Source of the DNA: Candidatus Helarchaeota archaeon
Lineage (GTDB): Archaea > Asgardarchaeota > Lokiarchaeia > Helarchaeales > HEL-GB-A
Reading direction: 5' to 3'
NCBI GenBank assembly: GCA_013375455.1
Contig: JABXJT010000009.1
Location: 1-64,000, forward strand
DNA: 64,000 bases
Shown here: piece after piece, positions 1 through 64,000 of the stretch
How the letters are laid out: each line of letters opens with the position of its first letter
Numbering within the stretch: position 1 is the stretch's first letter
Notes under the pieces: model-generated
The model's database searches: none
Seen by the model: the letters and a program-made list of their open reading frames with translations, nothing else
What the model was told of the DNA's origin: nothing
Made by a program: the position numbers and the translations under genes

Positions 1-736
1 AAATTTTTATTGCCTGATGAAATGTTGTAGGATCTGGAACAGTTGGCCCAGATGCAATGGAATCAAGTGGGTTTCCAATAACATCAGAAAGAATGAGCGT
101 GATTATCGGGGCAGGGAAACCGTATTTTGCTAATTGACCCCCTTTTATTCGCGAACAATGTTTTCGGACTGTATTTATTTCTTGAATTGTTGCACCTGAT
201 TTTATAAGTTTTTTGTTTAAGTCTTGAATTTGGTTTAAATTAAGTAATTCAACTGGAAGTGGTAAAAGGGCTGACCCACCTCCGCTAATCAAAATAATAA
301 TTAAGTCATTTTTGTGTGCCTTTTCCAAGATCTTTATTATTTTTCGAGCTCCATTAATGCCACTTTCAGAGGGAATCGGATGTGACGCCTCATTAAATTG
401 AATGATCTTAGTATTATAGTGAGATTTCGTCCCCTCTGGAATGTTGATCAATCCATCAGAAATGTATGATTTGAGAATTTGTTCCAATGCTTCTGCCATT
501 GCACCGCTTGCTTTCCCCGCACCCACAACATAAATATTTTGAACCTTTGATAGTTCAAAGACATAATTTTGAACGTGTAATTTTGTTCCATTCAGTTTAA
601 TAACTTTTGGGATTAAGTTTTCAGGTAAAACAGATTTGATTCCGATATCCAATAGATCTAGCACTGTTTTTCGGGCAAAAATTTCCTCATCTTTTTTCAC
701 TCTTGAAATTAAGGACTGAAAGTTTTTGATAATCAT
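1..736 (-). CDS. Glycerate 2-kinase (MOFRL family), N-terminal part
   Basis: This reading frame starts with ATG at 736 and is still open at the left edge, so only about 245 N-terminal residues are present. It matches the class II glycerate kinases, which phosphorylate D-glycerate to 2-phosphoglycerate. Visible family signatures are VVGAGKASGAMA near residue 72, EASHPIPS near residue 118, the glycine-rich ISGGGSALLP near residue 147, INTVRKHCSRIKGG and LSDVIGNPLDSIASGPT. The C-terminal MOFRL domain lies outside the window. It is the last gene of a minus-strand series that begins with the two P-type ATPases, but a 90 bp gap separates it from the Roadblock gene, so co-transcription is uncertain. 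Confidence 0.9.
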   Translation of the reverse strand, partial: MIIKNFQSLISRVKKDEEIFARKTVLDLLDIGIKSVLPENLIPKVIKLNGTKLHVQNYVFELSKVQNIYVVGAGKASGAMAEALEQILKSYISDGLINIPEGTKSHYNTKIIQFNEASHPIPSESGINGARKIIKILEKAHKNDLIIILISGGGSALLPLPVELLNLNQIQDLNKKLIKSGATIQEINTVRKHCSRIKGGQLAKYGFPAPIITLILSDVIGNPLDSIASGPTVPDPTTFHQAIKI

Positions 737-826
737 CTAGATTCCTAATAATTGAAAAGTTAGAATTTAAATTAAAAATAATTTTGAACCTTTGACTATT
801 TATAATTCACTTTGAATTGAGACATA

Positions 827-1228
827 TTAATTTTGGATGCTTAATATTTGCTCTGTTTCGCGGGCAAGCTTTTGTAAATGTAGGAGTGTGATGCCGAGAT
901 TTTCTCGATCAATTACAGAGATTATGACAGCTTCTTTACCAGCTGTTACAAGCACGATAGTTCCTACTTCAGAATCGATGATGATACGTTGTGGATTTGC
1001 TTTCAATAACTCTTCAGTCGTGCGTTCCCCTAACATCGTCATTTCAGCTGCCATTCCGGCTATTAATTCCTCATTAAAATAAGTTCCCCCATTACCCTGA
1101 AATGAATTATCAATGACCGATGCAATAACGAATCCATCTCGCGATACAATCGCAGTTGTATATACATTCGTTACCATTCCAAAATTTATCAAAAGCTCAT
1201 CTAATTTTTCTCCTTTAGTGCGCAGCAT
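827..1228 (-). CDS. Roadblock/LC7 domain protein
   Basis: A 133-residue protein made up of a single Roadblock/LC7 fold. The pattern is an N-terminal helix (LDELLINFG), a strand with TTAIVSRDGFVIAS, a helix with EELIAGMAAEMTMLGERT, a strand IIIDSEVGTIVLVTAG and the closing NLGITLLHLQKLA helix. This family forms dimers that scaffold or regulate small Ras-like GTPases; in bacteria MglB acts on MglA. The ATG at 1228 is preceded by GGAG about 8 nt upstream, which supports the start. It lies 113 bp downstream of a P-type ATPase gene on the same strand. Its partner GTPase cannot be told from the sequence, although an MglA-like GTPase occurs at 62009..62620. Confidence 0.88.
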   Translation of the reverse strand: MLRTKGEKLDELLINFGMVTNVYTTAIVSRDGFVIASVIDNSFQGNGGTYFNEELIAGMAAEMTMLGERTTEELLKANPQRIIIDSEVGTIVLVTAGKEAVIISVIDRENLGITLLHLQKLARETEQILSIQN

Positions 1229-1341
1229 TAGAAATTCTCCTAAAAGATAAAAAAATTACTACATTCAATTACTTAGCTATGTTCGCGAAAATGCCTTAAA
1301 AACACCACAAAAAAGGGAAGGAAATGAAAAGATTATTTCTC

Positions 1342-4176
1342 TTATTCACGATACCGTTCCATAATGTTTTCAATACGTTTTACATAATATTCGAGTTTTT
1401 TCCGCTTTGGATTCTTTATATACCGCCATAATGCTTTAAATCCCTCCATTACAAAAAGGAGAGATGAGCTAAGGAGAATGATTATTCCCCATTCAAGTAA
1501 TCCTATTGGATAAGTATGAAAGATACCTCCAACTCCAGGTATATATATAATAGCGACAAGAAACCCTATCGAAAGAGCTACTGAAATAACCAACATACGA
1601 TTAATAGACGGACCGTGTAAAATTGATTTCTCTTTTTCACGACATAGGAATACGTTAAAGAATTGAGAGATGGATAAAGTTAGGAATGCAAAGGTTTGTG
1701 CAAAATAGGTTTTTTGTGTATCACCAATTATTCCCATCGGACTTGCTAAATTTAAACCTATTACAAAAGCCGCTAAGGTAACTATGGTTATGGTTACACC
1801 TACAACGGTAATATTAATTAAATCATGCTTTGTAAGAATGGACTCCTCCGGATCACGTGGAGGTTTTTGCATAACTCCTTTAGTGGGGGGATCAAACACT
1901 AAGGCCGTTCCAGGAAGACCATCTGTGACTAAATTTACAACCAGTATATGTATTGCAACAAGGGGTACGACATTTTTTCCACCGATAGATCCAATCGCAA
2001 ACATTATGGCAATAAATACCACCAAAATCTCTCCTACATTACTCGAAAGCGTGTAGAAAATGAATTTTTTAATATTCTCATAGATTACGCGCCCTTCCTC
2101 CACTGCATTAACAATACTGGCGAAATTATCATCAGCGAGCGTGACATCGCTAGCTTCCTTAGCCACATCAGTCCCAGTTATTCCCATAGCGACTCCCACA
2201 TCTGCTTTTCTTAATGCGGGTGCATCATTGACTCCATCGCCCGTCATTGCAACTACGTTAATTCGACTCTTATATGCATCGAGAATTTTTGTTTTTTGTT
2301 CTGGACTCACTCGCGCATAAACATCCACGTATCCAGCCATTTTTTGTAATTTTTCTGACTCTATTTCATTTAGATCACTTCCAGTAAGTGCCCCAGAGTA
2401 TTGGCGCATTAAGCCTAACTCTTTTGCTACAGCAACTGCTGTTAATTTATGGTCGCCTGTAATCATCGCTATTTTTATCCCTGCTTGCCTGCATTCCTCT
2501 AGGGCATCGCTTACTTCTTTCCTGGGCGGATCTATCATAGCTTGGAGACCCGTCAATATCAAATTTGATTCAATTTTTTCCATCGTGTATTCTGAAATTT
2601 CGGGCAGTAGCTTCTTGTATGCCATGGCAAGGACCCGAAGGGCATCAGATGTCAATTCCTCATTCATTGCGTGATATCGTACTTTGTCATCTTCCGTAAT
2701 GGGACGAATTTCTTGCCCGATTTGTATGTGGGATGAGATCTCAAGAATGCCTTCGAGCGCACCTTTCACATATGCGAATCTTTCATTATTCGGAGCAGAA
2801 TGAATGGTGGACATTCGTTTCCTTTTTGAATCAAATGGGATCTCTCCGACCCGAGGATTTTCATTTTCAAGTTCGGTTTTCCAGAGAGCAGCCTTGCCGG
2901 CCGAAACTACTAATGCGCCTTCCGTGGGATCACCGATCATTTCCCAATGTTTTACACCTTTTTCTTTAATATTTTCACTTAATGAGGCGTCATTACACAA
3001 AGTACCAATTTTTAGTGTCATGGTAAGAGGTGCGTTATGCGCTGGATCTAATTCCACGTTTTGAATGAAAAACCTTCCAATCGGATCGTAACCCTGTCCA
3101 GTTACGTCAATCACATCATCATTGGTAAAAATTTTCCTAACACTCATCTCATTCAAGGTTAATGTGCCTGTTTTATCGGAACATATCACGGTTGTGCACC
3201 CAAGCGTTTCCACGGCAGGAAGCTTCCTTATAATTGCATATTTTGCGGCCATTCGTGTTACTCCCAATGTGAGTGCAATGGTTACGATAATTGGTAAGCC
3301 TTCAGGGACGGCCGCTACAGCTAATGAAACCGCCTGTAAGAAACTACCTTGTATTCCAGCAACACCCTCCCGAATAAATCCAGCAATGAAGACGACTACA
3401 CAAACAAGGATGACAAGTATTCCAATCCATTTACCGAGCTGATTTATCCTTTTTGTTAATGGAGTTTCTTCTTCTTCTATTGTTTGGATCATGTCTGCGA
3501 TTTTACCTATTTCCGTGTCCATTCCTATAGTAGTAACTACTCCCTCCCCTCGACCGTATGTGACGACCGTGCCCGTGAATGCCATATTTTTCTGATCATT
3601 CACTGGGATATCTTCTTTCTTTAGAATCGAGTCTATTTTCGATACTGGTACTGATTCTCCTGTCAAAGGTGCCTCATCAACTTTTAAATTGATCGAGCTC
3701 ATCAACCGTGCATCCGCAGGAATTTTATCCCCCGTTTCAAGAATGATAATATCTCCAGGAACTAGCTCGCGGGCAGGGACCTCATGATCCTTATTATTTC
3801 TTCGCACTGTCGCCGTCGGCGCGGATAATTCCATTAACGCCTCCAATGATTTTTCCGATTTGGCCTCTAAATAAGTTCCAATACCGGCATTAATGAAAAG
3901 AATTGCACCTATAATAATTGCGTCAGTGAGCCCTCCCTCCTCAGAACCTGTGAGCCCCAAAACAATGGAAATGACCATGGCAACTACTAACAGAATCACC
4001 AAAAAATCTCGGAATTGCCCAATGAGAATGCTAAAAAGAGAGCGTTTTTTTCCGGTTAAAATTTCATTATATCCATACTCCTCACGACGTTTCAAAACTT
4101 CTTCTTCACTTAAACCTTCTTTTGTTGTTTTTAATGAGGTTATTACTTCACCAATTTCTTTGTCATAATAACTCAT
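1342..4176 (-). CDS. Cation-transporting P-type ATPase, P2A (Ca2+) type
   Basis: A 944-residue, full-length P2-type ATPase. It has an N-terminal cation ATPase domain, the A-domain TGES motif (172-175), the M4 PEGLP motif (291-295), the phosphorylation motif DKTGT (334-338), the nucleotide-binding KGA, and the hinge TGDGVNDAPAL. The Ca2+ ligands known from SERCA all have counterparts: Glu in PEGLP, Asn and Glu in the M5 stretch SSNVGEI, and Asn, Thr and Asp in the M6 stretch NLVTDGLP. Ca2+ export across the cytoplasmic membrane is therefore likely. It is encoded directly downstream of a second P2-type ATPase (73 bp gap), so the two may be co-transcribed. Confidence 0.93.
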   Translation of the reverse strand: MSYYDKEIGEVITSLKTTKEGLSEEEVLKRREEYGYNEILTGKKRSLFSILIGQFRDFLVILLVVAMVISIVLGLTGSEEGGLTDAIIIGAILFINAGIGTYLEAKSEKSLEALMELSAPTATVRRNNKDHEVPARELVPGDIIILETGDKIPADARLMSSINLKVDEAPLTGESVPVSKIDSILKKEDIPVNDQKNMAFTGTVVTYGRGEGVVTTIGMDTEIGKIADMIQTIEEEETPLTKRINQLGKWIGILVILVCVVVFIAGFIREGVAGIQGSFLQAVSLAVAAVPEGLPIIVTIALTLGVTRMAAKYAIIRKLPAVETLGCTTVICSDKTGTLTLNEMSVRKIFTNDDVIDVTGQGYDPIGRFFIQNVELDPAHNAPLTMTLKIGTLCNDASLSENIKEKGVKHWEMIGDPTEGALVVSAGKAALWKTELENENPRVGEIPFDSKRKRMSTIHSAPNNERFAYVKGALEGILEISSHIQIGQEIRPITEDDKVRYHAMNEELTSDALRVLAMAYKKLLPEISEYTMEKIESNLILTGLQAMIDPPRKEVSDALEECRQAGIKIAMITGDHKLTAVAVAKELGLMRQYSGALTGSDLNEIESEKLQKMAGYVDVYARVSPEQKTKILDAYKSRINVVAMTGDGVNDAPALRKADVGVAMGITGTDVAKEASDVTLADDNFASIVNAVEEGRVIYENIKKFIFYTLSSNVGEILVVFIAIMFAIGSIGGKNVVPLVAIHILVVNLVTDGLPGTALVFDPPTKGVMQKPPRDPEESILTKHDLINITVVGVTITIVTLAAFVIGLNLASPMGIIGDTQKTYFAQTFAFLTLSISQFFNVFLCREKEKSILHGPSINRMLVISVALSIGFLVAIIYIPGVGGIFHTYPIGLLEWGIIILLSSSLLFVMEGFKALWRYIKNPKRKKLEYYVKRIENIMERYRE

Positions 4177-4249
4177 TTTAGGACCCCATACATTACGTAA
4201 TCACTTTTACTCTATTTTCTTTTTATAAAAATAATAATTGTTATTCCTT

Positions 4250-7051
4250 TCATAGATTTTTGGGAGAATGGCGTCGATCCCACCATTTCCAGAGATACTT
4301 ATATCCCTCGGTGACCCAGATAATACTTGAACTTACTACGATAATTAAGACCCAGTCAAGCCAACCTAGAGGATAAGTATGAAACACTGGCCACAAAGCG
4401 GGGATATAAACAACAGTGAATTGAAGAATTATTGCAACCACCAATGCTAAATACATGTAGTTGTTCCGTTTTTTCATACCGAACATTGAATTCTTCAGGG
4501 AGCGACTGGCAAAAATATTCCAATTCTCGAAGAACGTTACGGTCATAAAGGCAAGTGTTGTAGCATACCTATAATTTAGATTCTCAGGCATCGCACTGGC
4601 TTTTCCATTTATTATCCCATAATAGAATAGAGCTAGGGTTCCAATACAAATGAGAGCCCCGAGGAGGATAATATTTATGGTAAATCGTCGAGTGAAAACA
4701 GGTTCATCAACACTTCTCGGGGGAAAATTCATCAGTTTTGGATCCTCTGGCTCTTTTGTTAAGCTGAGCGCGGGTAGCGAATCCGTAATAAGATTAACCC
4801 ATAAGATTTGAAGCGGTAATAAAGGCAGAATTGTAGTAATAGAGGAAAATACTTGAGTTCCAATGATAATCCAAACAAAAATAACCAGAATTTCACCTAT
4901 ATTACAAGATAGGAGGTAGAATATTGTTTTCAAGATATTTTCATAAATATTCCGTCCTTTCTTTACAGCAGAAACTATGGTCGCAAAATTATCGTCTGTT
5001 AAAGTCATACTGGCTGCTTCTTTGGCAACATCAGTACCCGCAATTCCCATTGCAACTCCAATATTTGCGCTTTTTAGGGCAGGGGCATCGTTGACCCCAT
5101 CTCCTGTCACTGCCACGATGTAATTTTTGCCTTCGAGCATTTGTACAACATCTAGTTTATGTTTAGGTGATATTCGAGCGAAAATTTTGGTTTTCTCAAT
5201 TACTTCCTTGGATTTTGTGTCGTATTCAATGCCTTTGACGGTATTTTGTTCTTCACCAGAAGATATGAGGCCGATTTCTTTTGCGATGGCATTTGCGGTT
5301 GCAGGGTGATCTCCCGTGATCATTTTAATTTCAATTCCCGCTTTTTTACACGTTTCAATCGCCCCAGGAACTGCATCACGGGGAGGGTCCATCATTCCTA
5401 CAAAACCAATAAAGGTAAGATCAGCATCCACGCCTTCATAATCTTCTCGATGACCATCAGTTAGGGTTTGATAAGCCATTGCCAAAATTCTTAATTGTTG
5501 AGATGAGTACTCTTCGTTTAATTTGAGAATTTTTTCGCGCTGGGCTCGTGTAATTGGTCCAATATTTCCATTTGTATAAATAGAATTACATCTATCTAAG
5601 ATTATATCCAACGCACCTTTTATATACGCGTGTATTTCATTTTCTGGTGTCTTATGCACGGTTGTCATTCGTTTCAACTCTGATGTAAAAGGAATTTCTC
5701 CAATCTGGGGATACTTTTCTTTTAAATCCTCGATGTTCATTCCTGCTTTCATCGCAAGAGTATGGAGGCTCCCCTCCGTTGGATCTCCTATAATAATCCA
5801 TTTATTATCTTTCTTCTCGACCTTAGATGTCCCGCACAATGCCCCAACTCGTAATAATAATTCAAAATGTTTATCTTTTAATGGGTTGATTTCCTTTTCA
5901 TCTTCTTGATAAAACCTACCAATTGGGGCATATCCAACTCCAGTCACGTTAATTACTTTATCATTAGCATAAATCTGTCGTATTGTCATCTCATTTTTCG
6001 TCAATGTTCCCGTTTTATCCGAACAAATTACATTAACTGATCCTAATGTTTCAACCGCTTTTAATCTTTTAATTACTGCCCGCTCTTGGGCCATTTCGCG
6101 CATTCCTAAAGCTAAACTGGTTGTAATTACAATTGGTAAGCCTGATGGCATCGCAGCAACAGCCAAAGCAACGGCTGTTAGCATTAAACTAACTGTTACC
6201 GCCCCCGGATCGACGAAAAAAGTTCCAGTAATTACCCCTTTTAATATTCCAATAATAAAAACTAGGACACAAATGACGACGATTAAGACTCCGAGCTGAA
6301 GGCCAACTTTCGCCATTTTTCTTTGTAAAGGAGTTTCGGCTTCTTCAATTTCAGATAATAATTGGGCAATTAAACCTATTTGGGTTTGCATTCCCGTACC
6401 TGTAACGACCGCTTTTCCCCGCCCATACGTCGCAATTGTCCCACTAAATACCATATTTTTCCGATCTGCTAAAGTCGCCGTTTTTTCGATGGCTGCAGGC
6501 TTTTTCTTTACTGGCTTGCTCTCCCCCGTCAAAGTAGACTCATCAACTTGCAAATTCATTACTTCCAAGAGCCGCGCATCTGCCGGTATCTTATCGCCCA
6601 TTTCTATAAAGATCAAATCACCCGGAACCAAACGTCGGCTATTAATGATGCTCTCCCCCTCTGGGCGGAAAACGCGCACGTCATGCCCCGCAGTAATCTC
6701 TTTTAACGCCATCATGGATTTTTCTGAACGATATTCCGTGACTAGCCCAACTATTGAATTAATCATTACGAAGCTCGCAATTGCAACGACGTCCGTGAAG
6801 TCATATTCCTGTTGGATTACAATGACAGCAAGTTCAATAATAATGGCGACTATTAATATGAGAATGAGGATGTCTTTGAATTGTACTAAGAACAATTTGA
6901 TAATTGAAGTTCCTTTTGCTTGGGGTAGCTCATTTAAACCGTGAATCTCCAGCCTTTTGGTAGATTCTTCTTCAGAAATTCCTTTATCCGACGATTCCAA
7001 GCTTTTTATTACGTCTTGGGTTTCCATCTTATAGTAATGGGTCTCTTCCAT
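4250..7051 (-). CDS. P2-type cation ATPase with altered M4 motif (PSGLP)
   Basis: A 933-residue P2-type ATPase with intact catalytic motifs: TGES (175-178), DKTGT (345-349), MITGDHPATA and TGDGVNDAPAL. M5 (SCNIGEI) and M6 (NLITDSLP) keep the Asn/Glu and Asn/Thr/Asp ligands. The M4 motif, however, reads PSGLP (302-306) where Ca2+ pumps have PEGLP, so the glutamate that forms Ca2+ site II in SERCA is a serine here. It may carry one ion instead of two, or a different cation such as Na+, Mn2+ or H+. It is the first gene of the ATPase pair. Its upstream region is shared, head to head, with cdc6 and the candidate origin. Confidence 0.92.
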   Translation of the reverse strand: MEETHYYKMETQDVIKSLESSDKGISEEESTKRLEIHGLNELPQAKGTSIIKLFLVQFKDILILILIVAIIIELAVIVIQQEYDFTDVVAIASFVMINSIVGLVTEYRSEKSMMALKEITAGHDVRVFRPEGESIINSRRLVPGDLIFIEMGDKIPADARLLEVMNLQVDESTLTGESKPVKKKPAAIEKTATLADRKNMVFSGTIATYGRGKAVVTGTGMQTQIGLIAQLLSEIEEAETPLQRKMAKVGLQLGVLIVVICVLVFIIGILKGVITGTFFVDPGAVTVSLMLTAVALAVAAMPSGLPIVITTSLALGMREMAQERAVIKRLKAVETLGSVNVICSDKTGTLTKNEMTIRQIYANDKVINVTGVGYAPIGRFYQEDEKEINPLKDKHFELLLRVGALCGTSKVEKKDNKWIIIGDPTEGSLHTLAMKAGMNIEDLKEKYPQIGEIPFTSELKRMTTVHKTPENEIHAYIKGALDIILDRCNSIYTNGNIGPITRAQREKILKLNEEYSSQQLRILAMAYQTLTDGHREDYEGVDADLTFIGFVGMMDPPRDAVPGAIETCKKAGIEIKMITGDHPATANAIAKEIGLISSGEEQNTVKGIEYDTKSKEVIEKTKIFARISPKHKLDVVQMLEGKNYIVAVTGDGVNDAPALKSANIGVAMGIAGTDVAKEAASMTLTDDNFATIVSAVKKGRNIYENILKTIFYLLSCNIGEILVIFVWIIIGTQVFSSITTILPLLPLQILWVNLITDSLPALSLTKEPEDPKLMNFPPRSVDEPVFTRRFTINIILLGALICIGTLALFYYGIINGKASAMPENLNYRYATTLAFMTVTFFENWNIFASRSLKNSMFGMKKRNNYMYLALVVAIILQFTVVYIPALWPVFHTYPLGWLDWVLIIVVSSSIIWVTEGYKYLWKWWDRRHSPKNL

Positions 7052-7388
7052 TCGGTCCTTGCTCCTTGTACGATGAAAATTTAGGGAATCATTGTGAATA
7101 AAATTTCTTAGAATACAGATCAGATTTTTGTTTAAAACTTTGACTTTTGTTATGATATAACAAATTATTCGCTTATAAGGAAATTTTACGGTTTCTAAAA
7201 AACTATTTGTTGGTCAAAATTGCCTTGATCTGCATAAAAAAAGTAAAGAAATTATGATTGGTGAATTTAATCTAGCTGAATTTTTTACCCTACAGGCATG
7301 GAAGAACTATGATATTATTGGAGTATTACCGTGATAACAGTGTAGAATTCCTATTAAATCAGAATTTAGTCGAATTGTATAGACGGGA

Positions 7389-7479
7389 ATTATAGGAAAC
7401 AATTACATTTTAAAGGTGTACTAGAACAATATTTATTCCATAGGAATTCTAGTGGAAAGTATCAGAATTCCAGTGGAGA
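7389..7479. other. Candidate replication origin: ORB-like repeats upstream of cdc6
   Basis: The 472 bp gap between the divergent ATPase and cdc6 genes (7052-7523) is AT-rich. Near cdc6 it holds clustered copies of a short motif: TTCCATAGGAAT at 7436, TTCTAGTGGAAA at 7447 and TTCCAGTGGAGA at 7468, with a weaker ATTATAGGAAAC at 7389. The copies at 7447 and 7468 belong to GAATTC(T/C)AGTGGA repeats exactly 21 bp apart, two helical turns. They resemble the core of archaeal ORB/mini-ORB elements (TTCCAnTGGAAA), the sites bound by Orc1/Cdc6. Repeats plus an adjacent cdc6 gene is the usual archaeal oriC layout. Function is inferred. Confidence 0.55.
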
Positions 7480-7523
7480 TTTAAAAGTTTCATTTTTATG
7501 AATTTAAATCTGATGAGATTAAG

Positions 7524-8789
7524 ATGGCAAAGAACTTTAATACGAAACCACTCGATAGAATCTTTGATGATTTTCTCTCAGGGCCGCAAATCTTTAAGAA
7601 TAGAGATGTAATGCGAGCAACTTTCGTTCCAGAAGATCTACCCCATCGAGAAGAGCAAATTTCGCGAATTGGGAAAATCTTAGCCACCATTTTGAAAGGA
7701 GGCGTGCCCTCTAATATTTTTCTCTATGGGAAAACTGGAACCGGAAAGACTGCCGTGGCTTTATACGTTTTAAAGCGCATTGTTGCAAAATGTGAAGAAA
7801 TTTCAATAACACTACCCTTGAAGGAAATAATTAATTGTAAAGACATCGATACGGACTACCGTGTATTTGCAAGGCTATCTGGTGCGGTTGGAGAGGAAGT
7901 TCCTTTTACTGGACTCCCCACGGATGAGGTTTTTTCCCGGTTTAAACTTAAGTTGGATTCGGAACAACAAACGTTCATTATCGTTTTGGATGAAATTGAC
8001 CAATTAGTAAAGAAAACTTCCAAAAAAGGATCACCTAATAAAGTCCTCTATGAATTAACTCGAATAAATAGCGAACTCGACAAGGCTCGCGTTTGTATAA
8101 TCGGAATTAGTAATGATTTAAAATTTAAAGAATATTTGGACCCACGTGTTTTAAGTAGTTTAAGCGAAGAAGAAATGGTTTTCCCCCCATATAAAGCAAC
8201 AGAATTACTGGATATCTTGAAACAACGTAGTGAAATGGGATTTTATCCTGATGTTATCACTGAAGGAACAATTGAAATCACGGCTGCCCTTGCAGCTCGA
8301 GAGCACGGGGATGCAAGACGGGCCATCGATCTTTTAAGGGTTGCAGGGGAATTAGCTGAGCGAGAATCTGATGAAAACGTAACAGAGAGTCACGTGCGAC
8401 GTGCTCAAACGCTCATTGAGCGAGATACGATTTCAGATGCCTTGAAAACATTACCCATTCAATCTAAACTTGTGCTCTATAGTATTTATCTTTTGGAGAG
8501 GAATGACATTCTTGAAATATATACTGGAGATGTCTATACAACGTATTCTCAACTGTGTGATGGCACGCGCGTAGATAAACTGACCCAACGTCGCGTGAGT
8601 GATTTAATTAACGAATTGGACATGTTAGGGATTGTTAATGCCCAAGTCATTTCTAAAGGACGGTATGGCAGGTCCAAAAAAATTCGTTTAAGCATTCCTA
8701 AATCAATCATAACATCGATTCTAGAGGAAGATTACGTCATCAAGAAGATCAAAGATTTCCCAATTGAAATGAAAAAAGAAGAAGATTAA
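7524..8789 (+). CDS. cdc6: Orc1/Cdc6 replication initiator
   Basis: A 421-residue archaeal Orc1/Cdc6. Residues 45-290 are an AAA+ ATPase with Walker A GKTGTGKT (69-76), Walker B IIVLDEID (152-159), a sensor region around IGISNDLKF and a lid with EHGDARRAIDLLRVAGE. The C-terminal 110 residues form the winged helix (TYSQLCDGTRVDKLTQRRVSDL) that binds origin repeats. The length is typical. The ATG at 7524 starts the conserved N-terminus. Its 3' end overlaps the convergent gene 8786..9226 by 4 bp. It lies immediately beside the ORB-like repeats, so it probably acts at that site. Confidence 0.96.
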   Translation: MAKNFNTKPLDRIFDDFLSGPQIFKNRDVMRATFVPEDLPHREEQISRIGKILATILKGGVPSNIFLYGKTGTGKTAVALYVLKRIVAKCEEISITLPLKEIINCKDIDTDYRVFARLSGAVGEEVPFTGLPTDEVFSRFKLKLDSEQQTFIIVLDEIDQLVKKTSKKGSPNKVLYELTRINSELDKARVCIIGISNDLKFKEYLDPRVLSSLSEEEMVFPPYKATELLDILKQRSEMGFYPDVITEGTIEITAALAAREHGDARRAIDLLRVAGELAERESDENVTESHVRRAQTLIERDTISDALKTLPIQSKLVLYSIYLLERNDILEIYTGDVYTTYSQLCDGTRVDKLTQRRVSDLINELDMLGIVNAQVISKGRYGRSKKIRLSIPKSIITSILEEDYVIKKIKDFPIEMKKEED

Positions 8790-9226
8790 ACTTGGCTAAT
8801 AAAATCTACAGCTGTTATTTGTTTTTCTGCTAGGCGGTACTCGCGTCTAGCACGCGAACCTCGTCGTTCTAAAATGTCTTCAGCAAACATTCGTGCCAAA
8901 TAAGTTGAAACTGTACTTGGTTTTACTTCCTCATGAAAATTATAATGATATAATTCTCTGATGTGTTCTGATGTAAACCATCCATGTTTTATTTGTTTCA
9001 CGATTAATTCTAACTTCTCTCGAATGGTTAAGGAGTCGTAATCAGGATGAGATTTAATGCTTAATTGGTTGTCTAGGTGTGGCGTATCCTCAGAAACCGG
9101 CCCTTCGCCCTGGAATTTTCCGATTATCTTGCTTATATCCTCTGGAGAGAAAGAACCGTCAAAAGAAAGCTTGATCTTTCTACCACCCTCATCCTCAAAA
9201 ATAAACTCTTTCAATCTGAATTTCAT
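8786..9226 (-). CDS. Hypothetical protein with winged-helix-like C-terminus
   Basis: A 146-residue protein that I do not recognise. The N-terminal 40 residues alternate strand-like segments (FRLKEFIFEDEGGRKIKLSFDG). After a polar linker, residues 65-135 look like a helix-turn-helix or winged helix: TIREKLELIVKQIKHGWFTSEHI, then PSTVSTYLARMFAEDILERRG and a basic wing (RRGSRARREYRLA). A DNA-binding or regulatory role is plausible but unproven. It is convergent with cdc6, overlapping it by 4 bp, and divergent from CDC48. Confidence 0.7.
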   Translation of the reverse strand: MKFRLKEFIFEDEGGRKIKLSFDGSFSPEDISKIIGKFQGEGPVSEDTPHLDNQLSIKSHPDYDSLTIREKLELIVKQIKHGWFTSEHIRELYHYNFHEEVKPSTVSTYLARMFAEDILERRGSRARREYRLAEKQITAVDFISQV

Positions 9227-9571
9227 TAACCATCACTCTTTACCTAAACATTATTATTCTTCCATTTTACACCTTAAAAAGGCTTATATCATCGGTATGT
9301 TATGTTGGTGTTTAGTCATTTCAATATGATTAAAATCCTCAGATTTTCAAGTTTGATAAATATTTTTCAGACGTGAAGTGAAGTCCAAAAGGTTTTTAAG
9401 ATTCTGATTCCATTTCTTGACAATTTATGATTGAAAATGTCTAAATTTCACTCCCCTTGGAAACCATTAAATGAATAAGAAAAATTTATCTCAATTTGTA
9501 TGTAACTAATCACGATGAAGTAACGCTAAATTTCGATATCTTCAATCTCGCGAATTGGAGCAGTTATTAAC
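9227..9571. other. Intergenic region between divergent genes
   Basis: A 345 bp AT-rich gap between the minus-strand winged-helix-like gene and cdc48. It must hold the promoters of both. TATA-like stretches are visible (for example ggcttatatc near 9282), but none could be assigned firmly. No RNA gene or repeat was recognised. Confidence 0.4.
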
Positions 9572-11761
9572 ATGACCACGGTAAAAGAGGTTTCTCTTCG
9601 GGTAATTGAAGGAATACAAGATGATATCGGTAAAGTTCGAGTTCGAATTGACCCGGAAATAATGACAAATCTAGATATTCCAGATAATTCCATTATAGAA
9701 ATTCTCGGTCATAAGACCACGGGTGCGATCGCCTTACCTGGATCGGCAGAAGATCGGGGACAGGGCACTATCAGCATGGATGGGTTGGTCCGGGGAAATG
9801 CGGGTACTAGTTTGGGAGAAATCGTTAATTGTAAAGTTGTTTCCCTAAAACCTGCTAAAAAAATAACCATTGCCGCCACCCAAAAAGAGTATAAAATCAA
9901 TGACATTAATTTCGTGCAAAATACCTTAAAAGAATATTTATTGGAGAAACCTATTAAAGGTGGCGATTTCATTAAGATAACCAGTGAAGAAGCCGCGCAT
10001 TTTACCCTTGCAGAGATTACTTTCGTTATTGTGAATACATTTCCCTCAGGTTTAGTTCAGATTGATCAATCTACGACCATAGAAGTTTTAAAACGCGTGC
10101 CTGACGATGTTACCTTTAAGGAAGTGCTAGTGTCCTATGAAGACATTGGAGGACTAGAGGAAGAAACTCTTCGAGTTAGAGAGATGATTGAACTCCCTCT
10201 CCGACATCCTGAACTCTTTATGCGGCTTGGAATCGAACCTCCTAAGGGTGTCTTGCTTCATGGGCCTCCAGGCTGTGGTAAAACGTTACTTGCGAAAGCC
10301 CTAGCAAATGAATCTGATGCCTTTTTTAATCCAATTAATGGCCCCGAAATAATGAGCAAATTCTATGGAGAAAGCGAGAAAAAAATTCGAGAAATCTTTA
10401 ATATTGCTGAGAAAAATGCACCAAGTATCGTTTTTATTGACGAGATTGATTCCATTGCTCCGAAACGAGAACACGTCACTGGAGAAGTCGAACGGCGCGT
10501 TGTCGCACAACTTCTAGCACTAATGGATGGACTAAAAACCCGTGGGCGTGTAGTTGTTATCGCAGCTACCAACCGCGTGAATGCCATCGATCCTGCTCTT
10601 CGGCGGCCTGGGCGCTTTGATCGGGAAATTGAAATCAAAGTTCCTTCGCGCGAGGGCAGACTCGAAATTCTTCATATTCATACCCGGGGAATGCCATTAA
10701 AAGGTGTAGATCTCCTTGATTATGCCATTCGGACCCATGGGTTTGTAGGAGCGGATCTTGCAGCACTATGTCGTGAGGCTGCAATGTATGCCCTTCGTCG
10801 GGTCCTGCCTAAAATTGATCTTGAAACCGAAACGGTTCCTCCTGAAATTTTATTTGACTTAAAAGTCACGAGAGATGATTTCGAATCTGCCATGAAATTC
10901 GTCGAGCCGTCAGCAATGCGAGAAGTCCTGCTTGAAATTCCAAACGTGAAATGGGAACAGGTTGGTGGACTTGCACGAGTTAAACAAGAATTAAAGGAAG
11001 TTGTTGAACTTCCTTTGAAGCGACCTGATATCTTTAAAAAATTCAAAATTCGTCCAATAAGCGGCATTTTGCTTTATGGGGTTACTGGAACTGGAAAGAC
11101 ATTATTAGCAAAAGCTATTGCCACTGAAAGTGAGGCGAATTTTATTCCCGTCCGAGGACCAGAGATCTTTTCAAAATGGGTAGGTGAATCTGAAAGGGCC
11201 CTTCGGGATATTTTTCGAAAGGCTCGTCAGGCAGCTCCTACAATCGTATTTTTCGATGAGCTTGATGCCATTGCATCTCGACGGGGGGAGTTCGCTGGTT
11301 CAAAGGTCAATGAAACCATAGTAAATCAACTTTTAAGCGAGATTGATGGATTACAAGAGCGAAGTCAAGTAGTTCTCATTGCCGCAACCAATCGTCCAGA
11401 TATTTTAGATTCTGCGCTTCTCCGGCCAGGCCGATTTGATCGATTAATCTATGTTCCACTTCCTGATTATGACGCGCGACTCGAGATTTTAAAAATTTAC
11501 ACTAAAGATATGCCTGTTGAAGATTTAGACCTGAAAAAATTAGCAGCAAAAACTGAACAATACTCGGGGGCAGATTTAGAAAACTTATGCCGGGAAGCTG
11601 TAATGCTACTCATTCGATCCGATATCAATGCAGATAAGCTAACAATGAAAGAATTTGAACAGGCATTGAAGATTGTTAAACCGAGTAATTCACCCGAAAA
11701 ACTGGATGAATTCAAAAGGCTTGTTAAAGAAAATTTAGGAGACGCATGTGAAATTCATTAA
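9572..11761 (+). CDS. cdc48: CDC48/VAT-type AAA+ ATPase
   Basis: A 729-residue double-ring AAA+ unfoldase of the CDC48/p97/VAT family. An N-terminal double-psi barrel plus beta domain (about 1-185) is followed by D1 with Walker A GPPGCGKT (231-238), Walker [10 protein letters not shown], and an arginine-finger region with [13 protein letters not shown]2 has Walker A GVTGTGKT (503-510) and Walker [10 protein letters not shown]. It extracts and unfolds substrate proteins in the cytoplasm. The C-terminus ends CEIH and lacks the HbYX motif that docks several archaeal homologues onto the 20S proteasome. D2 Walker A has GVTG in place of the usual GPPG. Confidence 0.95.
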
Positions 11762-11776
11762 AAGGTTTCATTAATT

Positions 11777-12376
11777 TCATTTCTTCCCCGCGAGCGGAAG
11801 GGCTTGAAACACTTTTGTGTAACTTTGCTCGTACATTGGAATTACCGAATAGGCCCAATTGTTAAGTAATCCCAGCCATTCAAGTATTTTTAACATTCCA
11901 AAAGTTACGAGATTTTGAATCTCTTCTTCTAAGTATGGATATATTAGAGAAAGGTATTGAGGAAGATCAAATCTACAAGGAAAATTGACATCTATCTGAG
12001 AATTCACCCAAAACAAATCCTTCATTTCTATAAATGATTCCCTTTTGGTTTCAATTTTTGCTAAATTGTCATCATATGCTTCTTGCATTTGTTCTGTCAT
12101 CAAGCCTAAACAATTGGAAATGTATAATAAACTAGTTTCAATGAGCAATTGCTTATCCTTAAAAAAATTTAAAAACGGTTTCAAAAATAGAGGTAATTTA
12201 ATAAATTTTATATGATTTGAGGTTGAATTTTCGATTCCTAAAAATTCAGAAATCCCCTTTAATAACAAATCTCCTAATTTACTCATGACTTTTTTATAAA
12301 ACTGACTCTTTACACCATTGATAACGTCCTGCTTTGTTTGTAAAGAGTCTGCTTCTAAATTAAATTTACTATCCAT
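11777..12376 (-). CDS. Hypothetical protein, mostly helical
   Basis: About 199 residues starting at ATG 12376; a TTG one codon earlier is less likely. I recognise no family. The protein looks mainly alpha-helical, with amphipathic and hydrophobic helices such as LFLKPFLNFF and LVTFGMLKILEWLGLLNNW, and no clear transmembrane segment or catalytic motif. It converges with cdc48 (15 bp between stop codons) and diverges from the operator-flanked gene at 12727. Confidence 0.6.
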   Translation of the reverse strand: MDSKFNLEADSLQTKQDVINGVKSQFYKKVMSKLGDLLLKGISEFLGIENSTSNHIKFIKLPLFLKPFLNFFKDKQLLIETSLLYISNCLGLMTEQMQEAYDDNLAKIETKRESFIEMKDLFWVNSQIDVNFPCRFDLPQYLSLIYPYLEEEIQNLVTFGMLKILEWLGLLNNWAYSVIPMYEQSYTKVFQALPLAGKK

Positions 12377-12618
12377 CAATTCTCACGAACTCTCATATCT
12401 ATTAAATAATAACTTAATATGACTCAATTTTTTCAATTCTGTTTACCTCAAAACTAAATTTAAACTCCACAAAATTGAATTGCAACTAAAAAATAGCTAG
12501 TTCTCTCAAAACTTTGCAAATTTACGTCAAAAGTACGAAGAATGTTCTAATTTACACTGATTTCACCTCGTCAAAATACAATCAAACCATATCAATTAAC
12601 TGCTACTTTGAATATGCC

Positions 12619-12699
12619 TTATATACTATGAACAAAATTATTTCGTTTTGAACAATACTTATATACGCTTTGTACAATTTTATCATACAATTTGAACAA
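12619..12699 (+). promoter_or_regulatory. Promoter with phased TGAACAA repeats (putative operator)
   Basis: Four same-strand copies of a heptamer precede the gene at 12727: TGAACAA at 12629, 12649 and 12693, and TGTACAA at 12671. Spacings are 20, 22 and 22 bp, close to two helical turns, so all sites face one side of the DNA. A TATA-like TTATATAC occurs at 12619 and again at 12659, between the second and third copies. A bound regulator would therefore cover the core promoter. The gene's own N-terminus looks like a ribbon-helix-helix domain, which suggests autoregulation (inference). Confidence 0.55.
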
Positions 12700-12726
12700 A
12701 ATCAATATTTAAAATTGGAGTTTTGG

Positions 12727-14286
12727 ATGATGCCAAAGAAGGAGCACGTCCATGTTGTCACGGACTTTAAACACAAACAAATTTTAGAACGTTTGGGTCA
12801 GAGATTTGGATCTATGACTAAAGCCTTTGAATTTGCGATAGAAACTTTAGAAAAAAGTGAAACTGTAGGGTCATGTGATAATTGTGAAATCAAATATGAG
12901 TATGATCAGATTAACACCTTTAGTGAGTTATTAAATACAGTTACTTTCACGCATAAAAACATCCAAGAATTAGTAAGGTATCTTCAGGGTGACTGTACAA
13001 TTCAAGAATTGTTGATAAGATCTCGTGAAAAAGCGAACCAGTTCGTAAAGCAATACTTGATCGGATTAGCCCAGATTTCTTTTGAAAATACATACGATCA
13101 TTTGGTCAATGCTTTAGAAGATTGGAAAAAACGTACTCGATTATTTAAATCAATCCAGGTTGATAAATATGAGAAATTAATTATGGCGCGCGTGAACATC
13201 TTAGAAAAATTACCCATCTTTGTAGCGACGGGATTAATTGGGTATCTGGAAGCCCTAGGATTTACATTTGATATTGATATTTTGGATGAAACTCTTATTT
13301 TGAAATGGCTCACCCCTGAAAGGTATTCCCAAGAAAAAATTAGAATTGAAGAAAAAATTACAGCTTACGTTGATGAATCAGACCAATATATTAAACCCTA
13401 TTTTATTAAACAAGGGTATTTGCCTGTTTTGCCAGGTCTAATGGATTGGGTTTCCGAAAATGTTCTTAATTACGCTGTCTTTCCGATAGATATTAGCTAC
13501 CAGTTCATAAATAAGTTCCTTGGAGACGACTTTGTTCCTCCCACATCCGCGACCGAATGGACAAAAATTATGACAAGAATTGTGAGTTCGCTAGGTTATG
13601 CTGAACAAGTCAAAGTGAAAGTTGATGAAGAGAAGAGTTCATTTAAACTTAGCATGGTATGTACTACACCAAACTTAACAAGATTACTTTTACAAAATGC
13701 TATCATTATAATGGCAAAATTCGGGTGGAAATTGAAGAGTCATCGAATTGATTACAAGCATTTAGACCTACATATGTATTATGTTGGTGAAGATGACCCT
13801 GATATCCTTGAACCGCTTTATCTGATAAATTTTAACGCTTATTTAAATCTACGCTTTCAAAAATTACGAATGCTTCCTGTTGATGAGTATGAGGATTTAG
13901 CAAGAACCCTTTATGAGGTTGATCTAGAAATGTTTCATAAGGTTTTTGAAAAACAAGGAACGAAATATGGGAACGCCCTTAAATTACTTGCTAAAAGCGA
14001 TTTAGCTACGATGCAGAAAATTGGTCAGCAAGTCATTCCACAACTCGTTCAGATAACTGGAAGTGATCCTAAAGATATTAGGACGATTGACGAACCAAAT
14101 AAATTTACAATAATTTTTAAGACAACTGATCCAGTCGAAATGGAAAGTGTTGCAACCATCATTAGTGCGGCTATGAAAACTTTTGGATATACTGATATTA
14201 AATCAAAAATGATTGAAAATATGATAACCATTGAATTCAAGCTGCCCAAACAGCTTGAAATTTCCACTCCTCGAATTGAAATCTGA
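12727..14286 (+). CDS. Hypothetical protein with RHH-like N-terminus
   Basis: About 519 residues. A TTG at 12670 extends the frame, but the ATG at 12727 (or 12730) is better because GGAG lies 6 nt upstream and the TATA box and operator repeats lie before it. Residues 1-45 (KKEHVHVVTDFKHKQ, then LGQRFGSMTKAFEFAIETL) look like a strand and two helices of a ribbon-helix-helix DNA-binding domain. Residues 50-60 contain a CDNC motif. The rest has alternating helix and strand regions, with a repeated alpha/beta pattern near the C-terminus (TIIFKTTDPVEMESVATIIS, MITIEFKLP). No enzyme motif is seen. It converges tightly with the oxidoreductase gene (2 bp between stops). Confidence 0.7.
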   Translation: MMPKKEHVHVVTDFKHKQILERLGQRFGSMTKAFEFAIETLEKSETVGSCDNCEIKYEYDQINTFSELLNTVTFTHKNIQELVRYLQGDCTIQELLIRSREKANQFVKQYLIGLAQISFENTYDHLVNALEDWKKRTRLFKSIQVDKYEKLIMARVNILEKLPIFVATGLIGYLEALGFTFDIDILDETLILKWLTPERYSQEKIRIEEKITAYVDESDQYIKPYFIKQGYLPVLPGLMDWVSENVLNYAVFPIDISYQFINKFLGDDFVPPTSATEWTKIMTRIVSSLGYAEQVKVKVDEEKSSFKLSMVCTTPNLTRLLLQNAIIIMAKFGWKLKSHRIDYKHLDLHMYYVGEDDPDILEPLYLINFNAYLNLRFQKLRMLPVDEYEDLARTLYEVDLEMFHKVFEKQGTKYGNALKLLAKSDLATMQKIGQQVIPQLVQITGSDPKDIRTIDEPNKFTIIFKTTDPVEMESVATIISAAMKTFGYTDIKSKMIENMITIEFKLPKQLEISTPRIEI

Positions 14287-14288
14287 AA

Positions 14289-15680
14289 TTATTTTTTAGT
14301 CAAGATATCTGCGAGCTCAAGTGCACTATTTGCTGCTAATTCTGTTCCAATTCCCCAGCCGCCTGCTTCGCAACCAACGATGTATAAATTTTTAAGGGGT
14401 GTTACTTGAGATGGGCGCCTCTCTTTTACTTGATTTATGGTCTGTCCAACTCCAATAATGTTGCCATCTTCACCTGCATACTTTTCGACCAACGCAGGAG
14501 TGTCAACATTGTACCATAGTACATGCCCTTCCATTTCAGGGAGTACTTTTTGTAAAGATTCTAAGCATTTTTCTCCCCATTTTTTCCAGTCTTGATTGCG
14601 CCAATCCGAAGAAATTCCTGTCCCCAGAAAAATCAACTGTTTTCCCTCTGGAGCTAACCCTGGGTCATAATTTGATGGAATGGTTATCATTCCTCCAATT
14701 TCATCCGGGATTTGTCCTTTCAGGATCTTCTCAATATACGCATCCATATTAGAATAATCGATGTGAATGTGCATGATCAGTTTTTGATCGGTTACCTTTT
14801 TATCGAGGGCGACTTTGATTGCCATACAATGTTGCGCGTATGTTAGTTCTTTGATTCGGCTCACGTAATCAGCCGGAAAGTGATTTTTTCCTACGAGATT
14901 TAGAATTGTATTTTGGATATCGGCATTACTAATGATGATATCCGCTTTATGTGTCGTACCATCTACTAATTCAATGCCAATGACCGCATCATTGTCCACG
15001 AGAATCTGTTTTACTTCTGAATTAAGTTTGACGGTTCCTCCAAATTTCTCAATAGCTGCACAATAGGCCTCTGGAATCGCAATACATCCACCTATTGGAT
15101 AAGCGCTTGCTCGTTTGGACACCACGCCGCGAAAGGATCGAATGAACTCGCCAGTAGACGCCAAGCTAGGAGGAACGCAAAAATATTGGCCACAAATCAT
15201 CGCAATGAAGGAATGAAAGGTGGAATTAGTTGAATATTGATTAAGATAGGTTTCTAGAGGCGTGTAGTATAGTTCATTGATGCGTTTTTTTCGGATTGAC
15301 ATGCAATCTGCAAAAAATTTCATTACATTATCATATTCAGATGGAGGTAATAATTGAGCCATGGATTTCCGAGAATAAACCGATTTTTGTCCTTTATAAT
15401 TTAATAATGGGCGGGGATCACGTGATAATTCCCATTGTAGAGCGTCAGGCATTCCAATTATTTCTAGAATTTTTTGTAAGGGACCTTTTGCACCCTCCCC
15501 AAATAAATGAACGCCTACGTCAATTTTGAAACCTTCCTTCTCGTAGCTCGTGCATCGCCCTCCAATTAAATCGTTTTTATCAAAGAGAGTTACTTGAAAT
15601 CCTTTGTGTGCTAACAATGCTCCTACGGCAGTTCCGCCAATTCCACCACCGGCAATGATTACAGATTTCTTCATTTCCAT
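14289..15680 (-). CDS. FAD-dependent CrtI/phytoene-desaturase-type oxidoreductase
   Basis: About 463 residues from the ATG at 15680; the frame continues to a TTG at 15701 and a further ATG lies at 15674. The N-terminus is a dinucleotide-binding fold (VIIAGGGIGGTAVGALLAHKGF) followed by GGRCTSYEKEGFKIDVGVHLF, the pattern of carotenoid desaturases, isomerases and retinol saturases. The C-terminal FAD motif is LYIVGCEAGGWGIGTELAANSALE. The substrate is probably an isoprenoid or other hydrophobic polyene, but no carotenoid genes are nearby. The gene stands between the convergent unknown gene and a small ferredoxin that could serve as electron partner. Confidence 0.87.
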   Translation of the reverse strand: MEMKKSVIIAGGGIGGTAVGALLAHKGFQVTLFDKNDLIGGRCTSYEKEGFKIDVGVHLFGEGAKGPLQKILEIIGMPDALQWELSRDPRPLLNYKGQKSVYSRKSMAQLLPPSEYDNVMKFFADCMSIRKKRINELYYTPLETYLNQYSTNSTFHSFIAMICGQYFCVPPSLASTGEFIRSFRGVVSKRASAYPIGGCIAIPEAYCAAIEKFGGTVKLNSEVKQILVDNDAVIGIELVDGTTHKADIIISNADIQNTILNLVGKNHFPADYVSRIKELTYAQHCMAIKVALDKKVTDQKLIMHIHIDYSNMDAYIEKILKGQIPDEIGGMITIPSNYDPGLAPEGKQLIFLGTGISSDWRNQDWKKWGEKCLESLQKVLPEMEGHVLWYNVDTPALVEKYAGEDGNIIGVGQTINQVKERRPSQVTPLKNLYIVGCEAGGWGIGTELAANSALELADILTKK

Positions 15681-15803
15681 CAACCGATCGAAAAAGTTCA
15701 ATCTTAATTTATTTGTTTCCTTTAATTAGATTTATTCTAGTCTATTTATAACTAGATTGATTATGCGAATGAAAAAAAGAAAAATTTAGGAGAGTTAGAT
15801 TTT

Positions 15804-15983
15804 CTATTCTACTAATTTAATTGCTTCAGCTGGGCAATTTTCTTCGCAAGCACCGCATTCGACGCAATCGTCTGCATTGACAAGCTTCGCTTTGTCATCC
15901 TGCATTTCAAGACACTCTGCGGGGCAATTTTCTAGACAAGTACCGCATCCGGTGCATGCATCTTTATCAATAACCGGGGCCAT
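15804..15983 (-). CDS. 2x[4Fe-4S] ferredoxin
   Basis: A 59-residue ferredoxin starting MAPVIDKDACTGCG. Two CxxCxxCxxxCP clusters are complete: C10, C13, C16, C20 and C40, C43, C46, C50. This is the classical low-potential bacterial-type ferredoxin that carries electrons in the cytoplasm. An extra cysteine (C24) lies after the first cluster. The internal symmetry of the two halves is clear. It lies about 120 bp upstream of the CrtI-type oxidoreductase on the same strand, so functional pairing is possible but not shown. Confidence 0.95.
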   Translation of the reverse strand: MAPVIDKDACTGCGTCLENCPAECLEMQDDKAKLVNADDCVECGACEENCPAEAIKLVE

Positions 15984-16638
15984 CTTTCATCTACCTCTTT
16001 AGCATTATTTTGTGAATGAATCGTATCTTCGCTTATTTCTTTTTTTGTTTAAAATTTTTTATTTCTCTTTATTAAGATTTTGAAAAAAAAATCAAGGATT
16101 ACCCCCCGAAGAAATTAGGTTAACCTCTCCTTAAAGTGAAAATTTGATGACTTGTTGGAATTAAAATGTTTTCAAATAAATACGAGGCCGTCTTATCAAG
16201 GTAGTGTTAATGTACTATGATTACTTGAATATCACCGTATGATTTCCGGTGGATCACTTAAAAATTATCCTGATTTTTAATTAAATTTTATCTAATTTTT
16301 TGAAGTCTCGTTTTAAAAAATTTTATAGAAAACTATTTAAATAAGCTATCTTCCATAAGATTCAGAGTATTTTTAATCGTATAAGTAATAAGGTTTAACG
16401 ACTATTTTTTTCCAGGTATTATTTCTCCAGTAGAAATAGCAGGGTAGACTGTTCTAGAAAAAAAAATTTAATGATTATAAACACACACTTCTAGTACTCC
16501 CATAGTACCCACTGACAATTAAGATAGGCCCGTCCTTTCCTCAAATTAGATTCCATTTAAATTAAGTCGGACCAAAATATCAAAATATTATAAAGTTACT
16601 GAGTTAATGTTTATTACTTAAAGATAAGAGGGCCCAAA
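15984..16638. other. Long AT-rich intergenic region
   Basis: A 655 bp gap between the ferredoxin gene and the divergent esterase gene. I see no convincing ORF or structural RNA. A short perfect inverted repeat (TATTTCT-CCAGT-AGAAATA, 16420-16438) is present. The 13-mer ATTACTTGAATAT near 16221 recurs in the other long gap near 23773. Confidence 0.4.
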
Positions 16639-17988
16639 ATGAGCCTTAAAGGATTCTTCCGAATACTTCTCCTAATAGGTGGATATTTTTTTCTATTACT
16701 AGGGGTTTACTCAGGAATTTTACTTGTTACTGGAGGTCTATTCACAGTAGTTGAGGCTCTTGTCGTCTGCGCTTTACCTTTCATTGCAATGTATTCATTC
16801 ATAATTTACACGATTATCATTATCGCAATGGTTAGGTTACATCGAAAAAAAACTAAAATTTGGATTCTGCCCATAATTTTAGGGATCATCGTTTTAGGGT
16901 TTAATTCACTTCCTTTTCTGGGAATACGAACCACCATTTCTCAAGGTGATGCTCAATTTGCGGAAGTTTTCGGTCCCAATTACATTGATCAAATTCCGGA
17001 TAATTTAACCTCTAAATTTAAAGATCAACCCTTCAATTTATGGGATATGTATAATAATCACGAAATCTATGAATGTAATATCACTTACGATTGTGGCCCC
17101 TACTTAACCGTTCCAGGATATAATGATAAATTCTATTTCGATTATTATTGCCCTACGGCTGGAGATGGTCCATTTCCTACAATAATTAACATTCACGGAG
17201 GAGCCTGGGTGCTTGGGAATAAGGGCATAGAAAACCGTCCAATGGCTTCTAGATATTTAGCGCACCAGGGGTATGCCGTTTTCGACATTCAATATGGATT
17301 AGGACGCTTTCCAGACTTTCCAGAAATCGATAGGGCATTTGCCTGGGTACAGAATTTCTTAGGACGTGAATTGTTAAACAAGTCTTATACATTATCTGAA
17401 ATGGCGGAACAAATAATTGGCAACTTCACTGATTATCTTGTTGCCCATACTGCAGAATATAAAGTAGATACAAATCGTATTTGGGTAACAGGTGGTAGTG
17501 CAGGAGCTCATCTAGCTGGACTATTTTTAGGGTATAATTCCACTTATAAGCATCTTTTTAACGATACTTTGAAATTAAAAGGCTTAATATTATTCTATTG
17601 TCCGGCAAATTTGACACATTTATTTAACTATCACGCTGATGATTCCGGTGCAGAGTTCTTTAATATCGATCTTGGTTACTTTTTTGCAAGAGTTGCTGAT
17701 GGAACCCCCCAACAAAATGCTACATTATTTAGAAATCTCTCTCCGGTCAATTTGGCAGATTCATCGGCTCCTCCTTGCCTGATTTTACATGGACAAGTCG
17801 ATAAAATGGCTCCCTATATCGAGGCTGAACAATTATATGACAAACTTCAAGCAGTTACCAATCACACGATTTTCCTGACCTTCCCCTTTCAAGGTCACGC
17901 TTTCGATTATGTATTCAATTCTCCTGGAGGCCAGGTCTCAATGTATTATATGGAGCGATTCCTTGCTGCTACTCAATACTGTATATAA
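16639..17988 (+). CDS. Membrane-anchored alpha/beta hydrolase (esterase, HSL-like)
   Basis: A 449-residue protein. About 95 N-terminal residues contain three hydrophobic segments (roughly 8-32, 38-66, 74-94), then an alpha/beta hydrolase domain follows. The oxyanion HGG motif is at 186-188 (INIHGGAWVLGN), the nucleophile elbow is GGSAG with Ser286, and the likely acid and base are Asp387 (LHGQVDKM) and His419 (FQGHAFDY). This matches the hormone-sensitive-lipase/carboxylesterase group. With three membrane segments, the catalytic domain probably faces outside. It is followed at 15 bp by a small membrane protein gene. Confidence 0.87.
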   Translation: MSLKGFFRILLLIGGYFFLLLGVYSGILLVTGGLFTVVEALVVCALPFIAMYSFIIYTIIIIAMVRLHRKKTKIWILPIILGIIVLGFNSLPFLGIRTTISQGDAQFAEVFGPNYIDQIPDNLTSKFKDQPFNLWDMYNNHEIYECNITYDCGPYLTVPGYNDKFYFDYYCPTAGDGPFPTIINIHGGAWVLGNKGIENRPMASRYLAHQGYAVFDIQYGLGRFPDFPEIDRAFAWVQNFLGRELLNKSYTLSEMAEQIIGNFTDYLVAHTAEYKVDTNRIWVTGGSAGAHLAGLFLGYNSTYKHLFNDTLKLKGLILFYCPANLTHLFNYHADDSGAEFFNIDLGYFFARVADGTPQQNATLFRNLSPVNLADSSAPPCLILHGQVDKMAPYIEAEQLYDKLQAVTNHTIFLTFPFQGHAFDYVFNSPGGQVSMYYMERFLAATQYCI

Positions 17989-18003
17989 AACGAGGTGAAT
18001 GAA

Positions 18004-18432
18004 ATGAAAGGCAATGAAATTTTGAAACCAACCGCTTATTTGGCAATAATTACCAACACTTCTGCAGTCATCCTCCACGCATTATCATATTTCGGTGTTG
18101 ATGCTCTAAAAACAGTTAGCTTCATTATGTTCTACGTTGCATTCGGGGTGAATTTAGCACTAATATATTTAAACTTGGATTTCATCAATAGAGGGGATCA
18201 GAGTGGGCGTAAAATCAAGCTTACCTGCTGGATTTCATTGCTATTCCTCTTTTTTGTAGGTGGCATCCTTCTTACTGAATCATTGATTTATTCTATCTTA
18301 TTAGTAGGAGATATACTCAGAATAATAACCCTAATAATATCGTTAATTAGCTATTTTGGCATCTTTGGCATTGGAATATTAATTAGCTTCCTTGATTTAC
18401 AAAATATTAATCGTCCTGAAACTTGGAAATGA
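18004..18432 (+). CDS. Small four-TM membrane protein
   Basis: About 142 residues with four hydrophobic segments (near 10-30, 38-60, 75-97 and 105-135). The frame extends to a GTG at 17995, but GAGGTGA at 17992-17998 is a good Shine-Dalgarno 5 nt before the ATG at 18004, so the ATG is preferred. No family is recognised. Its closeness to the esterase gene suggests co-transcription. Confidence 0.7.
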   Translation: MKGNEILKPTAYLAIITNTSAVILHALSYFGVDALKTVSFIMFYVAFGVNLALIYLNLDFINRGDQSGRKIKLTCWISLLFLFFVGGILLTESLIYSILLVGDILRIITLIISLISYFGIFGIGILISFLDLQNINRPETWK

Positions 18433-18445
18433 ATCATTGCATCTC

Positions 18446-18477
18446 TTTTTTTTGTCGTGAAACAACGATTTCACGAC
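18446..18477 (+). terminator. T-run plus perfect 9-bp hairpin after the esterase operon
   Basis: GTCGTGAAA (18454-18462) and TTTCACGAC (18469-18477) form a perfect 9 bp inverted repeat with a 6-nt loop, preceded by eight T residues at 18446-18453. It starts 13 bp after the stop codon at 18432. The T-run supports transcription termination. The hairpin may stabilise the transcript 3' end or be a protein site. Confidence 0.45.
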
Positions 18478-18916
18478 GTAGCGATTTTTCAAAAAGAATA
18501 CTTTCAGGGATCTCCCTCTTTAGCTGACGATTTTCTGCACTGGAAATGAAGGTCATGTGAAAGAATCAAATAGGATCGATAAATCGACAATTTGCCCTTT
18601 TTTTTGAAAAATAACGACAAAAAAGAGGTTATTTTGAATTTCAAGATATGAGATTAGTTGCGACTAAAAAATAAGGTTTAACATTTCTTTATTTAAACTT
18701 CATTTATTACGATATAAAAAGAACCAAGAGAGTATTTTTAAGTTGCGATTTTCTCAATGAATAAATTTGGTATTATTTAAATATCCTTACAAATGGGCGC
18801 GGGATATTTTATGAAATATTATATTTTCTGCCCATTCAAGCAAAAATTATATATAGGGGTATATCAAAAAAATTTAATAAAAAAGTCAAAAAAATTAGAT
18901 AATTGAAAAATGAAGG
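18478..18916. other. Intergenic region with promoter for the HTH gene
   Basis: About 440 bp, AT-rich, with no recognisable ORF. A TATA-like TTATATATAGG near 18847 is suitably placed for the small HTH gene at 18917. Nothing else was identified. Confidence 0.4.
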
Positions 18917-19201
18917 ATGGATGAAATGGAGAACTCGACCGAAAAGCCGGCCTTTAGTTATAAAGGTAGGGGGATATTTGAGCCCTCTATCAATATAAAG
19001 GAATATCTCTTTAAAATGATTGCCGATAAGGGACCCATTACTCGTTCAGAATTAACAAAAGCGACTGGAATTCCTCGAACGACCATTTACGACACCATCG
19101 TGAAACTAATGCTGGATGAACAAATCCAAAAGTATTCAGTCCCTTCAAAGAGGCGCGGAAGACCTAGAGTTTTTTATGAAGTGGTCCGCCCCTCTCCATA
19201 A
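18917..19201 (+). CDS. Small winged-helix transcriptional regulator
   Basis: A 94-residue protein, or 91 if it starts at ATG 18926. Residues 28-90 form a winged helix-turn-helix: NIKEYLFKMIADKGPITRSELTKATG, then the recognition helix IPRTTIYDTIVKLMLDEQI and a basic wing (SKRRGRPRVFYEV). The pattern resembles TrmB- and MarR-like archaeal regulators without an effector domain. The target is unknown. It is convergent with the Elf1-like gene, 7 bp between ends. Confidence 0.8.
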   Translation: MDEMENSTEKPAFSYKGRGIFEPSINIKEYLFKMIADKGPITRSELTKATGIPRTTIYDTIVKLMLDEQIQKYSVPSKRRGRPRVFYEVVRPSP

Positions 19202-19208
19202 TTTTTTT

Positions 19209-19868
19209 TTAATCAAATATATTGTCTGAATCACCAGTAGATTCTTCTGGTTCAGGTGAGGTTTCGGGACTTGGAAGTTCCTCTTGGACTTCGGGTAGTT
19301 CTGGGGTAACTGGTTCTACGGGATGCATCCGTTGCTCTCTAACCTTATCGATTAATTGCCCATACACGTCCACTTTCTCATCAAGTGGAGTAACAGGAAA
19401 AGTATCTTGAAATCCACAAGCGCCGCACTGTACTATAGCATAGTCCCTTTGGAGGGTAACATTTATTGTCAGGGTCCGAAATTCACATTTTGGGCACCCT
19501 AGCTTTGCACCCTTAGGAGTAAATGGAAGCACTGAATATTTTTCTGGATCTTTCACCCATTCTTTAGCAAAAACGAAGGCAGATTCATCACAACTTGAAC
19601 AATTGATTCTAATGGAGTTGGTAGATTCTATAAACTCAATTGTCACGCTTTTTTCCCTACAATTTGGACACCCAAATTTGACAGGGATGCGTGTTGGATT
19701 GTTATAATGGTACTTCTTACCACAGTTTTTGCATCGAATATCAAAGGCATTTGGGTCCTTATTAAAGGTAATTGAAACTGCTTTTTTTGAACACAATGGG
19801 CAATCAAATATCGTGGGTAATTTTGGCCTTGGTCGTGTTCGGACTTTTGTGCGTCTTCTTCTACCCAT
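19209..19868 (-). CDS. Elf1-like protein with three zinc ribbons
   Basis: A 219-residue protein. The basic N-terminus MGRRRRTKVR and the following FDCPLC zinc ribbon look like transcription elongation factor Elf1. Three CxxC...CxxC ribbons follow in tandem (CPLC/CKNC, CPNC/CSSC, CPKC/CGAC). After the third, PLDEKVDVYGQLIDKV matches the helix that follows the ribbon in eukaryotic and archaeal Elf1. The tail (about 40 residues) is rich in Pro, Glu and Ser. Elf1 proper has about 80 residues and one ribbon, so this looks like an expanded relative. It probably binds the RNA polymerase elongation complex. Confidence 0.72.
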   Translation of the reverse strand: MGRRRRTKVRTRPRPKLPTIFDCPLCSKKAVSITFNKDPNAFDIRCKNCGKKYHYNNPTRIPVKFGCPNCREKSVTIEFIESTNSIRINCSSCDESAFVFAKEWVKDPEKYSVLPFTPKGAKLGCPKCEFRTLTINVTLQRDYAIVQCGACGFQDTFPVTPLDEKVDVYGQLIDKVREQRMHPVEPVTPELPEVQEELPSPETSPEPEESTGDSDNIFD

Positions 19869-19973
19869 GAATTCATCTCCAATTATTGAATTCTCTACAG
19901 TATTATAATAAAGTTGTTACATTTGAAGAGTTGAATGCGCCACTTAAAGACTTATCGCAAGTTCCTAAAAAAT

Positions 19974-20774
19974 TCATAAATATCGAAGTAAGTCGGCAAC
20001 TGAGTCTAATACCAAATCAGGTTTAGGCTCATTAGGGGAAATTTGCTTTAACTCATGGAGCCCAGTTCCCGTTTTAACTAATATAGTGCCAATTTGGGCG
20101 TTCATTCCGGCTTTAATGTCTGTTATATAACGGTCCCCTACAATGATTGCCATGGATGGGTCAGCATTCTCTTGTTTTAATATAAATTCAATCATGAAGG
20201 GATTAGGTTTGCCAATAGTGATGATGGGAGAATGCCCCACTGCGGTAGTGAGTGCAGAAACTAGGGTTCCAGCTCCTGGAAGAAGCCCATGCTCTGTGGG
20301 AAGCGTGGGATCATCATTCGTTGCGATGAATTTTGCCCCTTTAGAAATGGCAATTAAGGCAACCGTAAGCATTTGAAACGTAAAATCTCGATCCAGCCCC
20401 ACTACAACATATTCAATGGCAGGATCCGAAACATCCCCAGATAATACGTGAAATCCGCTGGCTGAAAATTCTTGAATGAGCCCTTCTTCTCCAATGATAT
20501 AGACCATGGCTTTTGGATGCCTCTGTTGGAGATACTGGGCGGCTGCATGGGCGCTTGTAATGATCTGCCGTTCCTCAGCTTGAATTCCCATCTTAAGAAG
20601 TTTCTGCTGGAATTGTTTTCGAGTCCGGGTTGAATTATTCGTTAAATAATAGACTTTTTTCTTCCTTTCAACCAACTCATCCAGCACTTCTTTGGCACCC
20701 GGGATGGGTTCATCCCCTAAGTAAATGACTCCATCTAGATCGAAGATGAATAGAGATTTCTCCTTTAAAGTCAC
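19974..20774 (-). CDS. HAD-superfamily phosphatase (NagD/PGP type)
   Basis: A 266-residue HAD type IIA hydrolase. It has the nucleophile motif FDLDGV (Asp12, Asp14), motif II LTNNSTR, a C2 cap domain and motif IV GDRYITDIKAG. The family dephosphorylates small phosphoesters such as 2-phosphoglycolate, nucleotides or p-nitrophenyl phosphate. The true substrate is not evident. It lies 9 bp downstream of the metallo-beta-lactamase gene and is probably co-transcribed with it. Confidence 0.92.
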   Translation of the reverse strand: MTLKEKSLFIFDLDGVIYLGDEPIPGAKEVLDELVERKKKVYYLTNNSTRTRKQFQQKLLKMGIQAEERQIITSAHAAAQYLQQRHPKAMVYIIGEEGLIQEFSASGFHVLSGDVSDPAIEYVVVGLDRDFTFQMLTVALIAISKGAKFIATNDDPTLPTEHGLLPGAGTLVSALTTAVGHSPIITIGKPNPFMIEFILKQENADPSMAIIVGDRYITDIKAGMNAQIGTILVKTGTGLHELKQISPNEPKPDLVLDSVADLLRYL

Positions 20775-20783
20775 TAATTTACC

Positions 20784-21380
20784 TCATTTCAATGATTCCA
20801 CTAATTCTTCCACTTGTGATCGGGCATTTTGAGTCATAGGGCGACCATGAGAAAGAAAAATCACGTTAAAATCATAATTCAGTAATTTCTGAATGATTAT
20901 TTTTGCCTGATCATGATCTTTACAGTACATTTCCGGTGGAGCAATCAAGCCATTCTCATCAAAGATTGTATCCCCCATAATGATGGCTTTCCGGTCAGGA
21001 AGATATATTGAAATATTTCCTGCTGTATGCCCAGGAAGATGGATGATCTCCATATTACAGGAATCCAATTTTTGCCCATCTTTTAAATAAAAATCAGCCT
21101 TCTCTCTTATGTGCGAGGTCTCCGCCTCATGAAAGGCCAGCTGTGCTTCTGTTGTAGCTCGAATTTTTTTAATGTTAGCGACATGGTCCATGTGATAGTG
21201 CGTGATGATGATGAGCTTCAATGGTTTTCCGAGCTTCTCAATATAATTGAGGATTTTCGGGGCATCCTTCCGATTGAAACCCGTGTCAAAGAGGACCAGA
21301 TGTGACCCACAATCAATTAGAAAGACAGAAAGATAATCCACTCCATCGATGAGATGAATCCCATCTAATAATTCACCCAT
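20784..21380 (-). CDS. Metallo-beta-lactamase-fold hydrolase
   Basis: A 198-residue MBL-fold protein with the metal motif THYHMDH (His61, His63, Asp65, His66), a third histidine in LPGHTAGN, Asp in GDTIF and the terminal SHGRP. It resembles the glyoxalase II-like group of small hydrolases with two metal ions. The HAD phosphatase gene follows at 9 bp, so the two may act in one pathway, perhaps clearing a damaged thioester and phosphoester, but no substrate can be named. Confidence 0.9.
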   Translation of the reverse strand: MGELLDGIHLIDGVDYLSVFLIDCGSHLVLFDTGFNRKDAPKILNYIEKLGKPLKLIIITHYHMDHVANIKKIRATTEAQLAFHEAETSHIREKADFYLKDGQKLDSCNMEIIHLPGHTAGNISIYLPDRKAIIMGDTIFDENGLIAPPEMYCKDHDQAKIIIQKLLNYDFNVIFLSHGRPMTQNARSQVEELVESLK

Positions 21381-21519
21381 TCTTACACGACTCCTAAAAA
21401 TTTATTGCTGCTAATGCGTGAAAAAAGATCTTTTCTTGTATTCTAATGATCCAACAGTTTTTAAATAATCTTACGTATAAGGAAACACCAATCAATATAA
21501 ACATAAGATGTGAGTTGGA

Positions 21520-22065
21520 ATGTCTTCGATGGGAATTAAATTTGTACCGCTTCCGGAATATCTCCAACAACGCGTGATTAACGTTATGAAGAAAATAGAG
21601 AGCGGCGAACTTGATCCTGGGTTTGGTGGAAAGTTCTTCATGAAATATTTCTCACAAAGACTTGGGATTATCATAGATAACCACCCCAATACCGAAAAAC
21701 TGCATGAAGCTGCCAAAGGACAACAGCTTGCCCTGATTATTAAGGACTCTGTTGATTATCGGGCTACTTTTGGTGATAAAGTTACTGATTTCACCGCAGA
21801 ACCCGGGAGCAAACCATCTGATCCTGCGATGATCTTCTATGAAATGGATACTTTCCTGGATGTAATCTTAAGCAAAAAAGACCTCCTGCGTGCAGGCATC
21901 GAGAAAAAACTTGAAGTGCGAAAAATGGCAAAGCTTTTGAAATGGATGGCCCCGATCCTTGCGCTTCAAGATGATGAAACGCAAAAGCTCCTCGAAGAAA
22001 AATGCCCTGCAATTCTTGAACAAGTCTTAGACGAAATTGAAGCAGAAACAGGCATCAAGATATAA
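21520..22065 (+). CDS. SCP2-like sterol/lipid-carrier domain protein
   Basis: A 181-residue protein. Residues 55-140 have the SCP2-like pattern: strands around LALIIKDSVDYRATFG and VTDFTAEPG, then PAMIFYEMDTFLDVILSKKD and a helix with KKLEVRKMAKLLKWMAPIL, which corresponds to the hydrophobic helix over the lipid pocket. SCP2 domains bind lipids or acyl-CoA. The C-terminal helix EKCPAILEQVLDEIEAETG is extra. Family assignment is by pattern only. Confidence 0.6.
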   Translation: MSSMGIKFVPLPEYLQQRVINVMKKIESGELDPGFGGKFFMKYFSQRLGIIIDNHPNTEKLHEAAKGQQLALIIKDSVDYRATFGDKVTDFTAEPGSKPSDPAMIFYEMDTFLDVILSKKDLLRAGIEKKLEVRKMAKLLKWMAPILALQDDETQKLLEEKCPAILEQVLDEIEAETGIKI

Positions 22066-22077
22066 AAAAAAAGAGAG

Positions 22078-23553
22078 TTATAACGAAGGACTACTGCTAA
22101 AACTCCACCAAGTGTTTAGGCTATCCGAGGATGTATCATGCATTAAGGGCGATTGAATCCCTGCTAATGGCTGAGCCTTGCCAAATGGCCAGAAATTAAC
22201 TGCAAAGTTGTACGCATTAGCTACAGTTTGCCCTTGATCCAACTGTTCCCAGAACTGATGGAAGAACCATGAACCTGCGAACCCATCACCATTGTTACAA
22301 TCTACCCAATACCAGGCAAGCCTGTTCGCTGCAGCGCTGACGAAAACATAATTCGGTATATCATACCAGCTGGCACCGATATTATTATTTTCATTCAAGA
22401 AATTCCCGCTGAAGCAGCAATCTATGTTAATCATCATCCGCTCACAATTGATTTGGGAAACTAAAGCGTAAAATTCTGCCTCCGTGATGACGCTCCCGTC
22501 TGTTTCAAAATGGAACGTCGCATTTCCATCAGGCAACACTTTATTTGACCCATGATCGCCCATATAAATTATGAGTTGATCGTTGGGACGAATCGTGGAG
22601 GCAAAGGATCCCGCAACCGAAACATCTAACTCCTGCTTCACCCTACTTGCCGTCACGCTATCATTCTCCACGTCAATCACTGCCCCTACTAAGTCATTTG
22701 CAATCCCGTCGCCCAGCTTTATGTTAATGAGTCCATCCGTATCATCCTTCCAATAGAGCATAAAGAAAATGTTCTCGTCCGTGTAGCCATGAGCTTTTAG
22801 CACCTTGTAAACGTGCAAGGCTTGAGCTGGAAAGCCATCACAGTTCTTGTTCCGGGGAGGCGGCGGAGGATCAGGATTACTGGGATCCGTGAGATTGACA
22901 GTTACCCATATCAATCTCACATCGTCATAGGAAATCGTATCCGTAAGGGCGGACGGAAAACTACCATTCATAGCCATAATTAGTTTCAACTGAGTTATCT
23001 CATTTCCCGTATCATTATTGCAGACCCCTTCAACAGATACATAAGTATAATCCGCCGCCGCAGGAATGGTTCCTGACCAATCCGTCCGAACCACTTGATT
23101 GCTTGAATTCCACCATTCCAATCCAATTTTGATGCCCTCCCCAACTAGGGGTGCTCCCTCTGTATTGACCCATACTGAAAGATTATAGTATGCGTACTCT
23201 TTCAAAGCATAATAGTCAGACCAATCATAGATATACTCTGCATATAAATCGATATCTGGTCTTTCGATCCACACGGCCCCTGGACTAGTTATCGCCCCCG
23301 TGTAACCTGGATCTATGGTATAATTAACCCCTGGCCCAACTCGTTTCCACCATCTCCCGGTATCTGCCGAAAAATTAGAGTCAAACCCATCATTGAAATC
23401 GGGTTCCTCTTCAGATCCATAGAAATCGTTAGCACTGCAGACAATAAAGGCTTTCCTTTCGCCAGGCTGCTCCCACGGAAAAAGTACTAGCACCAATGTA
23501 GTTGTTAACGCTGCACAAATGATCACGACGATTAAAACCAATTTTTTATTCAT
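22078..23553 (-). CDS. Secreted legumain-like (C13) cysteine protease with inserted domain
   Basis: A 491-residue protein with an N-terminal signal or anchor (hydrophobic 5-27). The first strand of the caspase-like fold is KAFIVCSANDFYG (34-46). A roughly 170-residue insert, rich in aromatic residues and Asp/Asn with a carbohydrate-binding or jelly-roll look, follows (about 57-222) and ends in a Pro-rich hinge (PDPPPPPR). The protease fold then resumes with FPAQALHVYKVLKAHGYTDENI. Catalytic His334 is in YMGDHGSN and Cys380 in NIDCCFSGN. C13 enzymes cleave after Asn or Asp. It probably acts outside the cell. Confidence 0.83.
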   Translation of the reverse strand: MNKKLVLIVVIICAALTTTLVLVLFPWEQPGERKAFIVCSANDFYGSEEEPDFNDGFDSNFSADTGRWWKRVGPGVNYTIDPGYTGAITSPGAVWIERPDIDLYAEYIYDWSDYYALKEYAYYNLSVWVNTEGAPLVGEGIKIGLEWWNSSNQVVRTDWSGTIPAAADYTYVSVEGVCNNDTGNEITQLKLIMAMNGSFPSALTDTISYDDVRLIWVTVNLTDPSNPDPPPPPRNKNCDGFPAQALHVYKVLKAHGYTDENIFFMLYWKDDTDGLINIKLGDGIANDLVGAVIDVENDSVTASRVKQELDVSVAGSFASTIRPNDQLIIYMGDHGSNKVLPDGNATFHFETDGSVITEAEFYALVSQINCERMMINIDCCFSGNFLNENNNIGASWYDIPNYVFVSAAANRLAWYWVDCNNGDGFAGSWFFHQFWEQLDQGQTVANAYNFAVNFWPFGKAQPLAGIQSPLMHDTSSDSLNTWWSFSSSPSL

Positions 23554-24095
23554 AACATACCCTTCCTAGAATTCATTCTGTATTGTTCAGAATTCATTTT
23601 TTGTTTGATAACTTCTTTCATACCATGTGTATAAATTTCTTCTTAATTTTTAAAAACTTCTTAACAACCCTTTTTTTCTTTTTTTAAAGTTTTGTCGCCC
23701 TTTAATTCGAAAAAACCAACTTTTAAGCCGTTTTTAATACCCCTCTATTTCCTATGGAACATCCCGATATTACTTGAATATTACTCAAGAATGGGTAAAA
23801 ATTATCGAGATACTATGAAATAATTAATAATTAAAATAAGACATCACGTTACTTGAAAGATGCTAATAAACATTGTTATTTAACTTGATTCGCGTAAATT
23901 GGAATGAAATAAAGAAAATTTAGATTAGAATTTTTAAATTTCCCCACATAACCACTAGTTTTTTTGATTCATTTCAGAAATTTTTCAATAAATTGATGAA
24001 TATTTTTAAGAAAATGGTTATCACAATATATTCTCTCCTAATTTCAAATGTAGACATAACTGTTTTCTATATTTTGGCAATCCTCTAATTGTGGT
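23554..24095. other. Long AT-rich intergenic region, left part
   Basis: The first 540 bp of a 904 bp gene-free stretch between divergent genes. It contains the protease promoter region and the 13-mer ATTACTTGAATAT (near 23773), also seen near 16221. No ORF or RNA gene was recognised. Confidence 0.4.
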
Positions 24096-24404
24096 ATTCA
24101 CAAATTCATTCATTCATTTATATATTCACAAAATAATGAGTTGAAGAACCAATCTAAATTTGCACTGGAAATAAAGGGGTAGTTTCATTCACAGATCTTA
24201 TACTGAATTAAAACAAAGATTTCCAAAATCTGGAAGAAAATAGAGAAAAATGAAACTCGACTATTCACAATTCATTCACAAAACCCTAAAAATGAGATTC
24301 CAATCGAAATAATAGTGTTATACTAGTAGATGAGTACAAGCCACATACTATGCGTGATTCACACTTTCACTTTTTTATACTTTTTCATTACACAAATTCA
24401 CAAA
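24096..24404 (+). repeat. Cluster of seven same-strand ATTCACA repeats
   Basis: ATTCACA occurs at 24096, 24124, 24187, 24263, 24274, 24357 and 24396, all on the plus strand, most followed by AA. Spacings (28, 63, 76, 11, 83, 39 bp) are irregular, so this is not a CRISPR or a simple tandem repeat. At this base composition less than one copy would be expected by chance in 310 bp. They lie upstream of the TPR-like membrane protein gene at 24458. A regulator-binding cluster or iteron-like sites are possible. Confidence 0.5.
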
Positions 24405-24457
24405 AATAGCAAAAATTTTTTAGAGGTAAGAAAGAGGGTATTAAATAGGAGAGGTAA

Positions 24458-25084
24458 ATGGATTCAAGACGGATCGAAGAATTGAAATCATGGGTGCAGA
24501 TGGACCCTGGTGATAGTGGGGCGTGGTATGAACTAGGAATGGCGCATTATGCTGAAATGGAATGGTTGGAAGCGCACAAATGTTTTAAAACTGCCGAAAT
24601 TGCCATCTTGAATGAAGTCGGAGAAAAACTTAAAAATATGGGAAATATGGAATCATCTCAAATCTATTTTCAAAGGGCTCAGAACGTGGAAAATAAACCA
24701 TTCAAATTGGCTCCCGGGGGATCTAGTTGGTTACGAAATCTTCTTATCGTTACTGGAGCCATTGCATTAGTTTGCCTTCCTTTTGTATTCACCATACCGT
24801 TTCCCTGGAATATTTTTGGTGTCGTAGTTTTATTATTTGATCTCTTGGTGATCCTGATACTATTACCCATCGCGATCGTGAAATCTACTTCTTCTAGAAA
24901 ACGAGAACCCACGCAATTCTCGAATAAAATCAAGTACATTGAGGATCAAATGGAAGCAATTCAACAGGTTCCCCAGTTAGATGACGATCAGAAGTTCATC
25001 CAATTGGGCAAATTGAAGAGGAACCGAGCAAGAACGGCGCAAGAGCTAGTACGGTGTGCATATACGCGATCTCTAGAGCGCTAA
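24458..25084 (+). CDS. TPR-like N-terminus, two-TM membrane protein
   Basis: A 208-residue protein. Residues 1-80 form two to three TPR-like helix pairs (DSGAWYELGMAHYAEMEWLEAHKCFKTAEI). Two hydrophobic segments follow (about 92-112 and 117-140), then a basic stretch and a helical cytoplasmic tail (IKYIEDQMEAIQQVPQLDDDQK). The family is not recognised. It is probably a membrane scaffold. The long upstream region with ATTCACA repeats could regulate it. Confidence 0.68.
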   Translation: MDSRRIEELKSWVQMDPGDSGAWYELGMAHYAEMEWLEAHKCFKTAEIAILNEVGEKLKNMGNMESSQIYFQRAQNVENKPFKLAPGGSSWLRNLLIVTGAIALVCLPFVFTIPFPWNIFGVVVLLFDLLVILILLPIAIVKSTSSRKREPTQFSNKIKYIEDQMEAIQQVPQLDDDQKFIQLGKLKRNRARTAQELVRCAYTRSLER

Positions 25085-25099
25085 AAGTGAAGATGTTCT

Positions 25100-25573
25100 T
25101 TATTTCTTGAGTAAAGATTCATCGGCGTAGGCTGCCAGAATTTCCCCGAAGAAAAGGCGGTGTGTAGAACAGACCGCGCCTGATTCGGCGGTATGAATTA
25201 TTTTACATTCATAACTTATCATTGCTTCTTCGATCATTGGGACGGAGATGTGTTTAGAAGGGGTTAGCGTGAGCCCCGCTTGGGCGATTTTATCGGTGTC
25301 ACGCCCCGACGAACCACCAGCAATGGAAACAGCTGAGGAAATTTCGGGAGAAGGTACATTTAATGTAAATTCTGGGGTTTCGTTTAAGAGTGAATATGTA
25401 TATCGGCTGCGCGCTACAGCTATCGTACAGACGGGATACATCCACAACTCACCTATGGACTTCCAGTCCAGCGCCATCACGTTTATCTTCCCTTGACCCT
25501 TTGAGACCAACAAAGTGCTCTTACTAACCGTTACATCCGCTAGTTCATATGGGTCGATTTCAACTTTTTTCAT
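25100..25573 (-). CDS. Flavin reductase-like (flavoredoxin family) protein
   Basis: A 157-residue protein with the FMN-binding split-barrel pattern of flavin reductases and flavoredoxins: NVMALDWKSIGELWMYPVCTIAVARSR is the strand and phosphate-binding part, followed by FTLNVPSPE and SAVSIAGGSSGRDTDKIAQAGL. It likely binds FMN and passes electrons between NAD(P)H or ferredoxin and an acceptor. It is convergent with the TPR-like gene. Confidence 0.86.
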   Translation of the reverse strand: MKKVEIDPYELADVTVSKSTLLVSKGQGKINVMALDWKSIGELWMYPVCTIAVARSRYTYSLLNETPEFTLNVPSPEISSAVSIAGGSSGRDTDKIAQAGLTLTPSKHISVPMIEEAMISYECKIIHTAESGAVCSTHRLFFGEILAAYADESLLKK

Positions 25574-25623
25574 AAAAAATCTCCAAAAATCAATAGAAAG
25601 GGCGAATAATCTAGGGAGTTAGG

Positions 25624-26607
25624 TCATTTAAATGTTTGTTGATGGGAGGATGAAAGCTTGAGAGGGGGAAGGCGAACGCCATCGCAAGGGCCGATGTTGA
25701 AGTGAGGCATGCCTTCGAGGCAAGTGCCGAAGCCCAGTTCATATTTTTTAGCGAGTGATTTGAGAAGCTGAAGTAATTTTCGACGATATGAAGTTTTAGG
25801 ATAGTAATAGTTTCCTCGCTTAAATTTAGGGTTGAAATATAGGTCTTCGTAACGTTCAAGCAAGTCTTGCTCTCCCCGATTAAGAAAAAACATTTTTAAA
25901 CGTGCCCAAATCTCCTTCCGGAGTTTCAAGACCGAGGTAGTCAGGTGACTCGCACCTCGCTCAGCACAAGCGGCAATTACTGCTTCCAGCTGGTCCGGAG
26001 AATCATCAATGTAAGGGAGGATGGGATCAATGCGAAAGGCAGTGGGAATTCCTTCAGCAGAGAACCGTTCGAGAGCAGAGAGGCGTTTTTTGATGGATAC
26101 GGAGAAAGGTTCCAAGAGTTTCCGCCGCTCTTCATCTAAGGACGTGATCGTCCAAATCCCCATGCAATGGTCTCGATAGCGTGCGTGGAGATCGAGATCC
26201 TGTAACATGGCGTCAGATTTGGACATGATGTAATATGGAACGTGATGATCCTGCAAGACTTGAACGCATTGGCGTGTAACGTGATATCGGCGTTCTAATG
26301 GTTGATAGGAATCAGTGGCAGGGGAAATGTAGACGGGTGGAAAGAATTCATGCTTTTTTTTATATTTCTGAATTTCATTTTGAAGAACAGTGGGGGCGTT
26401 TACCTTAACTTGAATGATATCAAAGAAATTGGGGAAGAAAAAATAGGTCCCATAGCAGTAGAGGCACCGGTGCTGGCAGCCAGTATAAGGATTAATCACG
26501 AGACGATTTGGACATTCGGAATGGTGGGCCGTGAAGGGATGCAACAAGCTCTTACAGGTGGTTTCCTCCACGCCAATTGGGTCACGATTCCACCATTTCC
26601 ACGGCAT
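25624..26607 (-). CDS. Radical SAM protein, SplB/Rv2578c-like
   Basis: A 327-residue radical SAM protein. The cluster motif is C44-x3-C48-x2-C51 within NPYTGCQHRCLYCYG, typical of the spore-photolyase-like 'DNA repair photolyase' group (COG1533). Nearby features are PVYISPATDSYQPLE and FRIDPILPYIDD. Members cleave SAM to form a 5'-deoxyadenosyl radical. The substrate is unknown; most relatives lack proven photoproduct lyase activity. It stands alone between the flavin reductase gene and a membrane protein gene on the same strand. Confidence 0.9.
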   Translation of the reverse strand: MPWKWWNRDPIGVEETTCKSLLHPFTAHHSECPNRLVINPYTGCQHRCLYCYGTYFFFPNFFDIIQVKVNAPTVLQNEIQKYKKKHEFFPPVYISPATDSYQPLERRYHVTRQCVQVLQDHHVPYYIMSKSDAMLQDLDLHARYRDHCMGIWTITSLDEERRKLLEPFSVSIKKRLSALERFSAEGIPTAFRIDPILPYIDDSPDQLEAVIAACAERGASHLTTSVLKLRKEIWARLKMFFLNRGEQDLLERYEDLYFNPKFKRGNYYYPKTSYRRKLLQLLKSLAKKYELGFGTCLEGMPHFNIGPCDGVRLPPLKLSSSHQQTFK

Positions 26608-26663
26608 TGATTCAGTCCTCTTTTCTTATCGGGATGGATTGCATCCTGTATTAAAAATCAGAG

Positions 26664-27663
26664 TTAAGGAACTAAAGTGACATTGTAGTAAGGGATGGAA
26701 ACTTGGACATTAAGGGCTGTTGATTTGTCGGCACGTGGTTCTTCTTCATCAACTAAGTAGGGGGCAAAATTAACGAAGGATTCTTTAAAATCAGAGGCAC
26801 CCGAATAGTCTTTCAGGAGTTGGTCATTTTTAACGAGGTTGACTTCGCCACTGGCAAGGAAATTGAGTTCTGATAAGGGGTTCGTAGAAGTGATATTGAG
26901 ATTGAATTCTAAGATGATGGATGAATCAGCTGCCAACGCATTACCTCGGGTAGAGAAAGTGAAGGTGCCAGAATCGAAAGATCCATGAACCGTGCTGATG
27001 TGTTCGACAGTTGTGTTCTCCGGATTCTCGTAAAACCGCAAGGATATGTTGTAGCTGTCCAACGCGACGGTGTTTTTTAACTCGAGGTAGAATTTTACGG
27101 TGGTTTCATTCCCTCTTATGATGGTAGAGGGGGTCGTGTTCATTTTCACCAACTCCACCCACGTCGACATCTCGAGCGACGTACCATTTTCCATTATAGT
27201 TTCCCAAGAAAATGCGGAATCTAATTCATTAAAGTCATAATATATTTTATCTGATAATACGAGAGGGGGTATGGGGAGACTGGGTTCAATAATTTGATAG
27301 GAGTCATTAAAATAATCTGTAATTGTACAACTAAGAGTAGTATATTTGGGATTAAGGTGATACCAAGCGCGAATTCGATCGAACGTGATGCTTTGAGTAT
27401 CCTGGTCCAGCGTGGCGTGCACGAAATCAATTTCCGTATAGTAATAAATAGGTTCGGGCGGTCCCAAGAATACAAAGGTAATGGCTAATACCATAGCGAC
27501 AGCAACCCCGATAATCAGGCCGTATTTTTTCGTGTCCGATATTCGGCTTGATCCAACCCGCTTCGAATCTGCATGACTTTTTTGAAAAGATTTTTTAAGT
27601 GCTTTCTTTTTCTTTTCAAGTTCCTCTTTTTCTTCTTTTTTCAGCCGTCTTCTGCTTGGCATG
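26664..27663 (-). CDS. Single-pass membrane protein with extracellular beta-rich domain
   Basis: About 332 residues from the ATG at 27663, which has GGGAG 8 nt upstream; an ATG at 27675 is the alternative. A highly charged N-terminus (RRRLKKEEKEELEKKKKALKK) precedes one transmembrane helix (about 48-70). The remaining 260 residues are strand-rich with many Asn-x-Ser/Thr sites, consistent with a surface-exposed Ig-like or adhesin-like domain. No family is recognised. It follows the eL22 gene by about 25 bp and may be co-transcribed. Confidence 0.7.
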
Positions 27664-27687
27664 GAGAATTCTCCCATACCTACAAAC

Positions 27688-28008
27688 TTAGAGTTCTCGG
27701 AAATCTAAACCCTTTCGTTTTTGAATTTTGAATTCTTCATCTGCGGTGGAAATGACGCGGAATTTCTCTTTAATCTCAAATTTATGGAGGAATTTTTTAA
27801 GGAAAGTTTTGAGTTGGCGTTTATTGATGCGATTTTCAGTGAAACCAATGAGCACGTTCTTGCCAGATCGATCCACTACGGATCCGGCAGGGAGGCGTTC
27901 TTCAACAAAGGTGCCAAGCTCATCAACGAGGCGATCTTCTACCCAAGTCAAGTGGTCGGCGTCGATAACATACGAAACCGAAACATCTCTTTCTGAATCT
28001 TCGGCCAT
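27688..28008 (-). CDS. rpl22e: Ribosomal protein eL22
   Basis: A 106-residue protein that aligns with eukaryotic large-subunit protein eL22. A strand-helix start (VSYVIDADHLTWVEDRLVDELGTFVEERL) leads to the basic helix INKRQLKTFLKKFLHKFEI, equivalent to the eL22 pattern FSKRYLKYLTKKYLKKN, followed by KFRVISTADEEFKIQK, equivalent to WLRVVANSKESYELR. eL22 is known from eukaryotes and has been reported from Asgard archaea; it is absent from most other archaea, so this gene is the strongest lineage marker in the window. It binds 23S rRNA on the 50S surface. Confidence 0.83.
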   Translation of the reverse strand: MAEDSERDVSVSYVIDADHLTWVEDRLVDELGTFVEERLPAGSVVDRSGKNVLIGFTENRINKRQLKTFLKKFLHKFEIKEKFRVISTADEEFKIQKRKGLDFREL

Positions 28009-28047
28009 TGTGGATCATCTCAGTAATTATTAGTTCCAATAATTAAT

Positions 28048-28845
28048 TTACAGATCTGGACTTCCAAATTCATCATAATCGGCCTCTTCAAGCCCTTCAT
28101 CGGGCTTGGATTCCATATCAAAAGGTAAGAGTTCCATTATAAAGAATTTGATTCCTCGCCGCTCTTGTTCTTGGAGCACTCTCACGTTCTCATAGTTGGG
28201 ATTGAATAGCATGAGGCGATAGTTCGCGAGATCCATATCATTCTCAGCGATGACGGCGCGGACATCATCAATGAGGAACTGGATAAATATATGAAATCGT
28301 TCAGCTACGCTACTAATGTATTTTTTAATGATAGGACCTTGTTCTTCAGCCACTCTAATCCATCGCTTCATTAGACGTTGATTGATGACTCGGGGGAGAA
28401 AACAAACCGTTAAAAGCAACCCCATATAAACAACATAAGTAAGCCAGTAGAGGTCGGGAGGAAAAAGGTCGCCCACAAAGAAGATAATAACGAACGAGAG
28501 GGCAAATATCCCGATCATTATAGGGAGGTTATATTTCATGCTTTGTCTCCGGATTGACTGTGAAAAACCATGATCTTTAGCAGCATCTTGAGTTCTGACA
28601 AGGATCTGAGTGATGCCATCATCAATACGGTTATCAACCCAGCTGTCACGAATTTCAGTTCGCGCTGTAACTAGTTCATTCAGGATCCTAGTTTGATATT
28701 GGTGGATGGTTTTCTCTTGATAAATTAAGTCGAAAGGGCGTTCGCATAAATAATCGAGGAAAACAATCACAGAAAATTCGTGCTGCAAAAGATGCTGGGG
28801 CTCCGGCTTTAAATCAGAGGGACGTTCTTCATACACTTTTCTCAT
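28048..28845 (-). CDS. Two-TM membrane protein of unknown function
   Basis: A 265-residue protein. A helical N-terminal half (residues 1-95) contains charged helices. Two adjacent hydrophobic segments (about 99-120 and 128-150) form a hairpin in the membrane, followed by a long helical and alpha/beta cytoplasmic domain ending in an acidic tail (DEGLEEADYDEF). Its start overlaps the stop of the HTH-CBS gene by 4 bp, so the two are translationally coupled. No family is recognised. Confidence 0.72.
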   Translation of the reverse strand: MRKVYEERPSDLKPEPQHLLQHEFSVIVFLDYLCERPFDLIYQEKTIHQYQTRILNELVTARTEIRDSWVDNRIDDGITQILVRTQDAAKDHGFSQSIRRQSMKYNLPIMIGIFALSFVIIFFVGDLFPPDLYWLTYVVYMGLLLTVCFLPRVINQRLMKRWIRVAEEQGPIIKKYISSVAERFHIFIQFLIDDVRAVIAENDMDLANYRLMLFNPNYENVRVLQEQERRGIKFFIMELLPFDMESKPDEGLEEADYDEFGSPDL

Positions 28846-29414
28846 CTCAAATAATTTCTTATTAAATCAGCCTTGGTTATTATTCCGGCAATTTTTCCTT
28901 CATTTATAAGAAGGACCGCAGGATCTCCATGTTGGATGAGAAGATCCTCAACTGCTTTCAATGATGCTGTTACCGGTAACATGGGTAATGCATCATCTTT
29001 AGTCATGATTTCTTTTATGGGCTGGGATAAAATTCCAGTCCCATTTTTGATAAGGTTACTTGTAATGGTCGTCTCCTTTATGGCTCCAATGACATGTTCA
29101 TCTACATCACACACGGGTACTTGACTAAACCCGTGGTTAAATATGATTTTTGAAGCCTTTGAAATGGAATCCGTTTCTTCAACGGTTATGACCTCTGTAA
29201 CAGCCACATTAATCGCTTTTAACTCTTTTTGAACGGTGTCATTTAAGACCTTTAGGATCCTCCGAATGGTACTTAACCGAGGATCCACCGATCCTGCCTC
29301 AATCCGGGCAATTAAGGATTGACTAACTGAGGCTCTTTCGGCAAGTTCTTGTTGAGTTAAACCACAATTCTTCCTAAATTTCTTAAGATCCTCTGGCGTT
29401 GGAAGATTCATCAT
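28842..29414 (-). CDS. HTH (XRE) and tandem CBS domain regulator
   Basis: A 190-residue protein. Residues 8-60 are an XRE-type helix-turn-helix (FRKNCGLTQQELAERASVSQSLIARIEAG), and residues 70-190 hold two CBS motifs (SISKASKIIFNHGFSQVPVCD and LKAVEDLLIQHGDPAVLLINEGKIAGIITKADLI). CBS pairs bind adenine nucleotides or SAM, so it probably senses energy or cofactor state. Adjacent ATG codons at 29414 and 29411 leave the start uncertain by one residue. It is translationally coupled to the membrane protein at 28048..28845, which may be its target or partner. Confidence 0.9.
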   Translation of the reverse strand: MMNLPTPEDLKKFRKNCGLTQQELAERASVSQSLIARIEAGSVDPRLSTIRRILKVLNDTVQKELKAINVAVTEVITVEETDSISKASKIIFNHGFSQVPVCDVDEHVIGAIKETTITSNLIKNGTGILSQPIKEIMTKDDALPMLPVTASLKAVEDLLIQHGDPAVLLINEGKIAGIITKADLIRNYLR

Positions 29415-29606
29415 TTTTGTTCCTTAAACTACAATTCTTCTAAATAAATAAACTTCTGGAATTATATAATGGAATAAAATTATATTTACTTTCTTTTTTT
29501 CATTCAATCCTAAAATTAAAACTTACCTATTAAAAATTCATTAGGCATAGATATATTTGTAGATTAACGCTTAATTTTACATTAAATTGATGGAAGGCTG
29601 AAATTC

Positions 29607-30251
29607 ATGGATTGTGCGAATTGCAAGAAATTAGCTTGTTTGGTGGGAGCTCGGAAAAAGCCACCTGGTTGCCCAATGGTTGAACATCCTGAATTATATG
29701 AAAAAGCAAAAGAGCTTTATGAAGATCCTGAAAATATAAAGATCGCGCGTTGTGCTGGTATTGTAGAAGCAACTGGTTATATTGAGTGGCCACGCGTGAA
29801 AGACACCGTTGAATTTGCTAAACTAATGGAATATCGAAAATTAGGGCTGGTTTTTTGTATTGGACTACGAGAAGAAGCTCGAAAAGTCCAAGAAATTCTA
29901 GAACGTTATGGGTTTGAAGTGATTTCCAGTTTGTGCAAAACGGGGAGCTTCACCAAATCAGAGGTGGGTAACGTTCCTGAGGAATTCCAAATGACGTCCA
30001 AAACGGGGTATATCATAGGTTTTGTATCCTGTAATCCGATTAGTCAAGCGTTACTAATGAATGAAGCTACGACCGATTTTAATATTATCGTTGGTCTATG
30101 TGTTGGGCATGATTCTCTATTTATTAAGTATTCAAAGGCACCCGTGACAGTTTTAATCGTAAAAGATAGACGATTTCCCCATAATCCCGCTGCTGCCCTA
30201 TACACGTATTATTCTGATAAATTTTTTGACCGAGACCTGCAACAAAAATGA
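29607..30251 (+). CDS. DUF1847 cysteine-rich metal-binding protein
   Basis: A 214-residue protein with DUF1847 features: an N-terminal CxxC...C cluster (DCANCKKLACLVGARKKPPGCP), the conserved VSCNPISQALLMN block and the C-terminal VGLCVGHDSLFIKYS and VKDRRFPHNPAAALY. The cysteines suggest bound metal or an Fe-S cluster. The function of the family is not established. It is transcribed away from the HTH-CBS gene. Confidence 0.85.
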   Translation: MDCANCKKLACLVGARKKPPGCPMVEHPELYEKAKELYEDPENIKIARCAGIVEATGYIEWPRVKDTVEFAKLMEYRKLGLVFCIGLREEARKVQEILERYGFEVISSLCKTGSFTKSEVGNVPEEFQMTSKTGYIIGFVSCNPISQALLMNEATTDFNIIVGLCVGHDSLFIKYSKAPVTVLIVKDRRFPHNPAAALYTYYSDKFFDRDLQQK

Positions 30252-30490
30252 ATAGAACCACCCCAAATCTAATTTAGTGTCCTTCAATTATTTTACTACG
30301 GAATTATTTTTTGCCTTAAAAATGTTAATTTTTTTCCTTTTTTTCACTTAGAAATTGCTATAAACCTATCTAAAAATATGGGAAATGGAGAGGGCAAACT
30401 TTAAATGAGACGGTTTTTACAAAAAATTGATTGGAAGAAACAATATCTTTAATGTCGAAATAGATGAAAAATGAGAAAGAGTTGAATTGA

Positions 30491-30766
30491 GTGCAATTCT
30501 GTGATGAATGTGGTGCCTTATTAGTTCCAAGAAAAGAAAAAGGAACCAAGAAGCTGGTACTGGTTTGTAGGAAATGCGGTAATGAGGTTATACCCGATTC
30601 AGCGGAGATAAGTGACTATGTAATATCCTCTGATTTAAATCACGTGACACGGGAAAAAATTGAGGTCGTGAAAGAAAAACCTCGAAAAACACGAAGAGTG
30701 ACCAACGAAGACCGTGAAGCATTCGAGGATTTCTTTGAAGATGATAGCGGCGTCGAATCCTACTAA
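30491..30766 (+). CDS. TFS/RpoM-like N-terminal zinc ribbon protein
   Basis: A 91-residue protein from a GTG start. The N-terminus (FCDECGALLVPRKE, then LVLVCRKCGNE) is the zinc ribbon of archaeal TFS/RpoM and eukaryotic RPB9/RPA12. The C-terminal ribbon with the RSADEP-type catalytic loop that stimulates RNA cleavage is missing. The C-terminal 45 residues are charged and end in an acidic patch (EDFFEDDSG). It may bind RNA polymerase without cleavage activity. Confidence 0.78.
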   Translation: MQFCDECGALLVPRKEKGTKKLVLVCRKCGNEVIPDSAEISDYVISSDLNHVTREKIEVVKEKPRKTRRVTNEDREAFEDFFEDDSGVESY

Positions 30767-30972
30767 CAATCTAGGCATAGACCATCAAATTGAAAGCCAA
30801 CTTCTTGTAAAATCAGATTAAATCATCAACCATCAGTTGAAAGCGTCTTTTGTTTAAAATTTTTAGCACTCTTCTGTAAATTGAATATATTTTTTAAAGA
30901 CTTTAAATATAAAAGGGATGTAACTTATTTTGATTACGGACAGTTCAAAACGCTGGTTTGACGGGAAGTTAC

Positions 30973-32052
30973 ATGAATTTGCGGTTAATCCTAGAACAGA
31001 GTCACGGAGAATTTTTAACCGTAGAAAAGACAGCCATGTTTCAAACTCTTCTCGCAGAAATGGAAATCGTCGTTTTTCCATTAATTGACAGTCCAATTAC
31101 GTTTGAAAAAATAAAAGATGACCACATCCTATTCATTGGATGTCCATCAATTCCCTTTGATGATTCAGAAATCAGTGCAATTTTACAATTCGTGGGAGAG
31201 GGAAATTTTTTAATATTAATTAGTGGAAGCGGAGGCGATTACGCCAATAATTCAAATTTAAATGAAATAGCCCGATATTATGAATTTGAATTCAATCCTG
31301 ATTATGTGGAAGATGAAAAACATCATCATAACTTCTCAAGGATTCCAATAATTCATAAATTTAAGAAGAATCCCATAGTTAAACGTTTAAAAAAGCTTGT
31401 TTATGCAGGATGCTCAATTTCCATTTTAGACGTATCGACCATTCCAATCCTTTTAACTGATTCGGATTCAATTCCGGTAAATTCTCCCGTAATGGCCATC
31501 TCTGAAAAACATTCAGTGATCGGTATTGGGGGCTATGCTTTTTTTACGGATGATCCCATTTCTGGAATCAGAGCAATGGATAATATACGGTTTGTCTATA
31601 ATTTATTTGAATACATAAAATCACGATTTACGAAAAAAGTGGAAGATATTGAGAAAGTTCTCATCACTAAACCCAAACAACTCACCTTTAAAGTTGCTAA
31701 AAAGCAATTCAATAAACTTTTAACACTTAATACCGAAAAGGTGAATGAACTCGGAGAAAAAATTGACAAATATTGGGAAGAATGCTCAGCATTAATAAAA
31801 GTGCAGAAGTTCGACCAGGCTGAACAAAAGATTTATTCAATCTATCAAGAATTACTTCAATCAATAGATTTAGTCGCGTCTCAAATAGGAAATACGTTCA
31901 GTGAATACAATGCATTATTTCCAAAATTCAAAGGTGCCGTTTTAAACGATTTTAATAAATGGTACGAGGCTGAGGCAGAAACGAGATCAAAACTTGACAT
32001 GATTCGCAATAATTTAAAAACGATTTTAAAACAAGAACATACTCAAGCATAA
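30973..32052 (+). CDS. GIFT-domain (IFT52-like) protein with coiled-coil tail, copy 1
   Basis: About 359 residues. The frame reaches a TTG at 30958, but the ATG at 30973 matches the start of the downstream paralogue (MNLRLILEQSHGE versus MSLRIVFDESHGE). Residues 1-210 look like the GIFT fold of GldG and IFT52: a strand ending in SHGE, DHILFIGCP, a cap helix, GNFLILISGSGGD, LNEIARYYEFEFNPDYV and IGIGGYAFFTDD. Residues 215-359 are helical and coiled-coil-like. A TATA-like TTTAAATATAAA lies at 30902. No membrane segment is seen. Confidence 0.72.
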   Translation: MNLRLILEQSHGEFLTVEKTAMFQTLLAEMEIVVFPLIDSPITFEKIKDDHILFIGCPSIPFDDSEISAILQFVGEGNFLILISGSGGDYANNSNLNEIARYYEFEFNPDYVEDEKHHHNFSRIPIIHKFKKNPIVKRLKKLVYAGCSISILDVSTIPILLTDSDSIPVNSPVMAISEKHSVIGIGGYAFFTDDPISGIRAMDNIRFVYNLFEYIKSRFTKKVEDIEKVLITKPKQLTFKVAKKQFNKLLTLNTEKVNELGEKIDKYWEECSALIKVQKFDQAEQKIYSIYQELLQSIDLVASQIGNTFSEYNALFPKFKGAVLNDFNKWYEAEAETRSKLDMIRNNLKTILKQEHTQA

Positions 32053-32070
32053 GACAGGTTCAGGATTTCG

Positions 32071-33165
32071 ATGAGTTTAAGGATCGTATTCGATGAGAGT
32101 CATGGAGAACAAATATCAATTTTTAACTGTAAAGGGCTTTCATTTGTATTACAAAAACTAAAGATAGTGTCTTTCCGGTTAATTTCAGGCCCCATTACCA
32201 TTGATAAAATCGTTAATGAGGATGTTTTATTTCTTGGAGCCCCTATGAAAAAGTTTTTAGAATTCGAAATTAAAACCATTGAATATTTTGTTTCAAAGGG
32301 AAAATTTTTGGTCATTGCCTGTCCTATGCCCATGCCATTTAATTTTTCATTAAATGACCTATTAAGAAAATTCGGAATGCAATTCAATAACGATGTTGTT
32401 CAAGATAAAAAACATAATCTCGATGGAGCAATGTATTTTCCCATAATCAGCAAATTTACAAAAGATCCAATCACCCACGACGTTCACTCTCTAATCTATT
32501 CTGGTTGTTCAATCAAGAAATTATATGATGAAGTTAAAATCATAGCATTCACTGATGAGCATGCGGAACCTCCATCTACTCCAGTCATAGCGACTGCGAA
32601 CAACAGTAGAGTTATCGTTATTGGCGGGCACTATTTATTTCAGGATGATGACCGCTATGGCATTAAAGCAAAAAATAACATACGATTGATAGCTAACATC
32701 TTTCGGACCATTCATCAACACCGAGAAGCGCCAGCAGAACGAGAACCTCCAAAACAAGAAGAAAAAAGAAAAGCAATTGACCCAAAAAAGGCGAAAAAAC
32801 ATTTTGAGCATCAAGTACATAATGCAATCACTGAATTGAAGAGAAAAACAGACGAAATTGATAAGCTTTTTGATGAAATCATTAAGTTAATGGATTCTCA
32901 AAAGTTTACTTTGGCTGAGCAAACCCTCCAAGCTCGCTATAAACAATTCAAAGGAGCTATTGAGACCATTTATCAGGCTCTAATGGAAGAGTTGGAAGAT
33001 CTAGATTCCAGAATTCTAAAAGATGTAGATTTCCCCGCAATGGTCAATGAATCTACGGACCAAATATTAGTGATGGAAAGTGAAGCGCTCTCTAAATTGG
33101 ATATGATCAGATTCAATTTATTCAATCGGATTAGAACAGAAAAAGTTCGTTATGAGCGTCGATGA
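32071..33165 (+). CDS. GIFT-domain (IFT52-like) protein with coiled-coil tail, copy 2
   Basis: A 364-residue paralogue of the preceding gene, 18 bp downstream. The N-terminal domain has the same order: DESHGE, NEDVLFLGAP, KFLVIACPMP, LNDLLRKFGMQFNNDVVQDK and VIVIGGHYLFQDDD. The stretch around FGMQFNNDVV is strikingly like the IFT52 pattern YGIMVNNDAV. After a charged linker (REPPKQEEKRK), the C-terminal 130 residues are helical and predicted to coil. The glycines and loop residues differ from copy 1, so the two may form a heterodimer (inference). A Roadblock gene follows. Confidence 0.75.
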   Translation: MSLRIVFDESHGEQISIFNCKGLSFVLQKLKIVSFRLISGPITIDKIVNEDVLFLGAPMKKFLEFEIKTIEYFVSKGKFLVIACPMPMPFNFSLNDLLRKFGMQFNNDVVQDKKHNLDGAMYFPIISKFTKDPITHDVHSLIYSGCSIKKLYDEVKIIAFTDEHAEPPSTPVIATANNSRVIVIGGHYLFQDDDRYGIKAKNNIRLIANIFRTIHQHREAPAEREPPKQEEKRKAIDPKKAKKHFEHQVHNAITELKRKTDEIDKLFDEIIKLMDSQKFTLAEQTLQARYKQFKGAIETIYQALMEELEDLDSRILKDVDFPAMVNESTDQILVMESEALSKLDMIRFNLFNRIRTEKVRYERR

Positions 33166-33321
33166 AAAAGCAATAGTTTAAAAAGTTGCTATGACTAATA
33201 CAAAAACCAAGAACCTTTATTTGGGAATGACCTGCTAATAAATTCGGATAGGGTCAAAGGCGTCCTGTATCATCGCACGTGCATCATAAAACTCTGTCAT
33301 TCTCTCGTGTTGGGTTGAAAA

Positions 33322-33684
33322 ATGGCATATGAAGCAATTCTAAGAAAGCTTAAAGAACAGACAGGCATTCATGGGAGTTCTTTACTCACAGTCGAAGGGC
33401 TACCCATTGCTGCAGATTTTCCAGATACCGGCACAGAAACTGCATTAATTTCTGCATTATCTGGAGCAACTTTAGCGACTGGAGCCCATATGATTGCACA
33501 ATTTCAATATGGATATCCTGATCATTTAACGTTGAAAGGAAAAGATGGGACAATTTTTCTCTATCAAGTAAATGATCAAATGGTATTGACCGTTCTAGCT
33601 CCGAATGATGTAAGTTTGGGGATTTTCACTCTTGGAATTAAGAATGCCATCAAAGATATAAATGTAGCTGTTAATAAACCTTGA
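33322..33684 (+). CDS. Roadblock/LC7 domain protein
   Basis: A 120-residue single-domain Roadblock/LC7 protein. The pattern is a helix (YEAILRKLKEQTG), SSLLTVEGLPIAADFPDTG, a helix with ETALISALSGATLATG, strands with HLTLKGKDGTIFLYQV and MVLTVLAPNDVSLGI, and a final helix. It lies 157 bp downstream of the GIFT pair on the same strand. Roadblock proteins bind Ras-like GTPases or act as dimeric scaffolds, including in dynein complexes in eukaryotes. It differs clearly from the Roadblock protein at 827..1228. Confidence 0.88.
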   Translation: MAYEAILRKLKEQTGIHGSSLLTVEGLPIAADFPDTGTETALISALSGATLATGAHMIAQFQYGYPDHLTLKGKDGTIFLYQVNDQMVLTVLAPNDVSLGIFTLGIKNAIKDINVAVNKP

Positions 33685-33750
33685 AATACTCCCAATAGCT
33701 CCTAATTTCAGTCTGTTATTCTATAACAATAACATACTATTCTGATTTAG

Positions 33751-34653
33751 GTGAATCTAATTCAATCTCAAGAAAAGGGCAATGCCCTTCAAAATTCATC
33801 ACTAGTTTATTTCTCAATTTTTTTCATCCTAATTGGAATTATTTATATTTTCAACTTTATTCGACCAATATTTAACCTTTACACGATTTCTTTCGAAATA
33901 AACTGGGCAGAATTCCAAATCCTTGAAATTTTTGACATTCTAAGTATTTGTTTTGGTGCTCTCCTCATTATTTTAGGATTTTCATTGTTTATTTATCAAA
34001 AGTTCAATAAATTTCTTTTAATTTTCGGGGGCATTCTTTTTTTTATCTTCAACCTTTTAGATCCTTCTCATTTACTAATGGTTGCTAACTTGTTCTCCTC
34101 AATTCTGGGTGCGCCTCCTAGTTGGATGCAAGTCATCCCCCAAAATTTATTTGTTATTTACATTGCATCCTGGAGTCTTTTAAGCATATCAAACGTCATT
34201 CTTCAATTCGTTGGGTTTTATGTTGCAATTCGGATAATCATCAATTCTAATCCTCAGAAATCAATAATTCAATACCTATATTTCTATTGTTGGGTAATCG
34301 GATTATCAGGAATCATTCTCTGCCTTCAATCCGTCCTTGTTCTAAGCCTAACCATGAGTTGGTCTTCAATCACGGTTGCCCCCTATTTAATTAACGTAAT
34401 GATATGGAGTTTTATGATGATTGCTGGAATAGCGGGTTTAGTATTTGTTCGAGATTGGATGAAAAATCAACTTTCTCATTTAAAAGCAGGCCAACTTTCG
34501 CTTGTTTCCTACGGTGTAATGTACGTGTTAATTAGTTTTAGCGATTTTGCTATGAAATCAGTTCCTTCTTTGGTACTTAGTGTCTTCTTTGCAGTATTAT
34601 TAATCATATATGCCTTTAAAATTCCATCATTTCTTAGGCATCAGAATAATTAG
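33751..34653 (+). CDS. Polytopic membrane protein, about seven TM segments
   Basis: A 300-residue protein with a GTG start and seven or so hydrophobic segments (near 20-43, 55-82, 87-115, 128-160, 172-200, 208-235, 253-290). No motif for transport or catalysis is seen and no family is recognised. It is downstream of the Roadblock gene and convergent with the GlcF-like gene, 7 bp between ends. Confidence 0.72.
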   Translation: MNLIQSQEKGNALQNSSLVYFSIFFILIGIIYIFNFIRPIFNLYTISFEINWAEFQILEIFDILSICFGALLIILGFSLFIYQKFNKFLLIFGGILFFIFNLLDPSHLLMVANLFSSILGAPPSWMQVIPQNLFVIYIASWSLLSISNVILQFVGFYVAIRIIINSNPQKSIIQYLYFYCWVIGLSGIILCLQSVLVLSLTMSWSSITVAPYLINVMIWSFMMIAGIAGLVFVRDWMKNQLSHLKAGQLSLVSYGVMYVLISFSDFAMKSVPSLVLSVFFAVLLIIYAFKIPSFLRHQNN

Positions 34654-34660
34654 ATGAGTT

Positions 34661-35893
34661 CTATCCCTTCCAAGAATCATAAACATCCGATTTGAGACCC
34701 AGAGCTTCTGCAACCAAGTTCGGGAGATCGTAAAATTCCATATCTATGTTATTTTCGTGAGCGGCATCGCGTAGATTCTTCAAACACATTGGGCATGCAG
34801 TGATGAGATTATTCGCACCAGTGGCTTGCGCCTCCTTAATTCTTCGAGATCGAATTTCTTGATTTAACTCGGGATAATTGATTAGACACGTGCCCCCAGA
34901 TCCTGCACCGCAACACCAAGACTCCTTATGTGATCGGTCCATTTCGACTAATTCCGCACCCACCCTGGTGATGATTTTTCGGGGGTTCTTGTATTCGTTA
35001 GTATGTCGTCCTAAATGGCAAGGGTCGTGATAGGTGACTTTCTCTTGAATTTTTTTCTTCAAATTCAATTTTTTCAAGAGCGGTAGGAGCGTTTTAGATA
35101 CATGCTCAACTCTAAATGGCACGGACACTCCGATTTCTTTATAATCATTCTTGAATGTATTAAAACACCCTGCACATGAAAAGATTACTTTTTTAGCTCC
35201 AGTTTCTTGAATTCGTTTGATGAGTTCTTGGGCATTTTTGCGAGCATCTTCAACATTTCCAGCCCATATGAGCTGGTGTCCGCAACACAATTCATCTGTT
35301 CCGAGATATGCCATCTCTCGTCCTGATTCTCGGAGGACTTTGATGACGGCCTCAGGCGTGTTTGGATTTTGGTAAGCCGCAGCACACCCTGCAAAATAAA
35401 GGACATCCGCCTTCTTAGGCAAATTCAAATCCTCCGCCCAATCTACACGGAGGTCTTTCTCTAATCCAAATGGGTTATTTATCTCTGGGTTCATTATTTT
35501 AGCACACGTTTCTTGGAGTTTTTTGGGCGCCAACCCCATCTTCCAACAATCTTCACGCATTGCTTTGATAATTTTCATATTCTCTAACGGTTTAAGACCA
35601 GGAAGCAAAGTAGGTGTACAAATTTGTTCGCACGCTTTACATCCTAGACAACGAAAAACAACATCTTCTGCTAATTCTGTGTTATACTCTATAACTTCTT
35701 CCAGAAGATATTTGGCAATTGTATTTCTTCCACGGCTTGTATAATGATCAAAGCGTAACACATCATAAACCGGACATACACCCAGCCATGCATGCTTGGT
35801 GGCAATGCCCTTACTGATGGTCTCCCGACACATCGAACAGCACCCACAGAACCAGACTTCATTCTTGAACTCTTCTAATTTCATCAGTCCCAT
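34661..35893 (-). CDS. CCG-domain Fe-S protein (GlcF/HdrD-like)
   Basis: A 410-residue protein. The N-terminal 100 residues are Cys-rich and probably hold [4Fe-4S] clusters (CCSMC...GVCP and CLGCKACEQIC). Two CCG domains follow, around FAGCAAAYQ...LCCGHQ and DPCHLGRHTNEY...SWCCGAGSGG. This is the iron-sulfur subunit layout of glycolate oxidase (GlcF), lactate oxidase and HdrD. It lies 15 bp downstream of a GlcD-like gene and probably carries its electrons to the membrane or a ferredoxin. Confidence 0.91.
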   Translation of the reverse strand: MGLMKLEEFKNEVWFCGCCSMCRETISKGIATKHAWLGVCPVYDVLRFDHYTSRGRNTIAKYLLEEVIEYNTELAEDVVFRCLGCKACEQICTPTLLPGLKPLENMKIIKAMREDCWKMGLAPKKLQETCAKIMNPEINNPFGLEKDLRVDWAEDLNLPKKADVLYFAGCAAAYQNPNTPEAVIKVLRESGREMAYLGTDELCCGHQLIWAGNVEDARKNAQELIKRIQETGAKKVIFSCAGCFNTFKNDYKEIGVSVPFRVEHVSKTLLPLLKKLNLKKKIQEKVTYHDPCHLGRHTNEYKNPRKIITRVGAELVEMDRSHKESWCCGAGSGGTCLINYPELNQEIRSRRIKEAQATGANNLITACPMCLKNLRDAAHENNIDMEFYDLPNLVAEALGLKSDVYDSWKG

Positions 35894-35908
35894 TTTCTGA
35901 ACAACTCC

Positions 35909-37453
35909 TTAAGGAAATTTTTTAGAAAGGATTTCTTCTTCTGCATCACCAAGTCCCAATAAGAAGGCCCCGGGGTTCATTATATTATTGGGATCAAACA
36001 GCTTCTTTAGCGCTTTGAGAAGATTCCAATAGGCGGGTTTGAATTTCTTAACTAAGTGGGGCATAAACGCATCTTTCGCAGTCCAGTAGGGACATGTCCC
36101 CAATTCTACCTTGGTTTTCAAAATTTCATGCCATAGTTTATAGGCTTTCGTCCGCAAGTCCCTAGTCGTCGCGTCCATGTTGAACATGCTCATGTGGAGC
36201 ACATAGGGACCCCATGCCCCGCCCGGGTACTGAATGCTCCAGCATTTATTGCCCAACCCTGTTGTCGAGAGAAGATCTAAGATTTTAGGGTTTTTGAAGA
36301 ACTTATAATGCCATTTATTCATCTCTGGGCACTTGAGCAGGGGCAATATACTGCAAGTCTTGTGCAACATACCTCCAAACCACTTACACGTTGCCCCCCC
36401 AAGCATCTCGTTAGTGTCATGGCCACTAACACCGAATATAGTTGGATCTTCAGGAAATTTGATTGCCTTATATTTGTTGGCAATCTTATCTAGCATTATA
36501 TTTTTACGTTCGAGGATTACTTCGTCATATGCAGAAGTGTGTATGAGAGCTGGTCCCTTTTTTGTCTTGCCACGTTCTAAATTAAATGCATTTTCAACGA
36601 TCGCATATTGGAACCCTTGGGCAAGCCCCATATAGTCACTCATAATTTCATATGAACTTATCTCAGTCAAAGCTTGGCACTGATCTTGTTCATTAGGAAA
36701 GACATAGAGGAAATCAGAATGATATTCGGGCTCTGGAAATGTCTTGAGCGTGACTTCCGTGATGATGCCGAAGGCACCACAAGACCCCATAAAGAGCCCC
36801 GCCAAATCGGGACCATTACAATAGCGAAAGTACCAATCGGCACAAGGATTCGCCAGAGACCCAGTTTCGATAACTTCACCTGTGGGAAGAACGACTTGGA
36901 GATTCATTACATTTTCATTTTCCTGTCCGTATTTAGTACCTTGGATTCCTGTGGAATCAATAGAGATCCCACCCCCGATGGCAGCTGCATACATACCATG
37001 CGGACCCATAAATCCCGGCGACAAGCCGAACTCCTTTAGTTCATAGCAGAGTTTTCCCCAAGTGATCCCTGCTTGAAATCGACAAGCTCTGGATACCGGA
37101 TCATTTCGAATAAATGAATTCATATCAAGTAAATCAAGCATAATGCCGCCACTCGTGAGTGCAGCGGAACCCGAAGCATTGCCTGTACCTCCGCCCCGCG
37201 GGATAATCGGGATTACGTATTTATTTGCCAATTTCACAATTTCAACCACATGTTTAGTAGTTTTTGGCTTCACGATCACGTCGGGCGGTCCAAGGTCTAA
37301 ATACAAATCATCAGTCAATCCTGGACTGACCGTGGACCAAGCTTCGCTCAATGCATAGGTCCAACGGGCGTGGTCAGAATCATTAACGGCATTGCTTCCC
37401 ACGATGCCTTCAAGAGCGGAAACTAAATCAGATTGAGAGAGAGTCTTCGTCAT
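35909..37453 (-). CDS. FAD-linked oxidase subunit (GlcD/D-lactate dehydrogenase-like)
   Basis: A 514-residue protein with a PCMH-type FAD domain: IIPRGGGTGNASGSAALTSGG, then GPHGMYAAAIGGGISIDSTG and a C-terminal FAD-oxidase domain ending in LFDPNNIMNPG. This is the catalytic subunit of glycolate or D-lactate (2-hydroxyacid) dehydrogenases. It is the first gene of a two-gene unit with the GlcF-like Fe-S protein. The substrate, a 2-hydroxyacid such as lactate or glycolate, is inferred from family and pairing. It diverges from the MaoC genes. Confidence 0.92.
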   Translation of the reverse strand: MTKTLSQSDLVSALEGIVGSNAVNDSDHARWTYALSEAWSTVSPGLTDDLYLDLGPPDVIVKPKTTKHVVEIVKLANKYVIPIIPRGGGTGNASGSAALTSGGIMLDLLDMNSFIRNDPVSRACRFQAGITWGKLCYELKEFGLSPGFMGPHGMYAAAIGGGISIDSTGIQGTKYGQENENVMNLQVVLPTGEVIETGSLANPCADWYFRYCNGPDLAGLFMGSCGAFGIITEVTLKTFPEPEYHSDFLYVFPNEQDQCQALTEISSYEIMSDYMGLAQGFQYAIVENAFNLERGKTKKGPALIHTSAYDEVILERKNIMLDKIANKYKAIKFPEDPTIFGVSGHDTNEMLGGATCKWFGGMLHKTCSILPLLKCPEMNKWHYKFFKNPKILDLLSTTGLGNKCWSIQYPGGAWGPYVLHMSMFNMDATTRDLRTKAYKLWHEILKTKVELGTCPYWTAKDAFMPHLVKKFKPAYWNLLKALKKLFDPNNIMNPGAFLLGLGDAEEEILSKKFP

Positions 37454-37636
37454 TTATTCACCACGTTCAATAAAATCAAAACCGAACTCCTAATTTGCAC
37501 TTGTTAATAAACAATTCGACTTTAAAATTATAAATGATCTGATTTTATTGAAAAAGGTATAGAAATAAATAGTCCAATTAGTTAACTGAAAAAATGACAA
37601 AATTTAGTTTTTCAAAATTCATAGGAGCGAAGTAAG

Positions 37637-38089
37637 ATGAGTGATTTTTCAGCTTTAATCGGATTGAAATTGAAGCCAACCAAGTTTAAAATCAAAAAGA
37701 AGAAGCTATTGGAATTTGCAAAATCAATAGGGGCAAAACAGCCAGAATATAATGACTCAGATGGTCCAATCGCCCATCCGTCTTATGCCAATGCCTACGT
37801 TATGCCAGCCTTGATGAAGGTAGGTGAAGCGAAGAATCCAGATGGCTCAATGGTGATCAAAAACCCATTAAAAATTTTACATGGTGGTCAGGTCTACAGC
37901 TTCCCAAAAGGTGCGCCTCCCATTAAAGATGGGGATAAGTTAATAACAACCCCCATGATCAAAAATATTGAGCTCAAATCCAATGGGATGTTGTTGATTA
38001 CCGTTTCCGCAGAGACGGTAAAAAAGGAAACAAATGAAGCAGTGTGCAATAGTGAAATAGGTGTAGTAGTAATGCCAGGAGGCTTTTAA
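37637..38089 (+). CDS. MaoC-like N-terminal dehydratase half (hot-dog fold)
   Basis: A 150-residue protein with the FAS1-dehydratase/MaoC N-terminal pattern: FSALIGLKLKPTKFKIKK, IAHPSYANAY, the LHGGQVYSFPKGAPPIKDGD block and a C-terminal strand. This half usually lacks the catalytic residues and pairs with a catalytic MaoC half, here probably the next gene (1 bp apart). Together they would hydrate or dehydrate an enoyl-CoA. Confidence 0.84.
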   Translation: MSDFSALIGLKLKPTKFKIKKKKLLEFAKSIGAKQPEYNDSDGPIAHPSYANAYVMPALMKVGEAKNPDGSMVIKNPLKILHGGQVYSFPKGAPPIKDGDKLITTPMIKNIELKSNGMLLITVSAETVKKETNEAVCNSEIGVVVMPGGF

Positions 38090-38090
38090 A

Positions 38091-38795
38091 ATGGTTAAAT
38101 GGGATGAGTTAAAAGAAGGAGAAATAGGTCCTCAAATGGAATATGGTCCATTAATGCGCGCTGAATTTGTAGTTTATAAAGACGCGGGCGGTGACACAAA
38201 TCCTATTCACGTCGATGAATTCGCCGGAATTAGAGCAGGAAATAAAGGTGTTATTGCTCACGGATTATATAGCCATGCATTCTTAGGCAAGATGCTCGTA
38301 GATTGGGTCGGTGCCGAAAACGTTAGAAATTACGGCGGGGAAATGCGAGGAATGGCGCGTCCTGGTGATATACTCCTCCTTCAAGGAAAAATTATCAAGA
38401 AATATGAAGAGGATGGAGAAAAACTCGTTGATTTGGAAATTAAATCAATCACAAAAACCTATTACGTGCGAGGAATGGGGAAAGCAGCTCCCTCCATATC
38501 AGATGAAGAATTGATTAAGAAGCTAGAGAACGGTAAATATGAAATTGAAGCCGAATTCAACCCCGCAGAAGGTAAATGGGAATTTGAATTAAAAGTTAAA
38601 CACATCGAAGGAATTGAAATTAACATCAAACGCACCGTAATGGATGAACCCGTCGTACGTAATTGGTTTAGACCAGGGAAAGATAAATTATCCGCGGAAA
38701 TCATCGGAAAACGAATGAAAGATAACTTCAGATTTGGGATTATTCGCCTTCGAAATTCAATTATTGGAAAGGCTACAGTAGCAATACCAGAATAG
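38091..38795 (+). CDS. MaoC-like enoyl-CoA hydratase, long form
   Basis: A 234-residue protein. Residues 10-130 are a MaoC hot-dog domain with the catalytic pattern GGDTNPIHVDEFAG and GVIAHGLYSHAFLGKMLVDW, the Asp/His dyad of (R)-specific enoyl-CoA hydratases. An extra C-terminal region of about 100 residues is unassigned. It starts 1 bp after the N-half gene and so is translationally coupled. A paralogue follows at 38848. Confidence 0.87.
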   Translation: MVKWDELKEGEIGPQMEYGPLMRAEFVVYKDAGGDTNPIHVDEFAGIRAGNKGVIAHGLYSHAFLGKMLVDWVGAENVRNYGGEMRGMARPGDILLLQGKIIKKYEEDGEKLVDLEIKSITKTYYVRGMGKAAPSISDEELIKKLENGKYEIEAEFNPAEGKWEFELKVKHIEGIEINIKRTVMDEPVVRNWFRPGKDKLSAEIIGKRMKDNFRFGIIRLRNSIIGKATVAIPE

Positions 38796-38820
38796 CTTCA
38801 CTTCTTTCTTTTTTTAGCTG

Positions 38821-38846
38821 TATCACAAAAACTTTTGTGGTGATAG
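38821..38846 (+). promoter_or_regulatory. Hairpin covering the ribosome binding site of the second MaoC gene
   Basis: TATCACAAAA (38821-38830) can pair with TTTTGTGGTGATA (38833-38845) with a short loop and a small bulge. The 3' arm includes the GGTGATAG Shine-Dalgarno-like stretch before ATG 38848. Pairing would hide the start, so translation may be regulated, or the hairpin may be a terminator of the previous gene. Function is inferred. Confidence 0.35.
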
Positions 38847-38847
38847 A

Positions 38848-39567
38848 ATGGTATCTAATAAATTTGGGGAATTAAAAGAAGGGGATTTGATAGAAGGGAT
38901 TGATGGTCCAGTAAATAGGCAAGCAATTCTTCGCTATGCCGAAACATCAGGAGACCGTAATCCAATTCATACGACTTATGAGGTCGCTATGGCCGCAGGA
39001 TTAAAAGGGGTCATCCAGCATGGTCTCTTCTCAATGGCTTGGCTCATTAAGACCCTCACTAACTGGTTAGGTGATGAAGGTAAACTTAAACAAATTAATA
39101 TTCAATTCCGCGCAATGGTCAGACCTAATGATATGGTTTACAGTAAAGGAAAAATTATTAAAAAATATAAGGAAAACGGGGAAAAATTGGTAGATTTGGA
39201 GTTAATCCAAGAAGCTTGGAGTCTACTTTGTAGAGGAACTGCACGAGCTTCGGATAAATCAATTGATGAAGAAACCTTTCAAAATTTATTATCCAATGCA
39301 GAATTGGGAATGGAAATTAAAGCCAAAATAACCAATGGCGAGGTCAATTTGGTGGAAAAAGAAAAACTTGAATTAAACGTGGAGGGATTGGAAATCATCC
39401 CAAATTCACTCTCATATTGGGAAGCCTTCACTAGAGGATGGAATAGGAAAGGTGAAAAGATTCAAGTCAAATTAACAGAGCCGCCTGAGAATGGGCAGGC
39501 TAAATTTGAAATTTATAAAGTCTCAAACTCGATCAAAGGATCAGCAATTGCCTTATTAAAAAAATGA
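38848..39567 (+). CDS. MaoC-like enoyl-CoA hydratase, long form (paralogue)
   Basis: A 239-residue paralogue of the preceding gene, with the same MaoC core: SGDRNPIHTTYEVAM and GVIQHGLFSMAWLIKTLTNWL, and the same C-terminal extension. The dyad Asp and His are kept. It differs in the acid-rich stretch around FQNLLSNAELG. With the 37637 gene it completes a three-gene hot-dog cluster that could make hydratases for two substrates. Confidence 0.86.
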   Translation: MVSNKFGELKEGDLIEGIDGPVNRQAILRYAETSGDRNPIHTTYEVAMAAGLKGVIQHGLFSMAWLIKTLTNWLGDEGKLKQINIQFRAMVRPNDMVYSKGKIIKKYKENGEKLVDLELIQEAWSLLCRGTARASDKSIDEETFQNLLSNAELGMEIKAKITNGEVNLVEKEKLELNVEGLEIIPNSLSYWEAFTRGWNRKGEKIQVKLTEPPENGQAKFEIYKVSNSIKGSAIALLKK

Positions 39568-39595
39568 ATCTTTAAACAGTAAACGTTGAATTAAC

Positions 39596-40144
39596 TTGTC
39601 AAATAAAAAAAATGAAGAAAATTTAGAAGCAGAAGATAAAATTAAGACTCTTCAATTCATACATGATAAAAATTACCAATTAATTGAATTGGCAGATAGT
39701 AAAGCAACGACCATCCTCACAATTAATGGTATCATATTGACCGTAGTTTTCGCATTAGTTAGCTTTACCCCCGAATCTTTCACAATCAGCAATCCCATGG
39801 TAATTGTAAGACTTGTATTTTTTGGCTTGTATTTCTTGTTTGCGGGAGGGAGCATTATTTTCAGCATTATGACCATTTCTCCACTAACCGTGACAGGAAT
39901 CCAGCCCGAAAAAGACATCTTCTATTATAAAAACATTCTCCAACACAAAGATCAGGATGAATACGCGGATGCAGTCAAAAATAAATTGGATGATTTTGCC
40001 CTGATCCTGCGGAGTTACTCATATCAGATATATTCAGTTTCGATTGTCAATGAAAGAAAGTATAAAAACATTCGTAGATGCGTTTGGTTCCTCTTTGGAG
40101 CCCTAGTCATGCTTATTTGTTTGATTATTGTAATGTTTATCTGA
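39596..40144 (+). CDS. PycTM-like (DUF5706) three-TM protein
   Basis: A 182-residue protein from a TTG start; no in-frame ATG occurs near the N-terminus. The LIELADSKATTILTINGIILTVV stretch is the signature of the PycTM domain, the membrane effector of Pycsar anti-phage systems. Two transmembrane segments follow at about 40-58 and 68-90, and one lies at the C-terminus (160-182). No nucleotide cyclase or other Pycsar partner gene is seen beside it, so it may be a lone homologue with another role. It follows the MaoC genes. Confidence 0.75.
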   Translation: MSNKKNEENLEAEDKIKTLQFIHDKNYQLIELADSKATTILTINGIILTVVFALVSFTPESFTISNPMVIVRLVFFGLYFLFAGGSIIFSIMTISPLTVTGIQPEKDIFYYKNILQHKDQDEYADAVKNKLDDFALILRSYSYQIYSVSIVNERKYKNIRRCVWFLFGALVMLICLIIVMFI

Positions 40145-40174
40145 AAAGTTGTTTTTCGATAAGGAGGACATTTG

Positions 40175-40666
40175 ATGGCAGTTGAATTGAAAGCCGTAAA
40201 AATAGAAAAAGAGAAGGATGACCAAGTGATAATCGGCCAGGGGAATTTTTCAATCTATACCACGGATAATATATTTCGCGAGTTGCTCACGACGGTTCCA
40301 GGAATTAAATGCGCAGTCGCCATGAATGAGGCAGAACCAAAACTGGTCCGATTCAATCAAAATGATGAACGCCTAGGCAAACTTGCGTCAAAAAACGCCT
40401 TAAACCTTGGCGCTAGCCATATTTTCGTGATTATGATTCAAGGAGCCTATCCAATTAATGTCCTACCCACGATTCGGAGCATTCCAGGGGTGTGCAACAT
40501 CTTTGTTGCTTCTGCCAACCCCATTGAGGCAATCATTGCTGAGACTGCTTTAGGACGTGCCGTGCTCGGAGTTGTTGATGGAACAGCAGTTAATTCCATC
40601 GAGACTGATGAACAGCGGCAAGGTCGACGCGATCTGGTGAAAAAAATAGGATATAAATTAGGATAA
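40175..40666 (+). CDS. Adenosine-specific kinase family protein
   Basis: A 163-residue protein starting at ATG 40175, which has a strong AAGGAGG Shine-Dalgarno 7 nt upstream. It matches the archaeal adenosine-specific kinase family (DUF355): VELKAVKIEKEKDDQVIIGQ, LASKNALNLGASHIFVI, VCNIFVASANPIEAIIAET and AVLGVVDGTA. It would phosphorylate adenosine; in relatives catalysis involves a small compact active site. It converges with the Lrp/AsnC-like gene, 2 bp between ends. Confidence 0.88.
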   Translation: MAVELKAVKIEKEKDDQVIIGQGNFSIYTTDNIFRELLTTVPGIKCAVAMNEAEPKLVRFNQNDERLGKLASKNALNLGASHIFVIMIQGAYPINVLPTIRSIPGVCNIFVASANPIEAIIAETALGRAVLGVVDGTAVNSIETDEQRQGRRDLVKKIGYKLG

Positions 40667-40668
40667 AC

Positions 40669-40911
40669 TCAGCTTTTTTCGAGATCAATAACGAGATATG
40701 TAACCGTATCTTGCACCCCTGCGATCTCATGGACCTTAGTGACGATCATCTTGGCGACGTTCTCCAGATTATCTCCTTGAATTTTTATGATTATGTCATA
40801 GGGCCCAGTTATAGAATACGCCTCAAGCACGTTATCAATTTTTCGGATTTCGGTTAAAACTTCCTTTATTTTTCCGACCTGAACCTTGATGGTAACAAAA
40901 GCGATTGCCAA
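40669..40911 (-). CDS. Stand-alone Lrp/AsnC ligand-binding (RAM) domain
   Basis: About 80 residues beginning at TTG 40911, which sits 7 nt after GAGG; a TTG at 40917 is too close to it. The pattern AIAFVTIKVQVGKIKEVLTEI, then YSITGPYDIIIKIQGDN and the C-terminal VTYLVIDL is the alpha/beta RAM domain without a DNA-binding domain. It may bind amino acids or modulate other Lrp proteins. It starts 13 bp after the rpoB stop codon and may be co-transcribed. Confidence 0.85.
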   Translation of the reverse strand: MAIAFVTIKVQVGKIKEVLTEIRKIDNVLEAYSITGPYDIIIKIQGDNLENVAKMIVTKVHEIAGVQDTVTYLVIDLEKS

Positions 40912-40923
40912 TAACAAACCTCG

Positions 40924-43900
40924 CTATGCAATTTCCTTCAATAGAAGACGTGGAACTACAAGTAAGGAAGTAAGTTCTTGAATCAATAATTTGAAGGCGT
41001 AAGAAACCGTTAACCTTGCAATATTTGCTTTTTCCCCGCAGACGGGACAATAATAGCGATCGCGATTTCGGTCATAAACTGCAAGGATTCCACACTTACT
41101 GCACACTAGAATCGTGGTTTTATCGGATTCTTCGAGTAATCTTTCTTTTAGGAGTAATGCAGCCCCGTGTCCAACTAAACAATCCCGTTCCATTTCTCCA
41201 AATCGTAGCCCACCTTCTCTGGCGCGCCCCTCCGTGGGTTGGCGGGTTAAGATTTGGACAGGACCGCGCGCCCTCGCGTGAATCTTATCGGCGACCATAT
41301 GATGCAATTTTTGATAGTAGACAATCCCAATGAATATGTCAGCCACGAATTTTTCTCCCGTAACGCCATTATACATCGCCTCTCTTCCAGTGTATTTAAA
41401 ACCGTATTTCTCGATCTCACTACAAACACCCTCGAGATTAGTAGAGAAGGCAGTACCATCCGATCGAACGCCTCGTAAAGCCGCAGTTTTTCCTGAAATT
41501 GACTCAATGACCTGTCCAAGAGTCATACGAGAGGGAATGGCGTGTGGGTTAATAATAAAGTCAGGTACAATCCCATCTTCAGTGAAGGGCATGTCTTCTT
41601 GAGGCACGATTAATCCGAGAACACCTTTTTGCCCATGACGAGATGCAAATTTATCTCCCAATTCTGGGATGCGTTGATCCCGAACCTTGACTTTGATTAG
41701 TTTATTGCCGTCAATCGTCTCAGTAATGATAACTTTATCGACAACCCCATTCTCTCCATGGCGTAAATGGACAGAAGTTTCTCGTCGAGTAGGTGCTGGG
41801 AGTTCAAATTCTCTATATTCCTCGAGAAAACGAGGTGGAGAGGTACGACCAATGAGTACATCTCCCCCCTCCAATCTTCTACTGGGATCTCCAGTTTTAT
41901 CCACTGATCCTTGTTCTGGTTCAATGATGCCATCCTCTCCGAGGTGGCGGTACACATGCTCCGCGCGATAACCTCGCACAGTCCGCTCCGGTTCTTCAAA
42001 TCTATCTTCTTGACCGCCTGGATATTTCCGCTCTTCTGCATCATATGATCGGAAGAAGGAAGACCGACCCAATCCCCGTTCAATGCTTGCTTTATTGATG
42101 ATTAATGCATCTTCTATGTTATAACCCTGATAACTCAAAATGGCGACTACAAAATTTTGCCCAGCAGGTCTCGTGTCAAAAGCTATTGCATCCATCGCCT
42201 GAGTCTTTACAATAGGGGTTTGAGGATAATGAAGAAGTTGTCCTCTGGTATCAACCCGGAGCCCAAAATTTGCCGCATATAGCCCGAGAGCTTGTTTTGC
42301 CATTCCCGCTTCATAAGTGTTTCTTGGACTTTGATTATGTTCAGCATAGGGGATTAGACTTCCCGTGATGCCTAGAATGGTGGAAGGTTCGATTTCACAA
42401 TGGGTGTGCTGCTCTGTGATATCTGATATATTCATTGCAATAAGGGTATTTTCCTCTTCTTCAGCATCCAAATATTCAACGATTCCCCGCTCGATTAAGT
42501 CGCTCCATTGCCATTCCTTGTTCCTCAATTTCTCAATGTGTTCTGATTTTAACTTTAAACGCCCCCTCTCAACAATAATACAGGGTCTTCTAGCACGTCC
42601 CGGATCACAGTTAATTTGGAGCTCTTTGATATCATCATAGAGAGCTAAATTCACTTCGTGGTCAATTTCATTTTTCCGCCGTTTCTGACGGAGTTGTTGA
42701 ATAAACTCAAAGGGTTGTTCGTGCAGTCCAATGAGTCTCCCATTTAAAAAGACTCGAAACCCTTTCTTTATACCTTTTTCGCGGATTTCTTCGATCGGCT
42801 GAAGACCCAATTCAAGGAGAATTTTCTCTACCTTGGTATCATCGGTGCCCACTGAGATATATGTCATGAGAGCCAGGTTTTTTACTAATCCGCAGTTAGG
42901 CCCCTCAGGTGTTTCATTGGGGCAAATCTTTCCCCAGTGTGTGGGGTGTAAGTCACGGGCTTCGAAATGCGGTTGGCTTCGGCTTAGAGGTGAGACCACT
43001 CTGCGAAGGTGACTTAGAGCTGAAATGTAATTTGTCCGATCCAGCAATTGACTAACGCCAGCCTTTCCTCCAACCCAATTGCCCGTTGCCAGTGCATGAC
43101 GTAATCGTTCAGTAACGACGTCCGCACGAACTGCTGTTTTGATATTTGGTGAACGGCCCCTTACAGCAGTCCTCTCTAGTTGATATTTAATATCCCTGCA
43201 AAGGTTAAGAAAGGCAACTCTAAATAAACTAGTTAAAAGGTCACCTGCTAACTTTAATCGTTTATTAGCATAATGATCTTTATCATCTGGAATTCTTTTA
43301 TTAACCTGTAACTCTATTATCCGTTGTGCCATTTGGCCGATGTAATATGCTTTCTTAATTCGCTCTAGAGTAGTCCTACCAATATGGGGGAGAAGATACC
43401 TGTCGAGAACTTGCCCGGCACGCCTCAACCGATATTCTCGCGTTTGCCCTACAGCAACCCGCTTGCCAATATAATCAAGCGCATTATCTATAGTATTTTG
43501 AGGATCTTTAGGAACATATATGGGAGATGCAGCTTCCAATGTAGGGATCAGTTGTCGTCGGACTAAAGGATCTTCGGAAATTGCATCACTAATCTCTTTA
43601 TCAGTCACCAGTCCTAGAGCTCGGACCAATATTGCGAACGGGATCTTCCCAGGAACTGATGGAAATGAAACACGAAGTGAACCGTCATTACGCTGCTCTA
43701 TCGTAACAGGTGCCCTAAACCCTTGAGCAGTTGAAAAAACTTTCCCAACATAATTTGCAGAAAGACTCTTGCTTGCTTCTTCTGTTAACATCCGATTGGG
43801 TGCGAGATCTTCTCGCGTGACAAGTACTCGTTCAGATCCGTTGATTATAAAGTAGCCTCCAGGATCTAGCGGGTCTTCGCCATGTTTAATCAGCTCCTCT

Positions 43901-44328
43901 TCATTCATGTCCTTTAATAAGCACACATTTGAACGTAGCATTATTGGAAGCCGTCCAATATAGACATTAACTACCTCCCCCTCGATTTCAATCCCGGTCC
44001 GTTCATCCTTTCGAATAGGAACCATTTCTATATATAATGGGGAAGAATAGGTTAAATTCCGAATGCGCGCTTCAATTGGGAAGATTGGCTTAACAGATCC
44101 ATCAGCCTCGCGAATTGTGGGGTCCCCAATAGCCATTCTTCCTAATTTAACATGATATTGAGGAATATCCGGCTGAATTCGCGCTACTTCATCAATTACA
44201 TCCTGCATGTTCCGCTCTATAAATACATTATAAGAATCTAGATGTTGACGCACTAGACCCTTCTCTTCAAAAAAAGCACGCATCAAAACCCAATTATCAA
44301 ATTCAAAATCTTCAACATTACTCGCCAT
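40924..44328 (-). CDS. rpoB: DNA-directed RNA polymerase subunit B
   Basis: A 1134-residue, unsplit archaeal Rpo2. It contains the full RpoB domain order: lobe and protrusion, the fork region SQPHFEARDLHPTHWG, the hybrid-binding GDKFASRHGQKGVLG stretch, and the C-terminal clamp with a zinc ribbon (CSKCG...CPVCG near residues 1070-1095). In many euryarchaea this gene is split into B' and B''; here it is one gene. rpoA does not follow; a RAM-domain gene does. tRNA genes lie upstream. It transcribes all genes of the cell. Confidence 0.98.
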   Translation of the reverse strand: MASNVEDFEFDNWVLMRAFFEEKGLVRQHLDSYNVFIERNMQDVIDEVARIQPDIPQYHVKLGRMAIGDPTIREADGSVKPIFPIEARIRNLTYSSPLYIEMVPIRKDERTGIEIEGEVVNVYIGRLPIMLRSNVCLLKDMNEEELIKHGEDPLDPGGYFIINGSERVLVTREDLAPNRMLTEEASKSLSANYVGKVFSTAQGFRAPVTIEQRNDGSLRVSFPSVPGKIPFAILVRALGLVTDKEISDAISEDPLVRRQLIPTLEAASPIYVPKDPQNTIDNALDYIGKRVAVGQTREYRLRRAGQVLDRYLLPHIGRTTLERIKKAYYIGQMAQRIIELQVNKRIPDDKDHYANKRLKLAGDLLTSLFRVAFLNLCRDIKYQLERTAVRGRSPNIKTAVRADVVTERLRHALATGNWVGGKAGVSQLLDRTNYISALSHLRRVVSPLSRSQPHFEARDLHPTHWGKICPNETPEGPNCGLVKNLALMTYISVGTDDTKVEKILLELGLQPIEEIREKGIKKGFRVFLNGRLIGLHEQPFEFIQQLRQKRRKNEIDHEVNLALYDDIKELQINCDPGRARRPCIIVERGRLKLKSEHIEKLRNKEWQWSDLIERGIVEYLDAEEEENTLIAMNISDITEQHTHCEIEPSTILGITGSLIPYAEHNQSPRNTYEAGMAKQALGLYAANFGLRVDTRGQLLHYPQTPIVKTQAMDAIAFDTRPAGQNFVVAILSYQGYNIEDALIINKASIERGLGRSSFFRSYDAEERKYPGGQEDRFEEPERTVRGYRAEHVYRHLGEDGIIEPEQGSVDKTGDPSRRLEGGDVLIGRTSPPRFLEEYREFELPAPTRRETSVHLRHGENGVVDKVIITETIDGNKLIKVKVRDQRIPELGDKFASRHGQKGVLGLIVPQEDMPFTEDGIVPDFIINPHAIPSRMTLGQVIESISGKTAALRGVRSDGTAFSTNLEGVCSEIEKYGFKYTGREAMYNGVTGEKFVADIFIGIVYYQKLHHMVADKIHARARGPVQILTRQPTEGRAREGGLRFGEMERDCLVGHGAALLLKERLLEESDKTTILVCSKCGILAVYDRNRDRYYCPVCGEKANIARLTVSYAFKLLIQELTSLLVVPRLLLKEIA

Positions 44329-44353
44329 TGGGATGCACCAATAAATTCTTACA

Positions 44354-44366
44354 GGTTATATATTAA
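44354..44366 (-). promoter_or_regulatory. TATA box of rpoB
   Basis: On the minus strand TTAATATATAACC lies about 26 bp before the rpoB ATG at 44328. This spacing puts the transcription start very close to the ATG, so the message may be nearly leaderless. No Shine-Dalgarno-like sequence is seen before the ATG, in agreement. The preceding gap to the tRNA-Lys gene is otherwise empty. Confidence 0.55.
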
Positions 44367-44619
44367 TTAAAATGGTGGTTTCTTGGGTATCTTATCTCCA
44401 TTTATCTTGTAATCTTCTAAACTTCATAAATTTCGAGCATTATCAAGAAATTCCGAAAAAACGACTCGCGCTAAACTTCTTCATTAATAAAATTAAAAAT
44501 CCTTATAAATTTGTTGTAAAGGGATGGGGATTTTCAAGTGCTGAGTTCCTAAATTTACATGCTTATATGAGATGAAATAATAGGAATAAATCTCTAATTT
44601 CTTTAAAATTACGAAATGA

Positions 44620-44713
44620 CGGGCTCGACGGGAATTGAACCCGCGACCATCGGGTCTCTTCGTCAATCCATGACTTAAAAGCCCGACGCTCTGCCTAGCT
44701 GAGCTACGAGCCC
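44620..44713 (-). tRNA. tRNA-Lys (UUU) with 20-nt intron
   Basis: The acceptor stem is GGGCTCG/CGAGCCC with G73. The anticodon stem TCGGG/CCCGA encloses CTTTTAA with UUU anticodon, then an extra 20 nt before the stem closes. The intron is at the canonical position after nucleotide 37. It is followed upstream by tRNA-Asp, 28 bp away in the same direction. Confidence 0.9.
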
Positions 44714-44741
44714 ATCTCTTTCTTATAAAAGAAAAGGTTGG

Positions 44742-44846
44742 CGCCCCGACCGGGATTTGGACCCGGGTTTTCCCCGACTTTGGGTTTCACCAAAGCCGTC
44801 CTGGGAGTGACAGTCCCAGATGATCTCCGGACTACACCATCGAGGC
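44742..44846 (-). tRNA. tRNA-Asp (GUC) with about 30-nt non-canonical intron
   Basis: GCCTCGA pairs with TCGGGGC (one G-U). The anticodon arm TGGGA-CTGTCAC-TCCCA has anticodon GUC and a normal 7-nt loop. The T-arm CCGGG-TCCAAAT-CCCGG is normal, but about 30 extra nt lie between the anticodon stem and T-stem, in the variable region. They include a CTTTGG/CCAAAG hairpin, consistent with a bulge-helix-bulge intron at a non-canonical site. Confidence 0.82.
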
Positions 44847-44855
44847 TCCAATTTC

Positions 44856-44878
44856 TAATTGAATGAGTCATTCAATTA
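44856..44878. repeat. Perfect 23-bp palindrome between the nuclease-like pair and tRNA-Asp
   Basis: TAATTGAATGA-G-TCATTCAATTA is a perfect inverted repeat with one central base. It starts 10 bp from the tRNA-Asp 5' end and 51 bp after the stop of 44929..45741. It could be a regulator site on the tRNA promoter or a 3'-end hairpin of the pair. A TATA-like TATAATTG overlaps its edge. Confidence 0.5.
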
Positions 44879-44928
44879 TACCCAGATAAACCCATCGGTT
44901 TTAAAAAAGTTTTTGATTTGATTAATTT

Positions 44929-45741
44929 TTATAATGTTTGTAGTATTAAATCCGCAACTGCCCCATTCATAAACTCCTGCAATGTAATTAACTGTTTCTT
45001 ATCTGGAACAGTTTGCTCAAGTTCAGTATAACCAATTAACATTCGTTCTCTTATTCTTTTTTCCTCTTTCACTATTTCCCACTCTCTTGCTTTTGAACAT
45101 TTTTCCAATACTTTTTGATAACTCTTAGATTCAAGTACATAAATTTCATAGGGGATTTTGTTAGTAGTTATTTGCTTTCGATAGACTTCATTCACACTTG
45201 TTTCACATTCCTTTTTACTTGCCTTTCCCCCAACATAAAGTTTCAAATCTCCGAAAGGACTTTCTAACATTATAACCAATAACCCGCCATTATTAAGTAT
45301 CACATCACTCTGCCCTTTTTCTATTACGGGGTTATTTCGTTTAACCTGCCAATTCTGGGTATCCTCATCGAACTGACACCGCATTTTTTTAAATTTAAAC
45401 TCTAACATCCAAAACCGGTCCTTCCAAAACATTATGCCGTCCCCAAACTTCGGTCTTAACGATATTTTAGGAACCCTTATTGGATCAGGACATTTTCCCG
45501 ATTCAGGTCGACAATCCCACACTTTCGCTTTTCGTCGGAGTAAAGTATTTAGTACGACGCATCTCATCTCCTCCTCTTCAAAGATAAATGGATACTTCAT
45601 TATACAAGGCTTTTCTTTCTCCATTAATGTATGGATTGTTTCACAATCCGAACACATAATCTCTCTCTCTCTTAAAATCCTTTTTACATCAAGCGGTGGT
45701 ACATCTCCATGCCACCCGCAATTACTACACCAAATCCACAT
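44929..45741 (-). CDS. Putative PD-(D/E)XK nuclease-like protein with N-terminal zinc finger
   Basis: A 270-residue protein I cannot place in a known family. Residues 1-35 form a CxxC...CxxC zinc-binding element (C5, C8, C30, C33). The core has Asp101-x12-Glu114-x-Lys116 (FGDGIMFWKDRF, WMLEFKFKK) and a later QSDVILNNGGLLVI stretch, the metal-binding signature layout of the PD-(D/E)XK nuclease fold. The WDC...GKC cysteine pair is shared with the paralogue at 45746. A GAGGAGG Shine-Dalgarno precedes the ATG at 45741. The two genes are 4 bp apart in one operon. Confidence 0.6.
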   Translation of the reverse strand: MWIWCSNCGWHGDVPPLDVKRILREREIMCSDCETIHTLMEKEKPCIMKYPFIFEEEEMRCVVLNTLLRRKAKVWDCRPESGKCPDPIRVPKISLRPKFGDGIMFWKDRFWMLEFKFKKMRCQFDEDTQNWQVKRNNPVIEKGQSDVILNNGGLLVIMLESPFGDLKLYVGGKASKKECETSVNEVYRKQITTNKIPYEIYVLESKSYQKVLEKCSKAREWEIVKEEKRIRERMLIGYTELEQTVPDKKQLITLQEFMNGAVADLILQTL

Positions 45742-45745
45742 AAAC

Positions 45746-46444
45746 TTATCTTCCTCCTCTAATTAAATCAATTATTGCCCTTGCAACTGCCCCCTGCTTG
45801 AACTCTGATAGGGTAACTTCAAAAACAGCTTCTGGTAGCAAACTTTGGATAGCTGCTATTGAGATATCTCGTACTTTCTGTTTTTTATGAGTTCTCGGTT
45901 CTTTTCCTTCATAGACTTCCTCATAATATATCTGATACCGTTCTGAATCTAGTATGTAAGCTTCATACAGGATTTGGTCAGTTGCTATTAGTTGTTTGTA
46001 CCGTTCTTCAATTACTTGATAACATTCCTTTAACGAATTTCCCCACAACTGTTTAAGCCCGTATTTTGATGGAGGCTGTTCTCTTATCATCACAAGAATC
46101 CCCCCTCCTTCTAGAATCATATTACTTTGTGTTTCAGCTATTTCAGCACTTCCCATTTTCGATTCGTACCTCCCTCTTCCACTCCTAAATCTACAACTAA
46201 CGTTAAGAAATTTCAACTCTACAATGTAGTAAATCCCATCTAAAAAGAACGGAAAATCCCCGGCTGGAATCCCAAATGGAACATTGTCCTTTAATATTGG
46301 GTCATCACATTTTCCTATTTCCGCAGGGCAGTCCCATACAGACACGCCTTTACGAAACAATGTATTCATTAGAATACAACGTACATCTTCTTCTGAATCT
46401 ATATATGCTGTTTTCATCGTACACGGTTTTTCTTCTTCTAACAT
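45746..46444 (-). CDS. Putative PD-(D/E)XK nuclease-like protein, paralogue without zinc finger
   Basis: About 232 residues from ATG 46444; the longer frame begins at a TTG and is unlikely. It aligns with the downstream gene from the EKPC motif on, so it lacks the zinc-finger N-terminus. It keeps WDC...GKC, the putative catalytic Asp63-x12-Glu76-x-Lys78 (GDFPFF...YIVELKF), and QSNMILEGGGILVM. The exact spacing between Asp and Glu is the same as in the paralogue. The two proteins probably form one complex. It diverges from the radical SAM gene. Confidence 0.58.
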   Translation of the reverse strand: MLEEEKPCTMKTAYIDSEEDVRCILMNTLFRKGVSVWDCPAEIGKCDDPILKDNVPFGIPAGDFPFFLDGIYYIVELKFLNVSCRFRSGRGRYESKMGSAEIAETQSNMILEGGGILVMIREQPPSKYGLKQLWGNSLKECYQVIEERYKQLIATDQILYEAYILDSERYQIYYEEVYEGKEPRTHKKQKVRDISIAAIQSLLPEAVFEVTLSEFKQGAVARAIIDLIRGGR

Positions 46445-46619
46445 AATTGTAAGCCTATTATTTTGATAAAAAAGGGCATTTAAACTCCTACTTTTTGAAA
46501 ATGCCAATGCAATTGTGGAAAAATCTCATCCTGAATGGCAATAATTTTATTGTTTTCTTCTTAATAGATTGATCTCCTTAAAACTTGAATTTATAAATAC
46601 AAAAAGTCAAAGGTAAATT

Positions 46620-47690
46620 ATGAAAAGTTCTACGCAAAAACGTTTAACACGTTCACAAATTAAAAAGTATAGAGACGAACAAATTGCCAGATTAATGGTG
46701 CCTGCGAAAAAATCAAAAGATATGGGTGGTAAACCATTCAATTTTCACTTTTCTACCACGTTAAGATGTAATGCTAATTGTGAAACGTGCCTGTGGAAAA
46801 ATAATAAAATCACGGGTGAATTAACTTTAGAAGAAATCAAGCGTATTTATTTAGAAGCTAAAGAAGAAGGATTTGTCATGACTATCCTTTGGGGAGGAGA
46901 ACCTACGCTCCGCAAAGATATCACTGATATCATAAAATTTATAAAATATGAAGCTAATTTGGCATTTATTGGTTTTGTTTCCAATGGATTTCTACTTCCG
47001 AAACGCATTCATGAATTTGGAGATGACATCGACTTAGTACTTCTGAGCTTAGATTCCCCTGTTGCAGAAGAACAGGATAAAATACGGGGAATAAAAGGGC
47101 TGTATGATAGAATAATGGAGTCCGTGAGAATAATAAAAGAAGAATATCCCCTCATTTCATTACAATTTAGCTTTTCTATTAGCAAGTACAACCTCCATCG
47201 TGTCGATGAAATGATCGCACTTGCTGATAAACTGCATGTACCTGTTGCGTTTAACGTGATAAACACGTTACGCCATTATTCGACAGGAACAGTTGATGAA
47301 AAAGGAGATCTTTCTGTTACGGCAGAAGAAATTAGTGACGCATTTTCAAGAATTTTAGAAGCTAAAAGAAATGGTTCCAAGATATTAAATTCAGAAATGT
47401 ATTTGAAACATTTCATTGGGGGAAAGAAAAAATATCGATGTCATGTAAAGAAAGTGTTCATGTATGTAGATTCCTTGGGAAATATTGAGGATTGCCTTCA
47501 ATTAGACAAACCTATTGCAAACTTGCGTGAAATGTCTGTCAAAGAAGCAATGAACTTGCCAAGATTTAAAGAATTTATTAAAGAAACTGAAAAATGTGAT
47601 ACGTGCAATTCACCTACAATGATTGATTGCAGTTATATTTGGGAAGACTTCAGTTTGTTAACAAAATCTGGTGGCATATCATTTGGATAA
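46620..47690 (+). CDS. Radical SAM protein, HpnH/SPASM-like
   Basis: A 356-residue radical SAM enzyme. The cluster motif is C50-x3-C54-x2-C57 (LRCNANCETC), followed by LWGGEPTLRKD and LSLDSP. The C-terminal 90 residues have several more cysteines (CHVKK, CLQL, CDTCNSPTMIDC), compatible with a SPASM or twitch auxiliary cluster. Its pattern is closest to lipid-acting HpnH-like and peptide-modifying PqqE-like enzymes. The following gene, 18 bp downstream, is a geranylgeranyl reductase, so the substrate may be a membrane lipid (inference). Confidence 0.85.
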   Translation: MKSSTQKRLTRSQIKKYRDEQIARLMVPAKKSKDMGGKPFNFHFSTTLRCNANCETCLWKNNKITGELTLEEIKRIYLEAKEEGFVMTILWGGEPTLRKDITDIIKFIKYEANLAFIGFVSNGFLLPKRIHEFGDDIDLVLLSLDSPVAEEQDKIRGIKGLYDRIMESVRIIKEEYPLISLQFSFSISKYNLHRVDEMIALADKLHVPVAFNVINTLRHYSTGTVDEKGDLSVTAEEISDAFSRILEAKRNGSKILNSEMYLKHFIGGKKKYRCHVKKVFMYVDSLGNIEDCLQLDKPIANLREMSVKEAMNLPRFKEFIKETEKCDTCNSPTMIDCSYIWEDFSLLTKSGGISFG

Positions 47691-47708
47691 CTCGCCGATG
47701 ATCGCATA

Positions 47709-48878
47709 ATGAAAGATAAATATGACTTAATCATTGTTGGTGCAGGTCCAGCAGGTTTAACTGCTGGAATCTCTGCTAAAAGCAATTCGGATATGAATAT
47801 TTTAATACTCGAAAAACAAATGAGACCAGGGAATCGAAGTAGGGGCGAAACCTTAAAGTTTGATCCATTTCTTGAGAATAAAATATTTGATCCCGGCTTT
47901 ATTGATAAAATAACCGTGAATAAGACAAGTAAATATAGATTTTATAGTCCTTCTAATAAAAAATATATAGAAATAGAAGCTTTACAAAAGCGATACATGA
48001 TAAATTGGCACGAATTCATAAATGCCTTGGTAGAAAAAGCAATTAAAAACGGTATAGAACTCCAAGTGAAACATGAAGTAAAAGAACTCATTTTTAAAGA
48101 TGAGATTTATCAAGGAGTAAAGGGTGTTGATGATTTCAAGGGATTTGAGGTTAAATCTAACCTATTAATCCTTGCTGATGGAAGTGAGAATTCTATAATT
48201 AACAAGTATGGCTATCAAACCCCAAAAGAAAACCATCTCATCTTGAAAGTCATTGCAGAAAATGTAAATTTTAAGGAAAATATAGTTGAGTTGTTTTTTT
48301 CTACAGGTGAAAACATGCCACCAGGGGTCTTGTCAATCTTTCCCAGATCAGAAACTTCTGCAGAAGCGAATTATGTACAATTTGCCGATTCGAATGCTAA
48401 AGATCTCAGATTTTGGTGGGATAAAATCTGTTCTGAAATGCCCATCTTTTCGGATCGCTTTAAAAATTCAAGCATACTTCATTTCGATATTGCCCGTTTA
48501 CCCTTTGGGGGTCCCACATTAGATGTTTTGGTTCCTACGCCCAGAATATTTTTAGCAGGTGATAATGCGGGTCATGTTCCAGCCACTAGCGGTGCAGGAC
48601 TCGTTTCTTCGATGAAAATGGCACATGAAATTGGCAAGATCGTTTCTGAAATTCATGGGTCTGGAGAAATTGATAAATATTTCTCTTCTGATACAATGAA
48701 ACAAATTACCAAAAGACTTCGTAAAACAGCAATTTATCGTGATTTAAAAGAAAAAGCACAAGTAGCAGTAGATATCAGAAAAGCATTTTTTAAAACTTTA
48801 ATCACGCCAGAAAAAATTGATGAGAAATGGGATACCTTCATTGCTCCCACCTTAAAAAATGCCGTAGAATTCTTCTAA
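47709..48878 (+). CDS. Geranylgeranyl reductase family FAD oxidoreductase
   Basis: A 389-residue flavoprotein. It has the N-terminal FAD motif GAGPAGLTAG, the GETLKFDP loop, and the C-terminal LAGDNAGHVPATSGAGLVSSMKMA, as in digeranylgeranylglycerophospholipid reductases that saturate archaeal isoprenoid chains. Residues around LPFGGPTLDVLVPTPR fit the family. It is the second gene of a pair with a radical SAM protein, and both probably act on lipids. Substrate specificity is not shown. Confidence 0.9.
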   Translation: MKDKYDLIIVGAGPAGLTAGISAKSNSDMNILILEKQMRPGNRSRGETLKFDPFLENKIFDPGFIDKITVNKTSKYRFYSPSNKKYIEIEALQKRYMINWHEFINALVEKAIKNGIELQVKHEVKELIFKDEIYQGVKGVDDFKGFEVKSNLLILADGSENSIINKYGYQTPKENHLILKVIAENVNFKENIVELFFSTGENMPPGVLSIFPRSETSAEANYVQFADSNAKDLRFWWDKICSEMPIFSDRFKNSSILHFDIARLPFGGPTLDVLVPTPRIFLAGDNAGHVPATSGAGLVSSMKMAHEIGKIVSEIHGSGEIDKYFSSDTMKQITKRLRKTAIYRDLKEKAQVAVDIRKAFFKTLITPEKIDEKWDTFIAPTLKNAVEFF

Positions 48879-49000
48879 AGCAATATTACATTTATTTTCA
48901 TGTTTTTGTGATGATATCGGAGCCTTTTTCTTTGAAATTAGCTGAAACTCTAATGGCGCCTATTCAGTGCTTTTGACTCGAAATGTAAAACAGAAGAAGG

Positions 49001-49130
49001 TCCCCGCGGCCGGATTTGAACCAGCGACATCCTGGTCCCTGCTGTCATAATATCATAGTAGGGAATTGATCCCATCTCTATCATGTGAAGATCTACAGCC
49101 AGGCGCTCTACCAGTCTAAACTACGCGGGG
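49001..49130 (-). tRNA. tRNA-Tyr (GUA) with 56-nt intron
   Basis: CCCCGCG/CGCGGGG forms the acceptor stem with C1-G72, the archaeal and eukaryal tyrosine identity pair, and A73. The anticodon stem CCTGG/CCAGG encloses CTGTAG-A with anticodon GUA and a 56-nt intron at position 37/38. The T-arm GCTGG-TTCAAAT-CCGGC is normal. Confidence 0.9.
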
Positions 49131-49303
49131 GTTTTTTTGAATGACTTCCTGATTAGGAGAACTTGATACTCTATTTAAAATTTTTTTATTAAATTAGGTT
49201 GAATTTTTAAATAAATAAAGAATCGGTGATTTTTCCATTTTATCTATTGATTTTTAGGAGATTCTTGGGCGTTCTTTTAAAATGAAATTTCAGGGTAAAA
49301 AAG

Positions 49304-49440
49304 CGGGCCCACAGGGACTTGAACCCCGGACCTCAGGCTCTCTTCACATTGATCATGGCTAATTTTGCCAATCAACATGCCGAAGGCCTGCGCGTTATCC
49401 AGCTACGCTATGTGTAACGACATATCTACGCTATGGGCCC
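49304..49440 (-). tRNA. tRNA-Arg (UCG) with two introns
   Basis: The acceptor is GGGCCCA/TGGGCCC with G73. A 23-nt insertion near the start of the D-stem is flanked by the direct repeat ATAGCGTAG, which restores a normal D-arm (GCGT-AGCTGGATA-ACGC) when removed. A second, 40-nt intron follows anticodon UCG at 37/38 in the CAGGC/GCCTG arm. Removing both gives a 74-nt tRNA. Confidence 0.85.
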
Positions 49441-49681
49441 ACTTTTGATTCAATTACGAAGAATAATTCCTTCGTCAAATTAAATCTTTCTGCTAATGTT
49501 GATAATGATTTGTAATAAAAGTTACTAAAATTTAAAATTATTTGAGGAAAACGAATTAAAAAGGAAACGCTACCGATAAAATTACTATTTTTATGCGCGG
49601 CTTGAACCAACGTGAAAGATATATTTTTATAGATCATCAAATCACTTAGAAACGTAAATGATTGGAAGAGGTTGTTTATAA

Positions 49682-50497
49682 ATGGTAACCCAATTGCCCA
49701 TCTTGTTTGTTGAGGCTGAAACTTGCGGTGAAGCCTGGGAAAAAGCAGTAGAGGCCGTCTGGTATAAAGGTCTTGAAATCAAACAACATTATTCAGATGA
49801 ATTCAGCAGAGAAGCCTCTGTCTTAGTCAATGTCACCAATCCATTGAAAGAGCCACGGTTCTCTAGAAAAGATCTCATCAGTGTCACGATGTTTATGACG
49901 GGTGAAGATAAGAAGAAGCCGTACCGTGAAAAGGAATATGTGCGAGATTTAATTGATGGCACGATGGATCATCGCGTTTTAGAAGGCATCGAGAGCTACA
50001 CGTACCACGAACGCTTGTTTTTATGGGGCCTCGTTCAACCTAAACACCTCGAACTGCTGAATGAGAAAAAAATGCCCCGCATAAAAATAATCGATAGTGC
50101 GACTCAAAGAGAATTTAATGTTGATGAAGGAATCAATCAAATCGAGATGCTCATTCAAAAAGCGAAAGACGAACCTATTAGTCGTAAGTTACAGGTTACT
50201 ACCTGGGAACCTCATAAAGACTTACTAATATCTGGGGCTCCCTGCCTTCAGCGAATTTGGATTCGCATCATTGAAGAAAAATATTTGATTTTTGAAACAA
50301 TGTGGCGAAGCAGGGACCTATATAAGGCATGGCCTAGCAACGTTTTAGGCTTTACTGAATTTGCGAAGTGGCTCGCTGACCGCCTGAACCTTAAATTCGT
50401 TCAATATGTCGATTTTAGCAATAGCTTGCATATCTATAAAAGCGACTATGACCAAGTGAGCCGCCACTTTGAGATCATCAAAAAAAGATCTCAATAA
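49682..50497 (+). CDS. thyA: Thymidylate synthase, archaeal type
   Basis: A 271-residue protein of the archaeal branch of thymidylate synthases. The active-site cysteine is Cys188 in LISGAPCLQRIWIR, followed by MWRSRDLYKAWPSNVLGF, which holds the conserved nucleotide- and folate-binding residues, and HIYKSDY at the C-terminus. It methylates dUMP to dTMP, with a folate or pterin donor. The long N-terminal region before the core is usual for the archaeal branch. The tRNA-Arg gene lies upstream, divergent. Confidence 0.92.
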   Translation: MVTQLPILFVEAETCGEAWEKAVEAVWYKGLEIKQHYSDEFSREASVLVNVTNPLKEPRFSRKDLISVTMFMTGEDKKKPYREKEYVRDLIDGTMDHRVLEGIESYTYHERLFLWGLVQPKHLELLNEKKMPRIKIIDSATQREFNVDEGINQIEMLIQKAKDEPISRKLQVTTWEPHKDLLISGAPCLQRIWIRIIEEKYLIFETMWRSRDLYKAWPSNVLGFTEFAKWLADRLNLKFVQYVDFSNSLHIYKSDYDQVSRHFEIIKKRSQ

Positions 50498-50571
50498 TTT
50501 TTATAGGAATAAAACTAAAATAATGATAAAATAAGTTATCTAATGTTTTAACGAAGGATGGTGAAAGTAAG

Positions 50572-51090
50572 ATGTCTGATAATCAAGAAAAGATTAAAAA
50601 GAAGTTAAGCTTCAGAGAAGATTGGCCCGTGATTCCGTATATTACATGTATTTTACTAGCATTAATCGCATCCATCTTAGATTTCATTCTCATTCAACAA
50701 TATCTTTTCCAATTGATTGGAATTATTATCGCAGTTATTATAGCAATAGGCGCTATCATTTTTCGGTTATACCCGAGATGGGCCTTACTTAAACACGGTT
50801 TCCCAAGCCTAATGAGTACGGCTCGGTTACAAATCGTTGAAAATCATACATTGATTAAAACCGGCCTCTATAAACGCATACACCATCCACTATATCTTGG
50901 AGAAATAATGAGAGCTTTCATCCTCCCTAGCCTGTTTTGGAGTCTATATGGTGCTTTACTCGGTGTTGGTGCTGTTATTTTTCTTCTATTCCGCATTCAA
51001 ATTGAAGAAAAAATGTTACTCGAGGAATTCGGGGAAGAATACGAAGAATACCGAAGATCTACAAAAAAGCTCATCCCTTATGTCTATTAA
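50572..51090 (+). CDS. ICMT-like membrane methyltransferase
   Basis: A 172-residue protein with four or so membrane segments and the isoprenylcysteine carboxyl methyltransferase/PEMT signature TGLYKRIHHPLYLGE...RIQIEEKMLLEEFGEEYEEYRRSTKKLIPYVY (positions about 103-172). The family uses SAM to methylate lipidic substrates, such as prenylated Cys-terminal proteins or phospholipids. No prenyl transferase gene is adjacent. It lies between thyA and a polytopic membrane protein gene. Confidence 0.87.
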   Translation: MSDNQEKIKKKLSFREDWPVIPYITCILLALIASILDFILIQQYLFQLIGIIIAVIIAIGAIIFRLYPRWALLKHGFPSLMSTARLQIVENHTLIKTGLYKRIHHPLYLGEIMRAFILPSLFWSLYGALLGVGAVIFLLFRIQIEEKMLLEEFGEEYEEYRRSTKKLIPYVY

Positions 51091-51123
51091 TTTTTAAGAA
51101 ACCAATAAAAAAGTGAAAAGAAT

Positions 51124-51984
51124 ATGTCACCCTTCCCCATCGCGGATTTTATTCACGTTTTGATTGTTTATTTAATCATTGGCCTAATTTTATGGCTTCC
51201 CCCTCTCATCGTGCCCCAATGGAAATCATTAGTTAAATATTTAGATAAAAAAGAGATTATGAGTAAGAAAAGGTTTGAAATACTTTTAATTATATTGAGC
51301 GTCTCTATCATTATCATTGCTTTTATTTTAATTTCTCTTCATAATCAGCGTTTATTTCCTATAGAATTTGAAAATATGTCAAGTTATTTTCATATATTTG
51401 CCACATTTACCTTCTTGCTTTTACCAGTTTCAATGGGGATAATCGTGACCATCACTTACATTCGTAATTCAGTCAAACTAAAATTAGGAGAGTTTTTTAT
51501 CTTATTATTTGCGTTTAGCGCTTTAGCACTTGCTGGGTCATTGTATCATGATTTCCTATGGTGCGGCACGCGGACTAATTGGTATACAACACCAGCATTT
51601 GGTGGTTATGATTTTGATGTGTGGAATTTGTTAGTGGGCGTTCAATCCAACGATTATCGGTTGCTAGGTGCTTGTCAAGGAGTGTTAGCATTAATTCTAA
51701 TAGTATATTCGATCATTCTATTATGGAAATTTAATTCATTTTTGGAAATTAAATTGAATATGATAAAAAAGATTCAAATCATTGTATTTTCTTTTTTTGC
51801 AGTGATTTTTCTCGGATTTTTTCTTTTCATTATTGATTATGGTTCTTTATTTGACTTTAACCAAACAGTTCATGCATTATTTTTAGGCATTCCCTTAATA
51901 TGTTTGCTATTTCATCAAATGGGAAAAATTCTGATTAGAAATACTATTTCTGAGTCGCGGGAAAACGAGCTAAAGGAAAAATAA
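51124..51984 (+). CDS. Polytopic membrane protein, about seven to eight TM segments
   Basis: A 286-residue hydrophobic protein with segments near 10-30, 55-78, 90-112, 128-145, 190-210, 220-242 and 250-268. A hydrophilic loop of 45 residues (about 150-190), rich in Trp, Tyr and Asp (GTRTNWYTTPAFGGYDFDVWN), may be exposed outside. No known family is recognised. It starts 33 bp after the ICMT-like gene. Confidence 0.7.
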   Translation: MSPFPIADFIHVLIVYLIIGLILWLPPLIVPQWKSLVKYLDKKEIMSKKRFEILLIILSVSIIIIAFILISLHNQRLFPIEFENMSSYFHIFATFTFLLLPVSMGIIVTITYIRNSVKLKLGEFFILLFAFSALALAGSLYHDFLWCGTRTNWYTTPAFGGYDFDVWNLLVGVQSNDYRLLGACQGVLALILIVYSIILLWKFNSFLEIKLNMIKKIQIIVFSFFAVIFLGFFLFIIDYGSLFDFNQTVHALFLGIPLICLLFHQMGKILIRNTISESRENELKEK

Positions 51985-52048
51985 TCTCGGGCTCTCATGA
52001 AACATAAAACCATTTGAATCAAAAAAGAAAGATTTTAGGTTAAAATTT

Positions 52049-52903
52049 CTATTTAACCAAATCAGGATAATGTTGTTTGATGCGTTGAAGGGATTTTCGC
52101 GCACCAGCAAAGGTCAATTCGAATACCATTGGGCCATCGAACCCCCTCTTTTTTATTACCCCCAAGACATCCATCGGGAAGCTGCCATCTCCTAGCGCTA
52201 TGTGATCATTAGGTCGCCCATTTTGCATTATTTTTCCATCGTTTAAATGATATTCGATAATTTTATCCACGTGCTTCTCTAGAAATTCATGCACCGTATC
52301 GCTACCTGAAAATCCAACTAGTTGATGACCCGTATCAAAACATATTGAGAGATTATATTTATCGATGATTTTTCGCGTGGCATCGAAGGGAAACTCAACA
52401 TTTTCGACGGCAATTTTCTCCGGGGGAACATCCGTGTTTTTCAGTATTTTTTCAACGCTATTAGAAACAAATCTATTTATTAAACCAACAACCACGTCCT
52501 TTAAGTTGGGCGCAAGATCAATTTTGGAAACTTCTGCAGCTAGTGAACCTGTCAGATGTAGGACATACGCTACAGGATCTAATGGTGCAGTTCGTTTCAT
52601 CGATTCAATCATACATTTACAAGAAGCATCTCTAATTATTGCATTAGGACTTGCAAGCTCAATCGACCAAATGGGTAAATGAATGGAATAGGTGATTCCC
52701 TGTTCATCTTTAATTTTTAGTAATTCTTTTATCACCCTTCTTGAAATGGACCCTGGCAGCACGTATTCTAAATCCATGGATATTTCTACGTGTTCATATC
52801 CCGCATCAATTGCTTTTTCAACTAAAAGAGGGAATTTAAAGTTTTGAAAATCAAATGAGTCATCAATTATATCCACATTAATTGGCGTTATTCCGAATTT
52901 CAT
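52049..52903 (-). CDS. Sugar phosphate isomerase/epimerase family (TIM barrel)
   Basis: A 284-residue TIM-barrel protein of the xylose isomerase-like/AP endonuclease 2 superfamily. It has YEHVEISMD at the first strand, YSIHLPIW at the second, IAVENVEFP with the metal Glu, LSICFDTGHQL with Asp and His, IIEYHLND and GPMVFELTFAGA with the final Glu. Metal ligands Glu, Asp, His and Glu are all present. The substrate is unknown; members act on inositol, sugar phosphates or abasic DNA. It lies 13 bp downstream of the acyl-CoA dehydrogenase gene. Confidence 0.87.
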   Translation of the reverse strand: MKFGITPINVDIIDDSFDFQNFKFPLLVEKAIDAGYEHVEISMDLEYVLPGSISRRVIKELLKIKDEQGITYSIHLPIWSIELASPNAIIRDASCKCMIESMKRTAPLDPVAYVLHLTGSLAAEVSKIDLAPNLKDVVVGLINRFVSNSVEKILKNTDVPPEKIAVENVEFPFDATRKIIDKYNLSICFDTGHQLVGFSGSDTVHEFLEKHVDKIIEYHLNDGKIMQNGRPNDHIALGDGSFPMDVLGVIKKRGFDGPMVFELTFAGARKSLQRIKQHYPDLVK

Positions 52904-52916
52904 TGCAACACCCGAT

Positions 52917-54065
52917 TTATTTGAGTAATTCCCGGGCTATCACTAATCGTTGGATTTCAGGACTCCCTTGAGCAACTGTAAAAGTAGTTGCATCCCTTAA
53001 AAAGCGTTCAATGGGATATTCCGTGGTAGATCCGAACCCTCCAAGGGTCTTCATGGCTGCCATTGCAGCTTTTACAGCAAGTTCTGCCCCGTAATACTTT
53101 GCCATCGATGCCTCTTTCTTGTGCCACAATCCGTTATCTGCGAGCCAAGCCGCTTTATAAGCCAATAACCTGGCACATTCAATTTCAGTGGCTATTTCCG
53201 TTATTGGGAATTTGATTGCTTCATGTTCAATCAGAGGTTTTCCGAAAGTCTCTCGTTTTTTAGCGAACTTGAGGGCAATATCAAGTGCCGCCCTAGCGAG
53301 ACCAACATAACCACAGGCAAGCGTGGGGCGCGTATCATCAAAAGTCATGAGAGCATACTTAAATCCACGTCCTTCCTCTCCGATTCGGTTTTCGATGGGT
53401 ACATGACAGTCTTTAAGCACGAGGTCAAATGTTTGATGCCCTTTCACACCGAAACACGTTCTTCTTTTTCCCAAACTCACTCCAGGAAAATCTTTTTCGA
53501 CGACAAATGCGCTTATACTGCGACGTCTTTTCGTTGGATCCGTTTTCGCAAAAATTATGAAGATGTCTGCAAGTTCTGCCATGCTCACTAAACGTTTTTC
53601 CCCATTTAAGATATAATCGTCACCCGATTTCTCAGCACGCGTTTGAATGGAGCCAGCATCCGAACCTGCCCCTTCCTCCGTCAAGGAAAATGCTGCAAAA
53701 ATTTCTCCTTTTGCATGACGCGATAGATATTTTTGTTTTAATTCTTCACTCCCACCAAATCCAATTACTAGAGTGGTCACCCCAGAAACTTCAATGAGTG
53801 TTGCGATTGGAAGGCTAGCATAGGCTATTTCTTCCATCAAAATGCAAATATCTAATCTATCTAATTCTAACCCATCAAATTTCTTCGGGATCCAAGCTGC
53901 CGTGTATTTATAAGGTGGGTTTCGCATGATTTTTATTAATTCCCTCGGGATAACATCAGTTTCATCAACTTTGGCTGCAACAGGGGCTACATGTTTCTGT
54001 GTGAATTCCTGAACCTGTCGCTGTAATTCCCTCTGTCTTGGACTTAATTCAAATGAATATGGCAT
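52917..54065 (-). CDS. Acyl-CoA dehydrogenase
   Basis: About 382 residues from ATG 54065 (MPYSFELSPRQ), the typical family start; the frame extends upstream to 54182 without homology. It shows the acyl-CoA dehydrogenase pattern: N-terminal helical domain, SLTEEGAGSDAGS in the middle beta domain, FGKPLIEHEAIKFPI and the C-terminal AKYYGAELAVKAAMAAMKTLGGFGSTTEYPIERFLRDA. The last domain end (FTVAQGSPEIQRLVIARELL) is intact. It oxidises an acyl-CoA to the trans-2-enoyl-CoA and pairs with the MaoC genes at 37-39 kb in a beta-oxidation-like route. Confidence 0.93.
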   Translation of the reverse strand: MPYSFELSPRQRELQRQVQEFTQKHVAPVAAKVDETDVIPRELIKIMRNPPYKYTAAWIPKKFDGLELDRLDICILMEEIAYASLPIATLIEVSGVTTLVIGFGGSEELKQKYLSRHAKGEIFAAFSLTEEGAGSDAGSIQTRAEKSGDDYILNGEKRLVSMAELADIFIIFAKTDPTKRRRSISAFVVEKDFPGVSLGKRRTCFGVKGHQTFDLVLKDCHVPIENRIGEEGRGFKYALMTFDDTRPTLACGYVGLARAALDIALKFAKKRETFGKPLIEHEAIKFPITEIATEIECARLLAYKAAWLADNGLWHKKEASMAKYYGAELAVKAAMAAMKTLGGFGSTTEYPIERFLRDATTFTVAQGSPEIQRLVIARELLK

Positions 54066-54162
54066 GTTCCTATTTATTTTCGTAAAGATTAAAGAATGTA
54101 TTGCTAAAAATTCAATAAGAGGACTGATTTTATTTTCAAAAATACAATCGGAGGCGTAAGAT

Positions 54163-54861
54163 TTGGATGTTTTAGAAGCCATTTACTCAAGAAGAAGTAT
54201 TCGAGAATTTAAAGAAGATGAGAAAATTCCAGATGAATTCCTTGAAAAAATACTCGATGCAGCCAGATATGCTCCGAGTCCCGAAAATTCTCAGCAATGG
54301 CGGTTCATAATTAGTCGCGATGGTGAATTAAAAAAGATTGTGGCGGACATATGTCAAGAGCGAGCTCAAGATATCTTTGGTGGACAACCTTATGAGACCA
54401 CTCAAGAAAGAATGTGGTATTTACCTGAACGCATTCGATTACGAGCCTTAGAAAGTGCAATTGATGGAAGTTTATTTCGATATCCTGAAAAATCAGACGT
54501 TTTAATTTTCTGTTGTTACTCTGATAGTTTCCATGATATTCCTGTCCCTGATTCCATTTATGTGACGGGGATATCGTCACTTGTAAGCTTGAGCATGTCA
54601 ATTCAGAACATGTGGTTAGCTGCAACGGCTCTAGGGATCGGTTGCGGATTCATGGCAATTCCGTTTGGTGATAAACGATACGCACCAATACTCACGGAAT
54701 TATTGGGAATTCCTTCCTCATGGAAACCTTTAACAGTATTTTGTCTGGGGATTCCTAAAAGAAAGAGAACTCTTGGCCCAGCTCGATTTCCTTTAGAGGC
54801 AATTGTCTTTGATGAACAGTGGGGCCGCCCATATAAACGAATGATACTAAGAGAGGGATGA
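54163..54861 (+). CDS. Nitroreductase family protein
   Basis: A 232-residue protein starting with TTG at 54163, supported by GGAGG 8 nt upstream. It has the nitroreductase FMN pattern IYSRRSIREFKEDEKIPDEFLEKILDAARYAPSPENSQQWRFI and the C-terminal GIGCGFMAIPFG block, and the ISSLVSLSMSIQNMWLAATALG helix. It probably uses FMN and NAD(P)H. The divergent acyl-CoA dehydrogenase gene shares the short promoter region. Confidence 0.9.
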   Translation: MDVLEAIYSRRSIREFKEDEKIPDEFLEKILDAARYAPSPENSQQWRFIISRDGELKKIVADICQERAQDIFGGQPYETTQERMWYLPERIRLRALESAIDGSLFRYPEKSDVLIFCCYSDSFHDIPVPDSIYVTGISSLVSLSMSIQNMWLAATALGIGCGFMAIPFGDKRYAPILTELLGIPSSWKPLTVFCLGIPKRKRTLGPARFPLEAIVFDEQWGRPYKRMILREG

Positions 54862-54865
54862 TGTG

Positions 54866-55081
54866 ATGAAAATATCTTTAACATTGAAAGAAAAATCCAT
54901 TGAAATTCTAAAACAAATCGCAGAGGAACAGGAAATTCCAAAAGAAACACTATGTGAGATGATCCTAGATGCGTGGATTGGTTTTGGTGGTCAAATTTGG
55001 TCTGGTGATTATAAAAAAACCCGTGCGTTCATAATCGATTGGCCGGTTAGAAGAAACATAATTAAAATGGAGATTAAATAG
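54866..55081 (+). CDS. Small RHH-like protein
   Basis: About 71 residues starting at ATG 54866; a GTG one codon earlier is possible. The first 40 residues (KISLTLKEKSIEILKQIAEEQEIPKETLCEMILDAWI) have a strand-helix-helix ribbon-helix-helix pattern. The rest is a short basic tail. It could be a DNA-binding regulator. It follows the nitroreductase gene by 4 bp and lies 14 bp before a second similar-size protein. Confidence 0.6.
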   Translation: MKISLTLKEKSIEILKQIAEEQEIPKETLCEMILDAWIGFGGQIWSGDYKKTRAFIIDWPVRRNIIKMEIK

Positions 55082-55095
55082 AGGGAGGTTAGTTC

Positions 55096-55347
55096 ATGGC
55101 ATTTTGGCTCGGAAAAGTTGATATTCAAGAAAAAGACTTGTCGAAATTCTTTAGAGAACGTAAAAAATTAATGGAATATTACTTGGATGAAATGAAATTA
55201 CGAATTATCATTAAATTGAATTTAGAAGAATTAAAAGAATTTGAAAAGGCTGTAATACAAAAATACGGTAGTTTTTCATCATTACATTCAAAAAAGGCAG
55301 CTCAAACGGCATTAAAACAGTGGATTCAAGAAATTTTAAGCAAATAG
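55096..55347 (+). CDS. Small protein with RHH-like C-terminal half
   Basis: An 83-residue protein with a GGGAGG Shine-Dalgarno before the ATG. The N-terminal 35 residues are charged and helical (DLSKFFRERKKLMEYYLDEMK). The C-terminal half (LRIIIKLNLEELKEFEKAVIQKYG, then a helix with AAQTALKQWIQEI) has the ribbon-helix-helix strand and helices. It is probably co-transcribed with the previous small gene; the two could form a paired regulator. Confidence 0.6.
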   Translation: MAFWLGKVDIQEKDLSKFFRERKKLMEYYLDEMKLRIIIKLNLEELKEFEKAVIQKYGSFSSLHSKKAAQTALKQWIQEILSK

Positions 55348-55590
55348 TAAATTAAAATGGATTACCTTTTTTTATGCTTGCACTAAATATAATAGATAGT
55401 ATAGTGAAATATCGACATATTTCAATCATATATATTTGGAGATGACTTCTCCTATCATCCCAGTCAAAAATATCTCGGTATTTTTACAATGTCACTCGCT
55501 TCTATTAATCCAAAAGTGGTTTTATTTTCTAGAAGTCTTGTAACTTTATAATCTCTCTATAAAGTTGTAATTACACGTGGTGATAGGATA

Positions 55591-55776
55591 ATGAACTATG
55601 GTAACATTGAAATTCAGAAATGGCGGGATGAAGAGTATTTTTGTGCTCGGATAATAATCAAGATAGATGATCCTTATTTAGAAAAAGAAAGATTTGTTAG
55701 CGCGAGAAATAAAGTAGAATTCAACCGAGAAATTGAAAGAGTTTTACGAACAGGCTTTGATTCTGTTTTACATTAG
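55591..55776 (+). CDS. Small hypothetical protein
   Basis: A 61-residue frame starting at ATG 55591 after GGTGATAGGAT. It appears to have a strand-rich first half (IEIQKWRDEEYFCARIIIKID) and a helical C-terminus, resembling short antitoxin- or HicB-like proteins, but no firm match is seen. Codon use is like its neighbours. The 243 bp gap upstream is AT-rich and empty. Confidence 0.45.
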   Translation: MNYGNIEIQKWRDEEYFCARIIIKIDDPYLEKERFVSARNKVEFNREIERVLRTGFDSVLH

Positions 55777-55831
55777 AATTCATCACCTGTTCAAAAAATT
55801 TTTATCGTTCTTTAAACTTTTTTCATTCTAT

Positions 55832-56401
55832 TTACTGATTTTGACTTGGTTTTGAAAAGCGGTAATTTAGTATGAACCATATACTAGTCGTTGATATCAA
55901 GGTTAAAATAGCAAATCCCCATAATCCCAAAAACTCTAGCGAAGGAGGCGGACTTAAAGTCCAATTGATGTTATATTTCGACGTGTTTAAAAAGAAAGTG
56001 ATAAACCAAATAGAAACCATGATGCAAGTGGTAATCCACCAAGTACTACGATGAAAATATCGAAACTTTTTTTTGTATCCAATAAATGCAATAATAATTG
56101 CAAAAATATGCGTGGTAATACCAACTACAATCCAAGAAGGGCCGAATATCAAAGTGTTAGGGTCCTTAATCAAAATTCCCTTAATCAGAAAAATAACTGT
56201 TAATAATGGAAAAAGCACTAAAAATGTTCCAATACTATAAAGTAATCTGTAATGTGTTACCAATCCCAATCCAAGAAATATAAGTATTATATTACACAAG
56301 TTAAATGCATCAGCTGGAACTCCAACAAAGGAGTAATAAAAAATAGTGAAACCAAACGTTATTAATGCGCTCAAACCCAAAATTTCATATTTATCCACCA
56401 T
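55832..56401 (-). CDS. Six-TM membrane protein
   Basis: About 190 residues from ATG 56401; a GTG at 56407 is the alternative start. Six hydrophobic segments cover almost the whole length. No catalytic motif is seen and no family is recognised. It stands alone, divergent from queA. Confidence 0.68.
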   Translation of the reverse strand: MVDKYEILGLSALITFGFTIFYYSFVGVPADAFNLCNIILIFLGLGLVTHYRLLYSIGTFLVLFPLLTVIFLIKGILIKDPNTLIFGPSWIVVGITTHIFAIIIAFIGYKKKFRYFHRSTWWITTCIMVSIWFITFFLNTSKYNINWTLSPPPSLEFLGLWGFAILTLISTTSIWFILNYRFSKPSQNQ

Positions 56402-56559
56402 GAGCACGCTCTAAAGTCTAATTTTATAGATAAGGTTTCTCTTGTAAGTTTGATAACACAGATTAATTATTTGATTTCTCTCTATTTATTAACCGAAATC
56501 AGGGCACAAAAACATTATGAGGAATTCGAAAAAATAATTACAATTAAGGATAGAAGATA

Positions 56560-57591
56560 ATGATAAAGTTAGAAGATTACGATTACATTTTACCCAAAGA
56601 GAAAATTGCGCAGCATCCAGCGCAAAAACGTGACCGATCCAAATTACTGGTCATAATTCATAATCAAATCAAACACAAACACTTTTACCAGATCGGCGAT
56701 GAAATCGAAAAAGGGGATGTTATTGTAGTCAATAACACAAAAGTGATTTCATCTATCTTGAAAGGGCAAAAGGAAACTGGGGGAAAAATTGAAGCAGTTT
56801 TTTTAAGGGAGATTGATCCTCAAAGTAATGAGTGGGAATGCCTTTTGAAAGGGCGTAAGTTGAGAATCGGGGGCAAAATTCTATTTTCAAATGATCAATT
56901 AATGGGCACCATCATAGAATGGAAAAAATTTGGGCAATTTGTCGTAAGATTTTCCTCAGTCAAGCCTGTCGAGGAATTCTTGAAGGAGAGAGGTGTTATC
57001 GCGCTTCCACCTTATATTAAGGCACCTCAAGATGATTTATCTCGCTATCAAACGATATACGCCTCTCAGGAAGGGTCTATTGCAGCACCCACGGCTGGTT
57101 TCCATTTTACGCCCGAGTTAATTCAAAATATCGAAAAAAGAGGTGCAAAATTTGTTGAACTCACGCTTCACGTCGGCTACTCGACATTTATGCCCTTAAA
57201 TAACGAAATCTTATTGAATCATAAAATGGAACCCGAATATTTTATCATCCCTCCCGATACTATTGCCACAATTGAAGAATGCCAGCATCAAAATTATAGA
57301 TTGATTGTTATTGGAACAACGACTTTAAAGGCCTTGGAAAGCGCAGTGAATAATAAAGGAAAGATTACGAAAGTAAATGGATGGAGCGACTTATTTATTA
57401 CTCCAAATTATTCTTTTAAGTCAGATATATCCCGGATGGTCACAAATTTTCATATGCCTAAATCTTCTCCGCTTCTAATGGTATGTGCTTATGCTGGAAA
57501 AGAACGGATTTTCAATGCATATCAAGAAGCCCTCTCAAATAACTATAGGTTCTATAGTTTTGGGGATGCCATGCTCATAGATAGGGAATAA
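56560..57591 (+). CDS. queA: QueA: SAM:tRNA ribosyltransferase-isomerase
   Basis: A 343-residue, full-length QueA. It shows the family start EDYDYILPKEKIAQHPAQKRDRSKLLV, GDVIVVNNTKVI, the central YIKAPQDDLSRYQTIYAS and GSIAAPTAGFHFTPELIQN, VELTLHVGYSTFMP, and the C-terminal NFHMPKSSPLLMVCAYAG. QueA transfers the ribosyl part of SAM to preQ1 in tRNA, giving epoxyqueuosine at position 34. This is a bacterial-type enzyme; most archaea make archaeosine instead. The convergent gene queH (4 bp between ends) does the next step. Confidence 0.96.
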   Translation: MIKLEDYDYILPKEKIAQHPAQKRDRSKLLVIIHNQIKHKHFYQIGDEIEKGDVIVVNNTKVISSILKGQKETGGKIEAVFLREIDPQSNEWECLLKGRKLRIGGKILFSNDQLMGTIIEWKKFGQFVVRFSSVKPVEEFLKERGVIALPPYIKAPQDDLSRYQTIYASQEGSIAAPTAGFHFTPELIQNIEKRGAKFVELTLHVGYSTFMPLNNEILLNHKMEPEYFIIPPDTIATIEECQHQNYRLIVIGTTTLKALESAVNNKGKITKVNGWSDLFITPNYSFKSDISRMVTNFHMPKSSPLLMVCAYAGKERIFNAYQEALSNNYRFYSFGDAMLIDRE

Positions 57592-57595
57592 AACA

Positions 57596-58132
57596 TTATT
57601 TTTTCATTGAAAAAACGCACCCACAATAATTCTGCCGATAGAGATCATGTTCTTTGCTAATTTTAATACTTTTTTTAAATCCATTTTTCTTCTTAAAATT
57701 TTTAGATAAAAATTCGAGCTTATATTCCTTAGCAACCTGCGCCCCTAATTGATTTATAACCTTCGCATTTTTATGAGGACTAATGGTGAGCGTGGTGGTA
57801 AACCACTCAAATCCATTGCTTTTTGCATGATGAGCAGTCCTCTTAAGACGTGATTCAATGCAAATTCGGCACCGCTCCCCGCCCTCAGGCTCCTCCCCTA
57901 ACCCTTTAACTAATTCAAACCATTCATCAGGCTCGTATTCATCTATAATGAGAGGGGTTTTCGCTTTCTCTACATAAATTTTCAGCGATTGTAAGCGCTT
58001 TAGATGCTCTTCATTAGGATGAATATTAGAATTCGAGAAAAAAAGGGTCACATCAAATGATTCTTGCTGTAATTCATTAATTGCATGCGTGGCACATGGT
58101 CCGCAGCAAACGTGAAGAAGAATTCTTTTCAT
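57596..58132 (-). CDS. queH: QueH: epoxyqueuosine reductase
   Basis: About 178 residues from ATG 58132. It belongs to the QueH family (DUF208): LLHVCCGPCATHAI, FFSNSNIHP, GGERCRICIESRLKRTAHHA, FTTTLTISPHKN and the C-terminal RQNYCGCVFS. Cysteine pairs CC/C and C-x2-C match the [4Fe-4S] and metal ligands of the enzyme. It reduces epoxyqueuosine in tRNA to queuosine. It faces queA tail to tail, so the two are linked by location but not co-transcribed. Confidence 0.94.
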   Translation of the reverse strand: MKRILLHVCCGPCATHAINELQQESFDVTLFFSNSNIHPNEEHLKRLQSLKIYVEKAKTPLIIDEYEPDEWFELVKGLGEEPEGGERCRICIESRLKRTAHHAKSNGFEWFTTTLTISPHKNAKVINQLGAQVAKEYKLEFLSKNFKKKNGFKKSIKISKEHDLYRQNYCGCVFSMKK

Positions 58133-58258
58133 CAATTAGTTTAAACCAGTAGCCTTCAAAAATTTTTCACAATAATGATTATAAAAACATCAAACTTTTT
58201 AATATAATATTTCCAAATAGTGTACAAAATAGAAATTAAATTATGAGGGTGAAATTAG

Positions 58259-58540
58259 ATGTCAATCAAGGATCAGAAAGATGCTGAGCTCAAAGCAATG
58301 GATGACCCACAATTTAAGGATTTCATTGATAAAAATAAAGATGCTCGTGTTTATACGCGAACTATTGACGCAAAGGAACTAGAAAGAATAATGAGCGAAC
58401 ATCCAGATAAATTCAAAGATACTAAACCTCAAGAAGTCATAATGGTACAAGCAATGAAGCAAACTCTCGGAATTCCGGAAGAAAGTCAAAAAACAGTATT
58501 CATAGATCCAAAGACAGGGAAAGTTCTAATGACTTTCTAA
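58259..58540 (+). CDS. Small hypothetical protein
   Basis: A 93-residue, charged protein with ATG 58259 after GAGGGTGA. It is probably helical in its first half and has a short strand pair near the end (KTVFIDPKTGKVLMTF). The family is not recognised. Coding is supported by the good ribosome-binding site and ordinary composition. Confidence 0.62.
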   Translation: MSIKDQKDAELKAMDDPQFKDFIDKNKDARVYTRTIDAKELERIMSEHPDKFKDTKPQEVIMVQAMKQTLGIPEESQKTVFIDPKTGKVLMTF

Positions 58541-58586
58541 ATACCTTATCTTTTCAATATTTTTTATTTTTATGGTTTAATTTCTC

Positions 58587-60044
58587 TTAATTTACTATTA
58601 GAAACTCAACCAAATCACGAATTTTGTGTTTTTCCAGCTCATTGATCGTTTGGATGGCTTTCTCTATTTGGGAATCAGAAATTCCGACCGATTTAGCTTC
58701 TTGGGTAAACTTTTTCTCCATTGGATAGAGCTTGCCACCTGCAGCTCCCGTTGGAATTTCCACTTTTGCACTCCACTTTTCCCCAGTTTTCATTCTAATT
58801 AAAACCTTACAACCACAATACATTTTCCATTGACTGAAATCCCATTGGCCTAAATGAAAATCAGGAGCTGAGATATCTCCATAAGGCACTATTTGTGCGC
58901 TTTTCCCCGAGAATCCAAGATCCGGGGCTATTTTTACTTTTTGCGCCAGTTCATGAACAGTAGGGTCAAGAAACCGTTCGACAGTGAATTGTTCAGGGGT
59001 AAGTTTCTGATCGATGAGGATGACCGCGACGTTGTAAGGTTGGTAGAAATTTAACGCCACTGGACTTTGTACCCGCTTGAGTTCTTCGAGATTCGTGAAA
59101 GGGCGCGACATATCATCCATCATTGCACTTAATAGAGAATTTGAAATTTTGATGCTTTCTATTTCTTGATAATTTAACGTTTTCCCGGTTTTCTTGACCT
59201 TATCCAGAATTTTAAAAATAGTATCGGCTATTGAATCAACGTATGCACAACCAGGATAGCATTTGAACGATAAAGTGAGAGTTGCCCACGCCTTCCCTAA
59301 ATCGCTATCCACGACATTCTCATAATTAGCCTCCGAAAAAAACTTATTAAACCCTTGAGGATCTTCAAAAATGGCTCTAGCGCCTATAAAGCCATTCTTC
59401 GCTAGATAAGCTGACTCTACACCAATTTTAGCGGGAATTGAAGCAGTCAAAAATTTTGAATGGGGACCAAAGAATCCCACAGGAATAGTGATAGGAGCTT
59501 GATAAAACGCAATTCCTAAAGCATGGGTTATTTCCTTCTCAGACAATCCCAACAACCGACTCGCTATAACAGCTCCTCCTGCTAAATGTATAAAACTTTG
59601 TTGTTGACCTTCGCCTGGAGGATATATAGATAATCCCACTCTCCCCATGACTTCATTACCAATAATCATACATGTTAAATACTCCTTTCCCGAAATATCT
59701 AATTTTTCTCCTAAAGCTAACGGAATTGAGTAAGCACTTGTACCCGTATGTGTCGTGAGTAAGTAATCATCATAATCTAACCCCATCGAGAACGCACAAT
59801 TAGTATACAACGCATTTAACACAGATGTCTTAGAACCAGATGGAAATATAGTCGCTTCGGGTCTTGAATTGTAATTCATAATCGTTTCTAAGATAATTTG
59901 TCCACCAATTGTTGTAGACCCCGCAAAGCAAGCTCCTAACATTCCTAATAACTGTTGTTTACCCATTTCAATTACATTCTTAGGGATTTTATCATAAGAC
60001 ATTGAACAAACCCATTCGGCTATGTTTTCCGCTTTTGTTCCCAT
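58587..60044 (-). CDS. MmgE/PrpD family protein
   Basis: A 485-residue protein of the MmgE/PrpD family (2-methylcitrate dehydratase, cis-aconitate decarboxylase and relatives). Visible features are a helical first domain with GLDYDDYLLTTHTGTSAYSIPLALGEK and MIIGNEVMGRVGLSI, the domain switch near LSFKCYPGCAYVDSI and the C-terminal RFLDPTVHELAQKVKI. The substrate is unknown. A rearranged remnant of a close paralogue lies at 61324..61504. Confidence 0.91.
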   Translation of the reverse strand: MGTKAENIAEWVCSMSYDKIPKNVIEMGKQQLLGMLGACFAGSTTIGGQIILETIMNYNSRPEATIFPSGSKTSVLNALYTNCAFSMGLDYDDYLLTTHTGTSAYSIPLALGEKLDISGKEYLTCMIIGNEVMGRVGLSIYPPGEGQQQSFIHLAGGAVIASRLLGLSEKEITHALGIAFYQAPITIPVGFFGPHSKFLTASIPAKIGVESAYLAKNGFIGARAIFEDPQGFNKFFSEANYENVVDSDLGKAWATLTLSFKCYPGCAYVDSIADTIFKILDKVKKTGKTLNYQEIESIKISNSLLSAMMDDMSRPFTNLEELKRVQSPVALNFYQPYNVAVILIDQKLTPEQFTVERFLDPTVHELAQKVKIAPDLGFSGKSAQIVPYGDISAPDFHLGQWDFSQWKMYCGCKVLIRMKTGEKWSAKVEIPTGAAGGKLYPMEKKFTQEAKSVGISDSQIEKAIQTINELEKHKIRDLVEFLIVN

Positions 60045-60388
60045 AATGGATCACACTCTCAAACGAAATATGAATCTTTTAGCATAAAAAACCTTTTTTC
60101 TAAAAGGAGAATTGCACGTTTATTTAAACGAAAAAAAAAGAGAGGGGGTTTAGAGGATTTATTATTTCCGTTTTTTGGGACTTTGATTACAAGCATCATT
60201 AGATTGTACCTAAAATAAGAAATAAAAGATATGAAATTCCTAATTATAAACAAATAGCTCATATACGAAAAATAAAAGTTTTAATTTAGTCGGTTCAATT
60301 TTTTTTATAGAGTTAAAAATTAATTTATGAATTTTTAACTATCAACCTTTAAAATCTATGAATAAAAATGAATAATGCGTGATGAAGT
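60045..60388. other. Intergenic region
   Basis: A 344 bp AT-rich stretch upstream of the PrpD gene, with long A and T runs and a GAGAGGGGG patch near 60141. No convincing ORF or RNA gene is seen. Confidence 0.4.
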
Positions 60389-60679
60389 ATGTCGGAAAAG
60401 TATGTACCGATTAAACAACCTTCAAGGGCAGAAGTACTTTATGAATATATCAACAATGCAGTTTTTCCCATTGGAATATTAAAATTTACTAAAAAGGATA
60501 AAATAGACTCGCATCAAATAAAAGTCGTGAAATACTCGAAAGAGGATCAAGATTTCACGCAATTGAAGCAGCTTGCTAACTTGATCTCCCCGACACAAGC
60601 ATTACCGAAAGCTGTTCAGGTGGACGGTAGAGAGATTGGGGACGTGCCATTTAGTAAAAATAGCTCAATTATTAGATAG
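60389..60679 (+). CDS. Small hypothetical protein
   Basis: A 96-residue frame starting at ATG 60389. It has strand-like and helical parts (EVLYEYINNAVFPIGILKFTKKD; DFTQLKQLANLISP) and no known motif. Possibly a small regulator. Supported by length and composition only. Confidence 0.5.
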   Translation: MSEKYVPIKQPSRAEVLYEYINNAVFPIGILKFTKKDKIDSHQIKVVKYSKEDQDFTQLKQLANLISPTQALPKAVQVDGREIGDVPFSKNSSIIR

Positions 60680-60742
60680 TTTTATTTAATTCTGGCTATA
60701 TTTTATTAATATAAACGTCCTGAACCGTGCCTAAAACATTAT

Positions 60743-60759
60743 GGGGGGTATAGTCCCCC
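60743..60759 (+). terminator. GC hairpin, possible terminator
   Basis: GGGGGG, a short TATAGT loop and CCCCC followed by TTTATTATT form a stem-loop about 64 bp after the stop at 60679. This is the only GC-rich patch in the gap. It is a candidate 3'-end or a site in an unrecognised small RNA. Confidence 0.4.
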
Positions 60760-60977
60760 TTTATTATTCTATAATATTAGGAATTATGTTTGTACTTTCT
60801 ATTTGGAAAACTTGACTCAATCTATAAATAATCAGTGCCAGATTAAAATAAAATCAAAAATTATATTCATCAGAAATTCCTTTTGTACTATAATTATTCA
60901 CCTTAAATTTTCATAATAGTAATTTAATATAAACAAAACTGTAATTAAAATGGGGCTTAAAGGTAAGGATTTGAGCT

Positions 60978-61337
60978 ATGGGAGATTCTACTGACGAAAA
61001 AGTTGATTACAAATCTTTCAAGCAAAAAAAGATTAGATATATACGATTTGGAATGTGGTTCTGTATTTTCGTCATCCCCCTTATATTAGTTTTAATCCTC
61101 TCATATTTAACGGGGTTAAGATCGTTGGCAACAATGGATATTATCATATTAATTGTATTAGGTGTCATAAGCATTATTTTGATTTTTAATATTTTTAAAA
61201 ATCCGCGATGTAATATATGTAACAACAGGACTAAATTCATTGCTATTATGAAGAAAAATTTCGCGGGTAGTTATTTTTATTGTAAAACATGTAATAAACA
61301 CTTTGCTGACAATGATAAACAGATGGATAGATTTTAA
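60978..61337 (+). CDS. Two-TM protein with C-terminal zinc ribbon
   Basis: A 119-residue protein. A charged N-terminus is followed by two hydrophobic segments (about 22-44 and 51-73), then CNICNNRTKF...FYCKTCNKHF, a CxxC/CxxC zinc ribbon facing the cytoplasm. The family is not recognised. The last 14 bases overlap the antisense PrpD remnant. Confidence 0.66.
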   Translation: MGDSTDEKVDYKSFKQKKIRYIRFGMWFCIFVIPLILVLILSYLTGLRSLATMDIIILIVLGVISIILIFNIFKNPRCNICNNRTKFIAIMKKNFAGSYFYCKTCNKHFADNDKQMDRF

Positions 61338-61504
61338 AGCTGATTGATTCAATCATCCATGCGGAGCCAAGGTCACTATCAAGAATTTTCTCAAAATTGG
61401 TTTCTGAGTACCTGCTGTTTTGCAATCTTTATTACTTCCTCTGGTATTTTTTCATACGAAACGGAAAGAACCCATTCCGCCATATTTTCTGCTTTTGTTT
61501 TCAT
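61324..61504 (-). pseudogene. Remnant of an MmgE/PrpD gene with a large internal deletion
   Basis: The ATG at 61504 opens a 37-codon frame (KTKAENMAEWVLSVSYEKI, then PEEVIKIAKQQVL) that aligns with the first 33 residues of the PrpD protein at 58587..60044. Directly after it, in another frame, SETNFEKILDSDLGSAW and SISFKIYP align with residues 237-264 of that protein. About 200 codons are missing between, with a frameshift at the join. It has its own Shine-Dalgarno (GAGAGG) and sits 12 bp after the SCP2-like gene on the same strand. Confidence 0.85.
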
Positions 61505-61516
61505 TCACTAACCTCT

Positions 61517-61900
61517 CTAGAATGTCACTTTCATGCTCTGAAGCATTGCAAGCATACCAGATATAAAAAAAACCTTGTAACGGTTTGGTCGAAAATTCGG
61601 AATTTCGACTAAATTTCTAGTGTATCCACCAAAAAAAGTGTATTTCCCGTCAAACACGTCATGCCAGAACTGCTCATCGGATATAACTTTAAATTCAGTA
61701 AAGGGATCATGCCCATCCATAAAATTTGATTCCTCTGGACTTAAAATTAAGGTGTATTTTTTATCATCTAACTGTAAATTTGCTTTCAAACTCATCCTCA
61801 CAAAATCTGGAGCTTTTTCTCCTAAGTTATCCAACAATTTTTTTGAAATACCTCCGAATTTTGCAACAAAATTCCGAAAACGGGCTTCTATTTTAACCAT
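61517..61900 (-). CDS. SCP2-like lipid-carrier domain protein
   Basis: A 127-residue protein. It has the SCP2-like order: a helix (FVAKFGGISKKLLDNL), strands around FVRMSLKANLQLDDKKYTLILS, DPFTEFKVISDEQFWHDVFDGKYTFFGGY and the closing helix YKVFFISGMLAMLQSM. Such domains bind lipid or acyl-CoA. It is upstream of the PrpD remnant and so was probably part of an operon with an intact PrpD gene. Confidence 0.62.
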   Translation of the reverse strand: MVKIEARFRNFVAKFGGISKKLLDNLGEKAPDFVRMSLKANLQLDDKKYTLILSPEESNFMDGHDPFTEFKVISDEQFWHDVFDGKYTFFGGYTRNLVEIPNFRPNRYKVFFISGMLAMLQSMKVTF

Positions 61901-62008
61901 GCTTCAATGCGCCTCCAAATTAAATTAAAATGTGGAGTTTATAAAATTTTATTTCAACTTCTTTCTGAAAATCGTTTGAAGTGGATTATTGTGTTAATTG
62001 ATTTCGGA

Positions 62009-62620
62009 ATGCGAACAGTTCAAAGTAAGATTGTTTTTTACGGATGTGCCATGTCGGGTAAGACGACAGCGCTTAAAGGTCTTTATGCTCATCTGAATGG
62101 TAGCGCTCCCTTAGTTTCAATTGAAACGAGTCATTCGAAAGACAGTCGAACGCTCTTTTATGATTTTGGCTCGCTTGAGTTAAAATTTGGCATTTGGAAA
62201 TTAAAATTGAATTTTTGGACTGCAACTGGACAAGATTTCTACTGCGCAACTCGCTCCACTGTATTACAGGGATCAGATGGCATATTATTTGTCTGTGATT
62301 CTCAAGAACCACTAATGGCTGAAAATATCAAAAGCTGGAATGAGTTAAAATCCTTTTTTGGAAATAGACTGGAACACATAATCCCTGTAATAGTTTGTTT
62401 AAATAAGAGAGATCTCACGGATCTGATTTCAGTCAATTTCCTCAACCAATCTCTCCAACTTCACCCAGGTACACACATCTATGAAACCATTGCGACCAAA
62501 AACCAGAATATCTATCCTGCCTTCAAGGAATTATTGGAGAATATTTTCCAAATTCACAAAGCTGTAAAAACCTCCATTATGAATCAATTAAAAAAATACC
62601 CGAAAAGAAAAACTGAATAA
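62009..62620 (+). CDS. MglA-like small Ras-superfamily GTPase
   Basis: About 204 residues from ATG 62009; the frame extends upstream, but SKIVFYGCAMSGKTTAL at its new N-terminus matches MglA-type GTPases. The P-loop is GCAMSGKT. The G3 region reads NFWTATGQDFYCATR, the MglA-like TxPGQ/TxxGQ form in place of DTAGQ. The G4 motif is NKRD, and DGILFVCDSQ is the Walker-B-like strand. MglA acts with Roadblock partners to set polarity; two Roadblock genes occur elsewhere in the window. The C-terminus is lysine-rich, without a lipidation cysteine. Confidence 0.88.
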   Translation: MRTVQSKIVFYGCAMSGKTTALKGLYAHLNGSAPLVSIETSHSKDSRTLFYDFGSLELKFGIWKLKLNFWTATGQDFYCATRSTVLQGSDGILFVCDSQEPLMAENIKSWNELKSFFGNRLEHIIPVIVCLNKRDLTDLISVNFLNQSLQLHPGTHIYETIATKNQNIYPAFKELLENIFQIHKAVKTSIMNQLKKYPKRKTE

Positions 62621-62845
62621 AAAACCGCAGGATTCTTAGAAATTTTAGTAATTATCAAGCCCAATATTTAATTTCACGCATAGAAATACCCCCTTTTTTT
62701 GAATTAATTCCCCTTTAAATTAATTAAAATCTTGTTACTAAATCAATGGTTTTTTAAAGGAGTAGTTGTTTATCTTTTATTAATTAAGATTCTAAAGCAA
62801 CATCCTCTCCTTTGGGGAGGAATATGAAATGAAGGAGTAATCTAA

Positions 62846-64000
62846 ATGGGTGAAACGGTTCAGAAAAAAATTAAAATGAAAATGCTTAAAGCAGCAGTTA
62901 AAGGCATGGACGCCAAGGATTATGTTGAAAGTTTAGATATAGATATCAAGAAAGTTTCTAAGGACTCATTATTTTTGGGAGAAGTTTTTGTTGATGACCG
63001 TATTTATGGCTTGTTAGGACTGGAAAAAGAGTTTTGGTCGGACGAATCAACGCCATCGGACCTTGAATACCTTGATCGAATCGCATTAATTTTATATGAC
63101 GCGAAGGGGAAATCTGTTGGAGTCATTGAAGAGCGTTTGGTAAAAGAACTCACGCAATCTATAGTGAGCGGCACGTTACCGGTTTTCACGGCAATCTTAA
63201 AAGGATCTCCGTATGTTATCGACATCGAAAAAGAGTCAAATAAACTAGTTTTCCCGTTATTAGTTAATAAATCTAAGGGGTTTTTTGATATTTTTCAGAT
63301 TTCTAAAAAAGCTTTAGCAATGGGTGCCGATTTTACAGTTGAAAGAAAAAGTGGGGACGAGAAAGTAGCCTTCATTGATTCAAAACGCGGTGGGAAAATC
63401 GAAATCGAGATTTATGATGATGAATTGGCTGATACGAAAGATTTCGTGAATGTATTAACTCTCTTTGCAGGAACTATCCAGTTTCATGAAGATATCGCAA
63501 ATAAAATTAAAAGCACTGTAGAGGCTCTTTCTCAAGGCGCGTTAGTCTTAAAACCATCAAGGAAAGCCTTGGAATTGATGCAAGATCCTCGCAAAGCCAA
63601 ACGCCCCAAGAAAGAAACTGAAGAGGAAAGAAAAGAAACACGAAAAAGACGTAAAAAACGAAAAATCCGCGGAGTCGATGAAGAAGAGGAAGAAGAAAAA
63701 CCTAAAAAACTAAAAAAAGGGGTTAAAAAGAGATCACTGAAATCCCGCAAGACTCAAAAAGGGTACAAAGCACTTTATTTGGCGGATCCCGTTAAGAAAG
63801 CCACCGGTGTCGGAAAAAAAACCGCGGATTTATTAATTAAACTAGGGATCGTAACGGTTGAAGATTTTATCGGTGCTGATCCCAAGGAATTAGCCGGGGT
63901 TCTTGAAGAAAAATCAATCACTCCCACCAAGATTAATAAGTGGCAAGTTGACTCTCAAAAAAGAGTGAGAGCGACACTGGAAGACGACGAAACAGGTCTC
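62846..64000 (+). CDS. Hypothetical protein with C-terminal helix-hairpin-helix, partial
   Basis: The frame starts with ATG 62846 behind GAAGGAG and runs open to the right edge (385 codons), so the C-terminus is missing. Residues 1-225 look folded and alpha/beta (KDSLFLGEVFVDDRIYGLLG, LDRIALILYDAKGKSVG, IEIEIYDDELADTKD). Residues 245-305 are a lysine- and glutamate-rich linker, and residues 312-375 resemble a helix-hairpin-helix (KATGVGKKTADLLIKLGIVTV). DNA or nucleic-acid binding is likely. No family is recognised for the first part. Confidence 0.68.
   Translation, partial: MGETVQKKIKMKMLKAAVKGMDAKDYVESLDIDIKKVSKDSLFLGEVFVDDRIYGLLGLEKEFWSDESTPSDLEYLDRIALILYDAKGKSVGVIEERLVKELTQSIVSGTLPVFTAILKGSPYVIDIEKESNKLVFPLLVNKSKGFFDIFQISKKALAMGADFTVERKSGDEKVAFIDSKRGGKIEIEIYDDELADTKDFVNVLTLFAGTIQFHEDIANKIKSTVEALSQGALVLKPSRKALELMQDPRKAKRPKKETEEERKETRKRRKKRKIRGVDEEEEEEKPKKLKKGVKKRSLKSRKTQKGYKALYLADPVKKATGVGKKTADLLIKLGIVTVEDFIGADPKELAGVLEEKSITPTKINKWQVDSQKRVRATLEDDETGL

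What the first reader, a model, noticed from the sequence alone, without database searches (positions are those of the whole stretch)
30973..33684. Tandem IFT52-like GIFT proteins beside a Roadblock protein
Two adjacent paralogues have a GldG/IFT52-like GIFT domain (DESHGE start, a FGMQFNNDVV stretch that closely resembles IFT52) and a helical coiled-coil tail without membrane segments. A Roadblock/LC7 gene follows on the same strand. In eukaryotes IFT52 and Roadblock both belong to ciliary transport or dynein systems. A cytoplasmic GIFT heterodimer working with a Roadblock protein in an archaeon could be a new trafficking or scaffold module. The GIFT call rests on pattern recognition, and the Roadblock gene is 157 bp away, so it may not be in one operon.
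Basis: partly seen in the sequence, partly recalled or inferred. Interest (0 to 1): 0.82.

Follow-up and report, generated by a model that had tools for sequence, protein, structure and literature searches.

The report
Asgard archaeal IFT52-like scaffold protein pair
This archaeon carries two side-by-side soluble proteins whose front half has the same fold as IFT52, a core part of the transport machine that builds cilia in our cells, and genes with that domain occur in nearly all examined members of the archaeal group closest to eukaryotes.

The parts
30973..32052 (+). GIFT-A: IFT52-type GIFT domain (residues 1-222) plus helical tail, 359 aa
32071..33165 (+). GIFT-B: paralogue of GIFT-A, 364 aa
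   Evidence: 32% identity over full length; PF23355 24.5 bits (below cut-off 27.2); IFT52 top PDB hit E 2.7e-4; not folded on its own
33322..33684 (+). Roadblock/LC7 protein, 120 aa
   Evidence: PF03259 40.7 bits (cut-off 23); best match in G002 and G003 is the copy beside their GIFT gene
30902..30914 (+). TATA-like stretch TTTAAATATAAAA about 60 bp upstream of GIFT-A, read by eye as a possible archaeal promoter
   Evidence: sequence; not tested against chance
28842..29414 (-). HTH + CBS protein, divergent neighbour kept in 3 of 5 helarchaeal loci
28048..28845 (-). protein of family c11 (two hydrophobic stretches seen by eye in its L001 and L003 relatives), kept near the GIFT genes in 5 of 5 helarchaeal loci
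27688..28008 (-). ribosomal eL22-like protein, kept in 5 of 5 helarchaeal loci
   Evidence: PF01776 32.4 bits (cut-off 23.6)
26664..27677 (-). protein of family c16 (relatives have a hydrophobic stretch near their start, seen by eye), no Pfam match, kept in 4 of 5 helarchaeal loci

Best explanation
SHOWN: GIFT-A and GIFT-B are soluble-looking Asgard proteins with an IFT52-type GIFT domain and, in the GIFT-A model, a helical tail. They are tandem duplicates kept in helarchaea, belong to a GIFT family found across nearly all Asgard genomes examined, and lie in 3 of 5 loci beside one particular Roadblock protein. INFERRED: the GIFT domain has the fold of class I glutamine amidotransferases but works as a protein-binding platform, as in IFT52. 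The helical tails, which share a conserved KLDMIRxNL motif, pair A with B into a scaffold. The Roadblock protein, probably a dimer, docks on it and couples it to a Ras/Rag-type small GTPase, so that the scaffold assembles or is placed on membrane or cytoskeleton under GTPase control.
Against: No complex was modelled and no binding shown. Roadblock is absent from the GIFT locus in L001 and L053, and G001 and G083 show only weaker matches elsewhere (45.2 and 42.6 bits). GIFT-B is absent from L003, and the L002 GIFT-B has lost the tail motif. No GTPase gene was found next to the window pair. Many other Asgard GIFT genes have unrelated neighbours: DNA polymerase B and a PCC protein, or a nucleotidyl transferase. 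Two genomes place Roadblock-like c62 convergent to, not in line with, GIFT. GIFT-B is the weak member: a eukaryotic IFT52 profile scores it 37.9 bits, no better than the best GldG-like protein (38.6), while GIFT-A scores 50.0. One paper notes that small GTPase genes of an Asgard isolate are generally not in operons with roadblock genes (PMC10933270, passages). The fold is also that of ThuA and amidotransferase enzymes, so a catalytic or ligand-binding role is not excluded.
Confidence: 0.45

Rival explanations
1. The pair is a generic GldG/DUF4350/ThuA-type GIFT protein with no special tie to IFT52. It binds a small molecule or sugar or keeps a degenerate enzyme activity, and the IFT52 likeness only reflects a shared ancient fold.
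For: GIFT-B scores slightly higher against ABC_transp_aux than against IFT52_GIFT, and a eukaryotic IFT52 profile scores GIFT-B (37.9) no better than the best GldG-like protein (38.6). 17 of 20 Asgard members also match ABC_transp_aux, 15 DUF4350 and 6 ThuA. GIFT-B keeps an invariant Cys84 in 17 of 17 aligned rows.
Against: IFT52 stands clearly above OST48, ThuA-like and amidotransferase structures for two models. Profile-profile score Asgard-IFT52 220.6 against Asgard-GldG-like 147.6 and IFT52-GldG-like 82.0; the GldG-like side was only four proteins. No GldG structure is among the fold-search rows shown, so that comparison was not made by structure.
Confidence: 0.3
2. The GIFT pair is real but the Roadblock gene is an unrelated neighbour; the working partners are the c11/c16 proteins and the HTH-CBS protein of the divergent block.
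For: The c11 and eL22-like genes are kept in 5 of 5 loci, Roadblock only in 3 of 5. The 156-bp gap leaves room for its own promoter.
Against: The GIFT-A proteins of L002 and L003 are only 38% and 35% identical to the window's, yet the same Roadblock relative stays beside them while other genes moved. Chance expectation is small.
Confidence: 0.3
3. The proteins are soluble derivatives of OST48/WBP1 with a role in glycosylation.
For: OST48 is the second-best family in the fold comparison; 3 of 20 members match OST48_N; Asgard WBP1 has been reported, restricted to Heimdallarchaeia including Njordarchaeales (PMC10307638, section 10 read); seven GIFT genes lie beside a nucleotidyl transferase family.
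Against: No membrane segment seen in the window pair; no OST48_N match for the window pair; IFT52 beats OST48 in fold score.
Confidence: 0.07

Closest known systems
IFT52 (eukaryotic IFT-B core subunit)
   Same: N-terminal GIFT domain: same fold at 1.7-2.1 A, 20-24% identity in the fold alignments, a similar TN(L/I)N..FG...N stretch; soluble; further region behind the domain
   Different: No IFT52 central domain (threads through TPR proteins IFT88/IFT70) and no IFT46 partner found; tail is helical; duplicated as a tandem pair; host has no cilium so far as known (recalled)
GldG / ABC_transp_aux (bacterial gliding and ABC-type systems)
   Same: GIFT domain, weaker match for the family as a whole
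   Different: The GldG-like proteins found here (P0091, P0093) carry hydrophobic, membrane-type ends (seen by eye); the window pair looks soluble, with no ABC gene among the neighbours scanned
OST48/WBP1 of oligosaccharyltransferase
   Different: Lower fold score; OST48 is a membrane protein of the ER (recalled)
Roadblock/LC7 proteins (MglB, Ragulator, DYNLRB; names recalled)
   Same: The third gene is a true member by Pfam
   Different: Which GTPase or motor it serves here is unknown

Membership tests
IFT52 | N-terminal GIFT domain (PF23355) | tested here: met
IFT52 | IFT52 central domain (PF23352) | tested here: not met
   No match in either window protein. Also 0 of 227 Asgard genomes, but that search rang in no control genome and so does not by itself show absence. 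Eukaryotic hits such as P0068 carry PF23352
IFT52 | C-terminal domain pairing with IFT46 | tested here: inconclusive
   Neither window protein matches PF21178, which many eukaryotic hits carry and which I take to be this domain (no call names it). IFT46 (PF12317) over cut-off in 0 of 227 genomes, one sub-cut-off match in G071; no control genome rang
IFT52 | Works in ciliary IFT-B trains | not testable with these tools
   No experiment possible
GldG / ABC_transp_aux | Match over Pfam cut-off and membrane anchoring with ABC-type genes | tested here: not met
   31.9 and 27.5 bits, both below cut-off 34.7; no membrane segment outside the GIFT fold; no ABC transporter gene among the neighbours scanned, 26664-37453
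OST48/WBP1 | OST48_N match with membrane anchor | tested here: not met
   No OST48_N match for the window pair; no membrane segment outside the GIFT fold
Roadblock/LC7 | Robl_LC7 domain (PF03259) | tested here: met
   40.7 bits over cut-off 23, residues 4-93
Roadblock/LC7 | Dimer that binds a small GTPase or dynein | not tested
   No complex modelled

The most novel reading that the evidence does not exclude
IFT52, the cornerstone of the ciliary IFT-B complex, descends from an Asgard family of cytoplasmic GIFT scaffolds that already worked with Roadblock/small-GTPase switches, and perhaps TPR proteins, before cilia existed. The helarchaeal tandem pair would be a living version of that pre-ciliary scaffold.
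Probability: 0.3. Interest if true: 0.95.

Novelty: new variant of a known kind. Interest (0 to 1): 0.8.

Why it matters
Where the cilium's transport machine came from is an open question. A soluble IFT52-type GIFT family present in nearly all Asgard genomes examined, in places beside genes for Roadblock, Ras/Rag GTPases, ubiquitin-system and ARPC4-like proteins, would give a prokaryotic relative of the IFT-B core that can be expressed and tested. Searches of the held papers for Asgard with IFT52 and with GldG returned none, and 'GIFT domain' with archaea returned one paper, on oligosaccharyltransferase. The passages I saw in papers on Asgard eukaryote-like genes do not mention IFT52.

Tried and rejected
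1) A-B-Roadblock co-fold. The three genes happen to lie in one frame, so a read-through chain was tried as a pseudo-complex. Identities show that MAFFT put the GIFT-A rows on the GIFT-B part, and it put the Roadblock rows on GIFT-B, so no such job was folded. No interface evidence exists, and GIFT-B was not folded on its own.

2) Phylogeny. The first tree (88 rows: 71 Asgard, 12 IFT52, 5 bacterial) put IFT52 among Asgard rows, next to L046 and a very long DUF4350 row. The second (72 rows; P0092, L046, L047 and 13 near-duplicate rows dropped) put IFT52 outside all Asgard rows with support 91/64 and a branch of 1.92. P0089 was dropped from both as too short. So IFT52's place relative to the Asgard set is unresolved; bacterial sampling is only 4-5 rows that were picked by similarity.

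3) In one search one IFT52 row (P0089) slipped into the Asgard count (72 of 71), so I do not use its Asgard median or maximum; the scores given for single rows and for profile pairs are not touched by it.

4) In the fold searches no Roadblock, dynein or GldG match was among the rows shown; this says nothing about membership.

5) One search matches include long frames (967-1357 aa among those listed) of other GIFT-bearing proteins, so 219 of 227 counts the domain, not the compact family; with the profile of the helarchaeal pair at E<=1e-20 it is 166 of 227. 'About 8' non-Asgard genomes over cut-off is 217 minus 209 across, in which different numbers of candidates were scored.

6) Literature. 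'Asgard'+'IFT52' 0 papers; 'GIFT domain'+archaea 1, on OST; Asgard+GldG 0. 'Asgard archaea'+'intraflagellar transport' listed 17; I looked at passages of three of them (PMC11149776, PMC13261697, PMC7203096), which say nothing of Asgard IFT52, and did not open the other 14. 'IFT52'+archaea listed 8, none opened. Other listings. Preprint servers and most subscription journals are not held, so absence there is not shown.

Full report
What is there. The window encodes GIFT-A (30973-32052, 359 aa), GIFT-B (32071-33165, 364 aa) and a Roadblock/LC7 protein (33322-33684, 120 aa), all on the + strand. Most of the named close database relatives are labelled Candidatus Helarchaeota, and three helarchaeal genomes gave loci (L001 Hel_GB_A, L002 Hel_GB_B, L003 LW55_61). 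No whole genome is held for the window itself. A and B are paralogues over their full length: 32% identity, E 4e-56. Each has many relatives: 20 proteins listed for B (one is its own sequence) and 23 for A, the weakest at E 9.2e-124 and 1.5e-54.

How wide is it? A profile of both paralogues matches 166 of 227 Asgard-phylum genomes at E<=1e-20, often with several paralogues. Pfam's own IFT52_GIFT model matches 219 of 227 at E<=1e-3 and 209 over cut-off, with none of 14 control genomes. Among 392 relatives, of which 165 lie outside the phylum, 14 outsiders match and about 8 are over cut-off; the five outsiders whose frames were listed have 340 to 1012 aa. All 20 Asgard members scanned match IFT52_GIFT at E<=0.01, the best at 100.2 bits. 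A profile of those 20 (no IFT52 in it) finds solved IFT52 at 2.7e-31, 6.7e-31 and 1.6e-24, colinear over both halves; the next matches shown, from 1.4e-5, fall mainly on the tail and are mostly coiled-coil proteins (60 of 333 shown). Profile-profile scores rank Asgard-IFT52 (220.6) above Asgard-GldG-like (147.6) and IFT52-GldG-like (82.0). But a eukaryotic IFT52 profile scores the window proteins 50.0 (A) and 37.9 (B) against 24.2 to 38.6 for five bacterial rows, so B alone does not stand out. Of 48 GIFT frames in the neighbourhood set, 42 show no membrane-like stretch; two (L049, L054) have one at the C-terminus, and the other four, GIFT-A among them, have one in the GIFT part.

What it is not. 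IFT52's central domain was found in 0 of 227 Asgard genomes and IFT46 over cut-off in 0 of 227, though no control genome rang either; eukaryotic proteins do carry the IFT52 domains, and neither window protein does. So these are IFT52-type GIFT proteins, not IFT52. Two trees disagree on whether IFT52 falls among or beside the Asgard proteins; I draw no ancestry from them.

The Roadblock gene. It is a true Robl_LC7 member. It lies downstream on the same strand in window (156 bp), L002 (143 bp) and L003 (about 650 bp, with a TPR gene between), and is missing from the loci in L001 and L053. Searching with the window protein, the best match in G002 and in G003 is exactly the copy beside their GIFT gene (78.9 against 35.3 bits; 64.2 against 43.2), while G001 and G083 have only weaker matches elsewhere (45.2, 42.6). 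With 17-23 Roadblock matches per genome, a same-strand copy within 700 bp is expected with chance about 0.0016. The genomes are related, so this is conservation of an old neighbourhood, not independent events. Other kept neighbours are an eL22-like protein (5 of 5), family c11 (5 of 5), family c16 (4 of 5) and HTH-CBS (3 of 5).

Wider neighbourhoods. Other Asgard GIFT genes lie beside Ras (L050) and Rag-type (L044) GTPases, an ARPC4-like family in L057, L058 and L071 (Pfam checked on L071), and, in L045 and L052, beside a ubiquitin cluster (E1, E2, RING-like and ubiquitin checked on L045) next to c62, which is weakly Roadblock-like (22.1 bits against 23 in G003; no Pfam match for the L045 copy) and convergent with the GIFT gene. 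But seven GIFT genes sit by a nucleotidyl transferase family, and L057-type genes by a PCC protein and DNA polymerase B, so neighbours vary.

Mechanism. In IFT-B, IFT52 is the organising scaffold; its GIFT domain sits at the microtubule-facing side and its central region threads through TPR proteins (PMC10191852, passages seen). The simplest reading here is a non-enzymatic GIFT platform with a pairing helical tail, working with a Roadblock/GTPase switch. The fold, family, range and gene order are shown; pairing, docking and GTPase control are inferred. Rivals are a degenerate enzyme or ligand binder, an incidental Roadblock neighbour, and an OST48-like role.

Novelty. Searches of the held papers for Asgard with IFT52 and with GldG returned none; 'GIFT domain' with archaea returned one paper on OST. 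Asgard WBP1/OST48, a cousin fold, has been reported (PMC10307638, section 10 read). Preprint servers and most subscription journals are not held, and most papers in the wider listings were not opened.

Noticed in passing
L045:3634-8185 and L052:6465-10679: A short GIFT paralogue (278-301 aa) lies next to an E1-like gene beside a ubiquitin cluster (E1, E2, RING-like, ubiquitin; Pfam checked on L045) and a weakly Roadblock-like gene in two helarchaeal genomes.
   Followed up: partly
L057:8329-8916, L058:5672-6442, L071:8462-9037: An ARPC4-like gene family (28.7 bits over cut-off 22.2, tested on L071) lies 47-148 bp from a GIFT gene in three Asgard genomes.
   Followed up: partly
L060, L061, L074, L075, L079, L080, L081: GIFT genes of about 450-510 aa lie next to a nucleotidyl transferase family (Pfam checked on L061), five of them also near gene family c14.
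   Followed up: no
L049:7021-8085 and L054:7006-8070: GIFT proteins with one hydrophobic C-terminal stretch, as if tail-anchored.
   Followed up: no
L003:7238-7774: A TPR protein sits between GIFT-A and Roadblock where GIFT-B would be; IFT52 binds TPR proteins in IFT-B.
   Followed up: no
window 32071-33165, residue Cys84 of GIFT-B: Invariant Cys in 17 of 17 aligned GIFT-B rows, at the end of a strand where GIFT-A has Ser; could be a leftover of an amidotransferase-like site.
   Followed up: no
window 827-1228 (-) and 61907-62620 (+): A second Roadblock protein and a Ras/Arf-type GTPase elsewhere in the window.
   Followed up: no
window 1342-4176 and 4250-7051 (-): Two adjacent P-type cation ATPases.
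   Followed up: no
L046:953-3853: A 966-aa GIFT-bearing frame in Hel_GB_A (G001), function unknown.
   Followed up: no
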